Below are positions 1-64,000 of a stretch of DNA of 64,000 nucleotides, in pieces. This DNA is from Tribonema minus (Eukaryota; Sar; Xanthophyceae; Tribonematales; Tribonemataceae). The translations under genes were made by a program, and so were the position numbers. Position 1 is the stretch's first letter; every line of letters begins with the position of its first letter. The notes beneath the pieces are model-generated. The model saw only the letters and a list, made by a program, of their open reading frames with translations, was not told the DNA's origin and searched no databases. The stretch spans positions 62,001-126,000 of the forward strand of contig JAFCMP010000009.1 of the NCBI GenBank assembly GCA_017506865.1, read 5' to 3'.

Positions 1-214
1 GCACCACAATCGCTACCCACCATCGCGAAGGGTTTCAGTGTCACAAGTGCAATGGCCGTACAGATCACTGCATGCATGCAAAGGTGCTGACACCCTTTGA
101 GAAGGCGTGCAAATTTATCAAGAAAGAGAAAAGACAAAACTCAAGGGCCATATTCGCTCGTAAATTTATCGACGATATTAGTGCTGATGAATTTGAACAG
201 TTACTCAACCTATA
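1..214 (+). CDS. C-terminal part of a zinc-knuckle protein (5' end outside window)
   Basis: Reading frame 3 is open from the window edge to TAG at 212-214, giving about 70 residues. The visible part begins with a C-x2-C-x-G-R-x-D-H-C-x-H-A-K pattern, followed by a basic stretch and an acidic end (DDISADEFEQLL). The cysteine/histidine pattern resembles the second zinc knuckle at the C terminus of the GIY-YIG protein at 28065-29027 (C-T-R-C-G-R-G-K-H then C-Y-A-K-V). It may be the tail of a paralogous nuclease, but no catalytic part is visible. Its stop overlaps the stop of the convergent dioxygenase gene by three bases, typical of tight viral packing. Confidence 0.55.
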
Positions 215-860
215 GCAATCCGTATGTATGAGGAGCCATTTTAGTCGGAAAATCGCCATTGAGATCTTCTGAATACTTGTCGGCCACTCTGGAGTCGGTG
301 AATGTGAAAAACAGTCGCTCAAAATCCGTTTTCTTCACATCAGTCTCCTCTCCGCCGGCATGTAAAACACAACCATCGAAGAGTAAAGCGCTTCCCAACG
401 GTGCAATGGGTTCAAGTCTCACTACTTTATGTGAATGTGACCCGAGGACGAATTCGGTCCTCAACACGCGATCGGGATTCATGCACAAAGCCAGTGTGCA
501 GCAGATGTGTGTACCGTAGTCATGGTCACGGTGGAACATTTGTGTTGGGCTCTGCCTGGGCACTGCTATGATCTCGCAAATGTGCACCGCCACACTTTCA
601 CATTTCAAGTACTCTCGCAACACAGCTTTCATGTCCTTTGTGAAAACATCTTCTAGCAACGATGGAGGAGCGGTGCTGATATCCACTCTGAACCCCTTGC
701 GGCCTGTTCTGTAAGTCTGGCCCTTTTTTTTCCCACCATTCGCAGATGCTAACAGGCTCTGCCACCATTCCCTAGAGGTTGGTGAAAGCTGCACACGAGG
801 GAGCATGACCACTCCGTCTCGCTTGAGCTGCGCAAGAAGTTGCGTTGGGTCTGCCGACAT
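210..860 (-). CDS. 2-oxoglutarate/Fe(II) dioxygenase, phytanoyl-CoA dioxygenase-like
   Basis: A 216-residue protein with the cupin-type iron-binding pattern of the 2OG-Fe(II) oxygenases: FHRDHDYG gives the H-x-D pair in mid-protein, VLHAGG gives the distal histidine, and ERLFFTF a downstream arginine placed to bind 2-oxoglutarate. The order and spacing resemble PhyH-type enzymes more than prolyl hydroxylases. It would oxidise a substrate using O2 and 2-oxoglutarate; the substrate cannot be told from sequence. The ATG at 860 is the only start giving a full domain. Such oxygenases are common accessory genes in algal giant viruses (family knowledge). The neighbouring genes do not suggest a pathway. 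Confidence 0.75.
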   Translation of the reverse strand: MSADPTQLLAQLKRDGVVMLPRVQLSPTSREWWQSLLASANGGKKKGQTYRTGRKGFRVDISTAPPSLLEDVFTKDMKAVLREYLKCESVAVHICEIIAVPRQSPTQMFHRDHDYGTHICCTLALCMNPDRVLRTEFVLGSHSHKVVRLEPIAPLGSALLFDGCVLHAGGEETDVKKTDFERLFFTFTDSRVADKYSEDLNGDFPTKMAPHTYGLL

Positions 861-1248
861 TGGTGCACAGAGTCCTCGTTATGCAGCACACGTAAAAAAA
901 GATAAAGTGAGTGATATTGACATCTTCACAACATCAAAACCCCACACCCTGTAGGGCCCCTCGACGCAAGTTTCGCTCGGGCCGCTCACATGGGTCGTCC
1001 CACGTGCGCATTGGTCATGGAAGCACTGGTGATGCATGGTGCACGTGCAGTTGAGGACGCAGCGATGATGGAGATTACTTGATGTTCATTCAACTCCTGT
1101 GCGCAACTCCTGTGCGCGCTCCTCACGCCACGATCCAGTCGTCAAGCGTGCTTTGCTTGTTCTGCACGTATCGCTGCGACAGTGCGTGCGTATTCCCAAT
1201 TTGATTCCCAATTCTGATGCTGCATTCCATTGCCGATTTGAACCAATC
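861..1248. promoter_or_regulatory. intergenic region with GGGAAT words and a possible microprotein
   Basis: 388 nt lie between the dioxygenase start and the next minus-strand gene end. On the minus strand it contains two AATTGGGAAT-like words (about 1191-1217), the candidate upstream motif seen before several other genes here. It also contains an A/T-rich patch next to the dioxygenase start (TTTATCTTTTTTTACG on the minus strand). A 35-codon reading frame (1123-1230) is listed separately. No other feature is visible. Confidence 0.4.
1123..1230 (-). CDS. possible 35-residue microprotein ending in a PIP-box-like motif
   Basis: ATG at 1230 opens a 36-codon frame ending at TGA 1123-1125. The C terminus contains KQSTLDDWIVA, which resembles the PCNA-interacting peptide consensus (Q-x-x-L-x-x-aromatic), although the last aromatic position is Ile. 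The frame runs through the repeated GGGAAT words, so it may equally be promoter or leader sequence read by chance. A genuine product would be a small PCNA-binding peptide; this is speculative. Confidence 0.2.
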   Translation of the reverse strand: MECSIRIGNQIGNTHALSQRYVQNKQSTLDDWIVA

Positions 1249-2454
1249 CTAGTTTGAAAACGAGGACTTCGTCACGTAGCTGCCGTTAACTAGGGCGTCA
1301 ATGCTCAGGTAATTAACGCCCGAAGCGCCCGCAGTGAATTTCAACCGAAATTCTTTCCCGGCTCCCAGGTAGACTGCGGCATTTGCATTGTCGAAAGAAA
1401 GTCCACTCTTCGTGAAGCTGGCATTCGTTGTCGTCGTAGCATCCGATGATGTGAAGCGCGTCTCGTCGCGTGCGCACTGGATGACGGGGTCGATGAACGT
1501 GGATGCTCCGCTTGCGTGGCTCAATCCAAGTGAGTAAGTTCCATCCTGCTGGTTGCTGGCAACGGAAGAGATGTGGCGTGCGATCTCTTGTTTCGAGCCG
1601 TCGCTGGGATGGTAGACATAATGGGATTGGACCGTACGACCCACCTGTCCCAAAGTTTGCTGCCCTGTGAATGTTGCCGAGGACATGGCAACGTTTGCGA
1701 AATAAGTAGTCCCTTGATTTTCAGCGTTCGCCGCGAGCGTTGCGGAGTGCGGGTACGTCGCCGTCACGGAATCTGAAAACGCCACGACGATGCTTCCTCG
1801 CGCGATGAGCGCACTCTGTCCGAAGCATACGAACCTGTCGCCCACCTGGTGGCGCACGCCTGCCACGATGACCGTGTCGTCGTCTGGGCAATACTCGAAC
1901 AGCATCCCGTCGCCCGATGCGGACTTCATCGTGACGGAGCACGGGTCTCCCCGGCGTGAGAAGGGCATCATTACATGGTCGCCCGGGCGCGCGACGACCT
2001 CGCCGCCCGGCAGCGCCACCGTCGCCCGCGCGTGTCGCACGGAGCCGTGCGCCGTAATGGCTGTGTGCACCACGTCTCCCTCCTTCGCCACGGCGCCCAG
2101 CGCGTCGATCAGCGCGTCGTGCGCCTCCTCATCCAGGTCGGTGGCGTCCAGCTCGCCTCCATCGTCTCGCAGACTCTCGTACATGGCTGCGATGTCGCTG
2201 TCGGAGCGAGATCGCGTGACGAACTCGCCCAACGCGACGACGACGCCGTGCCTCGCAGTGACGACACGTGCGCGGTACGTCTGAGAGGGACGCAGGTTGA
2301 GCGCCGTGAACTTGCACGCGCCGCCCGCCACCTCCGCGGCGGTGGTGAAGCGACCTCCGGTGCCCAGCGCATACTGTACGAGGCACGCCTCGTCAGACGG
2401 GGCCCAGTGCAACACAGCGGAGAACGCGCTCACCGATGAGAACGCGCACGCCAT
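1249..2454 (-). CDS. virion/fibre-like protein with N-terminal fibronectin type III-like domain
   Basis: A 401-residue protein. Residues about 12-82 have an FN3-like pattern (LHW then a central strand, LNLRPSQTYRARVVT, then a GEF strand). A beta-rich middle part follows. The last 150 residues are rich in Ser, Thr, Asn, Gly and Ala, like phage or giant-virus fibre and capsid-decoration proteins. No enzymatic motif is seen. The ATG at 2454 lies 19-32 nt downstream of CATAAAATGTTGAC, the candidate late promoter word that also precedes other structural-type genes in this window. It is probably a structural protein exposed on the particle (inference from composition, fold and promoter). Confidence 0.55.
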   Translation of the reverse strand: MACAFSSVSAFSAVLHWAPSDEACLVQYALGTGGRFTTAAEVAGGACKFTALNLRPSQTYRARVVTARHGVVVALGEFVTRSRSDSDIAAMYESLRDDGGELDATDLDEEAHDALIDALGAVAKEGDVVHTAITAHGSVRHARATVALPGGEVVARPGDHVMMPFSRRGDPCSVTMKSASGDGMLFEYCPDDDTVIVAGVRHQVGDRFVCFGQSALIARGSIVVAFSDSVTATYPHSATLAANAENQGTTYFANVAMSSATFTGQQTLGQVGRTVQSHYVYHPSDGSKQEIARHISSVASNQQDGTYSLGLSHASGASTFIDPVIQCARDETRFTSSDATTTTNASFTKSGLSFDNANAAVYLGAGKEFRLKFTAGASGVNYLSIDALVNGSYVTKSSFSN

Positions 2455-2472
2455 GACTCACCTTTTCTGCCG

Positions 2473-2486
2473 TCAACATTTTATGT
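2473..2486 (-). promoter_or_regulatory. candidate late promoter word (ATAAAATGTTG)
   Basis: The minus strand reads CATAAAATGTTGAC just upstream of the FN3/fibre-like gene that starts at 2454. Near-identical words precede genes at 12063, 14929, 25816, 28065 and 38684. Confidence 0.5.
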
Positions 2487-2652
2487 TCTCCAGAGTATGT
2501 CAAAGCAGAGCGTGGGCAACGTGTAGAAGCTCCGGACAGCGGATAAGGTCATGAGCTCACGAGGCGAAGTTGTGGAAGTGTACGTGTCGAGACAGGAGCG
2601 TCGAGTGAATACAAGAATTTATGATGCGCCACCAGTTTCTGAGCAACACTGT

Positions 2653-3483
2653 TCATGTATCCATATCCTCGTTGTCGTCATCGTCGTCGTCGTCGTCCAC
2701 CCCATCAGCCCCACCGGCTTCAAACATGATGGCGTCTGCCCAGTCTAGCATGTCCATGTCCTCATCATCGCACTCCTCCAGCACCGCCTGCGCGAAGACC
2801 TTGCGGGCGAAGTGATCCCGGCAATCGCAGGCGTCGATGCCCTCTTCGGACTCGAAATGATCCGTCTGCTCGCACGCTGCGAACACGAACTTCGAGCAGA
2901 TGTGTTCGAGGGTTTCTATGTCGCCGACCCGGGCGACCGCGTGCGCGATGGGATATATGCAATGCTCCAGCATGCGTGCACATGTGCCGACCCTGTCCGG
3001 TTCCTTGGTGTACTCCAGCATGTAGTCGATGTGATCAAGGACGCCGTACTTGAGGTCGAAAGTGTACCTGATGTAGTGATAGTAGAACTCCTCGTGCGTC
3101 GCCTTGCCTGAGGCGGTGGTGACATCAGAGTGCTTGTCGACGAGCGCGCTGAGGTCATTGAAGTGGTCCCTCAGGTCACGTCGACACCAGAAGTTCTGGA
3201 GTTCCAGGAAGGCGCACGCCGCAGTCACGGCGGCGGAAACGAAGGGCATGCCGTCGTCGAGCGCCTTTGCCAAATTGCTCATGTCCTCCGGCAGAGCGAC
3301 CTCTGCGATGTGCTTATCCTTGTGCGCGCTGTGCCACTCCGTACAGACGAGCGTCGTAGTCGGGAACCACGACTGCGCGACGTGCGCGAGCACGTCAGTG
3401 TCGACGGCGATCTTGACGGCGTTGTTTTCCACCATCGGAGGCTTCTTGTGTGAGCATGTCATTCCGCTTTGGCCACGAAGCAT
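2653..3483 (-). CDS. acidic-tailed hypothetical protein with F-box-like N terminus
   Basis: About 276 residues from the ATG at 3483; ATGs at 3462 and 3435 are also possible. The N-terminal segment DTDVLAHVAQSWFPTTTLVC followed by TEWHS looks like the F-box-like start of many viral ankyrin-type proteins (hydrophobic, then V-C-x-x-W). No clear ankyrin repeats follow. The C terminus ends in an acidic run of eight aspartates. An adaptor role in ubiquitin ligation would fit an F-box, but the match is weak. Two GGGAA-type words lie just upstream at 3509-3537. Confidence 0.5.
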   Translation of the reverse strand: MLRGQSGMTCSHKKPPMVENNAVKIAVDTDVLAHVAQSWFPTTTLVCTEWHSAHKDKHIAEVALPEDMSNLAKALDDGMPFVSAAVTAACAFLELQNFWCRRDLRDHFNDLSALVDKHSDVTTASGKATHEEFYYHYIRYTFDLKYGVLDHIDYMLEYTKEPDRVGTCARMLEHCIYPIAHAVARVGDIETLEHICSKFVFAACEQTDHFESEEGIDACDCRDHFARKVFAQAVLEECDDEDMDMLDWADAIMFEAGGADGVDDDDDDDDNEDMDT

Positions 3484-3508
3484 GCGTGACTCCCGTTTCA
3501 ACTTGGTA

Positions 3509-3537
3509 ATGGGAACTCATTCGGAATTGGGAATTCA
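3509..3537 (-). promoter_or_regulatory. candidate early promoter words (ATGGGAA / AATTGGGAATT)
   Basis: The plus strand reads GGTAATGGGAACTC then GGAATTGGGAATTC, immediately upstream of the minus-strand gene starting at 3483. The same word family occurs at about 1191, 6291, 9155, 12990, 25681, 38751, 41783 and 43121. Confidence 0.45.
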
Positions 3538-3623
3538 AGGAAATGCGTGAGCGCAGGCGCAGCGACATGAGAGAAGCGAGATTTGCTCTATGTTGACAAC
3601 GTGTCCACTTGCTTTATGTGTCC

Positions 3624-6203
3624 TCACCCCTTCCGAGCCTTCTTGTTCGAGACGCTCAGATCACCCGCTGCGTTTTCCTTATCTGTGTTCTTGGCGATAT
3701 CAAAGAACGTAGGATCTGCGGCCAACAGAGTCTCCTTCTGTGCAGCTGACACTTGTAAGCCATTGTGGCGCATTCTTTGCACGAACCGACCCAGCTTGAA
3801 TCCATCCGCAATGAATCCACCCGGGGGCCTCGTGCCGTGTTGCGAAATGTACTCAAGTACCATTTCAATCCGTGCGTCCGTCGATGCTGACCTCTTCGCA
3901 TCACGCTCCAATGGCCTTGCTCTCGGCTCCACTGTGAAAAACGTGGTGTCAGCAGCCAGTAGCTGCTGACGCTGCGGCTCCGAGAGCTTGATGACGCCGT
4001 GTCGGAATTCTCTGACAGCGAGGCCGATCTTGACACCATCCTCACCAACAAATTTGTGCGGTGGGCGCTTCCCGTCGTGCCGTTCTATGTATTCGATGAT
4101 GCGCTCGATTTTGTCGCCTTTTTGGTCTCTGCGGAGGGTGAAGAATGTGGCGTCTGCATCCAAGATGCGCAGGCGCTGTGCCTCCGATATTACGGCTTTG
4201 CCTCGTCGCACATCGTGCGCGAATGACCCCCCTTTGAAACCATCCTCCGCCACCCAGTGCTGTGAGGGCATCTTTCCGTGCTGTTCGATGTACTCGATGA
4301 CGCGGCTGATCTTACTGTCCCAGATTTCATCCTTGGTGAGGCATCTGACCCTGTACTTGGCCTGCGCTTGCGTGGTGACGGCCGCCTCCCGCCACAACTC
4401 CTCTCCCCGCAGGTCATCGTAGACAGCGAAGGACTGCACGCTGATCTTCTTGAAGAAGCTGGGGTCGTACTGCCTGAGCACATGTAGGCACCTAGGAAAA
4501 TCACCGTCGGGGAGCCATAGGAAAACCCGAGCGATCTTGTGAGGGTGCTGCTCGTCCAGCCGCACGGCGCGGCACATCCTCTGCACCATTCGCCGCCATG
4601 AGCCTGCATCCTGCCGTGAGGAACACGAGAGACGACCTCTCAACACACGCCGACACTTGCTATGTTGAACGTCAAAAGCATCGGCAAGAACAGCATGCTC
4701 AATATCGAAACCCATCACGTGTCAGAGCATGAACACCTCGCCGCGCAGCCTTTGCGAAAGCGAACCAAGATGACTTGCCTGGGAAGGGTGCAGAATGGCG
4801 ACGGAGTCGCACTTGGGCACATCGATCGCCTCATCCAGGATGCGCACAGACGCCAGAACGTAGTACGTGGCTGCTCTTCCGTGCTGGAACTGGCCGAGGA
4901 TTTCTTGACGGCGCCCCCCCGTGACGTCGCATGTGATGTTCTCCGTCCACAGCTCGCCCTCATCAATGCCGTGGAAGTCGAAGGCGACACGCCGGATCGC
5001 CGCGAGAAACGCGCTGCACTCGTTGATGGAGCCGCAGTAGATGATGATCCTGCGAGCGCCGGTCCGCGTCAGACCGTCCAACACGAACCTCGCCTGCATG
5101 CCGAGGGTGTCGACGCACTCGCCCTCGATCAGCGGCAACCTCACCTCGTAGTCACATATCCACCTGTCGTGGATGGCGTCGGCGAAAGAGTAGCGGAATA
5201 GCGTCTTGACTGAGTCTCGCCAGGACAGCTGCGCGCCGCAGTCATTTTCATCTTCCTGTGCCAAAGAGGCGGTAGGCGTGGCCGTGCACAGCAGCACCCT
5301 CCTGCACGCCTGGAGTAGCCGGAAAAGCTCCGAGTTGGCGTTGTGAGCCTCGTCAACGATCACGAGGGTTGACGCGTCTAGCGGCTCGCAGAAGATGGCT
5401 TCCTTGAGGACGTCGAGAGCACTCTGGTACGTAGCGGACACGAGAGCTCTGTCCTCGCCCCAGACACTCCGCACCCGGTCCACGTCTCGCGTCGACTCCC
5501 CCCCGTCGGAGTCCACGAGCAGACTGGTGAAGGCGGACCCGAGGATGTCGCGGATGCGATCGAGGTTCTGCTTCGCAGACACCCGCAGCGGTGACAACAC
5601 CACCACCCGTCGGTAGCGCAGAGCGTGGTTAGCGTACACGAGCGTCTTGCCTGAGGCGCACGGCATTATCAGCGCGCCGAGGCCACTCCACCCCGCACCC
5701 AGAGCCCGCAGCGCCTCCACCTGGTACGGCCGCAGATCGTACACCGACTTTTCTGCCACGGGCGCGAAGGGCAAGTGGTGAACGTGAAAGAGCCCGCTGC
5801 GGGTCATGTCCTCGTCCAGGTCGATCTGCAGCCGTGTGCTGGTGTACAGAAATCCGCGCGCCTCGGCATTCTTGCGCGCCATGCGGAACGCGATGACGTT
5901 GGTGAAGGTTGCGACATCGGCTGCCGTCAGCTTGCGTGCATTCCATAGCTTCATCTGGAGGCCGTGGTGCACGCCGTTCTCATCCCGAGCTATGGCATCT
6001 AATCCGTACTCCTGGCGGGAGGCTGAAGTGCAGTCTCTGTTGATGCGAGCGAGGCGGGCCTTGTTGAGAGAATCAACGAAGCCAGATGCAAGCAGGAGGT
6101 CATCGCCGACCGTGTGCCAGTGCCAGACGTCGTGCCCTGTGGAGAGGCGATGATGTGCGCACGCGAACAGTTCGTACTCGAACCAGTCTGTGGTGCCCGC
6201 CAT
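3624..6203 (-). CDS. DEAD/DEAH superfamily II helicase with N-terminal nuclease-like domain and helicase-associated repeats (spliced)
   Basis: Two exons, 6203-4766 and 4603-3624, join in frame to about 805 residues. Order: a restriction-endonuclease-like N-terminal part (EYGLDAIARD, then HGLQMKLW, a D...QxK pattern), Walker A MPCASGKT, DEAH box VDEAHNA, motif III CTATP, then motif VI QRMCRAVR, which lies only in exon 2. Three helicase-associated repeats follow (each with a G-F/V-K-x-G core and an AADxTFF end), then a basic tail. Exon 1 alone would stop just before motif VI. Removing the 162-nt GT-AG intron restores a continuous C-terminal helicase lobe. It is probably a DNA translocase/helicase acting in viral replication or transcription. 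Confidence 0.8.
4604..4765 (-). other. spliceosomal-type intron in the helicase gene
   Basis: Donor CTTG|GTTCGC and acceptor GATGCAG|GCTC on the minus strand, 162 nt, phase 1. Splicing joins HPSQASHLG to SWRRMVQRM in frame and places motif VI after motif V at normal spacing. Without splicing the frame ends at TGA near 4722. A GC donor at CCCAG|GCAAGT is a less likely alternative. Confidence 0.7.
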
Positions 6204-6290
6204 CAGGTATGCTGCAAGGAAGCAGGGAGTGATGGTGCGCTCCTGGAGCACGTGATTCCCATAGCAATATTTGTGGCAAAAGAATGCGTA

Positions 6291-6300
6291 ATTCCCATAT
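6291..6300 (-). promoter_or_regulatory. candidate early promoter word upstream of helicase
   Basis: The plus strand reads AATTCCCATAT (ATATGGGAATT on the minus strand), with a second copy GATTCCCATAG at 6254-6264. Both lie 50-100 nt upstream of the helicase ATG at 6203. A poly-A run at 6300-6307 adjoins. Confidence 0.45.
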
Positions 6301-6365
6301 AAAAAAAGTCCCGATTCAACAAAGTGCACAGTGAAAAAGAATGCGAATTTCGTGTGTCTGATAAA

Positions 6366-7704
6366 ATGTTTCACTCTCAGTGTACGCACACGATGGCAGT
6401 GCCGCCACCCCGCTGCGCTTGCGTGGAGCTTCCGTTCCAAATCGTGCTCGAGGATGCATGGGAATCATTCGACGCTGCGCTGCCTTCGGCACGGTTCGCA
6501 AAGCGCATGAAGTTGGCAGCGCGACCTCCGAACATCGCAGCCTTCGTCAGCGTATCTGCCCCGTCCAAGACGCTCAGCAAAGAGGCGCAGCAGCGGCGCG
6601 ATGACTTCGTACCGGACGCGCACCTCTGTGACCCATGCAATCGCCCGCGCGTTATCGACACGAGACAAGCGACGGCGACTTGCTCTCGATGTGGCGATTC
6701 CCAAACGTTTAATGTCATTGACCGCTCCTTTCGCGAGGGAACCTCATTGCACACGGTATGTACCGTGCACCCAACGGTTTTGGCACTGCGACTTACTGCG
6801 CACACTTCGCTCAAACCGTATGTATATCGCTTCCGAATATGACTTGTGACACAGATTTGCTGCGCGCACCTCTCATTTCTCTAACCTGCTCTCAAACCTG
6901 CTTTCGTTGTTGTGTTTCTGCATTCCAAACAGCCATATCTGTACAAAGTGAGTGATTTGAGCATGCCGTGTCACCCTTGCGCGCTCTGGCCTCCATGTGC
7001 ACGTCGCCCGCTTGCGAACGCTGCCGATACTCGTCTGCCTCGTGTTGTTTCGTGCGGATATGACCGCTGCTAACTGTGCAGTACTTTGCGCTCTTTTTTT
7101 GCAGAGGTCAAACCACTTCCGGGACCACCTGAAGCGGTTTGCGGCGCGCGAGACGACAACCATTGAAGACGACGTGCTGGAGGCCATCAGGACGGAGCTC
7201 CGCAAGCGTGTGTACGACGATGCATCGTTCAAGAACATTTCGCAGGACGAGGTTCGCGACGTTCTGAAGCGGTTGTCGCTGTCGCACCTGTACAACCACT
7301 CTACCCGCATCTGGACGTTGCTGACGGGCCATCAGCCGCCGGAGCTCACCGAGACGCAGGAGCACGACCTCGTCACGATGTTCGCCATGATCCAAGCGCC
7401 TTTCGAGAAGCACAAGCCGAAGGAGCGGAGCAACATGCTGTCGTACTCGTACGTGATTTCCCAATGTGCGAAGCTGCTGGGCTACCACGACATCGCCAGG
7501 GCCTTCAAGCTTCTGAAATCGCGCGAGAAAGTGCTTTTTCAGGTGCGTGGCGAGAACTGTAGCATGCTGGCACAGTCTCATACAGTAATGCATCTCAATG
7601 AAGCTGATTTTTTTGTCCACTCTTCTACCTGTGTATCACAGGATGCGATCTGGCGCGAGATTTGCGCGGAGCTGGGGTGGCGGTACGCGCGCTCGATGCC
7701 GTGA
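6366..7704 (+). CDS. VLTF3-like late transcription factor (NCLDV hallmark), four exons
   Basis: Exons about 6366-6755, 6933-6947, 7105-7542 and 7642-7704 give about 300 residues (292 if the ATG at 6393 is used). Exon 1 carries a zinc ribbon (CDPC, then CSRCG). The 15-nt second exon encodes PYLYK, and exon 3 begins RSNHFRDHLKRF, so the joined text has the conserved YxYKRxNHF core of poxvirus VLTF3-type factors. Exon 4 gives DAIWREICAELGW, the usual C terminus. All introns are GT-AG and phase 0. The product should direct RNA polymerase to late viral promoters. Unspliced, the reading frame is broken twice, so host splicing is needed. Confidence 0.85.
6933..6947 (+). other. 15-nt microexon of the VLTF3-like gene
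   Basis: CCAAACAG|CCATATCTGTACAAA|GTGAGT. It is flanked by intron 6756-6932 (donor GTATGT) and intron 6948-7104 (acceptor TTTTTTTGCAG). It encodes five residues (PYLYK) that complete the conserved block just before RSNHF. Phase 0 on both sides. Confidence 0.8.
7543..7641 (+). other. third intron of the VLTF3-like gene
   Basis: Donor TTTCAG|GTGCGT and acceptor TATCACAG|GATGCG, 99 nt, phase 0. Reading through it adds 33 unrelated residues between VLFQ and DAIWREI. Splicing restores the expected C terminus. Confidence 0.75.
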
Positions 7705-7760
7705 GCAATGAAACGATCAAATAGAAGCAATGAGACGCTCAGTGTTTGTTGCAATGTATT

Positions 7761-9077
7761 TCAGTTGTTGAACAGTGCCCGCAGCGCACGCGTGAGTGCT
7801 TGTCCTGCCAGACGTGGGGTTGTATTGCTGATTGTGTAGGAGCGTCTCGTTCTGTCGTACACAGTCGCCGCACCGATGATCACAAAGGACGATGGCGCGC
7901 TGGCACCGGAATCCCAGAATGCTGCAATCACAAAATCGCAAAACCTCCAGTTGATGGCCTCTGAAAGCGGGAAGAGGTGACTTGGTTCTCTTGGAAACGC
8001 AGTTTTCATCGAGAACGTAATCTGCTGATTACCGCAAACCAGCACGAAGTCTGTAGTCTCGTTTTGGCGCACTGGAAATGTAACTTCCATGTCAGTGTCC
8101 ACGACGAGTAGAGCTATTGTCTCAATATTCTTCAGCTCTTTTGCCGCGGTGGACGACATTGCAAAGTTTGCCTTTCCGTAAAGACACTCCTGTAGAGTGA
8201 ATGCGTCAATGTGCTGCAGTCGCTTCTCAATATTTTCTGAGAAGTCCATGATCGCCAGCCTCAGCTTGTCAACATCGGAAACGAGCACACTGGAGTTGCG
8301 TGTAGATCCTGCCTGTGCATTCATGTGCTTGTTGTGCATCGTGGAGCAGTCGCCAGTGAAAAAGATCTCGGCAAGGGTCGATGGAGCTACATCGTCGATG
8401 TTGTCGTATGTGAATGGCTGGTGAGGATTGATGACACCAAGTCCTATGACATACATGCCGAAATACTTGCGTCCCTGAAGGCCGTCAGCTCGCTGTACGT
8501 TGAACTGCATAGGACATCCCTCGAGAAACTCTGCACTCTTGAATTGAATGGGGACACATTTTCCGTTCGTACCTATGATTACGGCGTCCACTATACAGTT
8601 GTCGCTAACAGTCTTGAACTCCAGCGAGAATCCATGCTCACGAAGAATTGAAATGAACGCTTGTGATGCCGCAGCTTCCATGTGGTGAAGTTGTCCCAGG
8701 TTCCTTTCGGCTTTGAATGCTCGCTGCTTTCTGATCCTCTCAGCATTCTCTTCCGCTGTCCTTGGAGTCAGCCGTACAAGGCCTTGGCTGAGGCTGATGA
8801 TCGAGGCAGTGTGCGTGCCGTCTAGGTGCAAAAATCTCACATACGATGGCCTCCACTTTTCGTCCCCCCAATTATTGGCGATCTGCTTCTCGTAGTACAT
8901 TCGCTGTGCTGCTTCGTCCAGCAGCAACGGTTGCCTCGTGTAGTGCTGCTTCAGCCACATCCATCGCCCCTCAAAATCGTGCGCTTGAGGACCCTCCACC
9001 CTGCGTTTCGCTTTCATCTCCCTTACCATTTTGTTCCTATCCTCCTTTGTCCTCTTCGTGCTCTTTGTGGCGGTCAT
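7761..9077 (-). CDS. hypothetical protein with PD-(D/E)xK-like (QxK) nuclease motif
   Basis: 438 residues from the ATG at 9077, followed by a basic start (TKSTKRTKEDRNK). Near residue 180 the text SDNCIVDAVIIG and then VPIQFKS fits the D...(E/Q)xK core of the restriction-endonuclease-like fold, in which Q can replace E. The N-terminal third (WRPSYVRFLHL, then RTAEENAERIRKQ) resembles DNA-binding domains of viral AP2/HNH-type proteins, but weakly. A GGGAATAT word lies about 80 nt upstream (9155-9164). The function may be DNA cleavage or repair; this is inferred from one motif only. Confidence 0.5.
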   Translation of the reverse strand: MTATKSTKRTKEDRNKMVREMKAKRRVEGPQAHDFEGRWMWLKQHYTRQPLLLDEAAQRMYYEKQIANNWGDEKWRPSYVRFLHLDGTHTASIISLSQGLVRLTPRTAEENAERIRKQRAFKAERNLGQLHHMEAAASQAFISILREHGFSLEFKTVSDNCIVDAVIIGTNGKCVPIQFKSAEFLEGCPMQFNVQRADGLQGRKYFGMYVIGLGVINPHQPFTYDNIDDVAPSTLAEIFFTGDCSTMHNKHMNAQAGSTRNSSVLVSDVDKLRLAIMDFSENIEKRLQHIDAFTLQECLYGKANFAMSSTAAKELKNIETIALLVVDTDMEVTFPVRQNETTDFVLVCGNQQITFSMKTAFPREPSHLFPLSEAINWRFCDFVIAAFWDSGASAPSSFVIIGAATVYDRTRRSYTISNTTPRLAGQALTRALRALFNN

Positions 9078-9154
9078 CGTGCTATACTTGCTGCAGAGAT
9101 AATAGTGAAGGCTGCACAACCACGCGTCGACGATGGAATGCGTGCACGCAGATA

Positions 9155-9166
9155 AAATGGGAATAT
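9155..9166 (-). promoter_or_regulatory. candidate early promoter word
   Basis: The plus strand reads AAAATGGGAATATA between two minus-strand genes, about 80 nt before the ATG at 9077. Same word family as at 12990 and 38757. Confidence 0.4.
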
Positions 9167-9254
9167 ATCTGTTGGGCCCCTGTGCTGAACACATGGCAAG
9201 CACTCAATGTGATGCACTCCGCGGATGCAATCTTTACTTCGCCCGATGCATTTG

Positions 9255-9965
9255 CTACATACCCATCGCCAGAGCCGCCGCGCGACTCGCGATCTCCAGC
9301 AACAAGGGATCCTGCGGCGCGGCGCGCTCGTTCGCAGCCACAGACGACAGCTGGTCTCCGAGCGCTGCGATGCAGCCGTCCGGGAGAGGCTTCCCGTCGA
9401 ACAGCTTGCCGACATTGCGAGCCAGCATGCAGCCGGTAGCGGTGCATCGGATGTTTCGTACATAATACGCCCCCAGACCGCGGCGCTGAATGCCCCCGAT
9501 GAGCGCGCGGTCGTCTTCTGTCAGGTCGTGCATCGCTGAAGAGTCGCCGCCCCACGCCAGGCGATGCCAGCCCTCCTGCACGTCAATGCCGTACTGCGCA
9601 CACAGCAGACGAAGCGCGCTCGTCACCTTGTCCACTCTCAACCACGCATTTGCGGCGGCCTCATCGATGTAGGAGATCCCTCCGGCGCACAGGACATCCA
9701 AGGTGGCGCCGTGTACATGCGCCTCTTTGATCATCGCGGCTGCAGCGGCTACGACCGTGTTGCCCTCATCGCTCGCGGGCAGCGTGTGCGTGACCGCCAT
9801 CTTTAGCGGCGACCCCGCGCTGTCTTTCAGTATCATCAGCGTCGCGATGCCGTCGGATACGCCGCCGACCACTATCGTGTCCGCGCCTGTCGCGTCGCAC
9901 ACAACGTATTCGCCTTCGCGCACCATGAACTCATGGAGGCCGTTGTCGGCAACGTCGAGGTACAT
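9255..9965 (-). CDS. hypothetical protein, possibly CheD/deamidase-fold
   Basis: 236 residues from ATG 9965. The first half has alternating hydrophobic strands with VVGGVSDGIA and KMAVTHTLPAS, an arrangement like the start of CheD-type glutamine deamidases (GSC, then a G-x-x-H-x-x-LP stretch). The catalytic cysteine is not present at the expected place (VGGVS). It is therefore either an inactive relative or an unrelated protein. The C-terminal half (GGIQRRGLGAYYVRNI, then TATGCMLARNVGKLF) is not recognised. AGTAAATAATGTG-like A/T-rich DNA precedes the start. Confidence 0.4.
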   Translation of the reverse strand: MYLDVADNGLHEFMVREGEYVVCDATGADTIVVGGVSDGIATLMILKDSAGSPLKMAVTHTLPASDEGNTVVAAAAAMIKEAHVHGATLDVLCAGGISYIDEAAANAWLRVDKVTSALRLLCAQYGIDVQEGWHRLAWGGDSSAMHDLTEDDRALIGGIQRRGLGAYYVRNIRCTATGCMLARNVGKLFDGKPLPDGCIAALGDQLSSVAANERAAPQDPLLLEIASRAAALAMGM

Positions 9966-10203
9966 GTTCAGTCACCCTCTGGTCACATTATTTACGGTTG
10001 CTCCGTCATGGTGAGCACGAACGGGCATCGCCACATGTGACACGTCATGATAGTGCATGTGCCGCACGTCTACCGCGTAAATCCGTGCGTGTGTTGTAAG
10101 TCGACCTCTCGTGGGGTAAATCACGACACCTACCTTTTCTCCTTGTTCTTGCTTGTGCCGTGTCACACTTGCACTCACCTTTTTTATGTAAGTGCATGAT
10201 GAA
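9966..10203. promoter_or_regulatory. divergent intergenic region
   Basis: 238 nt separate the minus-strand gene starting at 9965 from the plus-strand metallopeptidase starting at 10204. Next to each start there is A/T-rich DNA (CATTATTTACGG at about 9986; TTTTTTATGTAAG at about 10180), likely core promoters. No other feature seen. Confidence 0.35.
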
Positions 10204-11277
10204 ATGACGGAATCGGAAGAAGCAGGTTTCCAGACACTTGTTGATCTCGTTGACGAGCTCAACATCAGCGCAGGCATTCGAACAGCTGCTCAAGTCATGG
10301 GGGTAATAGAAAAAGCATGTCTAGACCTGACGGCAGTCACCCGGACACACGCGAAAGGCACGCCGGCGCCCCGATCGGTCGCGATCGCAGTGCTCCTCGC
10401 ATACGTGATATCGTCGTTCAGAGTGAGCGTGAACGAGACCATCAGGCGTCTCGGTGTGGTAGGCGCGGAGCACGCACTTCTGCACCCAACGAGTGTATGG
10501 AGTGTCGAGAGCGTCTCGAGGGCTGCCTGCAGAGCTGGACGCGTGCACAGCAACTTAGGTGCAGATGGTGATGAGATTGTCAGAGGCCTTCTCGCCAAGG
10601 CCCACCCTCTGTTGTACGATGGAACATCTGACTTGACCGTGATAAAGGTCCTTCACATAGAGTGCTGGGGCGCCTGCGCGCCTGGAACGTTTGTCGGAGG
10701 CAATTTTGAAGCTGGTTCGAACACAGTGAGAGTTAGAGATGACATCGATCCACTGCTGCTGTACGTGAGCACCATCACAGGATATCCACATCAAGAAGTC
10801 GCGTCGGCCACGCCGAACAGCAAGTGGGTTCTGATGCACGAGCTAGCACATCTCGTCGACCGTGCTGCTGCAGATGCTGTGCGATTGAGGAAGGGGCTCA
10901 TGCGCCTCCTGGATTTCAGCGAGTTTTATAAACCTCTACTCAAGGTGACATTCGAGGAAGCGAACTTCATGTACAGGACCGGTTCGTCTTCTATAGATAA
11001 ACATTCGTTTTTCGCCGCGATGCAGCGCGAGAAAGAGCAGTTGTACGCGAAAGCTATTCAGTCCGAACCATGGGCACCGTGGAGGAAGAAATACGGGATG
11101 ACGAGTGCATCAGAGTTTTTTGCCGAATCGTCAGCGGGATACCTATATCCTACGCTGACGAGTCCGGACTCTGTGTTTGATTCGCTGCAACAGCACAACT
11201 GGCCGACTCACGATTGGCTACGCGACAATGACCCTGAGCTCTTCGCATTCATGGGGATCGTGTACGGCGCATCATGA
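10204..11277 (+). CDS. zincin metallopeptidase (HELAH motif)
   Basis: 357 residues. LMHELAHLVDRAA supplies the HExxH zinc site at about residue 220. SEFFAESSAGYL about 90 residues later supplies a likely third ligand (Glu), an arrangement seen in lethal-factor-like (ATLF/M34-type) and related gluzincin families. A hydrophobic segment near residue 60 (AIAVLLAYVISSF) could be a membrane or core helix. The ATG at 10204 is preferred; a GTG twelve bases upstream is the only alternative. It could process virion proteins or act on a host protein. The family placement rests on motif spacing only. Confidence 0.6.
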   Translation: MTESEEAGFQTLVDLVDELNISAGIRTAAQVMGVIEKACLDLTAVTRTHAKGTPAPRSVAIAVLLAYVISSFRVSVNETIRRLGVVGAEHALLHPTSVWSVESVSRAACRAGRVHSNLGADGDEIVRGLLAKAHPLLYDGTSDLTVIKVLHIECWGACAPGTFVGGNFEAGSNTVRVRDDIDPLLLYVSTITGYPHQEVASATPNSKWVLMHELAHLVDRAAADAVRLRKGLMRLLDFSEFYKPLLKVTFEEANFMYRTGSSSIDKHSFFAAMQREKEQLYAKAIQSEPWAPWRKKYGMTSASEFFAESSAGYLYPTLTSPDSVFDSLQQHNWPTHDWLRDNDPELFAFMGIVYGAS

Positions 11278-11472
11278 ATTGCCAGTCAAGCTCTCATATG
11301 TTGGAAGGTAAGGAGAATGTCTACGTTGACCTATTCCCATGTGGCTCCAAATCAAGCCCAGCAGCAGTAGTGGCGTTGCGTGATGCAGCACAGCTGAGGC
11401 AGTACCAGCTGACGCAGCAGCAACATACAAGCTCATCAGCAGCGCTACTAGGAAGTGTAGCAGCAGTTTAAA
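11278..11472. other. CAG-rich intergenic stretch
   Basis: Contains several CAGCAG tracts and a 65-codon frame overlapping the peptidase stop (ATGA at 11274) whose product is mostly Gln, Ala and Ser. Composition resembles the host-like CAG/CTG regions at 19.9-20.7 and 33.3-34.5 kb more than neighbouring genes. No convincing gene. Confidence 0.4.
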
Positions 11473-11772
11473 TCATCCGGAGCCATGAATGAAAGGCAGC
11501 AGCGCTTTCGTCACTTCGACCTGACGCCGCAGGTCAGACATCTGGCGCCGCATCGAACTCATCTGGCGCTGCATCGAGTTCAACATGTCCATCATCGTGG
11601 GTGCCACCGTCACGGTTCGCGTCGGAGACCCGACCGGAGGCCGGTCGCACTATTGTGGGGCGGTCCCAACGGTGTCCTCCATCGCGTCTATGCGTCGCTT
11701 CCGAGGCAGAACGCGATCCTCGTACAGGATCACATCCATGCCGACGCCGATGACAGTACCTTTTGCGGACAT
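11473..11772 (-). pseudogene. small gene interrupted by an in-frame TAG
   Basis: ATG at 11772 opens a frame of 40 codons to TAG at 11650-11652. The same frame continues without further stops for 58 codons to TGA at 11473-11475. The downstream half is coiled-coil-like with a heptad-like pattern of Met, Leu and Arg (SMQRQMSSMRRQMSDLRRQ). The continuity suggests one 99-residue protein broken by a nonsense change, or stop readthrough. A GC palindrome (CGACCGGAGGCCGGTCG) lies right at the break, like the hairpin clusters in the host part. Function unknown. Confidence 0.45.
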
Positions 11773-11782
11773 TTTATGGCCG

Positions 11783-12019
11783 TCATCGCCGAGAGCGTGG
11801 CAACTCGTCCACGTACTGTGCGTGAAGGGCATTTAGCGCCGCCTGCACGCAAGACGGAAGGATGCCATCCTCGAACGCTGGCTTCAGGCGCTGCTGCCAC
11901 ATGCGCAGGTCGTACTCGTGCCCGGCAGGAGAGCTGTTGAATTCCGTCATCACCACTTCTAGGTGCATCAATGCCACTTCCACGAGGAAGTCATTCAGCG
12001 CTTCTTCATTGATGACCAT
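11783..12019 (-). CDS. small hypothetical protein
   Basis: 78 residues, largely helical (NEEALNDFLVEVALMHLEVV, then DLRMWQQRLKPAFEDGILPS). No family recognised. It starts 43 nt from the divergent gene at 12063, so the two probably share a promoter region. The composition and complete frame support a real gene. Confidence 0.5.
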   Translation of the reverse strand: MVINEEALNDFLVEVALMHLEVVMTEFNSSPAGHEYDLRMWQQRLKPAFEDGILPSCVQAALNALHAQYVDELPRSRR

Positions 12020-12040
12020 AGTGCTGATGACCGTTTGCCG

Positions 12041-12050
12041 TTATAATGTT
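12041..12050 (+). promoter_or_regulatory. candidate late promoter word (TTATAATGTT)
   Basis: CCGTTATAATGTTGCACTAG ends about 13 nt before the ATG at 12063. Matches the ATAAAATRTTG family. Confidence 0.4.
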
Positions 12051-12062
12051 GCACTAGAAAGG

Positions 12063-12392
12063 ATGGGATTGAATCACTCCAAGACGCAGCGCTGCCCGGC
12101 ACGACGTGACGTGGTGCTGCGTTTCAACCTCACGCGACCTGTCGTTCTTCACTGTATTGAAATGAAGGCAGTCAACAGTGCAGTGGACGTGTATCATCAG
12201 TTGGTACCTATGGCGACGCACGCTGTCGTCTTGCGCGTTGAAGAGGATTCGCGCATCAGGGCGATGACGACCTTCAACAACAGGAAGTGGGACGCCACAA
12301 CACTCTGTGCCGGAGAGGGCCACGTGTATGATGTTCATGAGGCGCAGGGCTCGTTGACGTTCACTACGGCGGAACGGGACGGTGCGCCGTGA
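12063..12392 (+). CDS. small hypothetical protein
   Basis: 109 residues from the ATG at 12063. Beta-rich pattern (DVVLRFNLTRPVVLHCIEMK, then THAVVLRVEEDSRI, then GSLTFTTAERDG). No family recognised. The upstream ATAAT-type promoter word decides this start over longer readings. The next plus-strand gene follows after 58 nt. Confidence 0.5.
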   Translation: MGLNHSKTQRCPARRDVVLRFNLTRPVVLHCIEMKAVNSAVDVYHQLVPMATHAVVLRVEEDSRIRAMTTFNNRKWDATTLCAGEGHVYDVHEAQGSLTFTTAERDGAP

Positions 12393-12450
12393 GCCTCGCC
12401 GCGCGCTGCGTAGCGTGAGCGACGTGTTTTTTGTGGCATCCGAACAAAGC

Positions 12451-12912
12451 ATGTTCGCCCTCATGTGCATCGTGCCCGGATTCGACGGGGAGCTCAATGT
12501 GGTGGAAGCGTGCGCGACGTACACGGACCGCGAACGGGCCGAGCGCCACTGCGAGCTCACGGCTCTCGCGCACGGCGAGTTCTACCACGTGGTCGAGCTG
12601 CCCGCACTCGACGCGCCTCCTGCAGAGCTGGCGAAACTGGACGGCGATCACGAGGCGATGCGGGCCGCAATCATCGCACGCAAGAACGCGTTCAAGCAGC
12701 GGGCCGAAGAGGTGCGCACAGAAGCGCGGAGAACAGACAAGTTTGCCGCTGAGCTGCGCAGTGTGGTGGAGTATGCGAAGGGGTTGAGGAGAGATATGTC
12801 AAATCGTGAAGCGATGTCTGAGAAACTGAGTGCACACCTTGCGGAACGGTGCAACGGGGACGTGGCCATGGAAGCCGCATTGAACAGCGCTGGGGAATTG
12901 GTGCTGGGGTGA
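12451..12912 (+). CDS. hypothetical helical protein
   Basis: 153 residues from the first ATG (12451); the frame is open upstream without an ATG. The N-terminal half is compact (LMCIVPGF, then ATYTDRERAERHCELTALAH). The C-terminal half is a charged long helix rich in Ala, Arg and Glu, probably coiled coil. No family recognised. Confidence 0.5.
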   Translation: MFALMCIVPGFDGELNVVEACATYTDRERAERHCELTALAHGEFYHVVELPALDAPPAELAKLDGDHEAMRAAIIARKNAFKQRAEEVRTEARRTDKFAAELRSVVEYAKGLRRDMSNREAMSEKLSAHLAERCNGDVAMEAALNSAGELVLG

Positions 12913-12920
12913 TGTATCAC

Positions 12921-12980
12921 GTCGGAGAGAGTTCGAGAGAGTTCAAGACAATTAGAGACATTTCGAGAGAGTTCAACAGC
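12921..12980 (+). repeat. short tandem TCGAGAGAGTTCAA-like repeat
   Basis: Three imperfect copies of GAGAGAGTTCRA lie between the gene ending at 12912 and the GGGAATT words at 12990. Possible regulatory repeat or simple-sequence expansion. Confidence 0.4.
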
Positions 12981-12989
12981 GGTACGCTC

Positions 12990-13012
12990 AAAATGGGAAT
13001 TTCAATTGGGAT
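12990..13012 (+). promoter_or_regulatory. candidate early promoter words
   Basis: CAAAATGGGAATTTCAATTGGGATG carries both forms of the GGGAAT word, 55-75 nt upstream of the ATG at 13066. Confidence 0.5.
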
Positions 13013-13065
13013 GTTCACACCGCACTCATCCGCCATCACTTTTTTTCACACATATACATATAACG

Positions 13066-13575
13066 ATGATCTCCCTCACGTCCTGCTGCCACCACAACAT
13101 GCGCTTCATGGCTGCCTGCCGAGGGGGTGGCCAGTGGACACGGGCGGAGCTCAACCAACTGGTGGACGCTTGTGAGGAGATACCTGTTCTCGCTGGGGCA
13201 TCAGAGCTCGACCGGGTAGAAGGAGGAGTGTATTGGCCTCACACGGCTGCGAGCAGTGCCTTCTCTTCGAGTTGCCCTCAGGAGGGTCAGCAAATCCGGT
13301 TTGGTGGTGGAGAACCGTCCGACACGCCGTTCAAGACGTTCAAGCCGAAGTGCGGCGTCGAGTTCCAGAAGCTGCTCGCGTTTATGCGGCTCTGCGCGTC
13401 GCTGGGGCACGTCACCTGCTGGACATGCGGGTTTCGCGTTAATGTGGACGGTGGCGGGGAGCGGATCGGCGGCACTCACTGGCTGGTGCGCAAGACATAC
13501 AAGAGCTCCGAATTCAAGCGCTATGGACCCTACCAGTGGTGGCCGCTCGTGCCGATCACAAGTTTGAGTCGATGA
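13066..13575 (+). CDS. hypothetical protein with CxxC pair
   Basis: 169 residues from ATG 13066 (ATG 13099 also possible). Contains CWTCGFRVNVDGG, which may be half of a zinc site, and ends in an aromatic stretch (GPYQWWPLVPI). A compact globular protein of unknown family. The upstream GGGAATT words support expression from here. Confidence 0.45.
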   Translation: MISLTSCCHHNMRFMAACRGGGQWTRAELNQLVDACEEIPVLAGASELDRVEGGVYWPHTAASSAFSSSCPQEGQQIRFGGGEPSDTPFKTFKPKCGVEFQKLLAFMRLCASLGHVTCWTCGFRVNVDGGGERIGGTHWLVRKTYKSSEFKRYGPYQWWPLVPITSLSR

Positions 13576-13702
13576 TCGACGGCATAGGCTTTGAACAATG
13601 CACCCAAATGCAATATGAGTAATTTCTGTCGTTTCTGTGTTATTGTGCTGCTTTTCACATAGTATATTTTGGTCAGCGCCCCCGCACTCCGCATGTGCGC
13701 AT

Positions 13703-14929
13703 TCATGTCAATTCTTCCACATCTGCGCTCGCCCACACAAGACCGGATGACATGAGGCACACTGTGTTGAGGGTGAATACATCAGCGACGCCGCCGATGT
13801 CGGATGCAAGAGCGGGCACGCACTCGTCCAGCTCCACGGTGTACGTCATGCCCGCGGTCAAATAACCGCTGGTGATGCAGACACCGCCCGTAACGTCTGT
13901 GGCATCCGTATCGTATTCGACAATCTTCCCCATGGGTGCAGCATTCCACGATGCGCCGTCGACCGTCCCGTTGAGCAGCAGTTCGTAAAATGCGGCGGTG
14001 GTGCAGGTGATGTGCAGTGCGGACATCCTCGCAAAAGCTCTGCACGCTCCCAGTCTCAGGCTCAAAATTGGATTTGATGAGGCCGAAATGGAGATGTCAC
14101 GCGCAGCGGCGCGCATGCCAACGGAACGGCGTACTCCTCTCGGCACCTGGCCAGAGCTGCTCACGGAACCAGACATCACCTTCATCTCCGCTGCGCCGCC
14201 GGCAGTGCTCTCGAGCTCGAAGCGGACAGGAAGTACCGATGTGCGCACCAAGGCGACGCCTGCGGCCGGATCGAAGCGGTGAATGTAGACGACGCTGCCC
14301 TCGACCAGAACACCCATTTTGGTCGACCCCACACCTGCGGACGTCTCTTGAACAATCAGGATGACGTTGGCCAGCGATGTGTCCAGCGTTGCTTTCGAAA
14401 GGCCTGCGCCGTTGAGTGCGTCCAAGTTCCAATCTGCTTGCGCGACGCGAGTGTCGACCCCTGTGGTACCGTCAGTCGACGCTCGCATAACGACGTACAC
14501 AGCACCATTGTCTACCTCCATAAAGAAGCCATCGCCGCGCGCATCGTCTTCTCTGTCGTCTGCGCAGTCGAACGCCCCGGCCCGCGCCCTGACGCCCGTC
14601 GCCGCCCCCAGCGTCGCCACGACTGTTGTTATTCTTGAGCAACCCGCCGCAGCTATCACGTACCTCTTGCTCTGGAAAACGGCCCTGTCGCCCACACCTG
14701 ACACTTTCAAGCTCATGAAGTCTGCGCCCGCATCCCTCGCGATGGTCGCCGCGCCTGCCGTCTTGCACGTGAAGTCTTCCGTCGCGTCGCTCGTCACGAA
14801 CGACACGTCAAAAATTGGTTGCAAAATGCCAACCTGGGGCGTTGTCGCCATGGAGTTGAGAAAGTTTACGGTTCCATTACTCCCTGCAAGTACGATATTA
14901 CCCGTGGAAATCGTTCCTAGGCCCGACAT
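13703..14929 (-). CDS. virion/fibre-like protein conserved in large DNA viruses and phages
   Basis: 408 residues from ATG 14929. It begins with strings typical of fibre or tail proteins (GNIVLAGSNGTVNFLN). The central part has the order FQSKRYVI..., R.RAGAFD, GFFMEVDNGAVYVVMR, DTRVAQADWNLDALNGAG, then a hydrophobic strand and GVLVEGSVVYIHRFD. This layout is known from a structural protein type in marine giant viruses and phages (family knowledge, unnamed). The promoter word GATAAAATATTGTATCC sits 32-49 nt upstream, matching other structural-type genes. It is probably a particle component; no enzyme motif is present. Confidence 0.6.
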   Translation of the reverse strand: MSGLGTISTGNIVLAGSNGTVNFLNSMATTPQVGILQPIFDVSFVTSDATEDFTCKTAGAATIARDAGADFMSLKVSGVGDRAVFQSKRYVIAAAGCSRITTVVATLGAATGVRARAGAFDCADDREDDARGDGFFMEVDNGAVYVVMRASTDGTTGVDTRVAQADWNLDALNGAGLSKATLDTSLANVILIVQETSAGVGSTKMGVLVEGSVVYIHRFDPAAGVALVRTSVLPVRFELESTAGGAAEMKVMSGSVSSSGQVPRGVRRSVGMRAAARDISISASSNPILSLRLGACRAFARMSALHITCTTAAFYELLLNGTVDGASWNAAPMGKIVEYDTDATDVTGGVCITSGYLTAGMTYTVELDECVPALASDIGGVADVFTLNTVCLMSSGLVWASADVEELT

Positions 14930-14960
14930 CGACCGCAGGAGAGGTAGGGGCGCTTTCACA

Positions 14961-14978
14961 GGATACAATATTTTATCT
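14961..14978 (-). promoter_or_regulatory. candidate late promoter word (GATAAAATATTGTATCC)
   Basis: Minus strand, 32-49 nt upstream of ATG 14929. Almost identical to GATAAAATATTGTGTGCC before the gene at 25816. Confidence 0.55.
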
Positions 14979-15076
14979 GCCACATGAATCTCATGTTTTG
15001 GCCGCGCATCTGCGCTGCAGTGCAGCTGCGCACAGCTGCTCGCTCGAGCTCCAATTCGGGAAGTTATCAAGGCGAA

Positions 15077-16048
15077 TCAAGCGAAATTGGCGTACATGTG
15101 TTCCGTCTTCAGCTCCACCGCCCACCTGTCGCTGCCCCTCTCGCAGTGAAAAGCGTAGGAGTGTCGGCGTGCCGCAGAGGTCACTCGTGACGCGATGTTC
15201 ATCACGTCGCCTGCGTGAACATTCACCACTTCATCGAACAGTGCGACGGGCATCCGCCAGTTTCTCGCCGCGTCATCACGGCCGTGGCAGCTGCTGAGTG
15301 CACCGTCCAACACGATGTACATGCCGATGCCGTGGACCGCGCATTCTCTGTGGATGGTGAATGCGGAGCTTCCAGCGGTGCTGCATGTGCCCGTGTAGAG
15401 GTCGTACTGCTCCAACAAGCCTCTGTCACGGGTGGGCGTCGTGTCATCAAATGACGCCGGCTTCACACTTGCGAACCTGGTGGTGACGTACAACCCGCCT
15501 CTCTTCAGATCTCTAGCGGTCAGAGTGACAGGGGCGAAGAAGGTCTCCACTCGCGTCGGGATGACATGGCAGAGGGGCGCGAGGACGCCTCGTGCACGCA
15601 AGTCGTCGACGACGTCCACGATACCCTCTGCTGATGCAATTGCTCCGACCACTTCGCAGAGCAACGCGTCGAACGCCCCCCCCTCCATGTCGTAAGATGA
15701 CGTCTCCACGATGTGAAACCTGTCTTTGCCGTATTCTCTCAGACAGCGACGTGCCGACTTTGCGCTACTCGCGAGCACTTCGATCCCCGTCAGCGTGCGC
15801 TGCGGGGCGCCATCGAGCACCATGCGCGAAAGGGTGGCGTGCGCTCCGACACCTACCTCGAGCCACCTCCTCGCACGACACGCCGCGATTGCGTCCTTGA
15901 AGTAAGCGTTCCTCGCGCTATCGAAGTTCATGGAGGAGTATCCCTCGTGTGCATATGCGGTACACAAACTCAGTGAGTCGCAATCAGTGTCCGGCTCGCC
16001 GACACGGACACGGCAGCCTCGCGGGGCGATGTCTAGTAGCGCTTGCAT
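15077..16048 (-). CDS. protein arginine methyltransferase-like SAM-dependent methyltransferase
   Basis: 323 residues from ATG 16048. Motif I RWLEVGVGAHATLSRMVL and post-I LTGIEVLA bind SAM. FDALLCEVVGAIASAEGI matches the double-E region of PRMTs (D.(I/L)..E..G...E), although the first glutamate is followed by VVG instead of the usual MG. A beta-barrel-like C-terminal half with a late VELKTEHMYA strand fits the PRMT layout. It may methylate host or viral RNA-binding proteins or histones (inference). Tandem on the same strand with the fibre-like gene, separated by 147 nt. Confidence 0.65.
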   Translation of the reverse strand: MQALLDIAPRGCRVRVGEPDTDCDSLSLCTAYAHEGYSSMNFDSARNAYFKDAIAACRARRWLEVGVGAHATLSRMVLDGAPQRTLTGIEVLASSAKSARRCLREYGKDRFHIVETSSYDMEGGAFDALLCEVVGAIASAEGIVDVVDDLRARGVLAPLCHVIPTRVETFFAPVTLTARDLKRGGLYVTTRFASVKPASFDDTTPTRDRGLLEQYDLYTGTCSTAGSSAFTIHRECAVHGIGMYIVLDGALSSCHGRDDAARNWRMPVALFDEVVNVHAGDVMNIASRVTSAARRHSYAFHCERGSDRWAVELKTEHMYANFA

Positions 16049-16185
16049 CGTTGTGTCATGCGTGACTATACATTTTGTGTCAGTTGCACAAGCACACGAC
16101 GAGCAAGCAAACGACGGTGTGCAAGCAGCAATGCACAAGCAACACACACCAGAGGTGACGTAGCATCATAGTTGCCATTTTGAGA

Positions 16186-16479
16186 TCACTTCCGCCCGAA
16201 AAGTTGAGGGTCGCTCGCAGGCCCGAACGACTTGTGCGTGTAGGCATTCTTGCGGGCGACCTTCGAGAACCCGTACCTCTGCATGCTCCTGGAGAACGCT
16301 TCACGGCTTCCGCCCATGGCGTCTGTCACATCCTGCTTGGAGGTGAAAACTAGCATGTATCCCTTGGTGCCGCGAACCTTTTCGAAGTGCGCCACATCGC
16401 CTCTTAGCGCCACCTCTTGAAGACGAATCAAAAATTTGCCATGTGGAACCACGCTGCCCGGCTTGTTCATCTTGGGCAT
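16186..16479 (-). CDS. minimal HSF-type DNA-binding protein
   Basis: 97 residues, about the length of one heat-shock-factor DNA-binding domain and nothing more. The recognition-helix region AFSRSMQRYGFSKVARKNAY corresponds to the S-F-x-R-Q-L-N-x-Y-G-F-x-K-V signature, and a YTHKSF strand follows as in HSFs. The N-terminal part (FLIRLQEVAL, then FEKVRGTKGYMLVF) matches the first helix and strand. It lacks trimerisation and activation regions, so it could bind heat-shock elements as a competitor or a viral regulator (inference). The ATG at 16479 gives the natural domain start. Confidence 0.65.
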   Translation of the reverse strand: MPKMNKPGSVVPHGKFLIRLQEVALRGDVAHFEKVRGTKGYMLVFTSKQDVTDAMGGSREAFSRSMQRYGFSKVARKNAYTHKSFGPASDPQLFGRK

Positions 16480-16826
16480 GGTTGGACTCGTCGATATGCA
16501 CGTGCTGTGAAAGGTGAGGGCATGGTGTGGTAGAATTTACGAAATGCATGTTTAATGAAACACAGCTGCATGCACGGAATGATCATCATGCTGTGCTGAC
16601 GCACCTTTGCCGTTGATGCTGCTGATGCCCACGCCGGAGGACGCGCAGCGCCGAGATGCTGAGCCTGTTGCTGTGTGTGTCTAACACTGTTGCTGAAGTG
16701 CATGAACACCAACTTCAACTGGGACCTTTTGCAAATTTCAAGTAGGATCTTCGTGCAGCCAGAGCATGAGGCCGAACAAGGCGAACGAACACGCAATCTC
16801 GTTGATTGAACAGTTCTCGTCGCCAT
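16480..16826. other. intergenic, no gene recognised
   Basis: 347 nt upstream of the HSF-like gene and downstream of the next minus-strand gene. It has A/T-rich patches near 16535 (AATTTACGAAATGCATGTTTAATG) but no convincing reading frame. Confidence 0.3.
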
Positions 16827-17735
16827 TTATGCGCGGCACAGCAGTCGAGCGCTGAGGACTGTGACGGCGTCGAAGACGTCGATCTGCACTTGGCCCCGCG
16901 AAGGGAAGCACAGCGTGTAGCCGGGGGGGTAGACGTGAGTGTAGCCACGCGCCTCTGCCGCTTCAGCGAAAGCTGGGGCGGACTGCAGCGCGATGTGCAG
17001 CACTGTCGCTCTCTCGGGGCTCAGGTACCACCCCGTCCCGTCGTACATGGCGAGCAGTCGCTTCTCCGCCGCCTCCAGCAGCTTCTCCCAGTCCAAGGCC
17101 ATCTCTGCGGCGCGCAGGTTGATGCGCGCATGTCGTGGAAGCGTCCCAATCGCTTCTGGCAGAAGGCTGAGGTCGAGGAATCGGGGGTTGCCCACGACCT
17201 CCACACTGAGGGCGTTGAGGTCCGCGGGGAGTCGCATTGCGATCGTCTCATCCGCTTCGAAAACGATGCTCTCACGGGCTCTGAAAGCAAATGCTGACGC
17301 GAATGCGTCATGGACCCTGATGTGCAACACTCCCGGCACGGGCTGCATGTCTGCCATCAGGCTCTGCTCTCCGCTGCTCCACGCCGGCAGAGACAGCATC
17401 GCAAACGGCCGCATGTACACGGTCTTCTTCGATCGGACCAGCCTCGCAAAGTCCGATGCCTCAGATGTGGTGACAGTGGCGAAGCGAAGGATGTCCACGA
17501 CGGTGCGAACGTCTTTCCATGGGAGCAGGTGCCCGCTTGAATCGGCGACAGGCTCCGTGAGCGGGTGTGCGTCCGCAAATACGATGCCGAGGTCGGCAGG
17601 CACGCCGAGCCGCCATCTCATGGCCTCCACGAGCTGCTTTGTGAATCGCGCCTTCCAGGCGACGTCGTGGAGGTTGCAGAAGGCAAACACCAATGTTGGC
17701 AGGCTCTCCACTGCTGATTGTGCTATGCTGCTCAT
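16827..17735 (-). CDS. hypothetical protein
   Basis: 302 residues from ATG 17735. N terminus resembles an F-box-like helix pair (LPTLVFAFCNLHDVAWKARF). The middle contains short hydrophobic repeats (IVFEADETIAMRLPADLNAL, VEVVGNPRFLDLSLLPEAIG) with the look of degenerate leucine-rich repeats. The C terminus is globular. No family recognised. It is followed at 8 nt by another minus-strand small gene, suggesting a short gene cluster. Confidence 0.5.
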   Translation of the reverse strand: MSSIAQSAVESLPTLVFAFCNLHDVAWKARFTKQLVEAMRWRLGVPADLGIVFADAHPLTEPVADSSGHLLPWKDVRTVVDILRFATVTTSEASDFARLVRSKKTVYMRPFAMLSLPAWSSGEQSLMADMQPVPGVLHIRVHDAFASAFAFRARESIVFEADETIAMRLPADLNALSVEVVGNPRFLDLSLLPEAIGTLPRHARINLRAAEMALDWEKLLEAAEKRLLAMYDGTGWYLSPERATVLHIALQSAPAFAEAAEARGYTHVYPPGYTLCFPSRGQVQIDVFDAVTVLSARLLCRA

Positions 17736-17742
17736 CTTGAAT

Positions 17743-17982
17743 TCAGTGAATGAGCTTGGGTGTCAAGAGCTCGCGTATCTCTCTTTTCACCGCCTGCTGC
17801 TGCGTTGCGCTTGCCTGTGTTACTCTTAGCAATGTGGTTGCATTCCATTTAGTGTGCCTACTGTGCTTCTCCAGTTTTTTCAAGTGGGATATTTCATACT
17901 CCAACTTCAACTTCAACATAGGCTTTGGTACCACTTCTTCTTTTCCGGTGGCCGCTGTTGTGGAGTTGTCACGTCTTTCCAT
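17743..17982 (-). CDS. small coiled-coil protein
   Basis: 79 residues from ATG 17982. Basic and helical (LKLKLEYEISHLKKLEKHSR). The start overlaps the end of the upstream gene (17913-18317) by 70 nt in another frame. It is either a true overlapping gene or the result of a frameshift in one longer gene. The upstream protein already ends where its paralogue ends, which favours a separate gene. Confidence 0.4.
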   Translation of the reverse strand: MERRDNSTTAATGKEEVVPKPMLKLKLEYEISHLKKLEKHSRHTKWNATTLLRVTQASATQQQAVKREIRELLTPKLIH

Positions 17983-18317
17983 TGCAATGTTGCCGTATTG
18001 TGGAAAGGGATTGCGCTGCGTGTGACTTGATAGCCGAACTCGGAGATCGCCGAGAACAATCTGGTCGCCACGACATCGTCGTTGTACGGCTCCAGCCCGT
18101 ACTGCGTCGCTGGCACTCTAATGTGTACACTGCGTTTGCCGCACTCTATAGCCGTCCTGACGGCAGCGTCGGCCTCCACCAAAAAGGTAGTGGTGGCTGC
18201 TCTGTCAGCTGCGCGATCTGATGTGTCGGTCATCGCTTCCAATGCGCGCGCTTCTACTGCTGTCAGCATCTGTTGGTACGATGCAACATTTTTTGACCGT
18301 ACGCAAGAACACGACAT
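17913..18317 (-). CDS. small viral protein, paralogue of 18855-19217
   Basis: 134 residues from ATG 18317, or 118 from ATG 18269, where the family resemblance begins (MLTAVEAR). Pattern: M-x-T-A-x-x-A-R, a long helix, AIECGKRSVHIRV, then a FGYQVTRS strand and a TLQW end. The protein at 18855 has the same order (MFTADHAR ... GFDTDVRD ... VHITW). Short proteins of this layout occur in several giant viruses (family knowledge, no function known). Confidence 0.5.
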   Translation of the reverse strand: MSCSCVRSKNVASYQQMLTAVEARALEAMTDTSDRAADRAATTTFLVEADAAVRTAIECGKRSVHIRVPATQYGLEPYNDDVVATRLFSAISEFGYQVTRSAIPFHNTATLQWKDVTTPQQRPPEKKKWYQSLC

Positions 18318-18365
18318 TTGCCATCACGTGTGATTGCGGGTCGCAGCGCACCGGAGAGCCGCTCG

Positions 18366-18785
18366 CTACTTTCCCTTGCCCATCGCTGCTGACGACGCGG
18401 CGGCCATGCTGCTGAGTGCGTTATGACGATCCGCCCTGAGCCTGGCGCCGTACTGGGCGCGGCGCCACGCACGGAGGCCGGCAGCCAGATCATTACACGT
18501 TCGCGACTGATAGTGTACCACGGCCTGCAGCGCGCGGCTCTCGTCGTCAGCGTTCTGTTTCTGCGCACGGATCCTTGCGGCGGATTCCTCACCAACAGCA
18601 GTAGCGAATGCTTCGCGCATTTCCCTCCCACGCTGCGCCGCCCGCGCGCCCATGTACGCATCGCACTCGGCGGTTTGCAGAATGCTTCTTACGAACGCTG
18701 AAGCCGGCACTGCACCCTCTCTATGCCCCGAGCACATTTCTACCAGCTGCCAGAGAGCTGTCTGGCACTTGCGGTCATCCATCAT
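18366..18785 (-). CDS. hypothetical helical protein
   Basis: 139 residues from the ATG pair at 18785/18782. Ala- and Arg-rich helices (RAAQRGREMREAFATAVGEE, ARIRAQKQNADDESRALQ). Divergent from 18855 with a 69-nt gap. The longer upstream reading on this strand is open only because the opposite gene is GC-rich. No family recognised. Confidence 0.45.
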   Translation of the reverse strand: MMDDRKCQTALWQLVEMCSGHREGAVPASAFVRSILQTAECDAYMGARAAQRGREMREAFATAVGEESAARIRAQKQNADDESRALQAVVHYQSRTCNDLAAGLRAWRRAQYGARLRADRHNALSSMAAASSAAMGKGK

Positions 18786-18854
18786 TTCTTTCGGGCAACA
18801 GAAAAACTGCGTGCGCACCGACAAATTTGTTGGTGCCTGCACGACGATCCCGGC

Positions 18855-19217
18855 ATGTTTACGGCTGACCACGCGAGGCATATCGCCCAGGCGACCCGGG
18901 CACAGTCGCAAGAGAGCGTCGTCATGGAACACGTTCGCAGCGCCACGTACATGGTGACGATGCGCGCGGCGGCCGGCAAAACCACAGCAGAGGATTTTGT
19001 CTCTTACAGCCAATTCTTTGAAGACGAGGAAGATGTGGACGACTACGTCGCTGCTGCCGCGCGAGCTCTGGCGACGGCGGAGAGTGTGGCCGAAGTGATG
19101 AGAGAGCGGGGGTTCGACACGGACGTCAGAGATAACGATGGCTTCGGCCGTGTGGACGTCCACATCACGTGGCCGATCGCGTCGCCCGCGGTCGTGTGGC
19201 CGCACCAGTGCGACTGA
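18855..19217 (+). CDS. small viral protein, paralogue of 17913-18317
   Basis: 120 residues from ATG 18855. Shares with the minus-strand gene at 17913 the start M-F/L-T-A-x-x-A-R, a central helix, a glycine-aromatic turn (GFDTDVRD) and a final beta-strand ending in TW/QW. The two copies lie 1 kb apart on opposite strands, so duplication with inversion is likely. Function unknown. Confidence 0.5.
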   Translation: MFTADHARHIAQATRAQSQESVVMEHVRSATYMVTMRAAAGKTTAEDFVSYSQFFEDEEDVDDYVAAAARALATAESVAEVMRERGFDTDVRDNDGFGRVDVHITWPIASPAVVWPHQCD

Positions 19218-19236
19218 ACAAAATGTTCGTTCCTTG

Positions 19237-19740
19237 ATGCTCAGTATGTACGTCACGCTTCAGCACACGTACGCTTGCGAGTGCTCCACAACAGATGTCA
19301 TCGCCGTGTGCAACAAGTCTCACCTGTGCGTGCTCGCCATTCTGCGCGCCATCTTCTCCAACCTCACGTTCAACTACTACGATCCGAAGAAGAGATGGTA
19401 CCAGCGAGGAGAGGACTGGATCGACGGATGGAGTGGTGGCACAGGGGTGAGCGACTACCGGGTGGAAAAATGGGTGGACAATGAGAGGGTGATGATTTAC
19501 CAATACGATTTTGACACCTTCCTGAAACGCAAGGTAATCAAGGAGCAATTGACTAGCGATGCGGTGCGCCAACTGCTGCTGGAGTGGAGACAGTCTGCCC
19601 TGAAGGACACCGTTCCCGCCGACCTTGCGAACATCAGCATCAGCAAAGGGCGTTTGGAGCTGCATGACGACCGCAAGCCTTGGATCGAGCGGCACGGGTC
19701 GGCTCTGCCGTATCCCGAAGGTCCTTTCGCAGATCTTTGA
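19237..19740 (+). CDS. hypothetical protein
   Basis: 167 residues from ATG 19237 (19246 is possible). N terminus has cysteines and a hydrophobic stretch (LCVLAILRAIFSNLTF). It is followed by an aromatic, charged part (NYYDPKKRWYQRGEDWIDGW). No family recognised. It is the last compact viral-type gene before a CAG-rich host-like stretch. Confidence 0.45.
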   Translation: MLSMYVTLQHTYACECSTTDVIAVCNKSHLCVLAILRAIFSNLTFNYYDPKKRWYQRGEDWIDGWSGGTGVSDYRVEKWVDNERVMIYQYDFDTFLKRKVIKEQLTSDAVRQLLLEWRQSALKDTVPADLANISISKGRLELHDDRKPWIERHGSALPYPEGPFADL

Positions 19741-20928
19741 CAGCGCTCGGCGTCGTGCTCGCTACGACATCACCGCGCATCGAATGAATGGCGAGGCGGT
19801 CGACGACTCGAGACTTCTGTTGGGGCTGAGTCAGGTCAGCTTCAAGTCACAGTGACCTTTCATTTGCGTTGCGGGGGGAGGGGTATTCCGGCAGCAGTGC
19901 AGCAGCAGGTGTCTGTGTGTATAAAGAACAACACGCAGCAGCAGCGCTAACCACCACGCAGTAGCAGCACCAGCAGCAGCAGCCACATGAGTGGACATAG
20001 CAACAGGAGGCACAGCTTCAGGCTGCTAGGCCCTCCATCTCTTGAAATCACTGATGATGCCTTGTATGTTGGAATGAGGGCCAAAGCCCCCATCAACTGC
20101 TTGTGGCTGGTTCAGGGCCCTAAAGAGGTGCTGGTGCACCTACAGAACCACAGGCAGATATCCCGGAACAAGCTGCGCAAGTGCTTGCAGCTGCTCACAA
20201 AGCGCAGAGCAGAGGTCATCAAGACTTGGGCTGACAGGTCAGTCAATGATCCGGACACCTTCAGGCTGCACATTCTCAAGACCAAGAGAGCATGCGCTGC
20301 TCAAGCTGGATAGCGCAGCAGCAGCAGCAGCAGCAGCAGCGCAGCAGCAGCAAGCAGCGCAGCAGCTGATGTGATATGCGCATCATTTCTCGCTTCGCCC
20401 ATGCTGTGGACCACGTGCGCAGTATCTCACGAGTGCTTTATGGTCTCTGCTGCTGCAGCGACGTGGACGCCTTGAAGTACATTGGAGAGCCCAGGTGGCA
20501 CGGAGGGTGGAGGCGCAACCGCGCACCTGTCATCCCGAAGCGGGTGCGCAAGCGGAAGACCAAGAGCCCAAATGTGCACCTTCGCAATATTCTGCAGCTG
20601 TGCTCTGCGGCGGCGCTGCGCAGGATGGAGGCGTGATCTACGCTCCGGGTTCCTTACATTTTGCAGCCCGACGAAATCGGTGGAGAAGGCGCTCGCTGAG
20701 CATGTGGATGCGCTTGCGTTGCAGACTGCGCTGCTGCGCCACTGAGCTACCAGTACATAAAGAGTTGACAATACAGGGTGTGTGAAATATGAGTTATGCT
20801 GCGCCGGGCCGAGATAATCAACAGAGGAGAAATCAATCTCCACTCATCTCTCTTTCCGCTCATGTCATTGCGTGCCCTCACCTGTTGTGCGCTGTTCCCC
20901 ATGTCAGAGTGATGCCATATGTTGCAAC
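19741..20928 (+). other. CAG-rich, host-like insert
   Basis: Dense CAG/GCAGCA tracts at about 19890-19985 and 20310-20365, a GGGGGGAGGGG run and low coding density set this apart from the flanking viral genes. It resembles the host part beyond 43.4 kb and the 33-34 kb stretch. It holds one possible small gene (19987-20313). A second frame (20376-20636) has basic residues but no recognisable domain. It may be an inserted host repeat. Ends and target-site duplications could not be found by eye. Confidence 0.4.
19987..20313 (+). CDS. possible host-type small protein in CAG-rich insert
   Basis: 108 residues from ATG 19987, rich in Arg, Lys and Leu (NHRQISRNKLRKCLQLLTKR, then WADRSVNDPDTFRLHIL). 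Directly flanked on both sides by CAG tracts. No domain recognised. It could be a fragment of a transposable-element protein or a small host gene. Confidence 0.3.
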   Translation: MSGHSNRRHSFRLLGPPSLEITDDALYVGMRAKAPINCLWLVQGPKEVLVHLQNHRQISRNKLRKCLQLLTKRRAEVIKTWADRSVNDPDTFRLHILKTKRACAAQAG

Positions 20929-21183
20929 TCATATGCAGTTGACAGAAATCATGGTGCCGACGATGGCCATGCGCAGGCCGTGTGCTGCAGAAGCTTCTTC
21001 GACAGAGAGTATGCGCCCTGCGAGGGCGTTGTGCGTCTCCGGAGGGGACATGGCGGAAGGCCGCTTCGCGCCCTCATGTCCTCCGGACGCGCTCTCCTGC
21101 ATGGCGGTGTCTGTTGCGGTCGTGCAGGACGAGCAGGTGGCGCCCATACTGTGCAATGCCAGAAACGTAGGATTTTTTTTCAT
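20929..21183 (-). CDS. possible small protein
   Basis: 84 residues from ATG 21183. Two cysteines (CSSC) and a C-terminal hydrophobic segment (LRMAIVGTMISV) that could be a tail anchor. It starts just beside the SINE fragment at 21238. Weak support: length, codon pattern and the terminal hydrophobic segment only. Confidence 0.3.
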   Translation of the reverse strand: MKKNPTFLALHSMGATCSSCTTATDTAMQESASGGHEGAKRPSAMSPPETHNALAGRILSVEEASAAHGLRMAIVGTMISVNCI

Positions 21184-21237
21184 ATGGTGATGGGACCAGA
21201 CTTCATCTGCAAGGTGACAAATATACATGGGAACAAT

Positions 21238-21391
21238 AGTACAGTGGTCCGGAAGCTCCACCGCCGAATGTGGGGACCTCCACCTCTTCGGTGCGAGCAA
21301 ATGCGCTCATAATGAACTTCGGTTCAACCCTAAACTGAAGGTTCTGTGCGAGCTTCGGTTCGAACAGTATCTAAAGTTTCTGGTAGTGATA
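21238..21391 (+). mobile_element. SINE copy lacking the box-B segment
   Basis: Shares with 41868-42060 the words ACAGTGGTCCGGAAGCTCCA, TGTGGGGACCTCCACCTCTT (here with one extra G), TTCGGTGCGAGCA, ATGAACTTCGGTTC and TTTCTGGTAGTGA in the same order. About 60 nt that carry the tRNA-like B box in the other copy are missing here. It is therefore a deleted or older copy of the same tRNA-derived SINE, inserted in the viral-type segment. Confidence 0.65.
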
Positions 21392-21679
21392 GTGTGCCAG
21401 ACATAAACCTTTTTACACTGCTGCTGTTGAACTTCTCCAAAAAGTCCCAACTGCTTTTTGTTCCATTTCGGGCGAATGCCATGCTACAAATGCGTTCCGG
21501 CTCACGCAGCTGCAGTATTGAGCTCGTCGAAGCGAAAAGGCTCATGAGCAAATGCCGCAAAGTGTGCAGAATGCAGTTTCAAACCTTGAAATTGTCAATC
21601 GGGACTTTGGCGGTACGGAGTCTTTTGGGAACGGGAAGGGTGGCAAGTCCTTTCTCACTTTCACAAACAGACTCCGGAA

Positions 21680-22249
21680 ATGTCAACCGAGCCCATCGCC
21701 AAGCGCGTGTGCCATGGCCGGCGGTCGGCCGGGACATCCCCCTGGGCACTGGAGTGCACCACATCGGAGAGCTCGGAGTCGTCGCCTTTTCTCAGAACGC
21801 CTTCCCCGCCCCGGACGCCGGTCACGCGCAGCGTCTGGAGCAGAGACGGTCCCCCTACCCCGCTGCCGCTGTGCCAGGCGGAGCGCGACTTGATGATGAC
21901 CCTGTGTGCCAGGAGACGGCTGCCGGTGTGCTATTTCGAAGGCGCGCTATCACTGTGGATCAGGGTGAAGAGCGACTACCAGGAAAGCCTCAAGCAGGAT
22001 GGGGAGCTGACCATTCTCATGATCACGGCGCTGTTCATAACTGTCAAATTTTGTGGCCCGCAAAGTTTGACGCACCACGCCGTGACCCTCGACAAAGCGC
22101 GGGAGGATGGGTGGAAGGACGTGACGTCGGAGTCGCTCATGACGCGCGAGCTCACCATGTGCCAACACGTCAACTGGGATTTGTTCAACGACAGGATCGA
22201 GCCGGATCCGCTCATAGGGGGCGAAGCGACGCCGGTGTCGCCGTGCTAA
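21680..22249 (+). CDS. viral cyclin-like protein
   Basis: 189 residues from ATG 21680. The N-terminal 60 residues are Ser/Pro-rich and probably disordered. The rest has the cyclin-box order: a helix with FEGALSLWIRV, LTILMITALFITVKFCG (K on the second helix), then ESLMTRELTMCQHVNWDLF, matching the E...(I/L)L..L.W.L segment of N-terminal cyclin folds. It should bind a cyclin-dependent kinase of the host or virus and push the cell cycle (family knowledge). Only one cyclin box is present. Ends at TAA-free TGC/TAA region before an intergenic repeat. Confidence 0.65.
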   Translation: MSTEPIAKRVCHGRRSAGTSPWALECTTSESSESSPFLRTPSPPRTPVTRSVWSRDGPPTPLPLCQAERDLMMTLCARRRLPVCYFEGALSLWIRVKSDYQESLKQDGELTILMITALFITVKFCGPQSLTHHAVTLDKAREDGWKDVTSESLMTRELTMCQHVNWDLFNDRIEPDPLIGGEATPVSPC

Positions 22250-22404
22250 TTGCTAAATGAGGACAATTTTGGACGCTTCACTGTCTCCTCTCATCTAGTT
22301 TTTCTGGCGCTGCTCATATCTGTAGATGGGAGAGTCATTGCCTGTGCAAACCAGAGCATGGTGGAGTGGCAAGTATCAATTGTCTCCATGTGACAGCACA
22401 CTGT

Positions 22405-22528
22405 CAGAGCATTGCGTGGCGGCACGTGATGATAGAGTCCATGTATCATTGAGTAGTCAATGAAATGAGTCACATCATAACTGTAAGAGCATGGCGCGGT
22501 GCCAAACAACGATAGTGTCCATATTTCC
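22405..22528 (+). repeat. imperfect direct repeat, period about 80 nt
   Basis: CAGAGCATTGCGTGGCGGCA...GATAGAGTCCATGTATC (22405-22447) recurs as AAGAGCATGGCGCGGTGCCA...GATAGTGTCCATATTTC (22486-22528). It lies in the 290-nt gap between the convergent cyclin and UDG-like/repeat genes. No other feature is seen in this gap. Confidence 0.4.
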
Positions 22529-22539
22529 GCGAGGCGTTG

Positions 22540-25500
22540 CTATATTTTGTCAAGCTTTTGACCCCGATTCTTGAACATGAAAGTGAACAGCGCGCAATCG
22601 TCTGAGAGTCGCACACGATGTGCTTCAAACTTTCCCTGAAAGTCAGAGTCGATGATGCGGACGGCAAACCCTCCTATGCAGAATATCCTCACAAATGAGA
22701 AATGCCCCAAGAGTGGTAGATACTCTCTTGCGACAGCCTCGAATGCGTCCGTGCCGACCCTGCATGCGATGCTGTCATCCATGAATCTGACGAAGCTGTC
22801 ACTACCCAAGTCTTCGAACCACCTGTCTGCGGCGCACTCAAATGCATCTGTGCCAATGCGACAGGCCACGCTGCTGCGGATAAACCTGATGAAGCGGTCG
22901 TTACCGAGGCGCATGATCCACTTCACTGCAGCGGTCTCGAACACGTGCGTGCCGATGCGGCATGCGACACTTCCTCTGATGAATGTGACAAATCCTTTGG
23001 TACCGAGATCTGCAAGCCACTTCGCTGAAGCGGTCTCGAACGCTTCAGTGCCAATGCGACATGCAACACTACCACTGATGAACGTGACAAAGCCATCGGC
23101 GCCGAGCTGTTGGAGCCACCTTGCTGCAGCGCTCTCAAATGGTTCGGAGCCGAAACGACAGGCAACGCTGCTGCTGATGAACGTGACGAAGTGCTTGATG
23201 CCGAGGTCTTTGAGCCACCGGGCTGCGGTACTTTCAAATTCATCCATGCCGATGCGGCATGCCACGCTTTCGCTCATGAATGTGACGAAGCAGCCGATGG
23301 AGAGCCGTTCGATCCACTCTGCTGCGGCGGCCTCGAATGCATCTGTGCCGATACGACACGCAACGCTGCCTCTGATGAACGAAACAAAGCGGCTGATGCC
23401 GAGCCGCTGGATCCAGTCTGCTGCGGCGGCCTCAAATGATTCCGTGCCGATGCGACACGACACGCTGTTATTGATGAAAGTGACAAAGCGGCGCATGCCG
23501 AGCCGTTGAATCCATGCCGCTGCAGCGGCCTCGAACGCACCTGTGCCGATGCGACATGCCACGCTGCCTGAGATTAATGTAACAAAGCGGCTGATGCCGA
23601 GCCGTTGGATCCACTCGGCTGCGGCGGCCTCGAACGCATAGGTGCCGATGCGACATGCCACGCTGTCGTTCATGAAAGTGACGAAGCGGCCGATGCCGAG
23701 CCGTTGGATCCACTCTGCTGCGGCGGACTCGAACGCGTCGGTGCCGATGCGACATGCCACGCAGTCGCTCATGAAAGTGACGAAGCTGCCAATGCCGAGA
23801 CGTTGGATCCACGCGGCTGCGGCGGCCTCGAACGCGTCGGTGCCGATGCGACATGCGGCTGCATCGCTCATGAATGTGACGAAGCGGCCGATGCCGAGCC
23901 TTTGAATCCACTCTGCTGTGGCGGCCTCGAACGCATCGGTGCCAATGCGACATGCGGCCGCATCGCTCATGAACGTGACAAAGTGGCCGATGCCAAGCCG
24001 TTGGATCCACTCTGCAGTGGCGGCGTCGAACGCAGGTGTGCCAATGCGACACGCCACGCTACTGCTCATGACCGTGGCGAAGCCGTCCTTGCCGAGCCGC
24101 TGGATCCACCTCACTGTGGCACTCTCGAACGTGTCCGTCCCGATGCGACACGCCACGCCGTTGCTGATGAATTTGACGAACCCGTTGATGCCGAGCTGCC
24201 GGATCCACCTCTCCGAAGCATATTCAAACTCGTCGGCGCCAATGCGACACGCCACGCTGTTGCTGATTAAAGTTACGAAGCCTTCGTTGCCGAGCCGCTG
24301 AAGCCACTTCGCTGCGGCGTTTTCGAATGCATCCGTGCCGACGCGAAGTGCCACACTACTCCTCATGAAAGTGATAAAGCCGTCGTTGCCGAGACGCTGA
24401 AGCCATCTTGCTGTGTCGTTTTCAAATGTATCCGTGCCGATGCGACACGCCACACTATTGCTGATGAAGGTTACGAAGCCGTCGTTGCCGAGTCGCTGGA
24501 TCCACACCTCTGCGGAGCTCTCAAACACGTCTGTGCCAATGCGACAAGCCACACTCCCGCTCATGAACGTGACGAAGCGGCGGATGCCAAGCTTTTGCAG
24601 CCACATCGCTGCGGCCCTCTCAAATGTGTCGGAACCGATGCGACAGGCCACACTGTCGCTGATGAATTTGACAAAATCGAGCCCAAGCGTGCTGTACCAT
24701 CGCTCCAAATGCTCCTCATGCGCCGGCAAATTGAGGTACAGGTCTCCGCTGCGAAGAAGTGACAAGAGAGTGTGTTGCCCTCTCTTCGCCCACCTCAAAA
24801 TTATGTCCCTCACCTCCGGGATGTGTGCCTTGACGTTCCTGAGATGCACATCTCGCCCCGGAAATCGCCCACTTGAGTCTTCGTACAGCAGCTCAGTCAT
24901 GAACTTTCGCCCGCCATTTATCTTCTCGAGCTGGTCCGCATCGATTTGCAAGGCATTAAGGAGGCTTTCATGGATGTTATCGGGTGTGATATCACCGCTC
25001 TGGCAGCAGCGAGGCAAGGCGTTCAACATGGCCATCGTCTCCTTGAATAAGGCACTCGCCTTCATCTCTCCGCCTCTTACCAGATGCCATGAAGGGTGGG
25101 GTCGCCCCTCCAGAGTGATGAAACGCCTGCCACCCGTCATGCAGAGGTTGATGCCGAGCGCAGAGAGTTCTCGGATACGGGATGCCAATCCGAACTCCAT
25201 CATCTTCTCAAATGCCGCTTGACACGTCTTTCCCGCAATGTACACACACGGGATGCCACCGTCAACCCTATTGCGCAACTGAGCCGTGAGCCTCGAATGC
25301 CAGTCACGCACGAGCTCTTCATCCTCCACCCATGTCTCGATGGCACGCTGGTCGATGACACGGTTTATCTGGTTTGCGCTCAAGACGCAGAAATCCACCC
25401 ACGCTACCTCAGTCCTGGCGAGAAGCAGCTTCTTCATCTCCTTCTCCGTGCGAGACACGTCAGTAGCCGCTCTGGGACCGGGATACAGGCCAAGCACTAT

Positions 25501-25623
25501 GAGAGGGGTGCCAGAGAGTGGTGGAGGCAGGTGGACCGTGACGCCGCCTAAGTCCCCGATGACGCAAGTCTTTTGCTTTTTGAGCACAGACATGCTGGGG
25601 AACTCTGCAGCGCGTAAAGGCAT
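22540..25623 (-). CDS. uracil-DNA-glycosylase-like domain fused to about 20 tandem 33-residue repeats
   Basis: 1,027 residues. The N-terminal 220 residues resemble the UDG superfamily fold: LIVLGLYPGP takes the place of the water-activating GQDPYH-type loop, VYIAGKTCQAAF fits the central strand, and GRPHPSWHL resembles the HPSPLS loop. After a linker, 20 complete repeats and one partial repeat follow, 33 residues (99 nt) each. The core is FVTFMSxSVACRIGTDAFExAAAxWIQRLG. The invariant CRIGT and WIQRLG suggest an alpha-solenoid. The repeat domain is unknown to me. ATG at 25623 or 25593 (MSVLKK, shared with the fragment at 43225). Possible DNA-repair or DNA-modification sensor (inference). Confidence 0.65.
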   Translation of the reverse strand: MPLRAAEFPSMSVLKKQKTCVIGDLGGVTVHLPPPLSGTPLIVLGLYPGPRAATDVSRTEKEMKKLLLARTEVAWVDFCVLSANQINRVIDQRAIETWVEDEELVRDWHSRLTAQLRNRVDGGIPCVYIAGKTCQAAFEKMMEFGLASRIRELSALGINLCMTGGRRFITLEGRPHPSWHLVRGGEMKASALFKETMAMLNALPRCCQSGDITPDNIHESLLNALQIDADQLEKINGGRKFMTELLYEDSSGRFPGRDVHLRNVKAHIPEVRDIILRWAKRGQHTLLSLLRSGDLYLNLPAHEEHLERWYSTLGLDFVKFISDSVACRIGSDTFERAAAMWLQKLGIRRFVTFMSGSVACRIGTDVFESSAEVWIQRLGNDGFVTFISNSVACRIGTDTFENDTARWLQRLGNDGFITFMRSSVALRVGTDAFENAAAKWLQRLGNEGFVTLISNSVACRIGADEFEYASERWIRQLGINGFVKFISNGVACRIGTDTFESATVRWIQRLGKDGFATVMSSSVACRIGTPAFDAATAEWIQRLGIGHFVTFMSDAAACRIGTDAFEAATAEWIQRLGIGRFVTFMSDAAACRIGTDAFEAAAAAWIQRLGIGSFVTFMSDCVACRIGTDAFESAAAEWIQRLGIGRFVTFMNDSVACRIGTYAFEAAAAEWIQRLGISRFVTLISGSVACRIGTGAFEAAAAAWIQRLGMRRFVTFINNSVSCRIGTESFEAAAADWIQRLGISRFVSFIRGSVACRIGTDAFEAAAAEWIERLSIGCFVTFMSESVACRIGMDEFESTAARWLKDLGIKHFVTFISSSVACRFGSEPFESAAARWLQQLGADGFVTFISGSVACRIGTEAFETASAKWLADLGTKGFVTFIRGSVACRIGTHVFETAAVKWIMRLGNDRFIRFIRSSVACRIGTDAFECAADRWFEDLGSDSFVRFMDDSIACRVGTDAFEAVAREYLPLLGHFSFVRIFCIGGFAVRIIDSDFQGKFEAHRVRLSDDCALFTFMFKNRGQKLDKI

Positions 25624-25680
25624 TGTTTGGTCTGCTTGTGATGATCCAACAAATTTTACTACTGTTCAGAACCACGCGTG

Positions 25681-25702
25681 AAAATGGGAGATGAATTGGG
25701 AA
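25681..25702. promoter_or_regulatory. candidate early promoter words in a divergent promoter
   Basis: AAAATGGGAGATGAATTGGGAATG lies between the minus-strand repeat protein (start 25623) and the plus-strand DUF5832-like gene (start 25816). Both orientations are possible. Confidence 0.45.
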
Positions 25703-25780
25703 TGTCACTCCATGGAATTGCAAGCGCATGCAGCTCGTGACACAATTCTCAATTGTGCGCAACGCGTTCCTGGATGCATC

Positions 25781-25793
25781 GATAAAATATTGT
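25781..25793 (+). promoter_or_regulatory. candidate late promoter word (GATAAAATATTGTG)
   Basis: 23-35 nt upstream of ATG 25816. Same word as at 14961-14978 (minus). Confidence 0.55.
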
Positions 25794-25815
25794 GTGCCTT
25801 GTACACCTGAGAATC

Positions 25816-26400
25816 ATGAGTGACTGGCGCAGCATCGAGGATGTTGATGAGAATGCCATGAACTCGCGCAAGCCCGTCCCGCACCACCTCACGGACTCTT
25901 CGCAGCGTTACTGTGTGATGACCGTCGTTGCACCGGAAGGCACCAACCAAAAATCAGAAGAGCTCTGCATCAGAGTCCATGGCTGCAAAGAGAGCATCGC
26001 CGAAGCGAATCGCTGGGCCCGCAAATTGCGCGATTCTAACACCTTTTTTGACGTCTACGTTCTCAAGACGAATGAATGGGCGCCACTCCCCCCGCGTGTC
26101 GATGAGATCGACAGCGTCAACTTCACTGATGGCAGAGTTCAGGCTGTGTTCGATTCGCATCGCGAACATCAGAAGGGGCAGAAGCGGGAAATGGTCGAGC
26201 GCCTCGCACAAGCGCACGAGGAGAAGACACAACGCGCAGCACTCAAAGCGAGCGAAGAGTTCGTTGAAGTTGTGAAGGACGTCGCGATTGAGAAAGCTGC
26301 AATGCAGGGGGACGCCACTGCGCAGGATGAGGCCACTGCGCAGGAGGCGGCTGCCCCGCAGGATGAGGCCGAAGGTGCGGAGGAGAGCAAGGGCGAGTGA
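25816..26400 (+). CDS. DUF5832-like NCLDV protein
   Basis: 194 residues from ATG 25816. The first 100 residues follow the layout of a family widespread in giant viruses (Pfam DUF5832): an N-terminal PPP/HHL-type segment, YCVMTVVAPEG, a strand with ELCIRVHG, a helix of AEANRWARKLRD, then FFDVYVLKTNEWAPLPP. The C-terminal half is a charged helix that ends in an Ala/Glu/Gln-rich tail with short QDEATAQE repeats. The function of the family is unknown; it is often found in virions (family knowledge). The promoter word at 25781 decides this start. Confidence 0.65.
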   Translation: MSDWRSIEDVDENAMNSRKPVPHHLTDSSQRYCVMTVVAPEGTNQKSEELCIRVHGCKESIAEANRWARKLRDSNTFFDVYVLKTNEWAPLPPRVDEIDSVNFTDGRVQAVFDSHREHQKGQKREMVERLAQAHEEKTQRAALKASEEFVEVVKDVAIEKAAMQGDATAQDEATAQEAAAPQDEAEGAEESKGE

Positions 26401-26469
26401 AAATGCAAAAATGATGTGTGTTGGAGAGAGTGAATGAGATGACTTTTTTTTGTGCGTGTACCTGTAAAC

Positions 26470-26760
26470 ATGTCGCTCTCCTCTGTCATCGTCACGGCCC
26501 CGGGCACACGCCCTCAAGGTAACTTCGCGCTTTCGAATGCCCTTTTCAGCACTAAGCTCGGGTTGGCTTCCATCACTGCGACTGTCGTGTTTCTGATGAG
26601 CCTCGCTTCAGAACCGCCGTTCCTGCTCGCCGAAGAAGTCGATGCCATGCACGTCAGGCAGACGTCGATATTGGGGGCGCTTGCGGTTTCGTTCGTGAGC
26701 GGGGCGGTCGTCATGTTCTTTCCGGGCGGCGCGTATTCCACGCGCATCATTCAGTCTTGA
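26470..26760 (+). CDS. small membrane protein with two transmembrane segments
   Basis: 96 residues from ATG 26470. Hydrophobic segments at about residues 30-50 (GLASITATVVFLMSLA) and 72-90 (GALAVSFVSGAVVMFF). Short polar loops. Typical of small virion-membrane proteins of giant viruses; no family recognised. The stop overlaps the 3' end of the convergent gene at 26747 by 14 nt. Confidence 0.5.
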   Translation: MSLSSVIVTAPGTRPQGNFALSNALFSTKLGLASITATVVFLMSLASEPPFLLAEEVDAMHVRQTSILGALAVSFVSGAVVMFFPGGAYSTRIIQS

Positions 26761-27676
26761 TGACCCGAACCCGCGAAGGATTGGCGCTCGCCCAGGCTCC
26801 GATGTCAGCGATGGGCCGTGGGTGCGTTTCATCAGCCCTCTCGGCAGGTTCATCTGGTGTTCCGACACCCTCAACATCGTCGCCGAACTTTGCAATCGTT
26901 TCCGTCGCGTGTTTCCGCAGATACTTGAAGTACATTAGGAATGAGAGGATCGCAATCAGTGCTCGGACGCGGTCGCAGTCCCCTGTCAGATCGCTGACCA
27001 CCACGGTCCACCTTACCACCTCCGGGTCCTCTACTCCGTACACTCGAGCGCCGATCGTTCGCCACACATCGTCGTGGACACCCCCCTTCTTGTACAAAGG
27101 CTCAAATCCCAATGAACGTGACGATTCGGAGGCTTCGGCGCACGCGCACCCCGCTCTGAACACCTCAGTTCGCAGCTGCTGCTCGCTCTGAGGAGTGGAC
27201 AGCAAGTCCAACAGGAATCGGTTGGGACAATCGGCGTCCTCGCTGGCGGCGGCCTTCTTCTTCATGACCTTCAGAGCGCTCCCTCCGAAGAAGCTGGTGG
27301 CGGTGTACGCCGGAACGTCGCTGCCACTACAGGAAAATGCCTTCCTGAAAGTCACGCCCGCCATCGTGTGCGCCAGGTCGTCACCGCTGTGCCACGCCAG
27401 GAGCGCCCCCACAATTGCATCCATGAGTCTTCGTGCTTCAGGCGGGCACTCCGTCGACGTAGCGATTTCCCTCAGGGAGGTGCAATACCGCAGGATGCAC
27501 GCGCGCGGCTCTTGCGCAGAGTTTATCGCACCTGCAAATCTGACAAAGTCGACCAAGATCGAGAGAGCGTAGGACGGCTTCATACTGCTCGTCCTCTCGA
27601 TCACGCCCCTCACCTCTTCGTCCGCGTCCCCCCGAGTATTCATTGCGCGCATGAATTCATCCAGTTTTCGTGTCAT
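26747..27676 (-). CDS. hypothetical protein
   Basis: 309 residues from ATG 27676. Mostly helical, with a hydrophobic segment near the C terminus (VRALIAILSFLMYFKYL) and a Pro-rich, acidic end. KKGGVHDDVWRTIG and several cysteines in the middle do not match a family I know. Divergent from the membrane-protein gene at 27709 with only 32 nt between starts. Confidence 0.5.
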   Translation of the reverse strand: MTRKLDEFMRAMNTRGDADEEVRGVIERTSSMKPSYALSILVDFVRFAGAINSAQEPRACILRYCTSLREIATSTECPPEARRLMDAIVGALLAWHSGDDLAHTMAGVTFRKAFSCSGSDVPAYTATSFFGGSALKVMKKKAAASEDADCPNRFLLDLLSTPQSEQQLRTEVFRAGCACAEASESSRSLGFEPLYKKGGVHDDVWRTIGARVYGVEDPEVVRWTVVVSDLTGDCDRVRALIAILSFLMYFKYLRKHATETIAKFGDDVEGVGTPDEPAERADETHPRPIADIGAWASANPSRVRVIKTE

Positions 27677-27708
27677 CGTCACCGCTATTGTGTTGTGCGT
27701 ACATAAAA

Positions 27709-28014
27709 ATGAGGATCCAGGAAATACTGATCGTCATACTGTGCGGTGCGATCATCACCTCGCCTTCTTTTCGTGAGCCCATCGCTTATGCCGCAGTGGA
27801 GACGTGGTTCGTGGCGAAGACGTGTTTCAAACGCTGCGAAGTGAGAATATCTCCTGATTTTGAAGCGTCTCTTGTAGCGATCGGAAGCATTTTATTTTAC
27901 ATGAACAGAATTAAGGCCTTTCGAGGGGGGGGACTGCCTTCGGAGAGGCGTATAGCGGTCATCACGCTTGCTGCGGGGACGCTGCTCGGCATGCTGGTGG
28001 ATCCGTACCGCTGA
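27709..28014 (+). CDS. small membrane protein
   Basis: 101 residues from ATG 27709. N-terminal hydrophobic segment (IQEILIVILCGAIITS) could be a signal anchor. Two further hydrophobic stretches (FEASLVAIGSILFYM; AVITLAAGTLLGMLV). No family recognised. Confidence 0.5.
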   Translation: MRIQEILIVILCGAIITSPSFREPIAYAAVETWFVAKTCFKRCEVRISPDFEASLVAIGSILFYMNRIKAFRGGGLPSERRIAVITLAAGTLLGMLVDPYR

Positions 28015-28036
28015 GAGCGCGTCGCCGAGAGAGGCA

Positions 28037-28050
28037 TTTATAATATTGTT
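28037..28050 (+). promoter_or_regulatory. candidate late promoter word (TTTATAATATTGTT)
   Basis: 15-28 nt upstream of ATG 28065. Confidence 0.5.
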
Positions 28051-28064
28051 CTCTCAAAAAAGAC

Positions 28065-29027
28065 ATGAGCACCATCGCCAGAGTCGCCAACGACTTCAAA
28101 GCGGCATGCGATGTACTGGGCGTCACTTACGACAAGTCGGATGTATTCAAGCTGATGCAGATGGCAGCAGCGGAGTCGAGAGCGCCGTCTCCACCTCCGT
28201 CGCTTCGTCTCTCACCCAGACCTTCGCCGCCGTCACTCCTGCTGTCGCCAGTGCTCTCGACAGCATCGCGAGCGTCGACTTCGTCGCCTCCACTGCGTGC
28301 GTCGCTCCTGCTCTCGCCAGTGCTCTCGACAGCTTCACTAACATCGACTACGTCGCCTCCGCCGCCTTTTTCAACACCGTCGTGCTTGTCACCGCCGTCG
28401 CCGCCGACACCACCACCGTCGCCCCGGCACCCCCCCCCTCCGTGGGATTCGTTCATCGCGCCCAGAGAGAGCGAGTTCAGCGTCGTGTACACACTGAAGC
28501 TGAGGGGGGGCAAATATTACGTGGGGTTCACGACCAACCTTCCCAAGCGACTCGAGCAGCACTATACGGGCACCGACGGTGCAATGTGGACGAAGCATTA
28601 CCCCATGGAGCGAGTCGTCAACATTGAGTACAATGGCAACAAGTTCAAGGAAGCGACGGCGACGCTGATGCTGATGGCGAGTCACGGCCTCAACAACGTC
28701 AGAGGTGGCTCATACATTACGGCTCGATTTACACCGGAAGAGAGGCGGGCGATTGAGAAGCAGCTGTGGGGAGCTACGGATGCGTGCCTCAATTGCGGCG
28801 ATCCCACGCACTTCGCAGCGGACTGCACGGCTGACAGCAAGCGTGCGCGCAGGGACACTCCCTTCGAAGCACTGCCGCCCGTCGACGAGGCGCTGTTCGC
28901 GGCGAGACGCGAGTTGCTGCGTTCGCCGCACGCCGTGTGTACGAGATGCGGCAGGGGAAAACATGTGTTGGCAGTGTGCTACGCAAAAGTGCATCGTAAC
29001 AAGACAGTGCTGCCGCCACTATGTTGA
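28065..29027 (+). CDS. GIY-YIG endonuclease with Pro/Ser linker and two zinc knuckles
   Basis: 320 residues. Residues 1-40 form a short helical domain. Residues 41-130 are a Pro/Ser-rich linker encoded by a minisatellite with a unit of about 69 nt. The GIY-YIG core follows (VVYTLKL then GKYYVGFTT, with R in LPKRLEQHY as the catalytic arginine). Zinc knuckles come next: CLNCGDPTHFAADC, a CCHC knuckle, and CTRCGRGKHVLAVC. The nuclease probably cuts one strand or a defined DNA site; the knuckles would bind nucleic acid. GIY-YIG genes in giant viruses are often mobile or act in DNA repair (family knowledge). The 5' truncated gene at 1-214 shares the last knuckle. Confidence 0.75.
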   Translation: MSTIARVANDFKAACDVLGVTYDKSDVFKLMQMAAAESRAPSPPPSLRLSPRPSPPSLLLSPVLSTASRASTSSPPLRASLLLSPVLSTASLTSTTSPPPPFSTPSCLSPPSPPTPPPSPRHPPPPWDSFIAPRESEFSVVYTLKLRGGKYYVGFTTNLPKRLEQHYTGTDGAMWTKHYPMERVVNIEYNGNKFKEATATLMLMASHGLNNVRGGSYITARFTPEERRAIEKQLWGATDACLNCGDPTHFAADCTADSKRARRDTPFEALPPVDEALFAARRELLRSPHAVCTRCGRGKHVLAVCYAKVHRNKTVLPPLC

Positions 29028-29126
29028 GCAGTGCAATGTGCAAGCAGACGCAAAGGCAAAATTGCTGGTGGCTCAAACTGCGAAGACGATTCTGGTGTTG
29101 ACGCGATACGCACAATGTATTCATAT

Positions 29127-32100
29127 TCAAATCAGACACATGCCATCCTCATTCGGCTTCTGAAACCACTGCCTGAAGAGCGTGTCCATGTTTTTTTGCG
29201 GCAGAGCGGGGACCTCGGTCTCGAGGATGTCTTGCGAATCCATGAGTTGAAACAGGCTCGAGACGAAGTGGGCGTCGAACTCGACGCTGGTGTCGAACAC
29301 ACCCACACAACCCGCCGGGGCCCGCTTCACGACGATCTGGTAGTGGTTCGCGCCTCCGTTCCTGCCCCCGGTCGCTCCGGTCATCACGAGGACGACGAAG
29401 CGAGTGACCGACTTCTCGTACGCCCAGATGTTGGTGCGCACATGCTTTCTGGTGCCCCTCGCACCTTTAAACCTGGGGACGTATTCTTCCAGCACGACAA
29501 GATTGACCTTCTGGTCGCCTGCCTCAGACGTGAACTTCCCTGAGGCGATGCCGACACTCAACTCCTCCGCCCACAGCCAGCGATGCGCTGTCTGTGTGAA
29601 ATCCTTGCCGCTACGCTTGGTGTACGAGGCGACGTGCCTGGCGACCTGTTTCGCTGTTTTGCCGGCGTCCTCCAGTATCGTCTGCAGCGCCAACGGCAGC
29701 CGTTCACGAACTTGCTCCACGCTGATCGGTGCCGTGCCCGTCTGCATGGCGAGCAGGTAGCGCAGCACGTGACGCCCGCAGTCGTTGTCGCCGGCCACGT
29801 TGATGACCTGGACATCTCGCAGGGTCGGAACGGACCGCACCAGCACGGTGTTGACGTTGAAGTTTGTGGGCTCAGGCACGGCATCAGCGGCCGGCTTGCC
29901 GGCGTCGTCAGGTGGCTGGCGTCTCGGCGTCTGCAGGACGACAACCAAGCATGGGAAATACAGCGATGAGTGTGATGCGGCACGGCATGCATGACAAAAC
30001 AACATAGTGCATCGTCTCATGAAGCGTTCACGTACATGAATGATCAGCGCCTCCGCTTCCAGTGCTCGCCGTGCTCGCTTTGCTGCCGGTGAGTTCGGCA
30101 CCGCTGCCTCGGCAGCCTCTGCTGCTGCCTGTGCCGCCTCCGCTGCCGCCTCAGCCTCTTCTGCAGCCTCTTCTGCGGCCTCCTCTGCCGCCTCCGCTGC
30201 TGCCTCCGCTGCTGCCTCCGCTGCCGCCTCCGCTGCCGTGTCTGCTGCCGCCTCCGCTGCCATCTCCGCTGCCGCCTCCGGTGCCGCTGCATCTTGCCTT
30301 GGAGACGGCGGTTGCATTGCTGCCGCTGCCTCTAGTGCTCGCACCTCGGCCACTGCCGATGCCTGTCCTTGCGACGACACATCTGGCATGTCCTCATCGT
30401 TGTCACCGAGCTGCATCACAGATGAGCGCGCAGAGGTGTTAGTTGCACAATTTTTTCGATGATTACGGAAGCAGTGCAATAGACGCGTCACCTGAAAACT
30501 TCAACATGCTTTCGTACTGGGGTCGGGTTGAAGAACCCACTCACCACACTATGCGAGGCGCCCGCTTCGCCCGCACCCCCCTCGCTTCCTGCCCCACCCG
30601 CTTCCGCCGTTGCTGGTGCCAGACTTAGCAGCAGAATATCTGGCATGTCCTCATCCATGTCACCATGCTGCGGGCACATCACATAAAAACGACATTGATG
30701 AGCATGAGAACATGACTCAAACAATACGTGGCTGACAAATAACACACAGTAAGTGTGATGAGCAATGCCGCTCTTGATTTCTATACATCGCTTGAGTTAT
30801 GTCATGCTCAGCTTGTCGTCACTCACCGCATCGCGCAAGGCGCCTGCACCCTCCGCGCCGCCTGCGCCGCCCACCCCCGCTGCCTCTTGAATTTGAGCTG
30901 ATGCTGCCTGCGCTGCCTCTGCTACCACTGCGGCTTCATTAATTGGTACTGCCGCCGCTGCCTCCTGCACCTGAGCCGCTGCCGCTTGTGCTATCTCTTG
31001 TGCCGCTGCGGCTGCCGCCGCCTCTTGCGCCGCCGCTGCTGCCGCCGCCTCTTGCGCTGCCGCTGCTGCCGCCGCCTCTTGCATTTGTGCAGCTCCCTGA
31101 GAGTGCGCTTGCGCCGCTGCCGCCGCCGCGTCTTGAGCTCGCACCTCGGTCATTGCCGATGCCCCTCCATTCGGCGGGATATCTGGCATGTCCTCATCAA
31201 CGGCAGCGAGCTGCATCGGAGATGAGCATGCAGAAGCGTAAGCTGTAAAGATTGTGTGACGAGTACTAACGGTGCACAGGTGTATCACCTCAAAGTTTTA
31301 CAATATGAGCAATAACACAGCTGCCAGCGCGCTGCCATGCATGGATGGTAAATGCAACCACTCACCATGCTGTGCAAGGCACCCGCTTCGCCCCCGCCCC
31401 CCGCGCCCCCCCCGCCGCCTGGCAGGACAGCTGCAGGCTGCATGTCACCGCACGGTTACAACATTGGTGAATGTGGGAAACTTACTCAAACCATTGGTGA
31501 CACTAACACTTGCACGCTCAAGCAGCACACCAGCGCTCTCACGTTACATTAGTGACACAATCACATGTTCGCAACATACACTCACACACTGAAACCAGGT
31601 AATGTGAGCGACTCATAACATGTAGTGACAGCAGCGAGGCCGTTGCAAAAAATTTGCATGACGCTCTTCACACTTTGCTGATCGCTTGAGCGACATCGTG
31701 CGCTGCGGCATTGCAGGGCATGTATTGGGATTTCATCACTCACTGCATTGTGCATGGCGCCTGCACCCCCCTCCCACCGTCCACCGCCTACCACTGCTGC
31801 CGCAAGTGTTTGCACCCCAACCGCTGATAGCGCCAGGGCTTGCGGCATGTCCTCATCCGTGTCGCCGCGCTGCGCAGTACGGTAGTGAAAGTGCACAACA
31901 TGCACTCAGCGAGGCACTGCGACACTCTGAATTGACAAGTACATGCACGCAGCGGTCATGCTGCACGCAGTGCTCACTCTGTACGCAGTGTAGACTTACC
32001 GTGTTCTGTAAAGCGTCTGCTTCGCTTGCACCCCCCTCACCACTTGTGCCGTGGGCGCCCCTTCCGCCACCGGTGCCCCCCGCGCTGCTGGTGGAGAGGC

Positions 32101-33316
32101 GGACGGTTCCGCCGCTGACATATATTTCTGAGCCGCTGTCGCTGTCCGCACCTCCTGCCCCGCCCCCGCCGCCGCCGCCGCCGTTGCCGTCGCCACCGCC
32201 GCCGCCGCCACTCCCCGAGCCGCCGTCGCCGTCGCCGGTTGAGTCCAGCCAGGCGACCCAGCGACGCAGCTCGGCGGCCTGCTCTGCATAGGCCCGGGCC
32301 AACGCCTCCCTGGCGTGCAGCTTGGCCACGTGCTTCATTGGATTCTGCGCGAAGTCTGGTTGCACGCGCATGTCGCGTTGACTCTTCGCCAGGGACTTGA
32401 GGGCGTCCTCCAACGCTACGTTGAGAGAGTCAATGCCGCGCTGCACGCTCACGGCGCTCATCTCGTGCACCTCAGACAATGAGAAGTGCACGACCTCGCC
32501 AGGGACGGCAGCTGGCGGCGGTCGTGAGCTCCGGTAACCGTCCAACGCCGCGGCCGCGATCTGCTGCCGGCGTGCGAGAGCGACGGCGTGTGAGGCGCCA
32601 AATGACGCCACCTCGCATCGGAAGAAGTCCAGGGACACGGTATCGTCACCGTTGGGGTCCACCTGGGTCCCTCTCGCAATGTCCAGTGCGATGGACAACG
32701 GAGACCTGTGTGTCCTGTGGGTTTCAACAGGAATAATGTCCTCACGCCGCCATTTGATGCGCCACGCAGCCCGAAGGCATGCTATGGCATAAGTGACGGA
32801 GGGATTGCACTGCAGCGGCTCCTGACAGGTTATGTACACCATGAGCGCCGCGCGCGTCAGGTGGAACACGATCCACTGCCTCGGTCCGTCGTGAGAGGCA
32901 TCCCAGACGAGCACCGTGGAGTCCGCGGTCAAGGCCTGAGCCACGAGCTCACATCTACCCGGCATCAACGCCCCGCTGTGAAGAGGTCCGAAGACTCGCA
33001 GTTCGCTAGCGATGACCTGACAGTCGAGGGCACGAGCGCATGCCTCGTAGAACTCGACTGTCGTGCCCTGTTCTACTCCTTCCCAGCCCACCACGGCGCC
33101 GCAGACGTCGATGGTGCACCTGCACTTGACGTCGTGGCACTGCGCCGTGTGCTCGTCACGGTACATCGGCAAGAACAGCTCCGGGCTCCGTAGGTGGGGC
33201 GGGTACAGGCAGAACGGATATTCTGCGAGCGGGTAGTCGGGTATCGCTGCTGCGCGGTCTAGCCTGCTCCTCATTAAGGCGTTACACTTCGCACAATGCT
33301 GACTCGCCGCCGCCAT
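29127..33316 (-). CDS. seven-exon gene with repeated DEDMPDI exons and OTU-like protease end
   Basis: Exons 33316-32000, 31869-31744, 31437-31366, 31210-30827, 30667-30545, 30410-30036 and 29930-29127 all have GT-AG borders, phase 0 and lengths divisible by three; joined length about 1,066 residues. Exon 1 (439 residues) has a cysteine-rich start (HCAKCNALM) and a Gly-rich end, with no known domain. Exons 2, 4, 5 and 6 each contain a (G)DxDEDMP(D/Q) word and Ala/Glu-rich coils. Exon 7 resembles an OTU cysteine protease (GDNDCGRHVLRYLL, then GGANHYQIVV). The gene looks host-like or transposon-like. It may be a deubiquitinase with a modular linker (inference). Confidence 0.6.
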
Positions 33317-34503
33317 GCTGCTGCTGCCGCCTTCTGCTACTGCTGCTGCTGCCTTCTAGCGCTGCTTCTGTTTCTGCCTGCTGCTTCTCTACTTCTGCTT
33401 ATGCGCTGATAGGCAGTGTACAGTAGAGAGCACTGCGTAGCTGCTGCTGCTGCTGTCTGCTGTTTGCCTTCACCTGTGGGACCTCATTTTTTGCCTTCTG
33501 CGCTGGTGCTGATGGCCATGAGGGCTTCTGCGCTGCTGCTGCTGCTGCTGCGTGCGCTGTTGAATGCTTATTCGGCTGCTACTGTTGTTCCTGGTGTTGC
33601 TGGCGCTGCTGTTCCTGCGCTACTGCTGTTGCTGCTGTGTGCTGCTGCTGCTGCTGCTGATGCTGTTGCAATGCGCAACCTCAACTTGGATTTTTTTGCG
33701 CAGGTGTGAGTGTGTAGTGCAGGTCCGCAGGCAGTGCTGCTGGAAGCACTGGTGAAAGCGCTGCTGGAAGCGCTGCTGAAAGCGCTGCTGACTGCGCTGT
33801 TACAACAGCTTCTGGCAAGCTTTGCTACCACCCTCTCCTCCTGCACTTCAACATCCTACTTCAGTTCAGTATCTCCCACATGAAAACCCCAGCGCCACAG
33901 CCATTACGCAGTCAACAGTGCGCACAGAGGATCAGTGTTGAGTCAGCACCAGCAGCAGTGGTACCGCACCGTCAGCAGCAGTGGACTGTCAGCGCCACAG
34001 CTCCAGCAGCAGCAGAACTGGCAACACAAAGAAGAACATGGTGGTAATTGTGAGTAATTTGCTGTGTAGGGGAGGTGAACTATCCTGTGAGCACCAGAGC
34101 ATCACTTGTGTCTGTTCAAGAGAGGTTTCTTGAATCCGTAGCGCTATGAGCACCTGCACCGGGCTACTAGTCCTGCTGCTGCTGTTGTGCGCACATATTT
34201 TGGAGACATCCTCCCTCAGAGGAGCTGCGCTGCAAATTTCATGGCGCCCATCTGCTTTCTGAGTCCAAGCAGCATTTTTAGTCATTTTGCAAAACAATGC
34301 ATCAAGGTTATGTGTCTGTTGCTGTTTGTGCTTGTGCGCACACTTACTAGAAACATCCTACTTGGCATGAGCTGCTGCTGCTGCTGTTGCTGCTGCTGTG
34401 CTGCTGCTGCTGCTGCGTGCTGCTGCGGTCTGCTCTGTGCTTGGTGCTGCATGCAGCACTTGCGCTTGCACTTTTCCTGTTCGACCAACACGCTGCAACA
34501 AAC
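33317..34503. other. CTG/CAG-rich stretch without a supported gene
   Basis: Long CTG runs (about 33425-33460, 33535-33555, 33635-33660, 34370-34430). Frames here give only poly-Leu, poly-Cys or poly-Ala. It probably holds the promoters and leaders of the divergent intron-bearing genes at 33316 and 34504. Composition equals the host side beyond 43.4 kb. Confidence 0.45.
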
Positions 34504-35101
34504 ATGTTTTTGGTGTCTTTGCAGGACCTTACGGGCCTCAGCGTCGACCAGCTCAAACAACTGAGGCAGGTGCTCGACAGCACAGTTGCGTTAAGGGTGG
34601 AGGTGGAGGACGCTGCCCCGCAAGCACGCACTGCAGCTGAAAATGCAGCAGCTCTGACTGCAGAAGCAGAGGCTGCAGAGGCTGCGGCGGCCGCTGCGCA
34701 GCAGGTGGCAATAACGAAGAGGCGAGCCGCAGATGAGGCTAATCGAGTTCATCAGGACATGCAGGTGGCTTTAGCTGAGAAGGCTGCCGCCGAGATGAGA
34801 TTTCAGGAGGAAGCGAATGCTGTGCTCACTCCTATGAAGGTGCGTGAAGATTGCATGGCTTTTGTGCTTTGTGACTGCAGACCCACCATCTTGCTGTGAC
34901 TCATGCACAGAATTGCAACCCGGGCTTGAGATGCCTACATGGCTAGCAGAAGTGTAAAATGTTAACTCATTCTTCTATGTGAGACTTGTGTTTGAAACAG
35001 CACATGTTTGCATGTTATCATTCATCACATCACAGGGCACCAAGCGCAAGGCGGCGGACGACGTGAATGATGGTGGTAGCGTCGAGAGCACGAAGGGCTA
35101 G
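34504..35101 (+). CDS. small nuclear coiled-coil protein, two exons
   Basis: Exon 1 34504-34839 and exon 2 35036-35101 join in phase 0 (CCTATGAAG|GTGCGT and CATCACAG|GGCACC) to 133 residues. The body is one long Ala/Glu/Gln-rich coiled coil (RVEVEDAAPQARTAAENAAA). Exon 2 gives GTKRKAADDVNDGG, a probable nuclear-localisation signal, and the stop. An in-frame acceptor-like TTTGCAG at 34518-34524 means the first coding part could also come from an upstream exon. Same composition style as exons 2-6 of the seven-exon gene on the other strand. Confidence 0.5.
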
Positions 35102-35309
35102 GGTGATCGACTAGGCAATTCGCAGCGGCATTGTGAATGGGGTTTTGACACTTCAAATGTACTCTCTTTCATAACGCTGGCCGAGTTGCTGTGGTGTCGT
35201 GATGTTCTTCGACTCGTGTGCATGCAGCATCACATGCTCGTTCATGTTTTTCCATCGTGTCTCGTGAACACGTCATGCTTACAGCATTACATACATCACA
35301 GCGCACTGC

Positions 35310-36608
35310 TTGTCAAAGGCTAGCACATGCACAGACCCAACGACGATCACCGTCACAGACGCCCCAAACCGCCTGCGCGTGCAGGGGCCCCGTAGTGACG
35401 ACGCCGAGCACTTCGTCGACGGCGACAGCGGCACCGCTGACAGTCGAGTCGATGCAGAGGACACCCACGCCGGTGCAGCGGATGCCCGTGGCAGTGCTGC
35501 CGCCCATGGCGGTGCATCTGACGCCCATGGCAGTGCAGCCACCGCCCACGTCGGTTCTGCTGCCACCCATACCGGTGCATCTGGCGTCCACGGCAGTGCA
35601 GCAGCTAACACCCACAGCAGTGCCGCTGCCGCCCAAGGCGTTGCTGCGGACGCCAGCAGCAGTGCTGCTGCCACCCACGGCGGTGCATCTGACGCCCATG
35701 GCAGTGCAGCCACCGCCTGCGGCGGTTCTGCTGCCACCCATGCTGGTGCACCTGACGCCCACGGCAGTGCAGCCACCGCCCCTGGCGGACCTGCCGCTGC
35801 GCACGGGGGGGTAGCCGACGCTTATGGCAGTGCATCCGCCGCCCAAGGCGTTGATGCTGATCGTGCTGCCGCCGAAGCGACGATTCGCAGGATCGTAGAC
35901 GGACTTCACACTGGCTGGGGCGCGACGTTCGTGTCTCGAGGCAACATGTTCAAGAACACGATGCTGGTGGAGAACGATGTCGTCTTCAAGATCCGTGCGA
36001 ACGGAGCTGAACATCACCTACTCTGCTGCGCTGATGACGGCAGCCTCAGACCCGTTCTCGCACGCATCGCATCCGAAGTCAGCTTTAAAACGACGCTCGC
36101 ACTGGCGGCGGAGCTCATTTCTCACGGCGGCAATAGCGGTGATGCTGCAGGCGGCGTGCTGCAGAATGTGGATGTGCATATCAAGCGCGCCTCGCCGACG
36201 AAGCCGGTCATCTCCATCTACCTCGCCGTCTCCGGCGCGGTGGACATACGCGACGACAGGCTCCCGAAGGTGATCGTGTTGGACACCAGGCTCAACGGCG
36301 GCGCGCGAACGCTCTGCGAGGGAGACGGACCGCTCTTGCCCTATCGCAGCGGCACCGCAGAGGCGACGATAACTCTCACCCCCGGCGCCTGCGTCGTCGT
36401 GCTGCACATCATGCACAGCGACTCCAGGAGGGTATTCGTCGCCGACGCGCGCGGCGACATCGAGGGCTGGTACGACGGCGCTGTTCGTGCTCGTGCCCCC
36501 GGTTCGACTCGCGCACCCGCGTCGAGTGCCCCTCACGAGTTCGAGCTCACGCCAGGCGCACAGCCCCACGCAGGCACGGCGAGCGCGGCCAACACTGCAC
36601 AGGTGTGA
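35310..36608 (+). CDS. Ala/His-rich repeat protein with unknown C-terminal domain (start uncertain)
   Basis: Up to 432 residues, but no ATG opens the frame. A 5' exon or a non-ATG start is needed; GTGCAG|GGGCCC near 35387 is a possible acceptor. Residues 50-190 are imperfect repeats of A-H-G-G-A-S-D-A-H-G-S-A type. From about residue 195 a folded domain follows (RRIVDGLHTGWGATFVSRGN, VVFKIRANGAEHHLLCC, VDVHIKRASPTKPVISIYL, ACVVVLHIMHSDSRRVFVAD), beta-rich and not recognised. The repeats can be read in another frame for about 180 codons too, but only this frame continues into the folded part. Confidence 0.5.
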   Translation: MSKASTCTDPTTITVTDAPNRLRVQGPRSDDAEHFVDGDSGTADSRVDAEDTHAGAADARGSAAAHGGASDAHGSAATAHVGSAATHTGASGVHGSAAANTHSSAAAAQGVAADASSSAAATHGGASDAHGSAATACGGSAATHAGAPDAHGSAATAPGGPAAAHGGVADAYGSASAAQGVDADRAAAEATIRRIVDGLHTGWGATFVSRGNMFKNTMLVENDVVFKIRANGAEHHLLCCADDGSLRPVLARIASEVSFKTTLALAAELISHGGNSGDAAGGVLQNVDVHIKRASPTKPVISIYLAVSGAVDIRDDRLPKVIVLDTRLNGGARTLCEGDGPLLPYRSGTAEATITLTPGACVVVLHIMHSDSRRVFVADARGDIEGWYDGAVRARAPGSTRAPASSAPHEFELTPGAQPHAGTASAANTAQV

Positions 36609-36818
36609 TGCTCCACATGCGTGGACTCGTGAGTTGTATAAAGTTTGCAGTGCAGTGCGGCATTGCGCGTAGTGTTGAGTTCGCACACCGATGCGAGAGA
36701 ATACGACCTGTTTTTTCATACATTTGCCTCTGATTCGGTGTCCGCTCGTTTTTTGTATGTGCATCATTTCATGTGCACTGCATGTTTTGCGACAGCGATT
36801 AACGGAGACTGTTCTCGC

Positions 36819-37562
36819 ATGCCTGCGCAGGTCGAGACTCCTCATCGCTCCTCCAGACTAGCTGGGAAGCGAGCCGCTTGCTGGGCCGAGCTAGAGTCGG
36901 TCATGCGAATCAGTCTCATGGTCGGCAATTCGAGCATCCCGGTGCCGCATGGCGCGCCGCAGCAGATGGGGCTCTTCGCTAGAAGGGACTTGCCGCGGAA
37001 CTTCCACTTTCCTTACGTTGCGATATCGCGTCGGCTGCGGTGCGCGTTTCACTTCACGCAAGCCTACTGCGTGACGGCGTCCATCCCCCCTGAAGACGAT
37101 GGCGAGAGCGATCACATCGTGAAGGCGGAGGGGAGGCGGCTGGTGGCGGACGGGCATCCGGACATCGTGACTGCGATCACGGGGGACGAAGTGTGGTCGT
37201 TCGCCGCGCGCATCAACGAGCCTGCCCTCGGCTCCAGCGGTTACAACGCCATGATGGTAGACCACCCTTGTATAACGCGGAGGGACTACTACGACGGCCT
37301 GGGCTCCCGGATGTGCATCATCCCCAGCGTCGTCTTCTTGCCGTTCGGGGCCCGGGCGGGCGATGAGATATTCATGTGGTACGGCCCGGGCTTCAACAGA
37401 ACATACAAGGATTTCGCAAAGCACTCGACGGATCTGGCTGCGTTGGCCAACATCGCTACGTTCAACGCGTTACAGAAGCGCAACACATTCGTCAACGCAT
37501 TACACAACCAGGGCGCGCGCCAGCCTCAGTGGTATCGATGTGCGATGTGGAACGGACTTTAA
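36819..37562 (+). CDS. SET-domain lysine methyltransferase-like protein
   Basis: 247 residues from ATG 36819. After a basic start (HRSSRLAGKRA) comes QQMGLFARRDLPRN, the first SET strand pair. Then FAARINEPALGSSGYNAMMV corresponds to the N-H-S/N-x-x-P-N-A catalytic block with INEP in place of NHS. PFGARAGDEIFMWYGPGFNR provides the G-E-E/D-(I/L)-x-x-x-Y-G segment. Post-SET cysteines are missing. Viral SET proteins methylate host or viral histones (family knowledge); the missing canonical NHS leaves activity uncertain. Confidence 0.65.
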   Translation: MPAQVETPHRSSRLAGKRAACWAELESVMRISLMVGNSSIPVPHGAPQQMGLFARRDLPRNFHFPYVAISRRLRCAFHFTQAYCVTASIPPEDDGESDHIVKAEGRRLVADGHPDIVTAITGDEVWSFAARINEPALGSSGYNAMMVDHPCITRRDYYDGLGSRMCIIPSVVFLPFGARAGDEIFMWYGPGFNRTYKDFAKHSTDLAALANIATFNALQKRNTFVNALHNQGARQPQWYRCAMWNGL

Positions 37563-37723
37563 TTGACCAGTTCCCCCGTCAACACATCGCTGGCGTGTTT
37601 GCTGCTCATGGTCAAGATGCTGTCATGCCTTACCATCACGCACGAATCTGTTCGAAACAGTCTCGGTCGCCTCGTGGTCTCGAGATCTTCATCGATTGTC
37701 GTGGGCATATCTGTGGCTGCCAT
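37559..37723 (-). CDS. possible small acidic/basic protein
   Basis: 54 residues from ATG 37723 (MAATDMPTTIDEDLETTRRP, then LFRTDSCVMV). It overlaps the SET gene stop by four bases in convergent orientation. The opposite strand is open over a similar length, so the call is weak. Confidence 0.3.
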   Translation of the reverse strand: MAATDMPTTIDEDLETTRRPRLFRTDSCVMVRHDSILTMSSKHASDVLTGELVN

Positions 37724-37808
37724 GATTGAAGCAAAGCTCGGTTGTTTTGAGTGTATATTATTTCTGCTCCGCCCGCTCGCTTTGTATCTCATCGTGTTGC
37801 GTCGCAAC

Positions 37809-38684
37809 TCAGAGGGGAGTGAGCGATGACTTGGTCGCCCATGAGCCGGACACACGGCACTGGATCTCGAATGAAGTCGAAGTTGAATCGCCACCGCCAC
37901 CAAAAACGGCAATTCTCCAGCTGCCGTTGTAATCCCCTCCTATTTGCAATGACATGCAAGGCGTCGATGTAGATAGCGACGCTAGGTCCCGATCGTCCAA
38001 AACGATGCTCGCGAGTGTGTCATCTGTAGCAGAGGTGGATCCTCCATTCATCGTCAACTGTTGCGTGAACGTAAGCGCTTGATCACTGATGGCAGCGGCT
38101 GTCTGTTCTGCAGTGGAGCTGCCCAGTTGTCCAATATAGCGGTAAAAACTAATTGAGGGAGGCGTTGCCGCACTGACTCCACTAACGCTTGCCAGATCGT
38201 AGAACATGAGAGTGCCCCCCTCGTTGTCGACGAGCCACGAGCCGGATCCGAACGGGATTTCTACTCCTGTGGATTTGTAGAGATTATAGAGAAACGATCC
38301 TGCATCGTCGTGATTGAAACTGACCGAATTCTGTAACACTCTGCCGTAGGTCGCATCAAGTGCACACTCATAAGCGCAGTCATTGCTTCCCGGAACAACA
38401 GTCAGTGGTACTTTGATGTAGCGTTTCAGCATTGGATCTGTTGTGCTGGTCTTCCCCACGACGGAGCCCACAATGGAGTTGCCGAGATCATCAAGTGTCG
38501 CAGTCACCAGATCGTTTGGAGCGCTTGATGGCAACACTTCGGCCCATATTTGAGTGGGCAGCACCGTGGGTCGTGCAGGTCTCGAAGGCTCTTGGAAGAA
38601 TTGTTGACTCGCATTTGTGCTCACCTTACCGAGTTGTTTTTTTAGGAGATAGGAAGCCTGTTCATCGGTTGAGAATGCAGCCAT
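37809..38684 (-). CDS. virion structural-like protein
   Basis: 291 residues from ATG 38684. Begins STDEQASYLLKKQLGKVSTN and QQFFQEPSRPARPTVLPTQI, then a beta-rich body with DNEGGTLMFYDLASV and PSISFYRYIGQLG, and a C-terminal Gly/Ser-rich strand set. This order (a KKQxGK...EP...ARP...P.QIW start, later a SFYRYIG strand) is known to me from predicted structural proteins of marine giant viruses and phages. AGAAAAATGTTGTGTG lies 17-30 nt upstream, matching the late-promoter word. No enzyme motif. Confidence 0.6.
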   Translation of the reverse strand: MAAFSTDEQASYLLKKQLGKVSTNASQQFFQEPSRPARPTVLPTQIWAEVLPSSAPNDLVTATLDDLGNSIVGSVVGKTSTTDPMLKRYIKVPLTVVPGSNDCAYECALDATYGRVLQNSVSFNHDDAGSFLYNLYKSTGVEIPFGSGSWLVDNEGGTLMFYDLASVSGVSAATPPSISFYRYIGQLGSSTAEQTAAAISDQALTFTQQLTMNGGSTSATDDTLASIVLDDRDLASLSTSTPCMSLQIGGDYNGSWRIAVFGGGGDSTSTSFEIQCRVSGSWATKSSLTPL

Positions 38685-38699
38685 TGTAATCAATATCTA

Positions 38700-38714
38700 C
38701 ACACAACATTTTTC
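38700..38714 (-). promoter_or_regulatory. candidate late promoter word (AAAAATGTTGTGT)
   Basis: Minus strand, 17-30 nt upstream of ATG 38684. Confidence 0.45.
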
Positions 38715-38750
38715 TGGTGCATGGTGTGTTGCTGATATGTGTACCATTTG

Positions 38751-38769
38751 AGAATTGAAAATGGGAATG
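38751..38769 (+). promoter_or_regulatory. candidate early promoter word
   Basis: AGAATTGAAAATGGGAATG in the 182-nt divergent region, about 100 nt upstream of ATG 38867. Confidence 0.45.
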
Positions 38770-38866
38770 ATGCGAAACAGGGGCCCCAGCGCCCTCGACA
38801 AAAGAATGCGCAGAATGCATAAATCGGACGAAATTATCTTGTTCATCATTCACTACCACAGGAACG

Positions 38867-41041
38867 ATGGCGCCTTCCAAACACGGATCAAACACGCCAA
38901 GGAAATCGCGATTAGTTGCGAAGCCCACTAGACAGTCATGTGTGGTCAGCGGGTGTGGTCTCCAGAGGGCACCATTCGTAAGACATTGCGGAGCGCACAG
39001 GTGTCACAGGACGTGCAGATACGCAGGCTGCCAGTCAGTGTCTGTTTTTGCCGGATGTATTGGTGCCGGTAGGCAGTGGTGCCCGAAGCACAAACCCTCA
39101 GACGGTGTCAGAATAAGTGGTTTGCAGCGTTTGTGTTCTACAGGCTGCGGCAGACGCGCCGCGTTGGAACGACCAGGGGAGCCAGGCGTACTGTATTGTC
39201 GCCAATGCGGAGGTGCCCAGGCCGTGGATGTCACACATGCAAAGTGCGCTGGAGGATGCGGGAAGCGCCCGCACTTCGAGAGACCTGGGGAGCCGGGTAA
39301 CATCTATTGTCGCGCTTGTGGCGGGGCTGGGGCTGTGGACGTCAAAAATGTGAAGTGTGCGGGTGGGTGTGGTAAGACACCGTGCTTCGAGAGACCGGGG
39401 GAGCGAGGCGTCCTCTTTTGTCGCAGTTGCGGTGGAGCAGATGCTGTGGACGTCAAAAATGTGAAGTGTGCGGGTGGGTGTGGTAAGACACCGTGCTTCG
39501 AGAGACCGGGGGAGCGAGACATCCTCTATTGTCGAGATTGCGGCGGAACCGAAGCTGTTGACGTTTCGCACATCAAATGCGCCGGTGGATGTGGGACACG
39601 ACCGAGCGTCGAGAAACCGGGGGAGCCAGGAGTGCTATTTTGCCGCACATGCGGCGGCGAAGAAGCCATCAACGTGGTCAGCGTGATGTGCGCTGGCGGA
39701 TGTGGAACGCGCCCGAGCTTTGAGAAGTGGGACGAGCCAGGCCTGCTATATTGTCGGGCCTGCGGCGGTGACGAAGCTATCGACGTCACGAATCGACAAT
39801 GTGCCGGCGGATGTGGTAAGGTGCCGTGCTTCGTGAGGCCAGACGATCCTGGCATATTCTTCTGCCGTGGTTGCGGTGGTGACGACGCTGTCAATGTCAC
39901 TGCCGTCTTGTGCGCTAGCGGCTGCGGAAAACAGGCAACGTTTGAACGACCAGAGGAGCCCGGGACTCTCTACTGCCGGGCCTGTGGTGGCGAGGACGCC
40001 ATCAACCATAGGACCGCCCGCTGCGCTGGCGGTTGCGGGAAAGTCCCAAGCTTCATGAAGCCAAGCGAGCCGAGCTTGCGCTACTGCCGCAGTTGTGGTG
40101 GTGACGACGCCGTGAACGTCGTGAGCACCTTTTGCGCTGGCGGCTGTGGGATAATTGCATGCTTTGAGAAGCCCAATGAACCCGGTCTTCGCTTCTGTCG
40201 CAGCTGCGGTGGTGATGAAGCCGTGAATGTCGTGAGTGCCACTTGTGCTGGTGGCTGCGGAAAATTTCCGTGCTTCGAGAAGCCGAATGAACCCGGTCTT
40301 CGCTTCTGCCGCAGCTGCGGTGGCGATGAAGCCGTGAATGTCGTGAGCGCCACTTGCGCTGGCGGCTGCGGAAAATTTCCGTGCTTTGAAAAGCCTGAGG
40401 AACCTGGCATCCGCTTCTGCCGTAGCTGCGGTGGCGATGAAGCCGTGAATGTTGTGACGGCCAGATGCAAGCACGGGAGGTACTTGCAAAATTGCACCGG
40501 AGCGACGTGCGGAGTGAAGCTGGTGAACAGGTCAAGGCAAGAAATCCATGCAACGGCGACTGCGTTTCTCTTGCTACAGGAGATCGATGGTGACCCGCTC
40601 GGTCAATACATCAAGTCGCTGAAGCACCGCATCTCACTGGGTGATGCCACGTGGTGCAAGCCCGACATGCTCCTTGGATCCACAGTGTACGAGTTTGATG
40701 GCTTTCACTATCACAACTGCACCGAGGATCGGGAGAACGACATTCGTAAGACTGCGCAGCTGACATCTCTTGGCTACATTACGGTCAGGTACCGTGATGG
40801 TGTGCCAGCGATTCCTGGCGCAGTCAACGCTCCCGTCAATGCGTCAGTTGGGAGCACAACGACTACACGGTTGCGGTCACTGCGTGAGCAGGTCTTGAGG
40901 TATCATGGGACTGAGCCCAGCCCTGAGCTTCTCAAGCGAGCCGAATCACTAGCGGAGCGGGCCATATTACACTTGTCTCAAGTCAATGCTACTGTCAAAC
41001 AGACAAGTATAACGTCATATGCGGTGCCTGTCAGCAAATGA
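38867..41041 (+). CDS. EsV-1-7-like cysteine-rich repeats fused to a Vsr-like endonuclease domain
   Basis: 724 residues. After a basic start and a cysteine-rich lead, 12 tandem repeats of 37 residues (111 nt) follow. Each has the core C-A-G-G-C-G-K-x-P-x-F-E-x-P-x-E-P-G, then F/Y-C-R-x-C-G-G and (A/I)-(V/N)-V. Spacing C-x3-C-x16-C-x2-C resembles the EsV-1-7 motif (C-x4-C-x16-C-x2-H), with Cys in place of His. The C-terminal 200 residues contain KPDMLLGSTVYEFDGFHYH and GYITVRYRDG, which fit a Vsr/PD-(D/E)xK nuclease (D...E-x-D-G). The repeats likely bind zinc and target DNA; the tail cuts it (inference). Confidence 0.7.
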   Translation: MAPSKHGSNTPRKSRLVAKPTRQSCVVSGCGLQRAPFVRHCGAHRCHRTCRYAGCQSVSVFAGCIGAGRQWCPKHKPSDGVRISGLQRLCSTGCGRRAALERPGEPGVLYCRQCGGAQAVDVTHAKCAGGCGKRPHFERPGEPGNIYCRACGGAGAVDVKNVKCAGGCGKTPCFERPGERGVLFCRSCGGADAVDVKNVKCAGGCGKTPCFERPGERDILYCRDCGGTEAVDVSHIKCAGGCGTRPSVEKPGEPGVLFCRTCGGEEAINVVSVMCAGGCGTRPSFEKWDEPGLLYCRACGGDEAIDVTNRQCAGGCGKVPCFVRPDDPGIFFCRGCGGDDAVNVTAVLCASGCGKQATFERPEEPGTLYCRACGGEDAINHRTARCAGGCGKVPSFMKPSEPSLRYCRSCGGDDAVNVVSTFCAGGCGIIACFEKPNEPGLRFCRSCGGDEAVNVVSATCAGGCGKFPCFEKPNEPGLRFCRSCGGDEAVNVVSATCAGGCGKFPCFEKPEEPGIRFCRSCGGDEAVNVVTARCKHGRYLQNCTGATCGVKLVNRSRQEIHATATAFLLLQEIDGDPLGQYIKSLKHRISLGDATWCKPDMLLGSTVYEFDGFHYHNCTEDRENDIRKTAQLTSLGYITVRYRDGVPAIPGAVNAPVNASVGSTTTTRLRSLREQVLRYHGTEPSPELLKRAESLAERAILHLSQVNATVKQTSITSYAVPVSK

Positions 41042-41403
41042 ACAGATTTCACATGAAGACGACACACACATCACTGCCTCTGTTGCCACCTCTTGTAATG
41101 ACTGTAATGTGCGACGGCGATGCGGCGAGGTGTGACGCGGCAGCATCGCTTCAATTCGAGATACTGCTGACGTGATCGATGAGGCACACGTGATCGCCAA
41201 GCGACCGTGCCTCTTTCAAACGATTTGCGTGTGCACGTGCAGTGTCATGTCAACGATGTCCGAAAAGGCCACACGGCGGCTCAGGCAGAGTTATGCACAG
41301 GCAATCGAGAGGAGCGAAGACAACACGAACTTGAATCAATTGGATTGCAGTCATGATTGGGCCCCGACGTGGCTGTCCCGCGCGTTCGGCGCACATGCGC
41401 TCC
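41042..41403. other. intergenic, no gene recognised
   Basis: 362 nt between the convergent repeat/nuclease gene and the minus-strand gene at 41404. No convincing frame or repeat. Confidence 0.3.
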
Positions 41404-41715
41404 TCAGGTGTACGCATGGACACTGTCAACGGCGTAGAAGATCCGCAGCGCCTCCTCGCAATCCCCGTCGCAGTGGTGCGCAGCGAACTTGAGCATGGCG
41501 TCATCGCGGTCCTCGATCATGACCTCCGCTCCGTCCGGGCCCGCCACGCGGTACTCACAGTCTCCGGTGATGTACGCCGGCATCGTGTACTCGAAGAACG
41601 CACTCAGCACCTCGCAGAAGTTGCTGTACGCGCGTTGTCCCCCTGTTCTGCGATACTCCGAGAAAAACTGCTCCGCGTCGTCGATGACTGCGCCCGTCGT
41701 CGCCGAAGTCGCCAT
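41404..41715 (-). CDS. small hypothetical acidic protein
   Basis: 103 residues from ATG 41715. Helical N terminus (DDAEQFFSEYRRTGGQRAYS), then a beta part (CEYRVAGPDGAEVMIEDRDD). No family recognised. AAAATGGGAAATGCC (41783-41796) lies about 75 nt upstream. Confidence 0.45.
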   Translation of the reverse strand: MATSATTGAVIDDAEQFFSEYRRTGGQRAYSNFCEVLSAFFEYTMPAYITGDCEYRVAGPDGAEVMIEDRDDAMLKFAAHHCDGDCEEALRIFYAVDSVHAYT

Positions 41716-41782
41716 TTGAGTATGTGATGACAGAGTGTGCACTTGTGCTTTCCGCAGTCGTACAATCCCAGTTGAGAACATG

Positions 41783-41796
41783 GCATTTCCCATTTT
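41783..41796 (-). promoter_or_regulatory. candidate early promoter word
   Basis: The minus strand reads TTAAAATGGGAAATGCC upstream of ATG 41715. Confidence 0.4.
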
Positions 41797-41867
41797 AAGC
41801 AATGCCGGAAACTTAACATAATTTACTGGTTATGCTGCACATGTGCATTGATATAACAGGGCACAGT

Positions 41868-42060
41868 GGTGCAGTGGTCCGGAAGCTCCATTGGCGGGAG
41901 CGAGGTCGCCGGTTCAAATCTTGCTGCACCAAAAAGTTTCACCATCGAAAGTGTGGACCTCCACCTCTTCGGTGCGAGCAGATGCGCTCGTAATGAACTT
42001 CGGTTCGACCCTAAGCTGAAGGTTCTGTGCGAGCTTCGGTTCACACAATATCTACAGTTT
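41868..42060 (+). mobile_element. tRNA-derived SINE, near-complete copy
   Basis: 41868-41931 is tRNA-like. GGTGCA at the 5' end pairs with TGCACC at the 3' end. TGGTGCAGTGGTCCGG fits a polymerase III A box and GGTTCAAATCTTG a B box, and the segment ends in CACCA. The remaining body (CTCCACCTCTTCGGTGCGAG, CTTCGGTTC, TTTCTGGTAGTGA) is shared with 21238-21391. The head is too short and mismatched for a working tRNA. Such SINEs are host retroelements, so its presence shows that this viral-type DNA sits in host chromatin. Confidence 0.7.
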
Positions 42061-42186
42061 CTGGTAGTGAATTCAAACTTCCCATTTCAATTTTTGATTT
42101 CAACTTTGCGCGTGAAACTGTTTCTTCACGTCGACTCTGCGCAACACGCACATTGTTCAGCTGCTGCAGCCAGCGGTGCCGTGCTC

Positions 42187-42429
42187 TCAGGGCTGCCTCG
42201 CATGCGTAGCCATATCAGGTGATGTAGTGGCCTGGCTCTGAAGTGGTGTCATGATACGGCAGAGCGCACATGTGAACAAAGCGCACATCACCGCTCTTTG
42301 CAGCGTGCCTGCGAAGCCGAGCACGCGGAAGGTCCACCACAGGACGGCGAGGTACAGTGCAGGCACTGCAAGCACGAAAGCCAGGAGCAGCGACTGCACG
42401 AGCATGTTTGTGATTATCCTGCAACGCAT
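42187..42429 (-). CDS. small membrane protein
   Basis: 80 residues from ATG 42429, or 71 from the ATG at 42402. One long hydrophobic segment (SLLLAFVLAVPALYLAVLWW) and a second (AVMCALFTCALCRIM). It starts 3 nt after the stop of the zinc protein at 42433, so the two are probably co-transcribed. Function unknown. Confidence 0.45.
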   Translation of the reverse strand: MRCRIITNMLVQSLLLAFVLAVPALYLAVLWWTFRVLGFAGTLQRAVMCALFTCALCRIMTPLQSQATTSPDMATHARQP

Positions 42430-42432
42430 ACA

Positions 42433-42585
42433 TTATCCGATGTGATCGACGGGCTCGCCGCACTCAGGGCATTCGATGCCGTTTCGCTCCGCGCAGCGGA
42501 CGCAGATGCCATCGATGCATGCACAGGCGACTTGAGGCTCGTCGCCGCTCAGCTTCGCACCGCACGTCGCGCAGTGCCGGCCCAT
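42433..42585 (-). CDS. 50-residue zinc-binding (RING-like) protein
   Basis: ATG 42585 to TAA 42433. CATCG, then CACIDGICVRC, then CPECGEPVDH supply eight regularly spaced Cys/His ligands in 50 residues, like a compact RING or double zinc ribbon. Short RING proteins in giant viruses can act as E3 ligases (family knowledge). The gene is followed at 3 nt by a membrane-protein gene on the same strand. The density of ligand pairs makes chance unlikely. Confidence 0.55.
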   Translation of the reverse strand: MGRHCATCGAKLSGDEPQVACACIDGICVRCAERNGIECPECGEPVDHIG

Positions 42586-42698
42586 GACATGCAACGCGGT
42601 GAATGTGAGTTGACATCAACAAATTTCACCTGACATGTGCTCAAATAATGAACCTGCACGTGGCAACAACAAAATGTTTGCATGTGGCACTGCAAACT

Positions 42699-43019
42699 AT
42701 GGACTACATACTCGCCACCAAATGGGAGACAATGAGGAAGAACCGGGAGCAGGGGGCAGTATTGGCAGCGGCCCCGGCTCAAAACGTCGAGGTCGCCATT
42801 GCCGTCGTTGTGTGCACCGGCATGCTCGCTTTATTCCTCAGCTCCTCGTCCAATAAGGTACTGGACGGCGCTCTGGCACGGGTCTCTCCTCAGGCCCAGG
42901 CCGGGACGCTAGTCAACGTTGTCAAGGCGCTGGGGGCGATGGGTTCAGGAATCAGTTATTGTGTTTATTACTTGCTCTTCAAACATGCACGCATTGCAGC
43001 AATCAAGAAGGCAATGTAG
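42699..43019 (+). CDS. small membrane protein
   Basis: 106 residues from ATG 42699. Hydrophobic segments VEVAIAVVVCTGMLALFL (about residues 31-48) and ALGAMGSGISYCVYYLLF (about 75-92), with a basic C terminus. No family recognised. Confidence 0.45.
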   Translation: MDYILATKWETMRKNREQGAVLAAAPAQNVEVAIAVVVCTGMLALFLSSSSNKVLDGALARVSPQAQAGTLVNVVKALGAMGSGISYCVYYLLFKHARIAAIKKAM

Positions 43020-43120
43020 GGCGCGAAATTAACGCCCACCTCATCTGGGCTCAACTGCTTCGTTAACGGTCCCCACAATTGAGATTCCCGAACCGCTTCT
43101 GGAATGCACATGTGGCATGC

Positions 43121-43131
43121 GCAAATTGGGA
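43121..43131 (+). promoter_or_regulatory. candidate early promoter word plus TTTAATGTTGCG
   Basis: GCAAATTGGGAAAG is followed at 43139 by TTTAATGTTGCG. Both precede the truncated gene starting at 43168 or 43225. Confidence 0.4.
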
Positions 43132-43167
43132 AAGTTTGATTTAATGTTGCGTCCATCACAACCACCT

Positions 43168-43396
43168 ATGAACGCCTCCAATCGTGCCTGCCTGCCTGGG
43201 GTTAATGAGCGTGAGCTCAAGAGTATGTCGATCCTCAAGAAGCAAAGGATGTGCGTTCGGGGTGACCTCGATGATGTGTCTGTTAACCTTCCTGTGCGCG
43301 TAAAGGGGGCACCGCTCATCATCCTCGGTCTGTACCCAGGGCCGGGGGCAGCCACAGAGATGTCTCGCACTGAGAAGGAGATGATGAAGCTCCTGG
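43168..43396 (+). pseudogene. truncated paralogue of the UDG-like/33-residue-repeat protein
   Basis: From ATG 43168 (or MSILKKQ at 43225) the product parallels the start of the protein at 22540-25623: SILKKQRMC for SVLKKQKTC, GAPLIILGLYPGPGAATEMS for GTPLIVLGLYPGPRAATDVS, RTEKEMMKLL for RTEKEMKKLL. The resemblance ends at about 43393-43397. The frame then runs on into unrelated GC-rich sequence to 43557. The rest of the UDG-like domain and all repeats are missing. The gene is cut by the border between viral-type and host-type DNA. Confidence 0.7.
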
Positions 43397-44515
43397 ATAC
43401 AGCTGCTGCTGGGCCCCCGCATCTCCGGTGCCCTCCGGCTGCGCTGTCCGCTGCCCCTGCTGCGTCTCACAGACCTCAAATGCGCAGGAGATGCACAAGA
43501 ACTGCAGCTTCTGCCTTGCGGCCCTCCTGTCAGCTGCGCTGCTGCCTCAACACCTGATGAATGCACTGCTGCTTGCGGCTCTCCGGCTTGCAGCTGCTCG
43601 TACTAATGCGCCGAGGAGGTCTCCATTGGGTGTCTCCTTGTCTGAGGAGGCACTGATGCGGAAAATTCTGGAAATTACTTGTTGCGCATGCTTCCCGCCG
43701 CCCATCTCTCTTGACGACACGCTAGTGTGAGGGATGGAGCAGAGCACGGCGCACAGAACATGACGCAGTGCACACCGCCGTGCACAGGCTTTCCTCATCG
43801 CACGTGCCGGTGAGTCCACCGTTCGTGCCGGTGCGTTTTCGAAGGCGATCGAGTCGCGAATCGACAGCTACAAACCGTATGTGGGGAAAGCGGCCGACGC
43901 AATCGATGTGACGACGACCGACCAGAGGCTGGCAGGCCAGTCGAAGCAGACGGAGATGACGCGGTACATGGTTTGACGAACAGCGTCGAATGCACATACA
44001 TTTCGCACCAGTCGTTTCACGCTCTGCCGCCACCGTTTTCACATGCGACTCCTCACGCAGATGCACACGTCGCGCGCCGTCGATGCCGGTGTGTACAGAA
44101 GTGTGCAGTGTGTGCTGTGTGTGCGATGCGTGTAACTGTGCGAAACTGTATGCAAGTACGTGCAGTGTGCGCACGAGTGCCCGTGTGTTCGCCGCGCGTC
44201 GTTTTCACATCCAACAGTTTACGCACGAAATTCGATGTTGACGTCACGAGCACACGAGGCGACGTTTGCGAAACATCGCCGCATGATCATGACGTCAGCA
44301 CGGCGGCCGATGCGAATCATGTGTGCGAACACCATACCGAGTGCGCGAAAAGACCGCGGCGATCACGATGTCGAAGCGCCGGCCGGGGCAACCGATGTGC
44401 ACGACGACACGGCGTGCGCACATCGCAACCACGAGGCGACAGCTGTGAAAGGTGCGCCGCACATTTGGGGAAAGCGGCAAGAGCAACCAGAACGCACTGC
44501 TGCTGCTGCACCCGA
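43397..44515. other. host-type DNA without a supported gene
   Basis: Begins CTGCTGCTGGGCCC directly after the cut viral gene. A plus-strand frame 43428-43730 encodes Cys/Leu-rich text ending SLSEEALMRKILEI and FPPPISLDDTLV, possibly a relic exon. From about 44276 the degenerate CGGCGGCC...GTGTGCACGACGAC repeat of the host part appears. Confidence 0.45.
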
Positions 44516-45850
44516 TAACACCCAGACCCGAGTCTGATACCCAGGTCCATGACACCCAGACTCCGACACAGGACACCCAGAGGCCAGCTGTTTGCTGCTG
44601 CTGCTGCTGCTTCATGCTGCTGCTGCTGTTGCTTGGACCCGGGGCGCAGACCCGCACCCAGACTCCCCACGCCCAGGTCTGATATTCAGGACCATGACAC
44701 CCAGACGCCGCCGCAGGACACCCAGACACCAGCTGCGCTGCACTATGCTGCTGCTGCTACTGGCATGCGGTGCTGCTGCTGCTCCTGCTGCTGCTTCTTG
44801 GACCCGGAGCCGAGACATGCACCAAGACTTCCCACACAGGTTGATACTCAGGACCATGACACCCAGACCCCGCCACAGGCCACCCTGATGCCAGCTGCGC
44901 TTTGCTGCTGCTGCTGCTGCTGCAGCTGCTGCTGCTGCATGCTGCTGCTGCTGCTGCTGCTGCCACCTGGACCCCGGGCCCAGACCCACACCCAGACTTC
45001 CAACATTCAGGTCTGATACACAGGACCATGACACCCAGATCCCGCCGCAGGACACCCGGACACCAGCTGCCCTGCACTGCTATGCTGCTGCTGCTGCTAC
45101 TGGCATGCTGTGCTGGCAACTGGCATGCTGTGCTGCTGCAGCTCCTGCTCCTGCTACTTGGACCCGGAGCCCAGAACCGCACCCAGGCTTCCCACACCCA
45201 GGTCTGATACCCAGGACCATGACACCCAGACGCCGCCACAGGACACCCAGACGCCAGCTGCGCACTTGCTGGAATGCTGCCGCTGCGCTGCGACTGGCCT
45301 GCTGAGGTGCTGCTGCTGCTGTTGCTTGCATCCTGCCCAGAGCCGCACCCAGACTCCCCAGACCCAGGTTTGATACCCAGGACCATAACACCCAGACCCC
45401 GCCACCGGACACCCAGACACAGCTGCGCTTCGCTGCTATGCTGCTGCTGCTGCTGCTGCTGCTGGCATGCTGTGCTGCTGCTGCTCCTGCTGCTGCTTCT
45501 TGGACCCCGGAGCCCAGACCCACACCCAGACTCCCCAGACGCAGGCCTCTACCCAGGATTATGACACCCAGACCCGCCACAGGACACCCAGACGCCAGCT
45601 GCGCTGCATGCTGCTGCTGCTGCTAGCTGGTGCTGCTAGCTGGTGCTGCTTCCAGCCCAACCGCACCCAGGCTTTCCGGACCCCGGCCTGACACCCAGCA
45701 CCTTGGTACCCAGGCCCTGATGCGGGACACCCAGACACCCGCTGCTGCAGCTGCTGCTGCGCAGGGTCCGCGCTGTGCTTGCACGCTGCGCTTCTGCTGC
45801 TTCTGCGCCGCACGACACCAGACTGATACCGGTACCATGACACCCTGACG
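44516..45850 (+). repeat. CTG-rich minisatellite, about eight units of 150-190 nt
   Basis: Each unit holds GGACCATGACACCCAGAC, CGCCACAGGACACCCAGA, CCAGCTGCGCT, a CTG run of variable length, and TTGGACCC-GAGCCCAGAC. Copies of the ACCATGACACCCAGAC word lie near 44543, 44693, 44853, 45025, 45213, 45381, 45556 and 45832. No gene is supported; frames on both strands are only repeat readings. Confidence 0.75.
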
Positions 45851-46559
45851 CCAGAGACCCAGACACCCGCTGCTGCTGCAGCGGCGACGGCTGACTGCGC
45901 TAGTTCTCTTGCGCAGTCAGCCGTGGTTGATTGGTTGCTGCTGTGGCGAGTTTGCTGCTGGCGCCGCTGCTGTAGTGAGTAGTGAGGTGCTGCTGGCTAG
46001 CGCGTGCACGTACAACGGTGCCGCTCCACAAATCGGCGTGCGCTCGAAGGAAACTGGTGAGTTCGATGATGCAGGTGGATGATCAGTGACGCATTCGTGT
46101 ACGGGATGCACTCAGTGCACGGCACATGCACAGTGCACACCGCTGTGGTCGGGCTTCTGTTGCCAAACGCACCGATGAGCGCAACGTCCGTACCGGTGCA
46201 CATTCGAGTTCAGCCTCTAATGCGGTGTCATGCAATGTCTACACTCGACACGGCTGTTCGTCACATAAACGAGATTTTCTCATTCAGGACAGCATTCTTG
46301 CTGCACAAAGAGCGCAAGACTTTGCGTGATGTCGACTCCACCGACGCCGGTGCTCGGCACAGCCCCGGCAACTATTCAAAAGTGTTGGCTCTTGGCACTA
46401 CGCGCTTGTACCAAACGCACTGCTCGGCAGCTCTGGGCATGCTGTCATCGTCGGTGGCATCGCATTTTTTCACGCAGCGCCACTGGCAACACGAGCCACA
46501 CGAGCTCCTCGTCGACAGCAAGTCGACACTGTGAGCAAGCGAGGCACTGGTCGCAAAAC
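45851..46559. other. host-type DNA, no gene recognised
   Basis: A hairpin-like pair (GGCTGACTGCGC near 45889 and GCGCAGTCAGCC near 45914) follows the minisatellite. The remainder is CA/CG-rich without convincing coding potential. Confidence 0.35.
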
Positions 46560-48600
46560 ACGGGCCGTAGTAATCACCTCGTCAACAGTCGGAGCGAGGA
46601 ATCGTGCACGACGGCACCACGATTGCATCATCACCAACCATCACGAGGTGTCAGCTGCAAAACACAAGTGCTGCGGCGATCACCACGTCGACACGGCGGC
46701 CAGAGCAATCGGTCTGCACGAGGACACGGCGAGCGCACATCGCGATTACGAGGCGACAGCTGCAAACCATGCGCCACACATTTGAAAGCGGCCGGCGCAA
46801 TCATGTATGCAACGGCTCGCGAGCGCACACACTCGCCATCACGACGATGCACGACGTGCGATCACGGTGGATACCAGGCGGCCGATATGAATCGTGTGCA
46901 CGACGACTTAGCAAGCACACACTGTCTTACCATACGATGCGCGCCGTGCGATCACCATCAGCACAGAGGCTGATGCGAATCGTGTGCGCGACCGACATCG
47001 CAATCGCAACGGCGCGATCTGCAAGACGGCGTGCCGCGGCGATCACGACGTCACACGGCGGCCAGAGCAAATCGTGTATACCATGGCATGGCGAGCACGA
47101 CTCACCGCATCTCAAACAATCGTCCAGTTCGAAGCACCCGCCGTGCAAACATGCAGCAGCAGTCATCATGTCAGCGCACGGAACAGCAGCACAAGCGCCG
47201 ATGATATTCCATGATGCCTGACAACTGCAGCATCGCATCCAGGCGCGCTCACGATGAAGTGCACGGATCACGTCACGTGCCAACCGCTCTCATCGCTCTG
47301 CTGCAAGACACCAACTGCAGTTCGCTGACAACGCACCGCCAGATGTCACCATTCAAAACCGAAGCAGACACATCACAGCGATTTGACTATGTACAAAATG
47401 CGATGTCCATTATTTACTTCCTCACTTTCACTTGTCCAAAGTCGACAAGCTTCTGTGGGACCTTCGCGCATGTCAAGTTCTTTCAGCGCTGTGAGGTTGC
47501 CAAATAACTCGTGCAGGCTGGTGAGCCGTGCGCAGTGAGCGAGGCTCAGCGTAGTCAACGCTGTCAGGTTGCTGAATGAATCCAGCAACTCAGTGAGCAG
47601 CTTGCATCGCGACAGGCTGATATAAGTCAACTCTGTCAGGCTGCCGATTGAATCCGGCAGGCTGCTGAGGTGTGAGCAGTTCCGTAGGCGGAGTGCACAT
47701 GGCGCATGGCACACAACTGTGCACAGGGTTCCCTCGGTGCGCACTCCGATGAGAGCACTGTGCCAGGCCGCACTCGAATGCATTCATTCATCCATTCGAC
47801 GCCGACGACCGTCGGCGCTCGACACGGCGCTCTTTTTGACGAGCATTGGCGCTCGACATGGTGCGTCGTCACGAGCCGCGCTGGCTTACAACTAACTCGT
47901 GACATGCAGTCCGCACTGATGCCATCGCACACACCGCTTGAATGGCGGCACGAGGGACACAGGGTCATTATTGACAGCACTGCCGACATCCAGAGCACAC
48001 GAGGCGACACTTCAGTATGTGTGCCGCAGCCACCGTCTCGTCGGCACAGCAGCCGGTGCAAGCATTGTGCGTGCCTATGTGGCACGTGCACACTGCCGTC
48101 ACGAGCATGCGATGTAATCATGCCGTCAGCACAACGGCCAGGGCAAACACTTGTGCACATGGCAAGCATGCACTCACCAATGTATGGCCAAGTCGGCACA
48201 GCGGCCGACGCAGTTCGTGTGCACGACCACATGCGAAGCACGCACTCTGTTGCCATCACGATGCACCTGCTGTATTCCAAAGAACGCGATCGCGATGGCA
48301 GCACAGCGGCCCGAGCAAACGATTGTGCACGACGACACCTCAGGCGCACGTCTAAATCTCGAGGTGACAGCTGAAAAACGTCCGCAAAGAAGTTAGGGAC
48401 ACCGGCTGACACAATTCTTGTGCACGACGACGTCGTAAGCACAAATCACCATCACCAGTCACAAAAGGATGTGCTGCAGCGATCACCTCGTCCATACGGC
48501 GGCCAGAGCAAACGATTTTGCACAACATCGCAAGCACACATATCACTGACTACCACAAACCTCATCGCCATGACTCATGGCCGCCGATGCAAATCATGTA
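46560..48600 (+). repeat. degenerate interspersed repeat array, unit about 80-100 nt
   Basis: A word of the form GCGATCAC-ACGTC-CGGCGGCC(A/G)GAGCAA-CG(T/A)GTGCACGACGAC recurs near 46695, 46888, 46965, 47055, 48200, 48303, 48395, 48490 and 48580, and already at about 44290 and 44370. Units are strongly diverged and separated by GAGCGCACATCGC...ACGAGGCGACAGCTG. No coding role is seen. An LRR fragment interrupts the array. Confidence 0.5.
47384..47710 (-). pseudogene. leucine-rich-repeat fragment
   Basis: Minus strand. Three plant-type LRRs of 24 residues (LRNCSHLSSLPDSIGSLTEL, then ISLSRCKLLTELLDSFSNLT, then LSLAHCARLTSLHELFGNLT) and the start of a fourth, ending at a stop. No start codon or clear acceptor precedes them. 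Probably a relic or an isolated terminal exon of an LRR gene, inside the degenerate repeat array. Confidence 0.55.
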
Positions 48601-49117
48601 CCTGACGACATGGCAAGAGCGCACCTGACGTTGGGGGCTCATATCGCAAACACGAAACACCATCGCGAGCGCTTTCAATACCGTGCTCAGTAGTTCATCC
48701 TCAGCGTGCCACACAAATGCCGGCGCGCACAGCATCTTCGTGGTTTTGTCGTCATGAACCCTCTGACCTCAAAGCACGCATGTAAGATGTGTGCGCCATT
48801 CATGTGCCAGCTGTGTGCAAAAGTGTCGTGTGCGCAATGTTCGAGGCTCGATGAAAAGCACAAGCTGCGCGCGGGCGTATTTATCAGCTACAGTGCACGC
48901 ACCGCGCCATCAGAAAGCGCTTGACACAACCTGCAGTGCTGAAGACTGGCGATGACGACAGAGCACACCATTCAACAACTGCAAATGGACAAGCGATGCG
49001 ATGCAGCGATTGATTGATGCGGCATGAGCATGCAGAGAAGCGCGATTGCACATGGCCTGTCAGCATGGTTTACAGCGTCTACCTTTATTGATGGCGTGTA
49101 CAGCTTGCATCAGTTGT
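48601..49117. other. host-type DNA, no gene recognised
   Basis: Downstream flank of the EP-domain gene. A cysteine-containing frame (MCQLCAKVSCAQC at about 48800) is short and unsupported. Confidence 0.3.
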
Positions 49118-51930
49118 TTAAAGCTGCAACTTCTGAGCAGTCGCGTCCAGGGCATACACGTCCCACTGCTGGTCGCCCAGCAGGTGCTTGAGCTCCCGCG
49201 CAAGACCTAGCGACGACAGCACTTCGGCAGGCGAATCCGCCTGCAGTAGCTCAAGCTCCTGCAGCATGATGTACCGCCTGGGGCGCTTCTTGTTGTCAAT
49301 CAGCTCGTTGTCCTCCGGAATGCCATCGATGTAGTGTCCGAACTTCTCCGTAGGGTGTGGCACATTCTTGCGCTTGTAGTACCAGTTTGCAATGTCCATC
49401 GGTTCAGCTAGCATGCGGTAAGCGTGGCCACGCATCACCCAACTTCTACTGCCCTCAAAAATGATGTAGCCAGAATAGTAACGGCGCTGGACATCTTTCC
49501 AGAAGCCCCAGAGCACCTGCGCGTTGAACACCCACGAGTGATGGCAGATGATCAAATGCAAGCACTTGTCGTCAATTGGTAATACGGCGTGTGACGCTGG
49601 GGGCAGCTTTTCAGCTGCAGAATGCAAATGAGCCTGTGTCTCTGCTCAGCATGCTGCAACAGTCACAGCTGTCGCAGTCACGGCTGCCACGATATGGCAA
49701 GCAACGAGCGCAGTGTACATCAAGCAAAGTGTCAGCCTGCAATTGCACACATTAGCAGGCGTTGACATCACATTCGCGAGCTAGGGCTGTCAACATCGTA
49801 GTTTCAGCAAGCTTGAACTCAATATAGTAATAGTGCACCTGATGACATGACACTTGCAAGGAAATCGGCATGTGCTGCTGGCTGGGAGCACTTACCTGCA
49901 ACGCAACGAGCACCACCTAGAAGAAACGCACTAATGCCAAGCATCTTACACACAAGTTAAATTGACGACATGAAGACGATCGTGATCATGAGCGCGCTAT
50001 GCTTGTAAGGACTTTATTCTTGCGCTGTTTTCAGCTGTACAGACGAAATGCAAGAAAGTTTGTTAAGAGTACTATATTAAAATCACACTGTAAATGTGGG
50101 TGAACAGTTGTCCTGCGTCAACATGAGCGTAGGTCATCAGCTGAGGGCATCTGGCCGCTGTGCTTAACAAACCAAACGCAGATGACACAAATCGGCAAGC
50201 GTCAGATTTATCTAATTGCCCCTGGCAGACAAGAAATGATATCGACAAGCTGACGCAAGAGATGCGTAGGTAGAATGTGTGCTCACCTTCATTGCCTGCA
50301 ACATCTCTGAGCGCTTCGCAGGCGTGACCAGCACTGGCGGCAGGAACATGCCGACTGGATACCTGTCCTTCATCACTTGCCGCTGCTCTTCCAGCACCTT
50401 CATAGCCGGCTCTGCAGTGTTGTTGAAGTCAAATTCCATCTGCTTTGCCACGTTGCACATCTTAACGTTCCTTTCCTGCACCTTTGTCTCCTGCATCATT
50501 CTGACGAGATCTGTGAGATCGGCCTTGCTGAAGATAGTGACCACTCTGTCCACATTGGTCTTTGCGAGCTCGAGGCTTGTCATCATGTCGTCGATGGTGC
50601 GCTCCCTCTGACCCGCCGTGAAGAACCGCGCAAGCTTGCTTTTGGATTTGCGCTGGTAGTCTGTGACCATCTTCTCCAGCGCCGTCATGCAGTTGTTGAG
50701 CTCGTTGATGCGGGAATAAAACAATTCCTTTCTGTCGGCGGCGAGGTCGCTAATGTTCACACTGCTGCCAAGCACGCCCAGTGTCAGCTGTGCGTTGACG
50801 AAATCAGTGCAAGTGACATGAAGCAACAAGGCATATGTTAAGGTCACAGTTGAAAATGCGCTTCCTGTGCAATGCCTTCAGGCTACCAGCGCATGATCAG
50901 GTGACAATTGTGCAATAAACTCTGAAAACTTCGGGCCAAGCTTTGTTTACTTGCCTCATCCGTGAGGCACACTTTCATGTTTCTATACCTGTAGACTTGC
51001 CACCACAGCATATGTGCACATGTTCTTGCAGGTTTCATCGGCAAACATCTGTCATTCATGCTTAAGGGACCGTGCTGAAGAAGGAGACTGAGACCCTGTT
51101 TCTGGAATCAGAGATGCCCCTGAAAGCGACTTGGCCATGCTGCGGTGCCTGCATTCTGCAGCGGTGCCGCCGTTGAGGCTGGCTGTCGCAGATGTTTGCG
51201 GTGCACTTACTATAGCATTTCATTGCTGCGCACGTCTGCAAGCATGAAGTGGTGGTGGGACTCAAAAGCCTTGCAATGTGCCGACCTGTGTTGCTTCAGG
51301 TCCAGGAGCAAATTCCAAGAAAAGCTACAACACCATTGAGCAATTGAGGGTTTCATATGTGGCTACTGATATGTCAAGCGCACTGCAGCAGTGTATTATA
51401 TAATCTCTTTTGTCAACAGCAGGCTGGTGTCTAGCTGCCATGCTGCTGTTTTGTTGCGTTTTGATGGACCAGTTTGAGGAGTACACACCTTCATAATGCC
51501 CATTTCCTTGGGGATGCCATCGTGGACGGCATCGAACACAGTTTTGTTGCTTTCGACAAGCTCCACGATGTTGTCCATGATGACAAACACTGGTCCCACA
51601 TATGGCAGTGCCTGTGCCGTCGGCGCTACAAGCTGTGCGATGGTGAGAGCACTATCGCGTACAGCAACACAATGGTGCCCATCACCTGCAGAAACACACG
51701 ATGAGGCGAAACACTACACGTGAAAATAAATGCTCACCGGCATACCTGGACGCTTCAGAGTGTTCTGAAGTAATGCAATAGATAACAACTGCGCCAAAGA
51801 ACCGCAGAATGGTGTTTGTGATAGCATCATGAGCCTGGAGCGCAGGAAGCCTTGCTTGAAGCATGATCACGGTGAAAGCTGGGGTGCATGGAGCGTTTTC
51901 AACTCGTTTCATGTACTCACATGTCTCCAA
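49118..51930 (-). CDS. MLKL/HeLo-like helical bundle fused to an EDS1-type EP domain
   Basis: Proposed exons: 51930-51921 (shared 5' mini-exon), 51685-51489, 50787-50287, 49516-49118; about 368 residues. Residues about 20-220 look like the four-helix bundle of MLKL N-terminal/HeLo/RPW8-type domains (ALPYVGPVFVIMDNIVELVE, ISDLAADRKELFYSRINELN, FFTAGQRERTIDDMMTSLEL). The C-terminal 130 residues carry GFWKDV, SWVMRGHAYRMLAEPMDIAN, GHYIDG and RPRRY in the order of the plant EDS1-family EP domain. The mini-exon has TTG where the related gene has ATG, so the true start is uncertain. The acceptor at 49517 fits phase 0, but the last exon could extend upstream. Role in TIR-linked defence is inferred. 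Confidence 0.6.
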
Positions 51931-52850
51931 TGCTTTGCATCACACCGCATTGATGATCCCGGAGATTTGTGCATGTTTGAAGTGCTGTGCTTTGCGTACC
52001 TGGAGCTTCTGGCGCCGGACATGCCATGAGTGAGCTGCCTCCCTGATGCGCTGCTGATGCTGTTCCTGCACTGACCGATGCACACCTACGTAGCTGCTGC
52101 TGTGGATAGTGGCCAGAAAATGCGCTGCGGAAATCACTGCGACAACTGCAACAAGGAATTTCCGACAAGTGTAACTGCAACAGGGATTTTCCGTACATGT
52201 GCTCAGCCCATTGCTGCTCAGCGCACTCGGCCTTGTCACACCCTCTTTTTACTGTTGATTGATGAGTCAGCATGGCGTGTAGGGGTGCTCTGCGACACAC
52301 AACATGCGTAGCTCAAAATGGCGCACCATTCATGTCATGCGCTCGATGTTCGACTGCCCGCAGGGCGAAAGCGAAGGATGTGCGCAAACGTGCCCTCGAG
52401 CGCAGCTCACATGACTGTGTTCTTCACGCATCATCGACATCAAGGCACACCGCAATTGCCGTCAAACGAGACTGAAAGCGAAGGGCGAGGCAATCCTGTC
52501 ATCACGCGCGCAACACTCACGAAGCACACTCCGACCGACCTCCGGTCGGGCCTGCCCTTCGACCGGCCACAGGCCGACTGAGCTTCGCTCGGGCCTCCCC
52601 GAAGGAGAGTCGGGCCCAGCCGAAGGCTGGTCGGCAATCGACTCCCCCATGGGGGAGGCCCAGCCGAAGGCTGGTCGAGCACCGCAGCACTCGATCGCAT
52701 TCACGAAACGCCAAGTGGTGCGGAGAGCGGCGCGACATCCGCAGCTGGCGGCCTTGCAACGAGATGTTGCGACACGAAAACATCTTTCGAACCAAGTGAC
52801 ATGGCAACCTTTCACAAAACAACAACTTGCAATGCACACAATGATCGAAA
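51817..52850 (-). repeat. segmental duplication, copy 1 (5' block of the EP-domain gene)
   Basis: Nearly the same sequence as 58511-59690: TGATAGCATCATGAGCCTGG, AAGCCTTGCTTGAAGCATGA, GCTGGGGTGCATGGAGCGTT, the mini-exon GGAGACAT|GTGAGTACAT, CTGCGACACACAACATGCG and the GC-rich hairpin cluster. Covers first exon, first intron and upstream region. Confidence 0.75.
52530..52680. repeat. GC-rich hairpin cluster
   Basis: Short palindromes such as CCGACCTCCGGTCGG, CCAGCCGAAGGCTGG and CCCCCATGGGGG follow each other. Related clusters at 53510-53580 and 59395-59545. A single similar palindrome occurs at about 11630-11650 in the viral part. Confidence 0.6.
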
Positions 52851-53174
52851 TGTGCACACGACACGATGCGCACGACAAGAGCGTGAGTGTCAAAAGTGAC
52901 GATGCGAGCGCGGCGACGATGCACACAAAGGCACGGCGCACTAGACATGCGAAACGAAGACAGTGCGCTCAAATCATTCGCGACCGTTCATTTCACGCAC
53001 CTGCTGCCACCGTTTTCATATGCTACTCCTCATGCGACACATACATCGCGCGCTGGGCGACAGAGAGCGACGCTCGGCGCTGCTGCTCACCCGCCCTGCA
53101 CGATGCAATCGCATTGCATGCCGTTTCAACATACGGCACTTCGATGCGCCACAACAATTGCCAGTCACGAACGG

Positions 53175-53265
53175 TCACAATGTACTCGAAAAACATGATG
53201 CGCTCGAGCAACACAACCCCCTCGACTAACACTATGCGCTCGACGAACACGATGCGAACAACATT
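53175..53265 (+). repeat. 18-nt tandem repeat (ATGCGCTCGA-NNAACAC)
   Basis: Four to five imperfect copies of ACATGATGCGCTCGAGCA / ACTATGCGCTCGACGA in the upstream flank between the EP-domain gene and the TIR gene. Non-coding. Confidence 0.5.
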
Positions 53266-53509
53266 GCAGACTTCGCCGAGCACGCACCCGGCGGCGCACG
53301 GCTGCGTGAGTCGCACCCGATGCACAGTACGCAGTCACCTCAATGAATGCGGGACGGTGCGATCGAGACGAATGAGGGACGCTCTGCAGGCACGGCGACG
53401 AACGCGCGAACAGGCGAAATGGCAACGAACGACGCTGCTCCGCTGGTACACGAGACGATGCACACCGTGTTAGCGTACGACATTGGCATGAATGTGAAGA
53501 GTGACGACT

Positions 53510-53580
53510 GCCCTTCGACTCCCCGAAGGGGAGGCCCAGCCGCAGGCTGGTCGGGCAGGCCCGACCTTCGGGCGGTCGAT
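53510..53580. repeat. GC-rich hairpin cluster
   Basis: CCCTTCGACTCCCCGAAGGG, CCAGCCGCAGGCTGG and GCCCGACCTTCGGGC. Same style as the clusters in the segmental duplication. Confidence 0.5.
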
Positions 53581-53713
53581 GCGAGCACGGCGACGATGCA
53601 CACAGAGGCACCGCTCAGTAGAAGTGTGAAAAGACGAAGGTGCGTGAGAGCGGGGTGCAAACGAGGAATGGCGTGATATTCATGACAGGGGAAACTGTTG
53701 CCTGCCTCGCTCG

Positions 53714-56700
53714 TCACTGCATAGTACAATTGCCGTGTTCTGGTGCGATGAGCTCATCGAGCGCTTGCTGCGTTTGGACAGTCGAGGGATGCTCGGGACC
53801 CAACACTTCCTGCTGGATGGCAAGTGAACGCTTGTACAATAAAGCCGCTTCGTCAATATTGCCCTGCTTTTCGAGAAGGTCGGCAAGATTGTACAGCGAC
53901 GTCGCCGTGTCTGGATGCTTCGGGCCCAGCACCTCTTCGCGAATGGCGAGCGCGCGCTCGTACAACGGCGCCGCTTTTGCCAACTCGCCTTGAGCTTCGA
54001 TGAGCATGGCGAGGTTGTTGAGCGACGTCGCCGTCCAAGGATGCTTGGGGCCCAGCACCTCGTCGCAAATGGCAAGAGCGCGCTCGTACAACGGCGCTGC
54101 TTTTGCCAACTCGCCTTGAGCTTCGATGAGCATGGCGAGATTGTTGAGCGACGTCGCCGTCGAGGGATGCTTCGGGCCCAGCACCTCCTCGCGAATGGCG
54201 AGCGCGCGCTCGAACAATGGCGCCGCTTCCGCAAAATTGCCCTGCGCTTGATGTAAGTTAGCGAGGTTGTTGAGCAACGTCGCCGTGTCGGGATGCTTCG
54301 GGCCCAGCGCCTCCTCGCTGATGGCGAGCGCGCGCGCGTACAAGGGCGCAGCCTCCGCAAAGTTGCCCTGCGCTTTGTGAAACATAGCGAGGTTGTTGAG
54401 CGACGTCGCCGTGTCGGGATGCTTCGGGCCCAGTGCCTCCTCCCTGATGGCGAGCGCGCGCACGTACAAGGGAGCCGCCTCCGCAAAGTTGCCCTGCGCT
54501 TCATGTAACGAAGCGAGGTTGTTGAGCGACGTCGCCGTGTCTGGATGCTTCGGGCCCAACGCCTCCTCCCTGATGGCGAGCGCGCGCGTGTACAAGGGCG
54601 CAGCCTCCGCAAAGTTGCCCTGCGCTTGATGTAATGAAGCGAGGTTGTTGAGCGACGTCGCCGTCGAAGGATGCTTCGGGCCCAGCGCCTCCTCACTGAT
54701 GGCGAGCGCACGCACGTACAAGTGCGCCGCTTTCGCAAAGTTGCCCTGCGCTTGATGTAAGGTGGCGAGGTTGTTGAGCGACGTCGCCGTGTCGGGATGC
54801 TTCGGGCCCAGCGCCTCCTCCGTGATGGCGAGCGCGCGCACGTACAAGGGCGCCGCCTCCGCAAAGTTGCCCTGCGCTTTATGAAACACAGCGAGGTTGT
54901 TGAGCGACGTCGCCGTGTCTGGATGCTTCGGGCCCAGCGCCTCCTCCCTGATGGCGAGCGCACGCACGTACAAGTGCGCCGCCTCAGCAAAGTTGCCCTG
55001 CGCTTGATGTAAGGTGGCGAGGTTGTTGAGCGACGTCGCCGTGTCGGGATGCTTCGGGCCCAGCACCTCCTCGCGAATGGCGAGCGCGCGCACGTACAAC
55101 GGCGCCGCTTCCGCCAAGTCGCCTTGAGCTTCGAGGAGGCCCGCGAGGTTGTCGAGCGACGTCGCTGTCAAAGGATGCTTCGGGCCCAGCGCCTCCTCCC
55201 TGACGGCGAGCGCGCGCACGTACAAGGGTGCCGCTTTTGCCAAGTCGCCTTGAGCTGCGATGAGCACAGCGAGGTTGTTGAGTGACGTCGTCGTTGAAGG
55301 ATGCTTCGGGCCCAGCACCTCCTCTTCGATAGCGAGCGCGCGCGCGTACAAGGGCGCAGCCTCCGCAAAGTTGCCCTGCGCTTCGTGAAACATAGCGAGG
55401 TTGTTGAGCGACGTCGCCGTGTCTGGATGCTTCGGGCCCAGCGCCTCCTCCGTGATGGCGAGCGCGCGCACGTACAAGGGCGCCGCCTCCGCACAGTTGC
55501 CCTGCGCTTGGAGGAGGGCGGCAAGGTTACCGCACGACTTCGCCGTCGAAGGATGCTTGGGGCCCAGTGCCTCCTCGCTGATGGCGAGCGCGCGCACGTA
55601 CAAGGGCGCCGCCTCCGCAAAGTTGCCCTGCGCTCGGAGGAGGCCGGCGAGGTTGTTGAGCGACGTCGCCGTCGAGGGATGCTTCGGGCCCAGCGCCTCC
55701 TCGAGGATGGCGAGCGCGCGTGCGTACAAGGGCGCCGCCTCCGCAAAGTTGCCCTGCGCTTGATGTAAGGTGGCGAGGTTGTTGAGCGACGTCGCCGTGT
55801 CGGGATGCTTCGGGCCCAGCACCTCCTCGCGAATGGCGAGCGCGCGCACGTACAACGGCGCCGCTTCCGCCAAGTCGCCTTGAGCTTCGAGGAGGCCCGC
55901 GAGGTTGTCGAGCGACGTCGCTGTCAAAGGATGCTTCGGGCCCAGCGCCTCTTCCCGAATGGCAAGCGCGCGGTGGTACAAGGGCGCCGCCTCCATCAGC
56001 ATTTGTCTGTCATGCAACTCGTAAGCAAGGTTATGAAGGCTTGTGGCCCAGGTCTCCGTGTTGTCAATGTTGAGCAATGTCGCCAACTTCCGTAAGTTCT
56101 GCTGCTCGCTCAACAGCAGTGCCAACACTGGCGCAAGCACGTCTGCTCCCTTCTCCGGACGACGTTCGCGAAGCTCGTCCGCCAAGCTGACGACGAAGTA
56201 TGCGAATCTCCGCTGAGCGACCGATGCCGCCTCTGGCGAAAGCAACCGCTTCGCCGCCTCCCGGTGCATGGCGTGCATCGTGTACCGCGCGCCGCCGGGG
56301 ACTTCGACCGGCGGATCCGGAAGGCGTTGAAGGATGGAGAGATCGCGGAGTTCGCCCAGCAAGTCTTCGAAGTCGCTGTCGGAATACGGCGCGTCCGAGT
56401 ACTCGCTCTCAGGTGTGAGCATGGCACTGATGCCAGCATCACTGAAGCTGTCAGGAAAAACGGAGAGTTGCGCCAGGCTGTCCAGGCTGGGCTTGTCCAG
56501 AAACTGGGGGAGCCAGGCATAGAGCTGCTGCACGTTGGAGTCGTACTCCGACTTCCTGTCCGCTGGCAAGCTGGCGCACAGTTCCGCGGCACTGACGACT
56601 TGCTGCAGAAAGCACAAGGGTGAAGTCCACGTCAAGTGATTGCTCTGGCACGATACTTTGCAGCGCTGATGACTAGCCGCAAGGCAGCACAAGCAGGACA

Positions 56701-58624
56701 TCAGCGTCAAGCAGAATCTACTGGTATAATTTGTGAAGCCATGCAGTAACAGATGCATATGATTTTGTCGTGTACCTTAAGCTTCTCAGGCCGCCTTTCC
56801 AGAAAGGCTGCTAGCGCCGTCAGCATGAGGGCATTGTGGCCGCAGTACCTCGCCAAGGTCTGAGCTTCGAAGCTGTCCTTTGCCACCTCGATGCCGCCGC
56901 AAAGCAGAGTCCGAGAGCATTCATCGCCGAGCGGCTGGACTTCCAGCCTTTTGTAGCTCTTGAAGCGATCGAGATTCTCCCTGGACATGACTATGATGGA
57001 CATGGCCTCATGTCGACGCAGCTCCTCCATGCACAGGAACAACTCCTGGAAATGAGAGATACACTGTGTCAGCATGTGAGCAAGCAAGAGTGTGAGCAAG
57101 CTGTATGTCAAGGTATAAATTGCACTCACATGTCCTGCGCCCGCCGGATTGACGTCCTCTGCCGTATCAAATGCCACCAGCACCTTATTTGTGCTTGGCA
57201 GCCGCCTGACCCAGGTCAAAACGGCATGCCACTGGTCTTTCCACGCCGGCCGCACATTGCCTGCCCGTACACCATCCTGCAAAATGCACATTAGGGTGAT
57301 GTCCATCAGGTGTGATGCAACAACAAGAGAGCATACGTTGCGGCAAACTCTTGTCTTACCTTGCACTGAAGAAGTTGCTGGTACATGGCCGTAGCAACAT
57401 GCTTCCTGACAGCATCCGCCGCGGATAAACGATCATCGATGTGGAAACCTGCGGTGATACAGCACGAAGGGAAGATTAGTGGACCAGCAGGCCATGACTC
57501 GCAACCCAGTACCTCGATGCAGACACAATGTCGTACTCGCCTTTCATGTCCACCATAAATGATCCTCCGCCAAACACTTGTTCAAGCTGCACAGCTGCCT
57601 CCATTGCCACTGAGGTCTTGCCCTCCCCAGGGCCCCCGAAAAGAAACACGGCACGTTTCTGCTCAAGCGCCTTCTTGATGTTGATGATCAGTTCGTCGCG
57701 GCCCAGCAAATCGTCGCTGTTGGTGATGACACGCTTCAAGAATCTCGCCGGCGGAAGTTCATCTCGATCAGCCGCGAGTCCTTGCCGCTTTAGCTCCTCA
57801 AAGATCGCCATCGCCACATCTGCCGCACACTTCCCCTCGAAGCCGCGCGACTGCAAGCAAAGGGAGCATGAAACAAATGTGAGGCGACGCCACGTGCGTC
57901 ATCTCAATGCTCAAAGGATAACCGCACCTGATCCAGTCGCCATCCTGAGCGCCCGCACAATTTCCTTATGTCTGTGATCCAGCCCGCAATTACGGCATCA
58001 GCCGGCCGCCCGCGATCGCCCCAGTTGCAGTCCGTGTACAGTTGCTGCAGCCCGTCCGTGCACTGTGTCGGGTTCAGCTTGAAGAACACCGGAAGGAGCT
58101 TGACCTTGTGTCCGGAGTCGCAGCGCTCCAGCAGTCGGCGCAACTCCTGCATCGGCCACTTCCTCGTCACGAAGTCTCCACTGAGCACAAAAATGCCTGC
58201 AGTACACACAGACAATTCACGGACCGTCACGGCTGTTGGAGTCACTTCAACATGGCAAGCAAGGATGCATCGCAGACTCACCTATCTTGGCCGTCTCCAG
58301 TGCCCTTTTAATGTCTGAGTTCAATTCCTCACCAGGCTCCAGAGAGTGTTCGTCCAAGAAGAGGAGGTCCTTCTCCACACCTTTGCTGATCAGCCATTGG
58401 TACACAATGTCGGCGAAATCCTTCTTCTGCGGACCTGCGTGACTGATGAAAACCACGGGGCCTTCGCGCTCCTGCCTCTGTGCATTGTACATATCACCTG
58501 CAGATTGACAGTGATAGCATCATGAGCCTGGAGCGCAGAAAGCCTTGCTTGAAGCATGATCACAGTGAAAGCTGGGGTGCATGGAGCGTTTTCAAACTCG
58601 TTCTATGTACTCACATGTCTCCAT
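53714..58624 (-). CDS. TIR / NB-ARC-like / TPR immune-type receptor (TNP class), complete
   Basis: Eight exons: 58624-58615, 58497-58282, 58196-57928, 57850-57541, 57448-57360, 57276-57130, 57045-56776, 56602-53714; all joins keep frame, about 1,399 residues. TIR: VVFISHAGPQKKDFAD, FLDEHSL, then RKWPMQELRRLLE, whose Glu sits at the NADase position. NB: Walker A GGPGEGKTS, Walker B VLVAFDTAED, SIIVMSRE, CGHNALMLTALAAF, winged-helix-like LSVFPDSFSD and MHAMHREAA. Then 18 kinesin-light-chain-type TPRs (ALAIREEALGPKHPxTATSL), 42 residues each. Donor of exon 4 is GC (AAAG|GCGAGT). Probably an intracellular sensor that assembles and activates TIR signalling. Confidence 0.85.
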
Positions 58625-58936
58625 TGCGTTGCATCACACCGCATTGATGAACCTGGAAATTTGTGCATGTATGAAGTGCTGTAGTTTGCGTACCTGGAGC
58701 TTTTGGCGCCGGAGATGCCATGAGTGAGCTGCCTCCCTGATGCGCTGCGCTGCTGATGCTGTTCCTGCACTGACTGATGCACACCTTCTACGTAGCTGCT
58801 GCTGTGGATAGTGGCCAGAAAATGCGCTCGGAAATAACTGCAACTGCAACAGGGAATTTCCGTACATGTGCTCAGCACATTGCTGCGCACTTGCTGCTGC
58901 GGCCTCGTCGCAACCTCTTTTGACTGTTGATTGATG

Positions 58937-59132
58937 AGTCAGCATATGGCTGCGACACGGCAGGCAGGGGGGTATGGGGATTTTGTCGGGGAGGACTTTG
59001 GAGAAGGGGAGGACTTGCACTGGAATGGACTGTAGACAGTGACGTTTCATTACACCAGCATATTTTGCCAATCACAAGTGAGCTGATCAGGCCAAGGGGT
59101 TGTGGACCTACACATAATATAAAAAGTCAGCA
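58937..59132. mobile_element. 188-bp insertion bounded by 8-bp direct repeats
   Basis: AGTCAGCA at 58937-58944 and again at 59125-59132 bracket sequence that is absent from copy 1, which has a single AGTCAGCA. The insert is G-rich on the plus strand (GGCAGGGGGGTATGGGG) and ends in ACATAATATAAA. No clear terminal inverted repeats. The 8-bp duplication would fit an hAT-type non-autonomous element. Confidence 0.5.
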
Positions 59133-59394
59133 CGGCGCGTAGGTGTGCTCTGCGACACACAACATGCGTAGCTCAAAATGGCGCACAATTCATGGCATGT
59201 GCTCGGTGTTCGACTGCCCGAAGGGCGAGAAGCGAAGGATGTGCGCAAACGTGCCCTCGAGCGCACCTCTCATGACTGTGTTCTTCACGCATCATTGACA
59301 TCAAGGCACACCGCTATTGCCGTTGAACGAGACTGAAATCGAAGGGCGAGGAATCTGTGTCATCGCGCGCGCAACACTCTTTGGGAAAACTTCA

Positions 59395-59545
59395 GACCGA
59401 CCTTCGGTCAGGCCTGCCCTTCGACCGGCCACAGGCCGACCGAGCTTCGCTCGGGCCTCCCCAAAGGGGAGTCGGGCCCAGCCGAAGGCTGGTCGGCAGT
59501 CGACTCCCCCATGGGGGAGGCCCAGCCGCAGGCTGGTCGAGCACC
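59395..59545. repeat. GC-rich hairpin cluster (copy 2)
   Basis: Same palindromes as 52530-52680 with point differences, inside the segmental duplication. Confidence 0.6.
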
Positions 59546-59699
59546 GCAGCACGCAATCGCATTCACGACACACAAAAGTGGTGCGGAGAGCGGCGCGATG
59601 TCCACAATCAGCGACATCCTAACGAGCCGTTGTAACATGCAACAAGCTATATGGCAACCCTTAACAAAGCTTGCAATGCACACGATGATTCACTATGCA

Positions 59700-59835
59700 T
59701 ACACGAGACACTACACACGATGCAATCAAGATGCGCACACGAGATGATGCACATAGTGCGATTAAGATGTATGAACGAGACAACGCTCACAATGCAATCA
59801 AGATGCACAAACGAGATGAAGCACATGCAGTTTCA
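59700..59835 (+). repeat. ACGATGCAATCAAGATGCACA-type tandem repeat
   Basis: Three to four imperfect copies, spacing about 35-55 nt, of AATCAAGATGCRCAMACGAGA. Non-coding flank between the two TIR genes; little else is visible from 59,836 to 60,277. Confidence 0.45.
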
Positions 59836-60277
59836 CACACAATTGCACTCATCGCATGCGATCGACGATAGCGCACGACAGTTTCATGAATGTGAACAGT
59901 GACGATGCGAGCACGGCGACGATGCTCACAATGGCGCACTAGACGTGTTCGATGAGGAATGTCCATCGCGCCGGCTGTGGTAAAAATCTTTGTTGAATAT
60001 TTCAATGATGAACGCAGCGGGATGCAGTGCATGGAGCGGTGCACGCGATGATGCCATCGCACACAGCGGCGACGCCGCTCGCAGAAGTGTGCTCGATTGA
60101 TGAAGCAATTGCGCATGGCGGCGACGATGCTTGCAGAAGCGTACATGGTTGGTGACGGACGACGGCATATTCAGCAGTGCGAGATGCAGTGCACTGCGAG
60201 CGTCACACACCATTAAGCGCGCAGCAATGAGTGAAGATGTATGAGATCGATTAAACCTGAAACTTTGGCGCTTGCGA

Positions 60278-63200
60278 CTACTCTGAGGCCGCTTCGTCCA
60301 CCATAGCAAGGATCTGCTGTGCCTGTCTTGTCAAAGGATGCTCGTCGCCTAATTTGTTCTTGAAGATTGCGTACGCGCGCCGCTGCATCCCCTCCGCACA
60401 TTGCAAATCGCCTTGTGCTTCGAGCACATTGCCGAGATTGCCGAGAGTCTTCGCGACGTTCACATGCTCAGTGCCGTACACCTTCTCCGTGATGGCGAGC
60501 GCGCGCCGCTGCATCCCCTCTGCACTCTTCAAATCGCCTTGTGCTTGGAGCACAAGGCCGAGATTGCCGAGAGTCTTCGCGACCTCCACGTGCTCAGTGC
60601 CGTACGCCTTCTCCTCGATGGCGAGCGCGCGCCGCTGCATCCCCTCCGCACCTTGCAAATCGCCTATTTCGAAGAGCACAATGCCGAGATTGCCGAGACT
60701 AATTGCGACCTTCACGTGCTCACTGCCGTACGCCTTCTCCTCGATGGCGAGCGCGCGCCGCTGCATCCCCTCCGCACCCTGCAAATCGCCTTGTTCGAGG
60801 AGCACATTGCCGAGAGCTCTGACAATCTTCGCGACCTCCACGTGCTCAGTGCCGTACGCCTTCTCCTCGATGGCGAGCGCGCGCCGCTGCATCCCCTCAG
60901 CACCCTGCAAATCGCCTTGTCCTTCTAGAACCATTCCAAGATTTCTGACAGTCTTTGCGACCTCCACGTGCTCAGTGCCGTACACCTTCTCGAAGATGGC
61001 GAGCGCGCGCCGCTGCATCCCCTCCGCATCCTGCAAATCGCCTTGTATCCCAAGCACATGGCCGAGATTGCAGAGAGTTCTCGCGACCTCCACGTGCGCT
61101 TCCCCGTACACCTTCTCGAAGATGGCAAGCACGCGCTGCTGCATCCCCTCCGCACCCTGCAAATCGCCTTGTTGGAGGAGCACATTGCCGAGATTCCTTA
61201 GAGTCTTCGCGACCTCCACGTGCTCAGTGCCGTAAACCTTCTCCTTGATAGCGAGCGCGCGCCGCTGCACCCCCTCCGCACCCTGCAAATCGCCGCCTTC
61301 TCGGAGCACAATGCCAAGATTGGTGAGCGTGATCGCGACCTCCACGCCCTCAGTGCCGTACGCCTTCTCAAAGATGGCGAGAGCGCGCCGCAACATCCCC
61401 TCCGCACCCTGCAAATGGCCTTGTTCTGCGAGCACATTGCCGAGATTGCCGAGAGAACTCGCGACCTGCACGTGGCCTTCCCCGTACACCTTCTTATTGA
61501 TGGCGAGCGCGCACCGCTGCATCCCCTCTGCACCCTTCAAATCGCCTTGTGCTTGGAGCACAAGGCCGAGATCGTTGAGCGTCTTCGCGACCTCCACGTG
61601 CTCTTCCCCGTACACCATCTCCTTGATGGCAAGAGCGCTTTCGTAGAGAGGCAGCGCCTCAACCAGCATTTGCCTTAGATACAACTCGTAAGCAAGGTTA
61701 TGAAGGCTTGTGGCCCAGCTTTCCGTGTCGTCAATTTCGAGCAATGTCGCCAGCTTCCTCAAATTCTGCTGCTCGCTCGACAGCAATGCCAGGACCGGTG
61801 CCAGCACGTCTGCGCCCTTCTCTGGACGCCGCTCTTCTAGCTCGTCAGCCAAGCTGACGACGAAGTGTGCAAATCTCCGCTGGGCAATTGCTGCTGCCTC
61901 TGGCGAAAGCAGCCGCTTCGCCGCCTCCCGGTGCATGGCGTGCATCGTGTACCGCGCGCCGCCGGGGACTGCGACTGGCGGATCCGGAAGCCGTCGAAGG
62001 ATCGAGAGATCGACGAGTTCGCCCAGGAGTTGCTCAATGCCTCCGCTGGTGATAACACCATCCGACGTAGCAGCGACTGATGGTGCTGATGTGCAGCACA
62101 TCGATATGGTGAAGTTGGCGAAACGCCGCCGAGGCCGCACAGGTGGCTCGTGTCGATCGTCAGATGTGGGCGCCAAGATGAACGTGATGCCATCGTCGCT
62201 GAATGAGTCTGGAAACACAGACAAGAGCGCTAGGCAGGCTCTGCTGGTGCCGTCTAGGAAGCCATGAAGCCACACACCCAGTTGCTGCACCTGGGCGTTT
62301 AGCCTCGACTTTGTGTCCACCGGCAAGTCGGCATGCGCTTGTGCCGCACTGACGACTTCCTGCAGCGGAGGGCAGGAGATGTTGTCAATGTGCATTAATT
62401 TGTGATGATGGTCGCAATGCATGAGGACAAGCTAAAGGCGAAGAGCTTACCTGCAGTTTCTCAGGACATTTGCTGAGCAAGCTCGTCAGAGCCTCCAACA
62501 TGAGAGGATTGTGGCCACAGCGCTTTGCCAGTACCCCAGCCTCGGCGCCGGTCATGGTGGCCTGGCTGCGGACGAGGGCTCGAGCGTCTTTGTCTTCAAG
62601 AGGCTCCACCGACAGCACCGCAAACTTGCAGTAGAGGTCACTATGCTCCCGTGATGTCACAAGCACCGCCGCTCCCTCGTACTGTCGAAGCTGCTCAAGC
62701 ACTTCTGCTAGCTCCTGGAACAAGACATGAATAAAATCAAGGATATCAGCGTCAGCAATTGACCGGAGGCTTTCAAGAATTCACGGGCTTGCTTTGCTTA
62801 CATTCGCTGCACCCACGAAACTGCCGCTGACGCTCTCCGCGTTTTCGATTGCCAACAGCGCCCTCCTTACGCCTCTCAATCCGTTTAGCCAGGCCAGAAA
62901 AGCAACCCACTGTTCCTCTCCCGGCTGTAGCACCATGGCCGCCTTGATGCCGTCCTGCAAAGCAGTGCGGACAATTCATGTTGGTGGGCGTTGAACCTTT
63001 CACAGCTCAAGACAGCAATCTTCAGGCGGACAAGTTCTCACCTTGCACTGAACAAGCTGTTGGTACATGGCTGCTGCAATGTGCTTCTTGACAGCCTCGA
63101 CCTTCAAGTCGGCCAGCTTCTCGTCGACCAGAAATCCTGCACCAAGGAAGGGAGCAATGTATCAGCAAAATGCATCAAACGAGCAGACACCCCGCGTGCA

Positions 63201-64000
63201 GTATGTATCACTCACCCTTCATGTCCACCATGAACGTCCCCCCCTTGTACTCTCCCGATTCCTCCAGCTGGCACGCTGCCTCCATTGCCACTGACGTCTT
63301 ACCCTCCCCAGGCCCACCGTGCAGCAGCACCGCCCGCTTATGCCGAAGATTTTCCTTCACGGTCTTCACCAGTTCGTCACGCCCAAGCAGTTCGTCCTTT
63401 TCCACTACACGATGCAAGGACCTCGCCAGCGGAAGTTCCTTTCTGTCGACCGCAAGTCCTTGTCGCTTCAGCTCCTCGAAGATCCATTCTGCCACGTCCG
63501 CCGCATACTTTCCTTCAAAGTTGTAAGACTGTGACCAAACAGAGGACACAGCAGAGGTGAGGAGGGGCCACATGCATCATCAGAGGTGAGGAGGCGCCAC
63601 ATGCATCATCACGAAGCTCAGAATTGCACATACCTGGTCCAGTCGCTGACCGCAGCGTTCGCACAGTTTGCGCATGTCCGCAACCCAAACCTCATTGGTG
63701 GCATCGTCCGGCGCCACACGATCGCCCCAGTCATGGGCTGCGTACAATTGTTCTATCCCGTCCGTGCACTGTGTCGGCCTCAGCTTGTAAAACACCGGAA
63801 TGAGTTTGATCTCCTCTCCAGAGTCGCAGCGCTCAAGCAGTCGGTGGAGCTCCAACATCGGCCATTTCCTCGTCACGAAGTCTTCACTGAGCACGAAGAT
63901 GCCTGCAGTACACACAGAAAATTCAACGACGGCTGTTGAAGTCTCGTTGTGATGGCAAGCTCGGGTTGCGTCGCATACTCACCTATCTTGGCTGACTCCA
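60278..64000 (-). CDS. TIR / NB-ARC-like / TPR immune-type receptor, 5' end outside window
   Basis: Visible exons: 64000-63983 (end of first TIR exon), 63902-63634, 63528-63216, 63136-63042, 62954-62802, 62714-62451, 62359-60278. Exon borders and phases match the complete gene at 53714-58624 one for one. TIR end GIFVLSEDFVTRKWPMLELH keeps the Glu. Walker A GGPGEGKTS is intact, but the Walker B aspartate is Glu (LLAIENAES). Winged-helix LSVFPDSFSDDG and MHAMHREAA follow, with an extra insert around residues SDDRHEPPVRPRRRF. The TPRs (11 by hand count, AKTLxNLGxVLxxQGDLxGA, with YGTEHVEV in place of LGPKHPDT) differ clearly from the sister gene, suggesting a different ligand. Confidence 0.85.

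Follow-up and report, generated by a model that had tools for sequence, protein, structure and literature searches.

The window, the 64,000-nucleotide stretch of Tribonema minus DNA analyzed here, carries on its minus strand (49118-51685) a gene coding for an EDS1-type EP domain, as indicated by profile and PDB sequence searches. Five TIR-STAND-TPR genes form an array 2 kb away from it, and four of them have an upstream region in common with it. We propose, with a probability of roughly 0.6, that it encodes an ochrophyte EP-domain signal transducer acting downstream of the neighboring TIR-STAND-TPR receptors. The linkage to TIR genes, the common upstream region and the anatomy of the EP gene are new. 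Brown-algal genes annotated as EDS1 have already been published and were tied to salicylic acid in the text of that paper (PMC12089773). The features are listed in Table 1.

Table 1. Features of the EP gene and the TIR-STAND-TPR array (window positions; C9 marks a contig position)
Feature	Position	Strand	Basis or detail
EP gene, last exon: EP core VLWGFWKDV...EPMDIANWY...GHY...RPRRY to stop TAA	49118..49516	minus	Pfam, PDB, codon score, relatives
EP gene, middle exon: helical stretch, then first EP helices (DRYPVGMFLPPVLVTPAKRSEMLQAMK)	50287..50787	minus	P0043 alignment, codon score
EP gene, first supported coding exon	51489..51685	minus	open frame, GT-AG borders, incoming phase 1
EP gene upstream region, common to TIR-STAND-TPR genes 1-4	51718..52845	minus	alignment, genome search; 51718-52534 matched with genes 2-4 (part or whole), 51818-52273 and 52265-52845 with gene 1
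TIR-STAND-TPR gene 1	53714..58519	minus	profiles, motifs; TIR aligned to solved TIR proteins
Gene 1, TIR exons	58286-58462, 57928-58209	minus	
Gene 1, P-loop exon	57539-57850	minus	
Gene 1, further STAND exons	57130-57276, 56773-57045	minus	
Gene 1, exon with STAND module end and 18 TPR_12 stretches	within frame 53714-56776	minus	
Gene 1, homologous upstream region	58511..59689	minus	blocks 58511-58945, 59125-59689
TIR-STAND-TPR gene 2	60278..64000	minus	second TIR exon 63634-63915, P-loop exon 63214-63528
Gene 2, TPR frame	60278-62431	minus	
Gene 2, first TIR exon, just past the window end	C9:126002-126163		

The motifs FWKDV, SWV..Y..LAEPMDIANWY, GHY and RPRRY were found in this order within a single open frame (49118-49645, minus strand), the plant-like order that the earlier note had described. 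The Pfam EDS1_EP profile, the comparison proposed there, matched at 25.8 bits (E value of 9.3e-6), above its curated cutoff of 23.1. The score was 24.6 bits in the genome search and 25.7 bits for the spliced protein, so that joining the middle exon to the last exon brought no gain, which speaks against the middle exon. PAD4, EDS1 and SAG101 accounted for 13 of the 15 matches in a PDB sequence search at an E value of ≤10 (best E value of 1.4e-4). An HMM built from 14 algal EP relatives, without the window's protein, gave that protein 143.9 bits and recovered all 41 plant-type EP proteins, five of which (P0002, P0003, P0016, P0029, and P0039) were assigned to plants by sequence and domains; none of 5,000 shuffled versions of the window protein was listed by the same HMM. 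The EDS1_EP match in the spliced protein spans positions 39 to 105 of the profile's 211, short of a full-length EP. The window protein stops 50 residues past RPRRY, compared with 120 residues past RPxRY in PAD4, and has no counterpart to the C-terminal half of the plant EP; the relative P0043 ends at a similar point. No lipase-like alpha/beta-hydrolase domain was matched in the spliced protein at an E value of ≤10, and its absence is also indicated by the DNA ahead of the first supported exon, which is that found ahead of the TIR genes. The claim of an algal EP domain was upheld, with no lipase-like domain found. Foldseek with the EP model returned 32 matches (best E value of 2.6) and no EDS1-family chain among them.

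Four exons had been claimed for this gene, and three were supported. The codon scores of the last exon (32.6) and middle exon (63.1) far exceeded the maxima of 2,000 like-length draws from 51740-53300 (4.9) and of the draws for the middle exon (5.3), and the alignment with Ascophyllum P0043 covers the later part of the middle exon and crosses the phase-0 junction to continue in the last one. The evidence for these two exons is strong. It is moderate for the first supported exon, which contains an in-frame Met at 51578-51576 and scored 7.7, above the 95% level of the draws (6.6) and under their maximum (10.7); the opposite-strand frame scored 5.2. A candidate first exon at 51738-51864 was rejected because it had a negative codon score and its donor site is not conserved in the sister upstream regions. 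The 407-amino-acid protein model used in later searches includes this rejected exon.

A single-sequence protein search with the 407-amino-acid model gave no match, and relatives were reached by profiles only. The algal relatives found in this way, at 31 to 55% identity, were separated from the plant EPs in the tree with support of 100/99. P0058 to P0060 (E values of 2e-13 to 9e-12) were kept out of the residue count and the tree as fragments, and the two of them that were tested had no Pfam EP match; P0053 was under the Pfam cutoff, yet was retained. Scans with one short EP pattern each, which distant forms could escape, gave no confirmed relative in viral contigs (23 stretches) or prokaryote genomes (118 stretches). 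Within the 158-Mb genome a single EP locus and no second, pairing EP paralog were found, such counts being lower bounds.

The array next to the EP gene runs past the window end, and two of its genes lie head to tail upstream of the EP gene, as the earlier note had stated. Its description of them as TIR-NB-ARC-TPR genes held for the TIR and TPR parts; NB-ARC was recognized by motif, since Pfam NB-ARC was not listed at an E value of ≤0.01 and the best NTPase match was nSTAND3, under its own cutoff. The TIR was aligned to AbTIR and L6 TIR, and the catalytic-type Glu of WPMxEL is kept in all six TIR copies examined. Three of 11 TIR_2 matches, one of them within the array, exceeded the family cutoff, a small number because introns split the domain. 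The window also encodes an EsV-1-7 motif protein. Among 92 light-harvesting exon matches, the one tested had fucoxanthin chlorophyll a/c proteins as its best five PDB rows. Together these features would fit an ochrophyte, possibly brown or related to brown algae.

The upstream regions of the EP gene and of TIR genes 1-4 were 82 to 85% identical over blocks of 468 to 828 columns, with the homology ending at the first coding exon. A 661-base query from the EP upstream region found five genomic places, all on the same contig and none elsewhere. The proposal of a common locus for EP and TIR genes was sustained, and since the upstream region of the sole EP locus found recurs at four of the array's five TIR genes, the link is firmer than the earlier note could tell. 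Tandem duplication could leave such homology without shared regulation.

Two of the four EDS1 cavity residues checked, K478 and R493, are kept in the window EP, which also has an equivalent of R490. Plant TIR signaling depends on the R493-type Arg. The equivalent of K440 is Tyr and that of K441 is Ser; Lys occupies the K440 position in 10 of 16 EP relatives, with a gap in 1 of 16. PAD4 K380, a ligand contact, is replaced by Ser.

In the mechanism that we envisage, the TPR or STAND part of a receptor would detect an intruder, the STAND module would oligomerize, and the TIR domains would cleave NAD+ to give a ribosylated nucleotide. This nucleotide would bind a positively charged EP pocket containing the R493- and K478-like residues, and the EP protein, probably coexpressed with the receptors, may then alter its shape and, by way of either its helical N-terminal part or a partner protein, elicit defense or cell death. 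Several findings count against a transducer function: the changed K440, K441, and K380 equivalents, the missing C-terminal half, the Foldseek result, the few TIR_2 matches above the cutoff, and the link of the Sargassum EDS1-annotated genes to desiccation and salicylic acid in the text of PMC12089773. In addition, a single EP locus contrasts with the plant ligand pocket, described in PMC12856790 as built by EP domains from two different proteins.

The output step was previously attributed to a membrane-piercing bundle of the HeLo/MLKL/RPW8 type in the N-terminal helices, which would make one protein both messenger receptor and pore-forming executioner. The wording of the middle exon may resemble that of HeLo-type proteins. 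This exon was also predicted to be mostly helical (residues 12-50, 58-87, 92-142, and 156-166 of 167, in a low-pLDDT model), and the preceding exon could add a helix. Recruitment of RPW8-type helpers by plant EP dimers, as described in PMC12856790, would fit such a design. On the other side, no HeLo, RPW8, or MLKL profile was listed for the EP protein at an E value of ≤10, and a PDB search with the N-terminal part gave no such chain and weak chance matches with E values of 0.95 or more. Clostridial neurotoxin rows for this part (E values of 0.5 to 1.5) were rejected as chance coiled-coil matches. The pLDDT of the middle-exon model was 53.8, too low to judge the fold or to search with, and the long helix 92-142 partly belongs to the EP family itself. 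The genome yielded no further copy of the exon at an E value of ≤1, RPW8/HeLo profiles run exon by exon across the genome gave no match at an E value of ≤1 (distant forms could escape), and the EP protein P0052 bears an alpha/beta-hydrolase-like N terminus instead. The pore-type bundle was thus not confirmed, and we regard it as a tentative idea.

Other readings concern the neighborhood. Unequal crossing-over may have trapped the EP gene among the TIR genes and given it a receptor promoter, so that the locus is common and the pathway is not. Genes 1 and 4 have identical TIR exons, a sign of active tandem duplication, and the upstream homology stops where the coding begins; however, the upstream region, the joint retention, and the plant TIR/EP biochemistry would all have to coincide, and by our own arithmetic the chance that a random gene is no more than 10 kb away from a TIR locus is about 1 in 1,000. 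We consider this account rather unlikely. We consider it somewhat less probable again that the gene serves abiotic stress or hormone signaling, as proposed for Sargassum "EDS1," with the TIR neighborhood incidental. According to the text of PMC12089773, EDS1-annotated genes number 13 to 19 copies in Sargassum, with few in Laminariales and none in Ectocarpales, one representative was transcriptionally active under desiccation, and GFP fusions localized to endomembrane vesicles when expressed in protoplasts of Arabidopsis. On the other hand, the term TIR is absent from the main text of that paper, and the sole EP locus found here sits beside the main TIR array with the upstream region of four TIR genes. 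An artifact, through contaminating plant DNA or chance occurrence of the motif, has a negligible probability, and nothing was found in its favor: the gene has introns, host-like codon use, and an upstream region common with host genes, and its algal relatives stand apart from plant EPs. These results refute such an artifact unless the contig is misassembled.

As a proposed transducer downstream of TIR receptors, the window protein resembles EDS1, PAD4, and SAG101 in its EP core of EP(L/M)DIAN, a (G)HY or PY step, and RPxRY, and in having TIR proteins as likely upstream partners. It differs in that no lipase-like domain was found, in the helical stretch of unassigned nature ahead of the EP, in its single locus without a partner paralog found, and in its position apart from the plant rows in the tree. 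Ascophyllum nodosum P0043 matches the window protein in both its short EP and its lead-in. P0052 (Logan) likewise combines a helical lead-in with the short EP, in which RPGRF occurs, whereas its N-terminal hydrolase-like domain gives an EDS1 layout by other families, all below cutoffs. The brown-algal EDS1-annotated genes of Sargassum, Saccharina, and Undaria, compared through the text of PMC12089773 alone, are tied there to transposons, desiccation, and salicylic acid, and a TIR link does not figure in that text. The array shares a STAND-type NTPase and TPR repeats with the system cited in the text of PMC11378527, where NB-ARC gene spread is attributed to tandem duplication; it differs from that system in its N-terminal TIR keeping the catalytic-type Glu, and a single long frame holds all the TPRs of gene 1, in contrast to the TPR exon shuffling described for Ectocarpus. 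The order TIR, NTPase, and TPR is also that of plant TNPs (TIR-NBARC-TPR), which, according to the text of PMC9806590, persist where EDS1 is absent, a maize TNP having given EDS1-independent cell death; here, by contrast, the TIR genes share locus and upstream region with an EP gene.

The presence, in a photosynthetic lineage far removed from plants, of a short-form EP with an R493-type Arg, next to TIR receptor-like genes and with the receptors' upstream region, suggests that TIR-to-EP immune signaling may extend beyond seed plants and makes the age and minimal form of such signaling testable. It is conceivable, though still speculative, that ochrophytes run their own TIR-to-EP second-messenger immunity. 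In that scheme, the roles of the plant EDS1 heterodimer and helper NLR would fall to one EP protein fused to a helical executioner, and copies of a single upstream region would drive both the receptors and the transducer. If true, the EP module, reading TIR messengers in general, would predate seed plants or be common to distant eukaryotes. The brown-algal EDS1-annotated genes would gain an alternative hypothesis to salicylic acid, and a single-protein EP may offer a simpler way to study ligand pocket and output than does the three-part complex of plants.

A Pfam search of the window protein, the product of the minus-strand EP gene, gave 25.8 bits for EDS1_EP against a cut-off of 23.1, and the score was essentially unchanged (25.7 bits) when the upstream exons were joined. 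In a PDB sequence search (E ≤ 10), PAD4, EDS1 or SAG101 occupied the top 13 of 15 rows. When a profile was built from the window protein plus five plant EPs, the search brought up 48 proteins, comprising 41 plant-type EDS1-family proteins (36 with a source name) and 7 others that were 35 to 54% identical to the window protein, one of them from Ascophyllum nodosum (P0043). A second round produced 19 rows, 12 of which were new. EDS1_EP exceeded its cut-off in 7 of the 10 relatives tested, the best being P0043 at 39.0 bits. Profile-profile comparison of 14 algal rows with 12 plant-type rows gave 97.9% probability (E of 5.2e-13, 77 core columns), and an HMM built from those 14 rows, the window protein not among them, scored the window protein at 143.9 bits and recovered 41/41 plant-type proteins, with none of 5000 shuffles listed. 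Judged by these sequence matches, the EP domain is real, as the earlier note had recognized, and the relatives it suggested seeking in other algae were found. A tree of 25 rows, rooted by midpoint only and without resolution of the window protein's position among the algal rows, contained one split (100/99 support) separating 17 algal from 8 plant-type rows, which argues against recent plant transfer or contamination.

Codon scores were compared with 2000 draws of matched length taken from 51740-53300. The middle and last exons scored 63.1 and 32.6 (maxima of the draws, 5.3 and 4.9), and the first supported exon scored 7.7 (95% level 6.6, maximum 10.7). A further candidate exon, 51864-51738, scored −9.5 and was rejected as not coding-like; because of this and the moderate support for 51685-51489, any start codon would be provisional. 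The P0043 alignment takes in the end portion of the middle exon before spanning the exon junction (DRYPVGMFLPPVLVTPAKRSEMLQAMK/VLWGFWKDV in the window protein, DRYATALVLPPILVSPEEREEILSHMR/TLGVFWRGI in P0043, slash at the junction), therefore confirming the join between the middle and last exons. The residue before the junction was Q in 6 of the 9 rows where a script located it (the pattern was absent in 8 further rows), consistent with an unspliced intron ending in CAG, and we infer that the intron place may be common to the EP gene and its relatives.

Residues shown to be important in EDS1 (K440/441, K478 and R493; PMC6377607) were mapped onto the algal rows by PDB chain numbering. The R490 and R493 equivalents were Arg in 17/17 rows (window plus 16 relatives), and that of K478 was Lys in 9/17, including the window protein. 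The K440 and K441 equivalents in the window protein were Tyr and Ser; the former was Lys in 10 of the 16 relatives, one of which had a gap. Whereas PAD4 continues for 120 residues beyond the RPRRY point, the window protein ends 50 residues past it and P0043 at a comparable point; these proteins therefore lack the C-terminal half seen in plant EPs. In line with the earlier note, no lipase-like domain was found in a profile search of the spliced protein (E ≤ 10). The relative P0052 (498 aa) has an EDS1-like layout but a short EP, preceded by an alpha/beta-hydrolase-like N terminus with GHSLGG (hydrolase families were below their cut-offs), and EP partner domains therefore vary. The EDS1 family is defined by a lipase-like domain, a full EP and a partner; since none of the three was found for the EP gene, it is not an EDS1 family member by definition. 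The protein nevertheless probably acts like the EP half of that family.

The N-terminal part of the window protein was predicted to be helical, which fits the earlier proposal of an MLKL/HeLo-type pore fused to the EP domain, but the structural model was poor. The profile search (E ≤ 10) that placed EDS1_EP over its cut-off listed no HeLo, RPW8 or MLKL family for this protein, the PDB sequence search listed no chain of these types for the N-terminal part, and the HeLo and RPW8 families had no match genome-wide at E ≤ 1. We consider a fused pore somewhat unlikely.

Upstream of the EP gene, five head-to-tail TIR-STAND-TPR genes lie at 115.7-145.0 kb of the contig (C9; window position 1 is contig position 62,001), in agreement with the neighbors first noticed. 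Each combines a pair of TIR exons with a P-loop exon, additional STAND exons and TPR repeats; gene 3 has an apparent frame shift in its first TIR exon. In a sixth STAND-TPR gene (155-158.6 kb), TIR was not detected. The array TIR aligned with AbTIR and the L6 TIR, and the Glu of WPMxEL, which we take to be the catalytic residue, was kept in 6/6 copies examined, one on another contig. The P-loop exon had 16 genomic matches, 6 on C9. Pfam NB-ARC was not listed for the array NTPase at E ≤ 0.01, the NB-ARC label being by motif; the NTPase is STAND-like. NB-ARC-TPR receptors of brown algae are already known, according to PMC11378527. The TIR and P-loop exons of genes 1 and 4 (C9:117928-120462 and C9:136392-138923; loci L021, L022 and L038) were 99-100% identical and the exon with the STAND end and first TPR only 82%, a pattern that points to duplication or conversion in the recent past, the sensor part having changed. 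The best TIR_2 match of the genome belongs to a different TIR gene on another contig (C157:200473-200769, L043; E of 5e-18), with an in-frame stop inside the matched stretch and TPR-like repeats close by.

Features of the window
Feature	Position	Strand	Remark
DEAD helicase	4722-6464	-	ORF in window 1-44000
Poxvirus VLTF3-like factor	6961-7701	+	ORF in window 1-44000
1041-aa ORF	22540-25665	-	largely ~33-residue repeat units by eye (VACRIGTDAFE...WIQRLG)
GIY-YIG protein	28044-29024	+	ORF in window 1-44000
EsV-1-7 cysteine-rich repeat protein	38771-41038	+	ORF in window 1-44000
Lone leucine-rich-repeat fragment (LRR_4 and others)	47373-47783	-	1.3 kb past EP-gene end
EP gene, last exon, stop TAA	49516-49118	-	strong host-like codon use
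EP gene, middle exon	50787-50287	-	strong host-like codon use
EP gene, first supported coding exon	51685-51489	-	moderate coding support
TIR-STAND-TPR gene 1	53714-58519	-	exon/domain matches

The stretch 1-44000 is packed with long ORFs in both orientations and, with the genes tabulated for it, has the look of an integrated giant virus, possibly akin to brown-algal ones; its final long ORF of virus-like type stops ~8 kb short of the EP gene. The Pfam scan covered 16 ORFs there, several without any family, and found none over its cut-off for the 1041-aa repeat ORF. In the genome, light-harvesting exons had 92 matches; the one tested was best against fucoxanthin chlorophyll a/c proteins of solved structure. 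Taken with the EP relative in Ascophyllum and the EsV-1-7 protein, this puts the alga within the ochrophytes, perhaps close to brown algae.

One EP locus was found in the 158-Mb genome (1 of 2 candidates confirmed in one search, 1 of 1 in the other), this being what the searches were able to detect. At E ≤ 1 the genome gave 11 TIR_2 matches, of which 3 exceeded the cut-off and seven fell in this array; by our own arithmetic a random gene would have a TIR locus no more than 10 kb away roughly once in 1000. More telling than this proximity is the sharing of upstream sequence: the region upstream of the EP gene was 82-85% identical to those of TIR genes 1-4 over blocks of 468-828 columns, and the alignment shows CTGCAG, the acceptor at the first supported coding exon, in all of them. 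This acceptor is directly followed by GTGAT in the EP gene, gene 1 and gene 4. Genes 1 and 4 lack the ~100 bases ahead of it, and all five regions (the EP gene and genes 1-4) carry GCTCCAG/GT, a possible exon end. A 661-base upstream query, searched genome-wide with a tool that passes over very common words, hit five places (six matches), all on C9; gene 5 is without the region. The simplest reading is that the EP gene and TIR genes 1-4 may be jointly regulated.

EP proteins have been stated to occur in seed plants only (PMC10834447). Genes annotated EDS1 were reported for Sargassum (13-19), Saccharina (3) and Undaria (1) and none for Ectocarpales in PMC12089773, which identified them by their domain make-up and connected them with salicylic acid and transposons; the terms TIR and EP domain were absent from its main text. 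Among open-licence PubMed Central papers, we found no report of an algal EP gene linked to TIR receptors. What stands of the TIR-EP-bundle pathway first envisaged is the EP gene beside a TIR-STAND-TPR array, with an upstream region common to it and four of the five TIR genes, the bundle being without profile or PDB match. Our preferred reading, at a probability of roughly 60%, is a TIR-messenger model in which the EP protein would transduce the signal from the neighboring TIR receptors.
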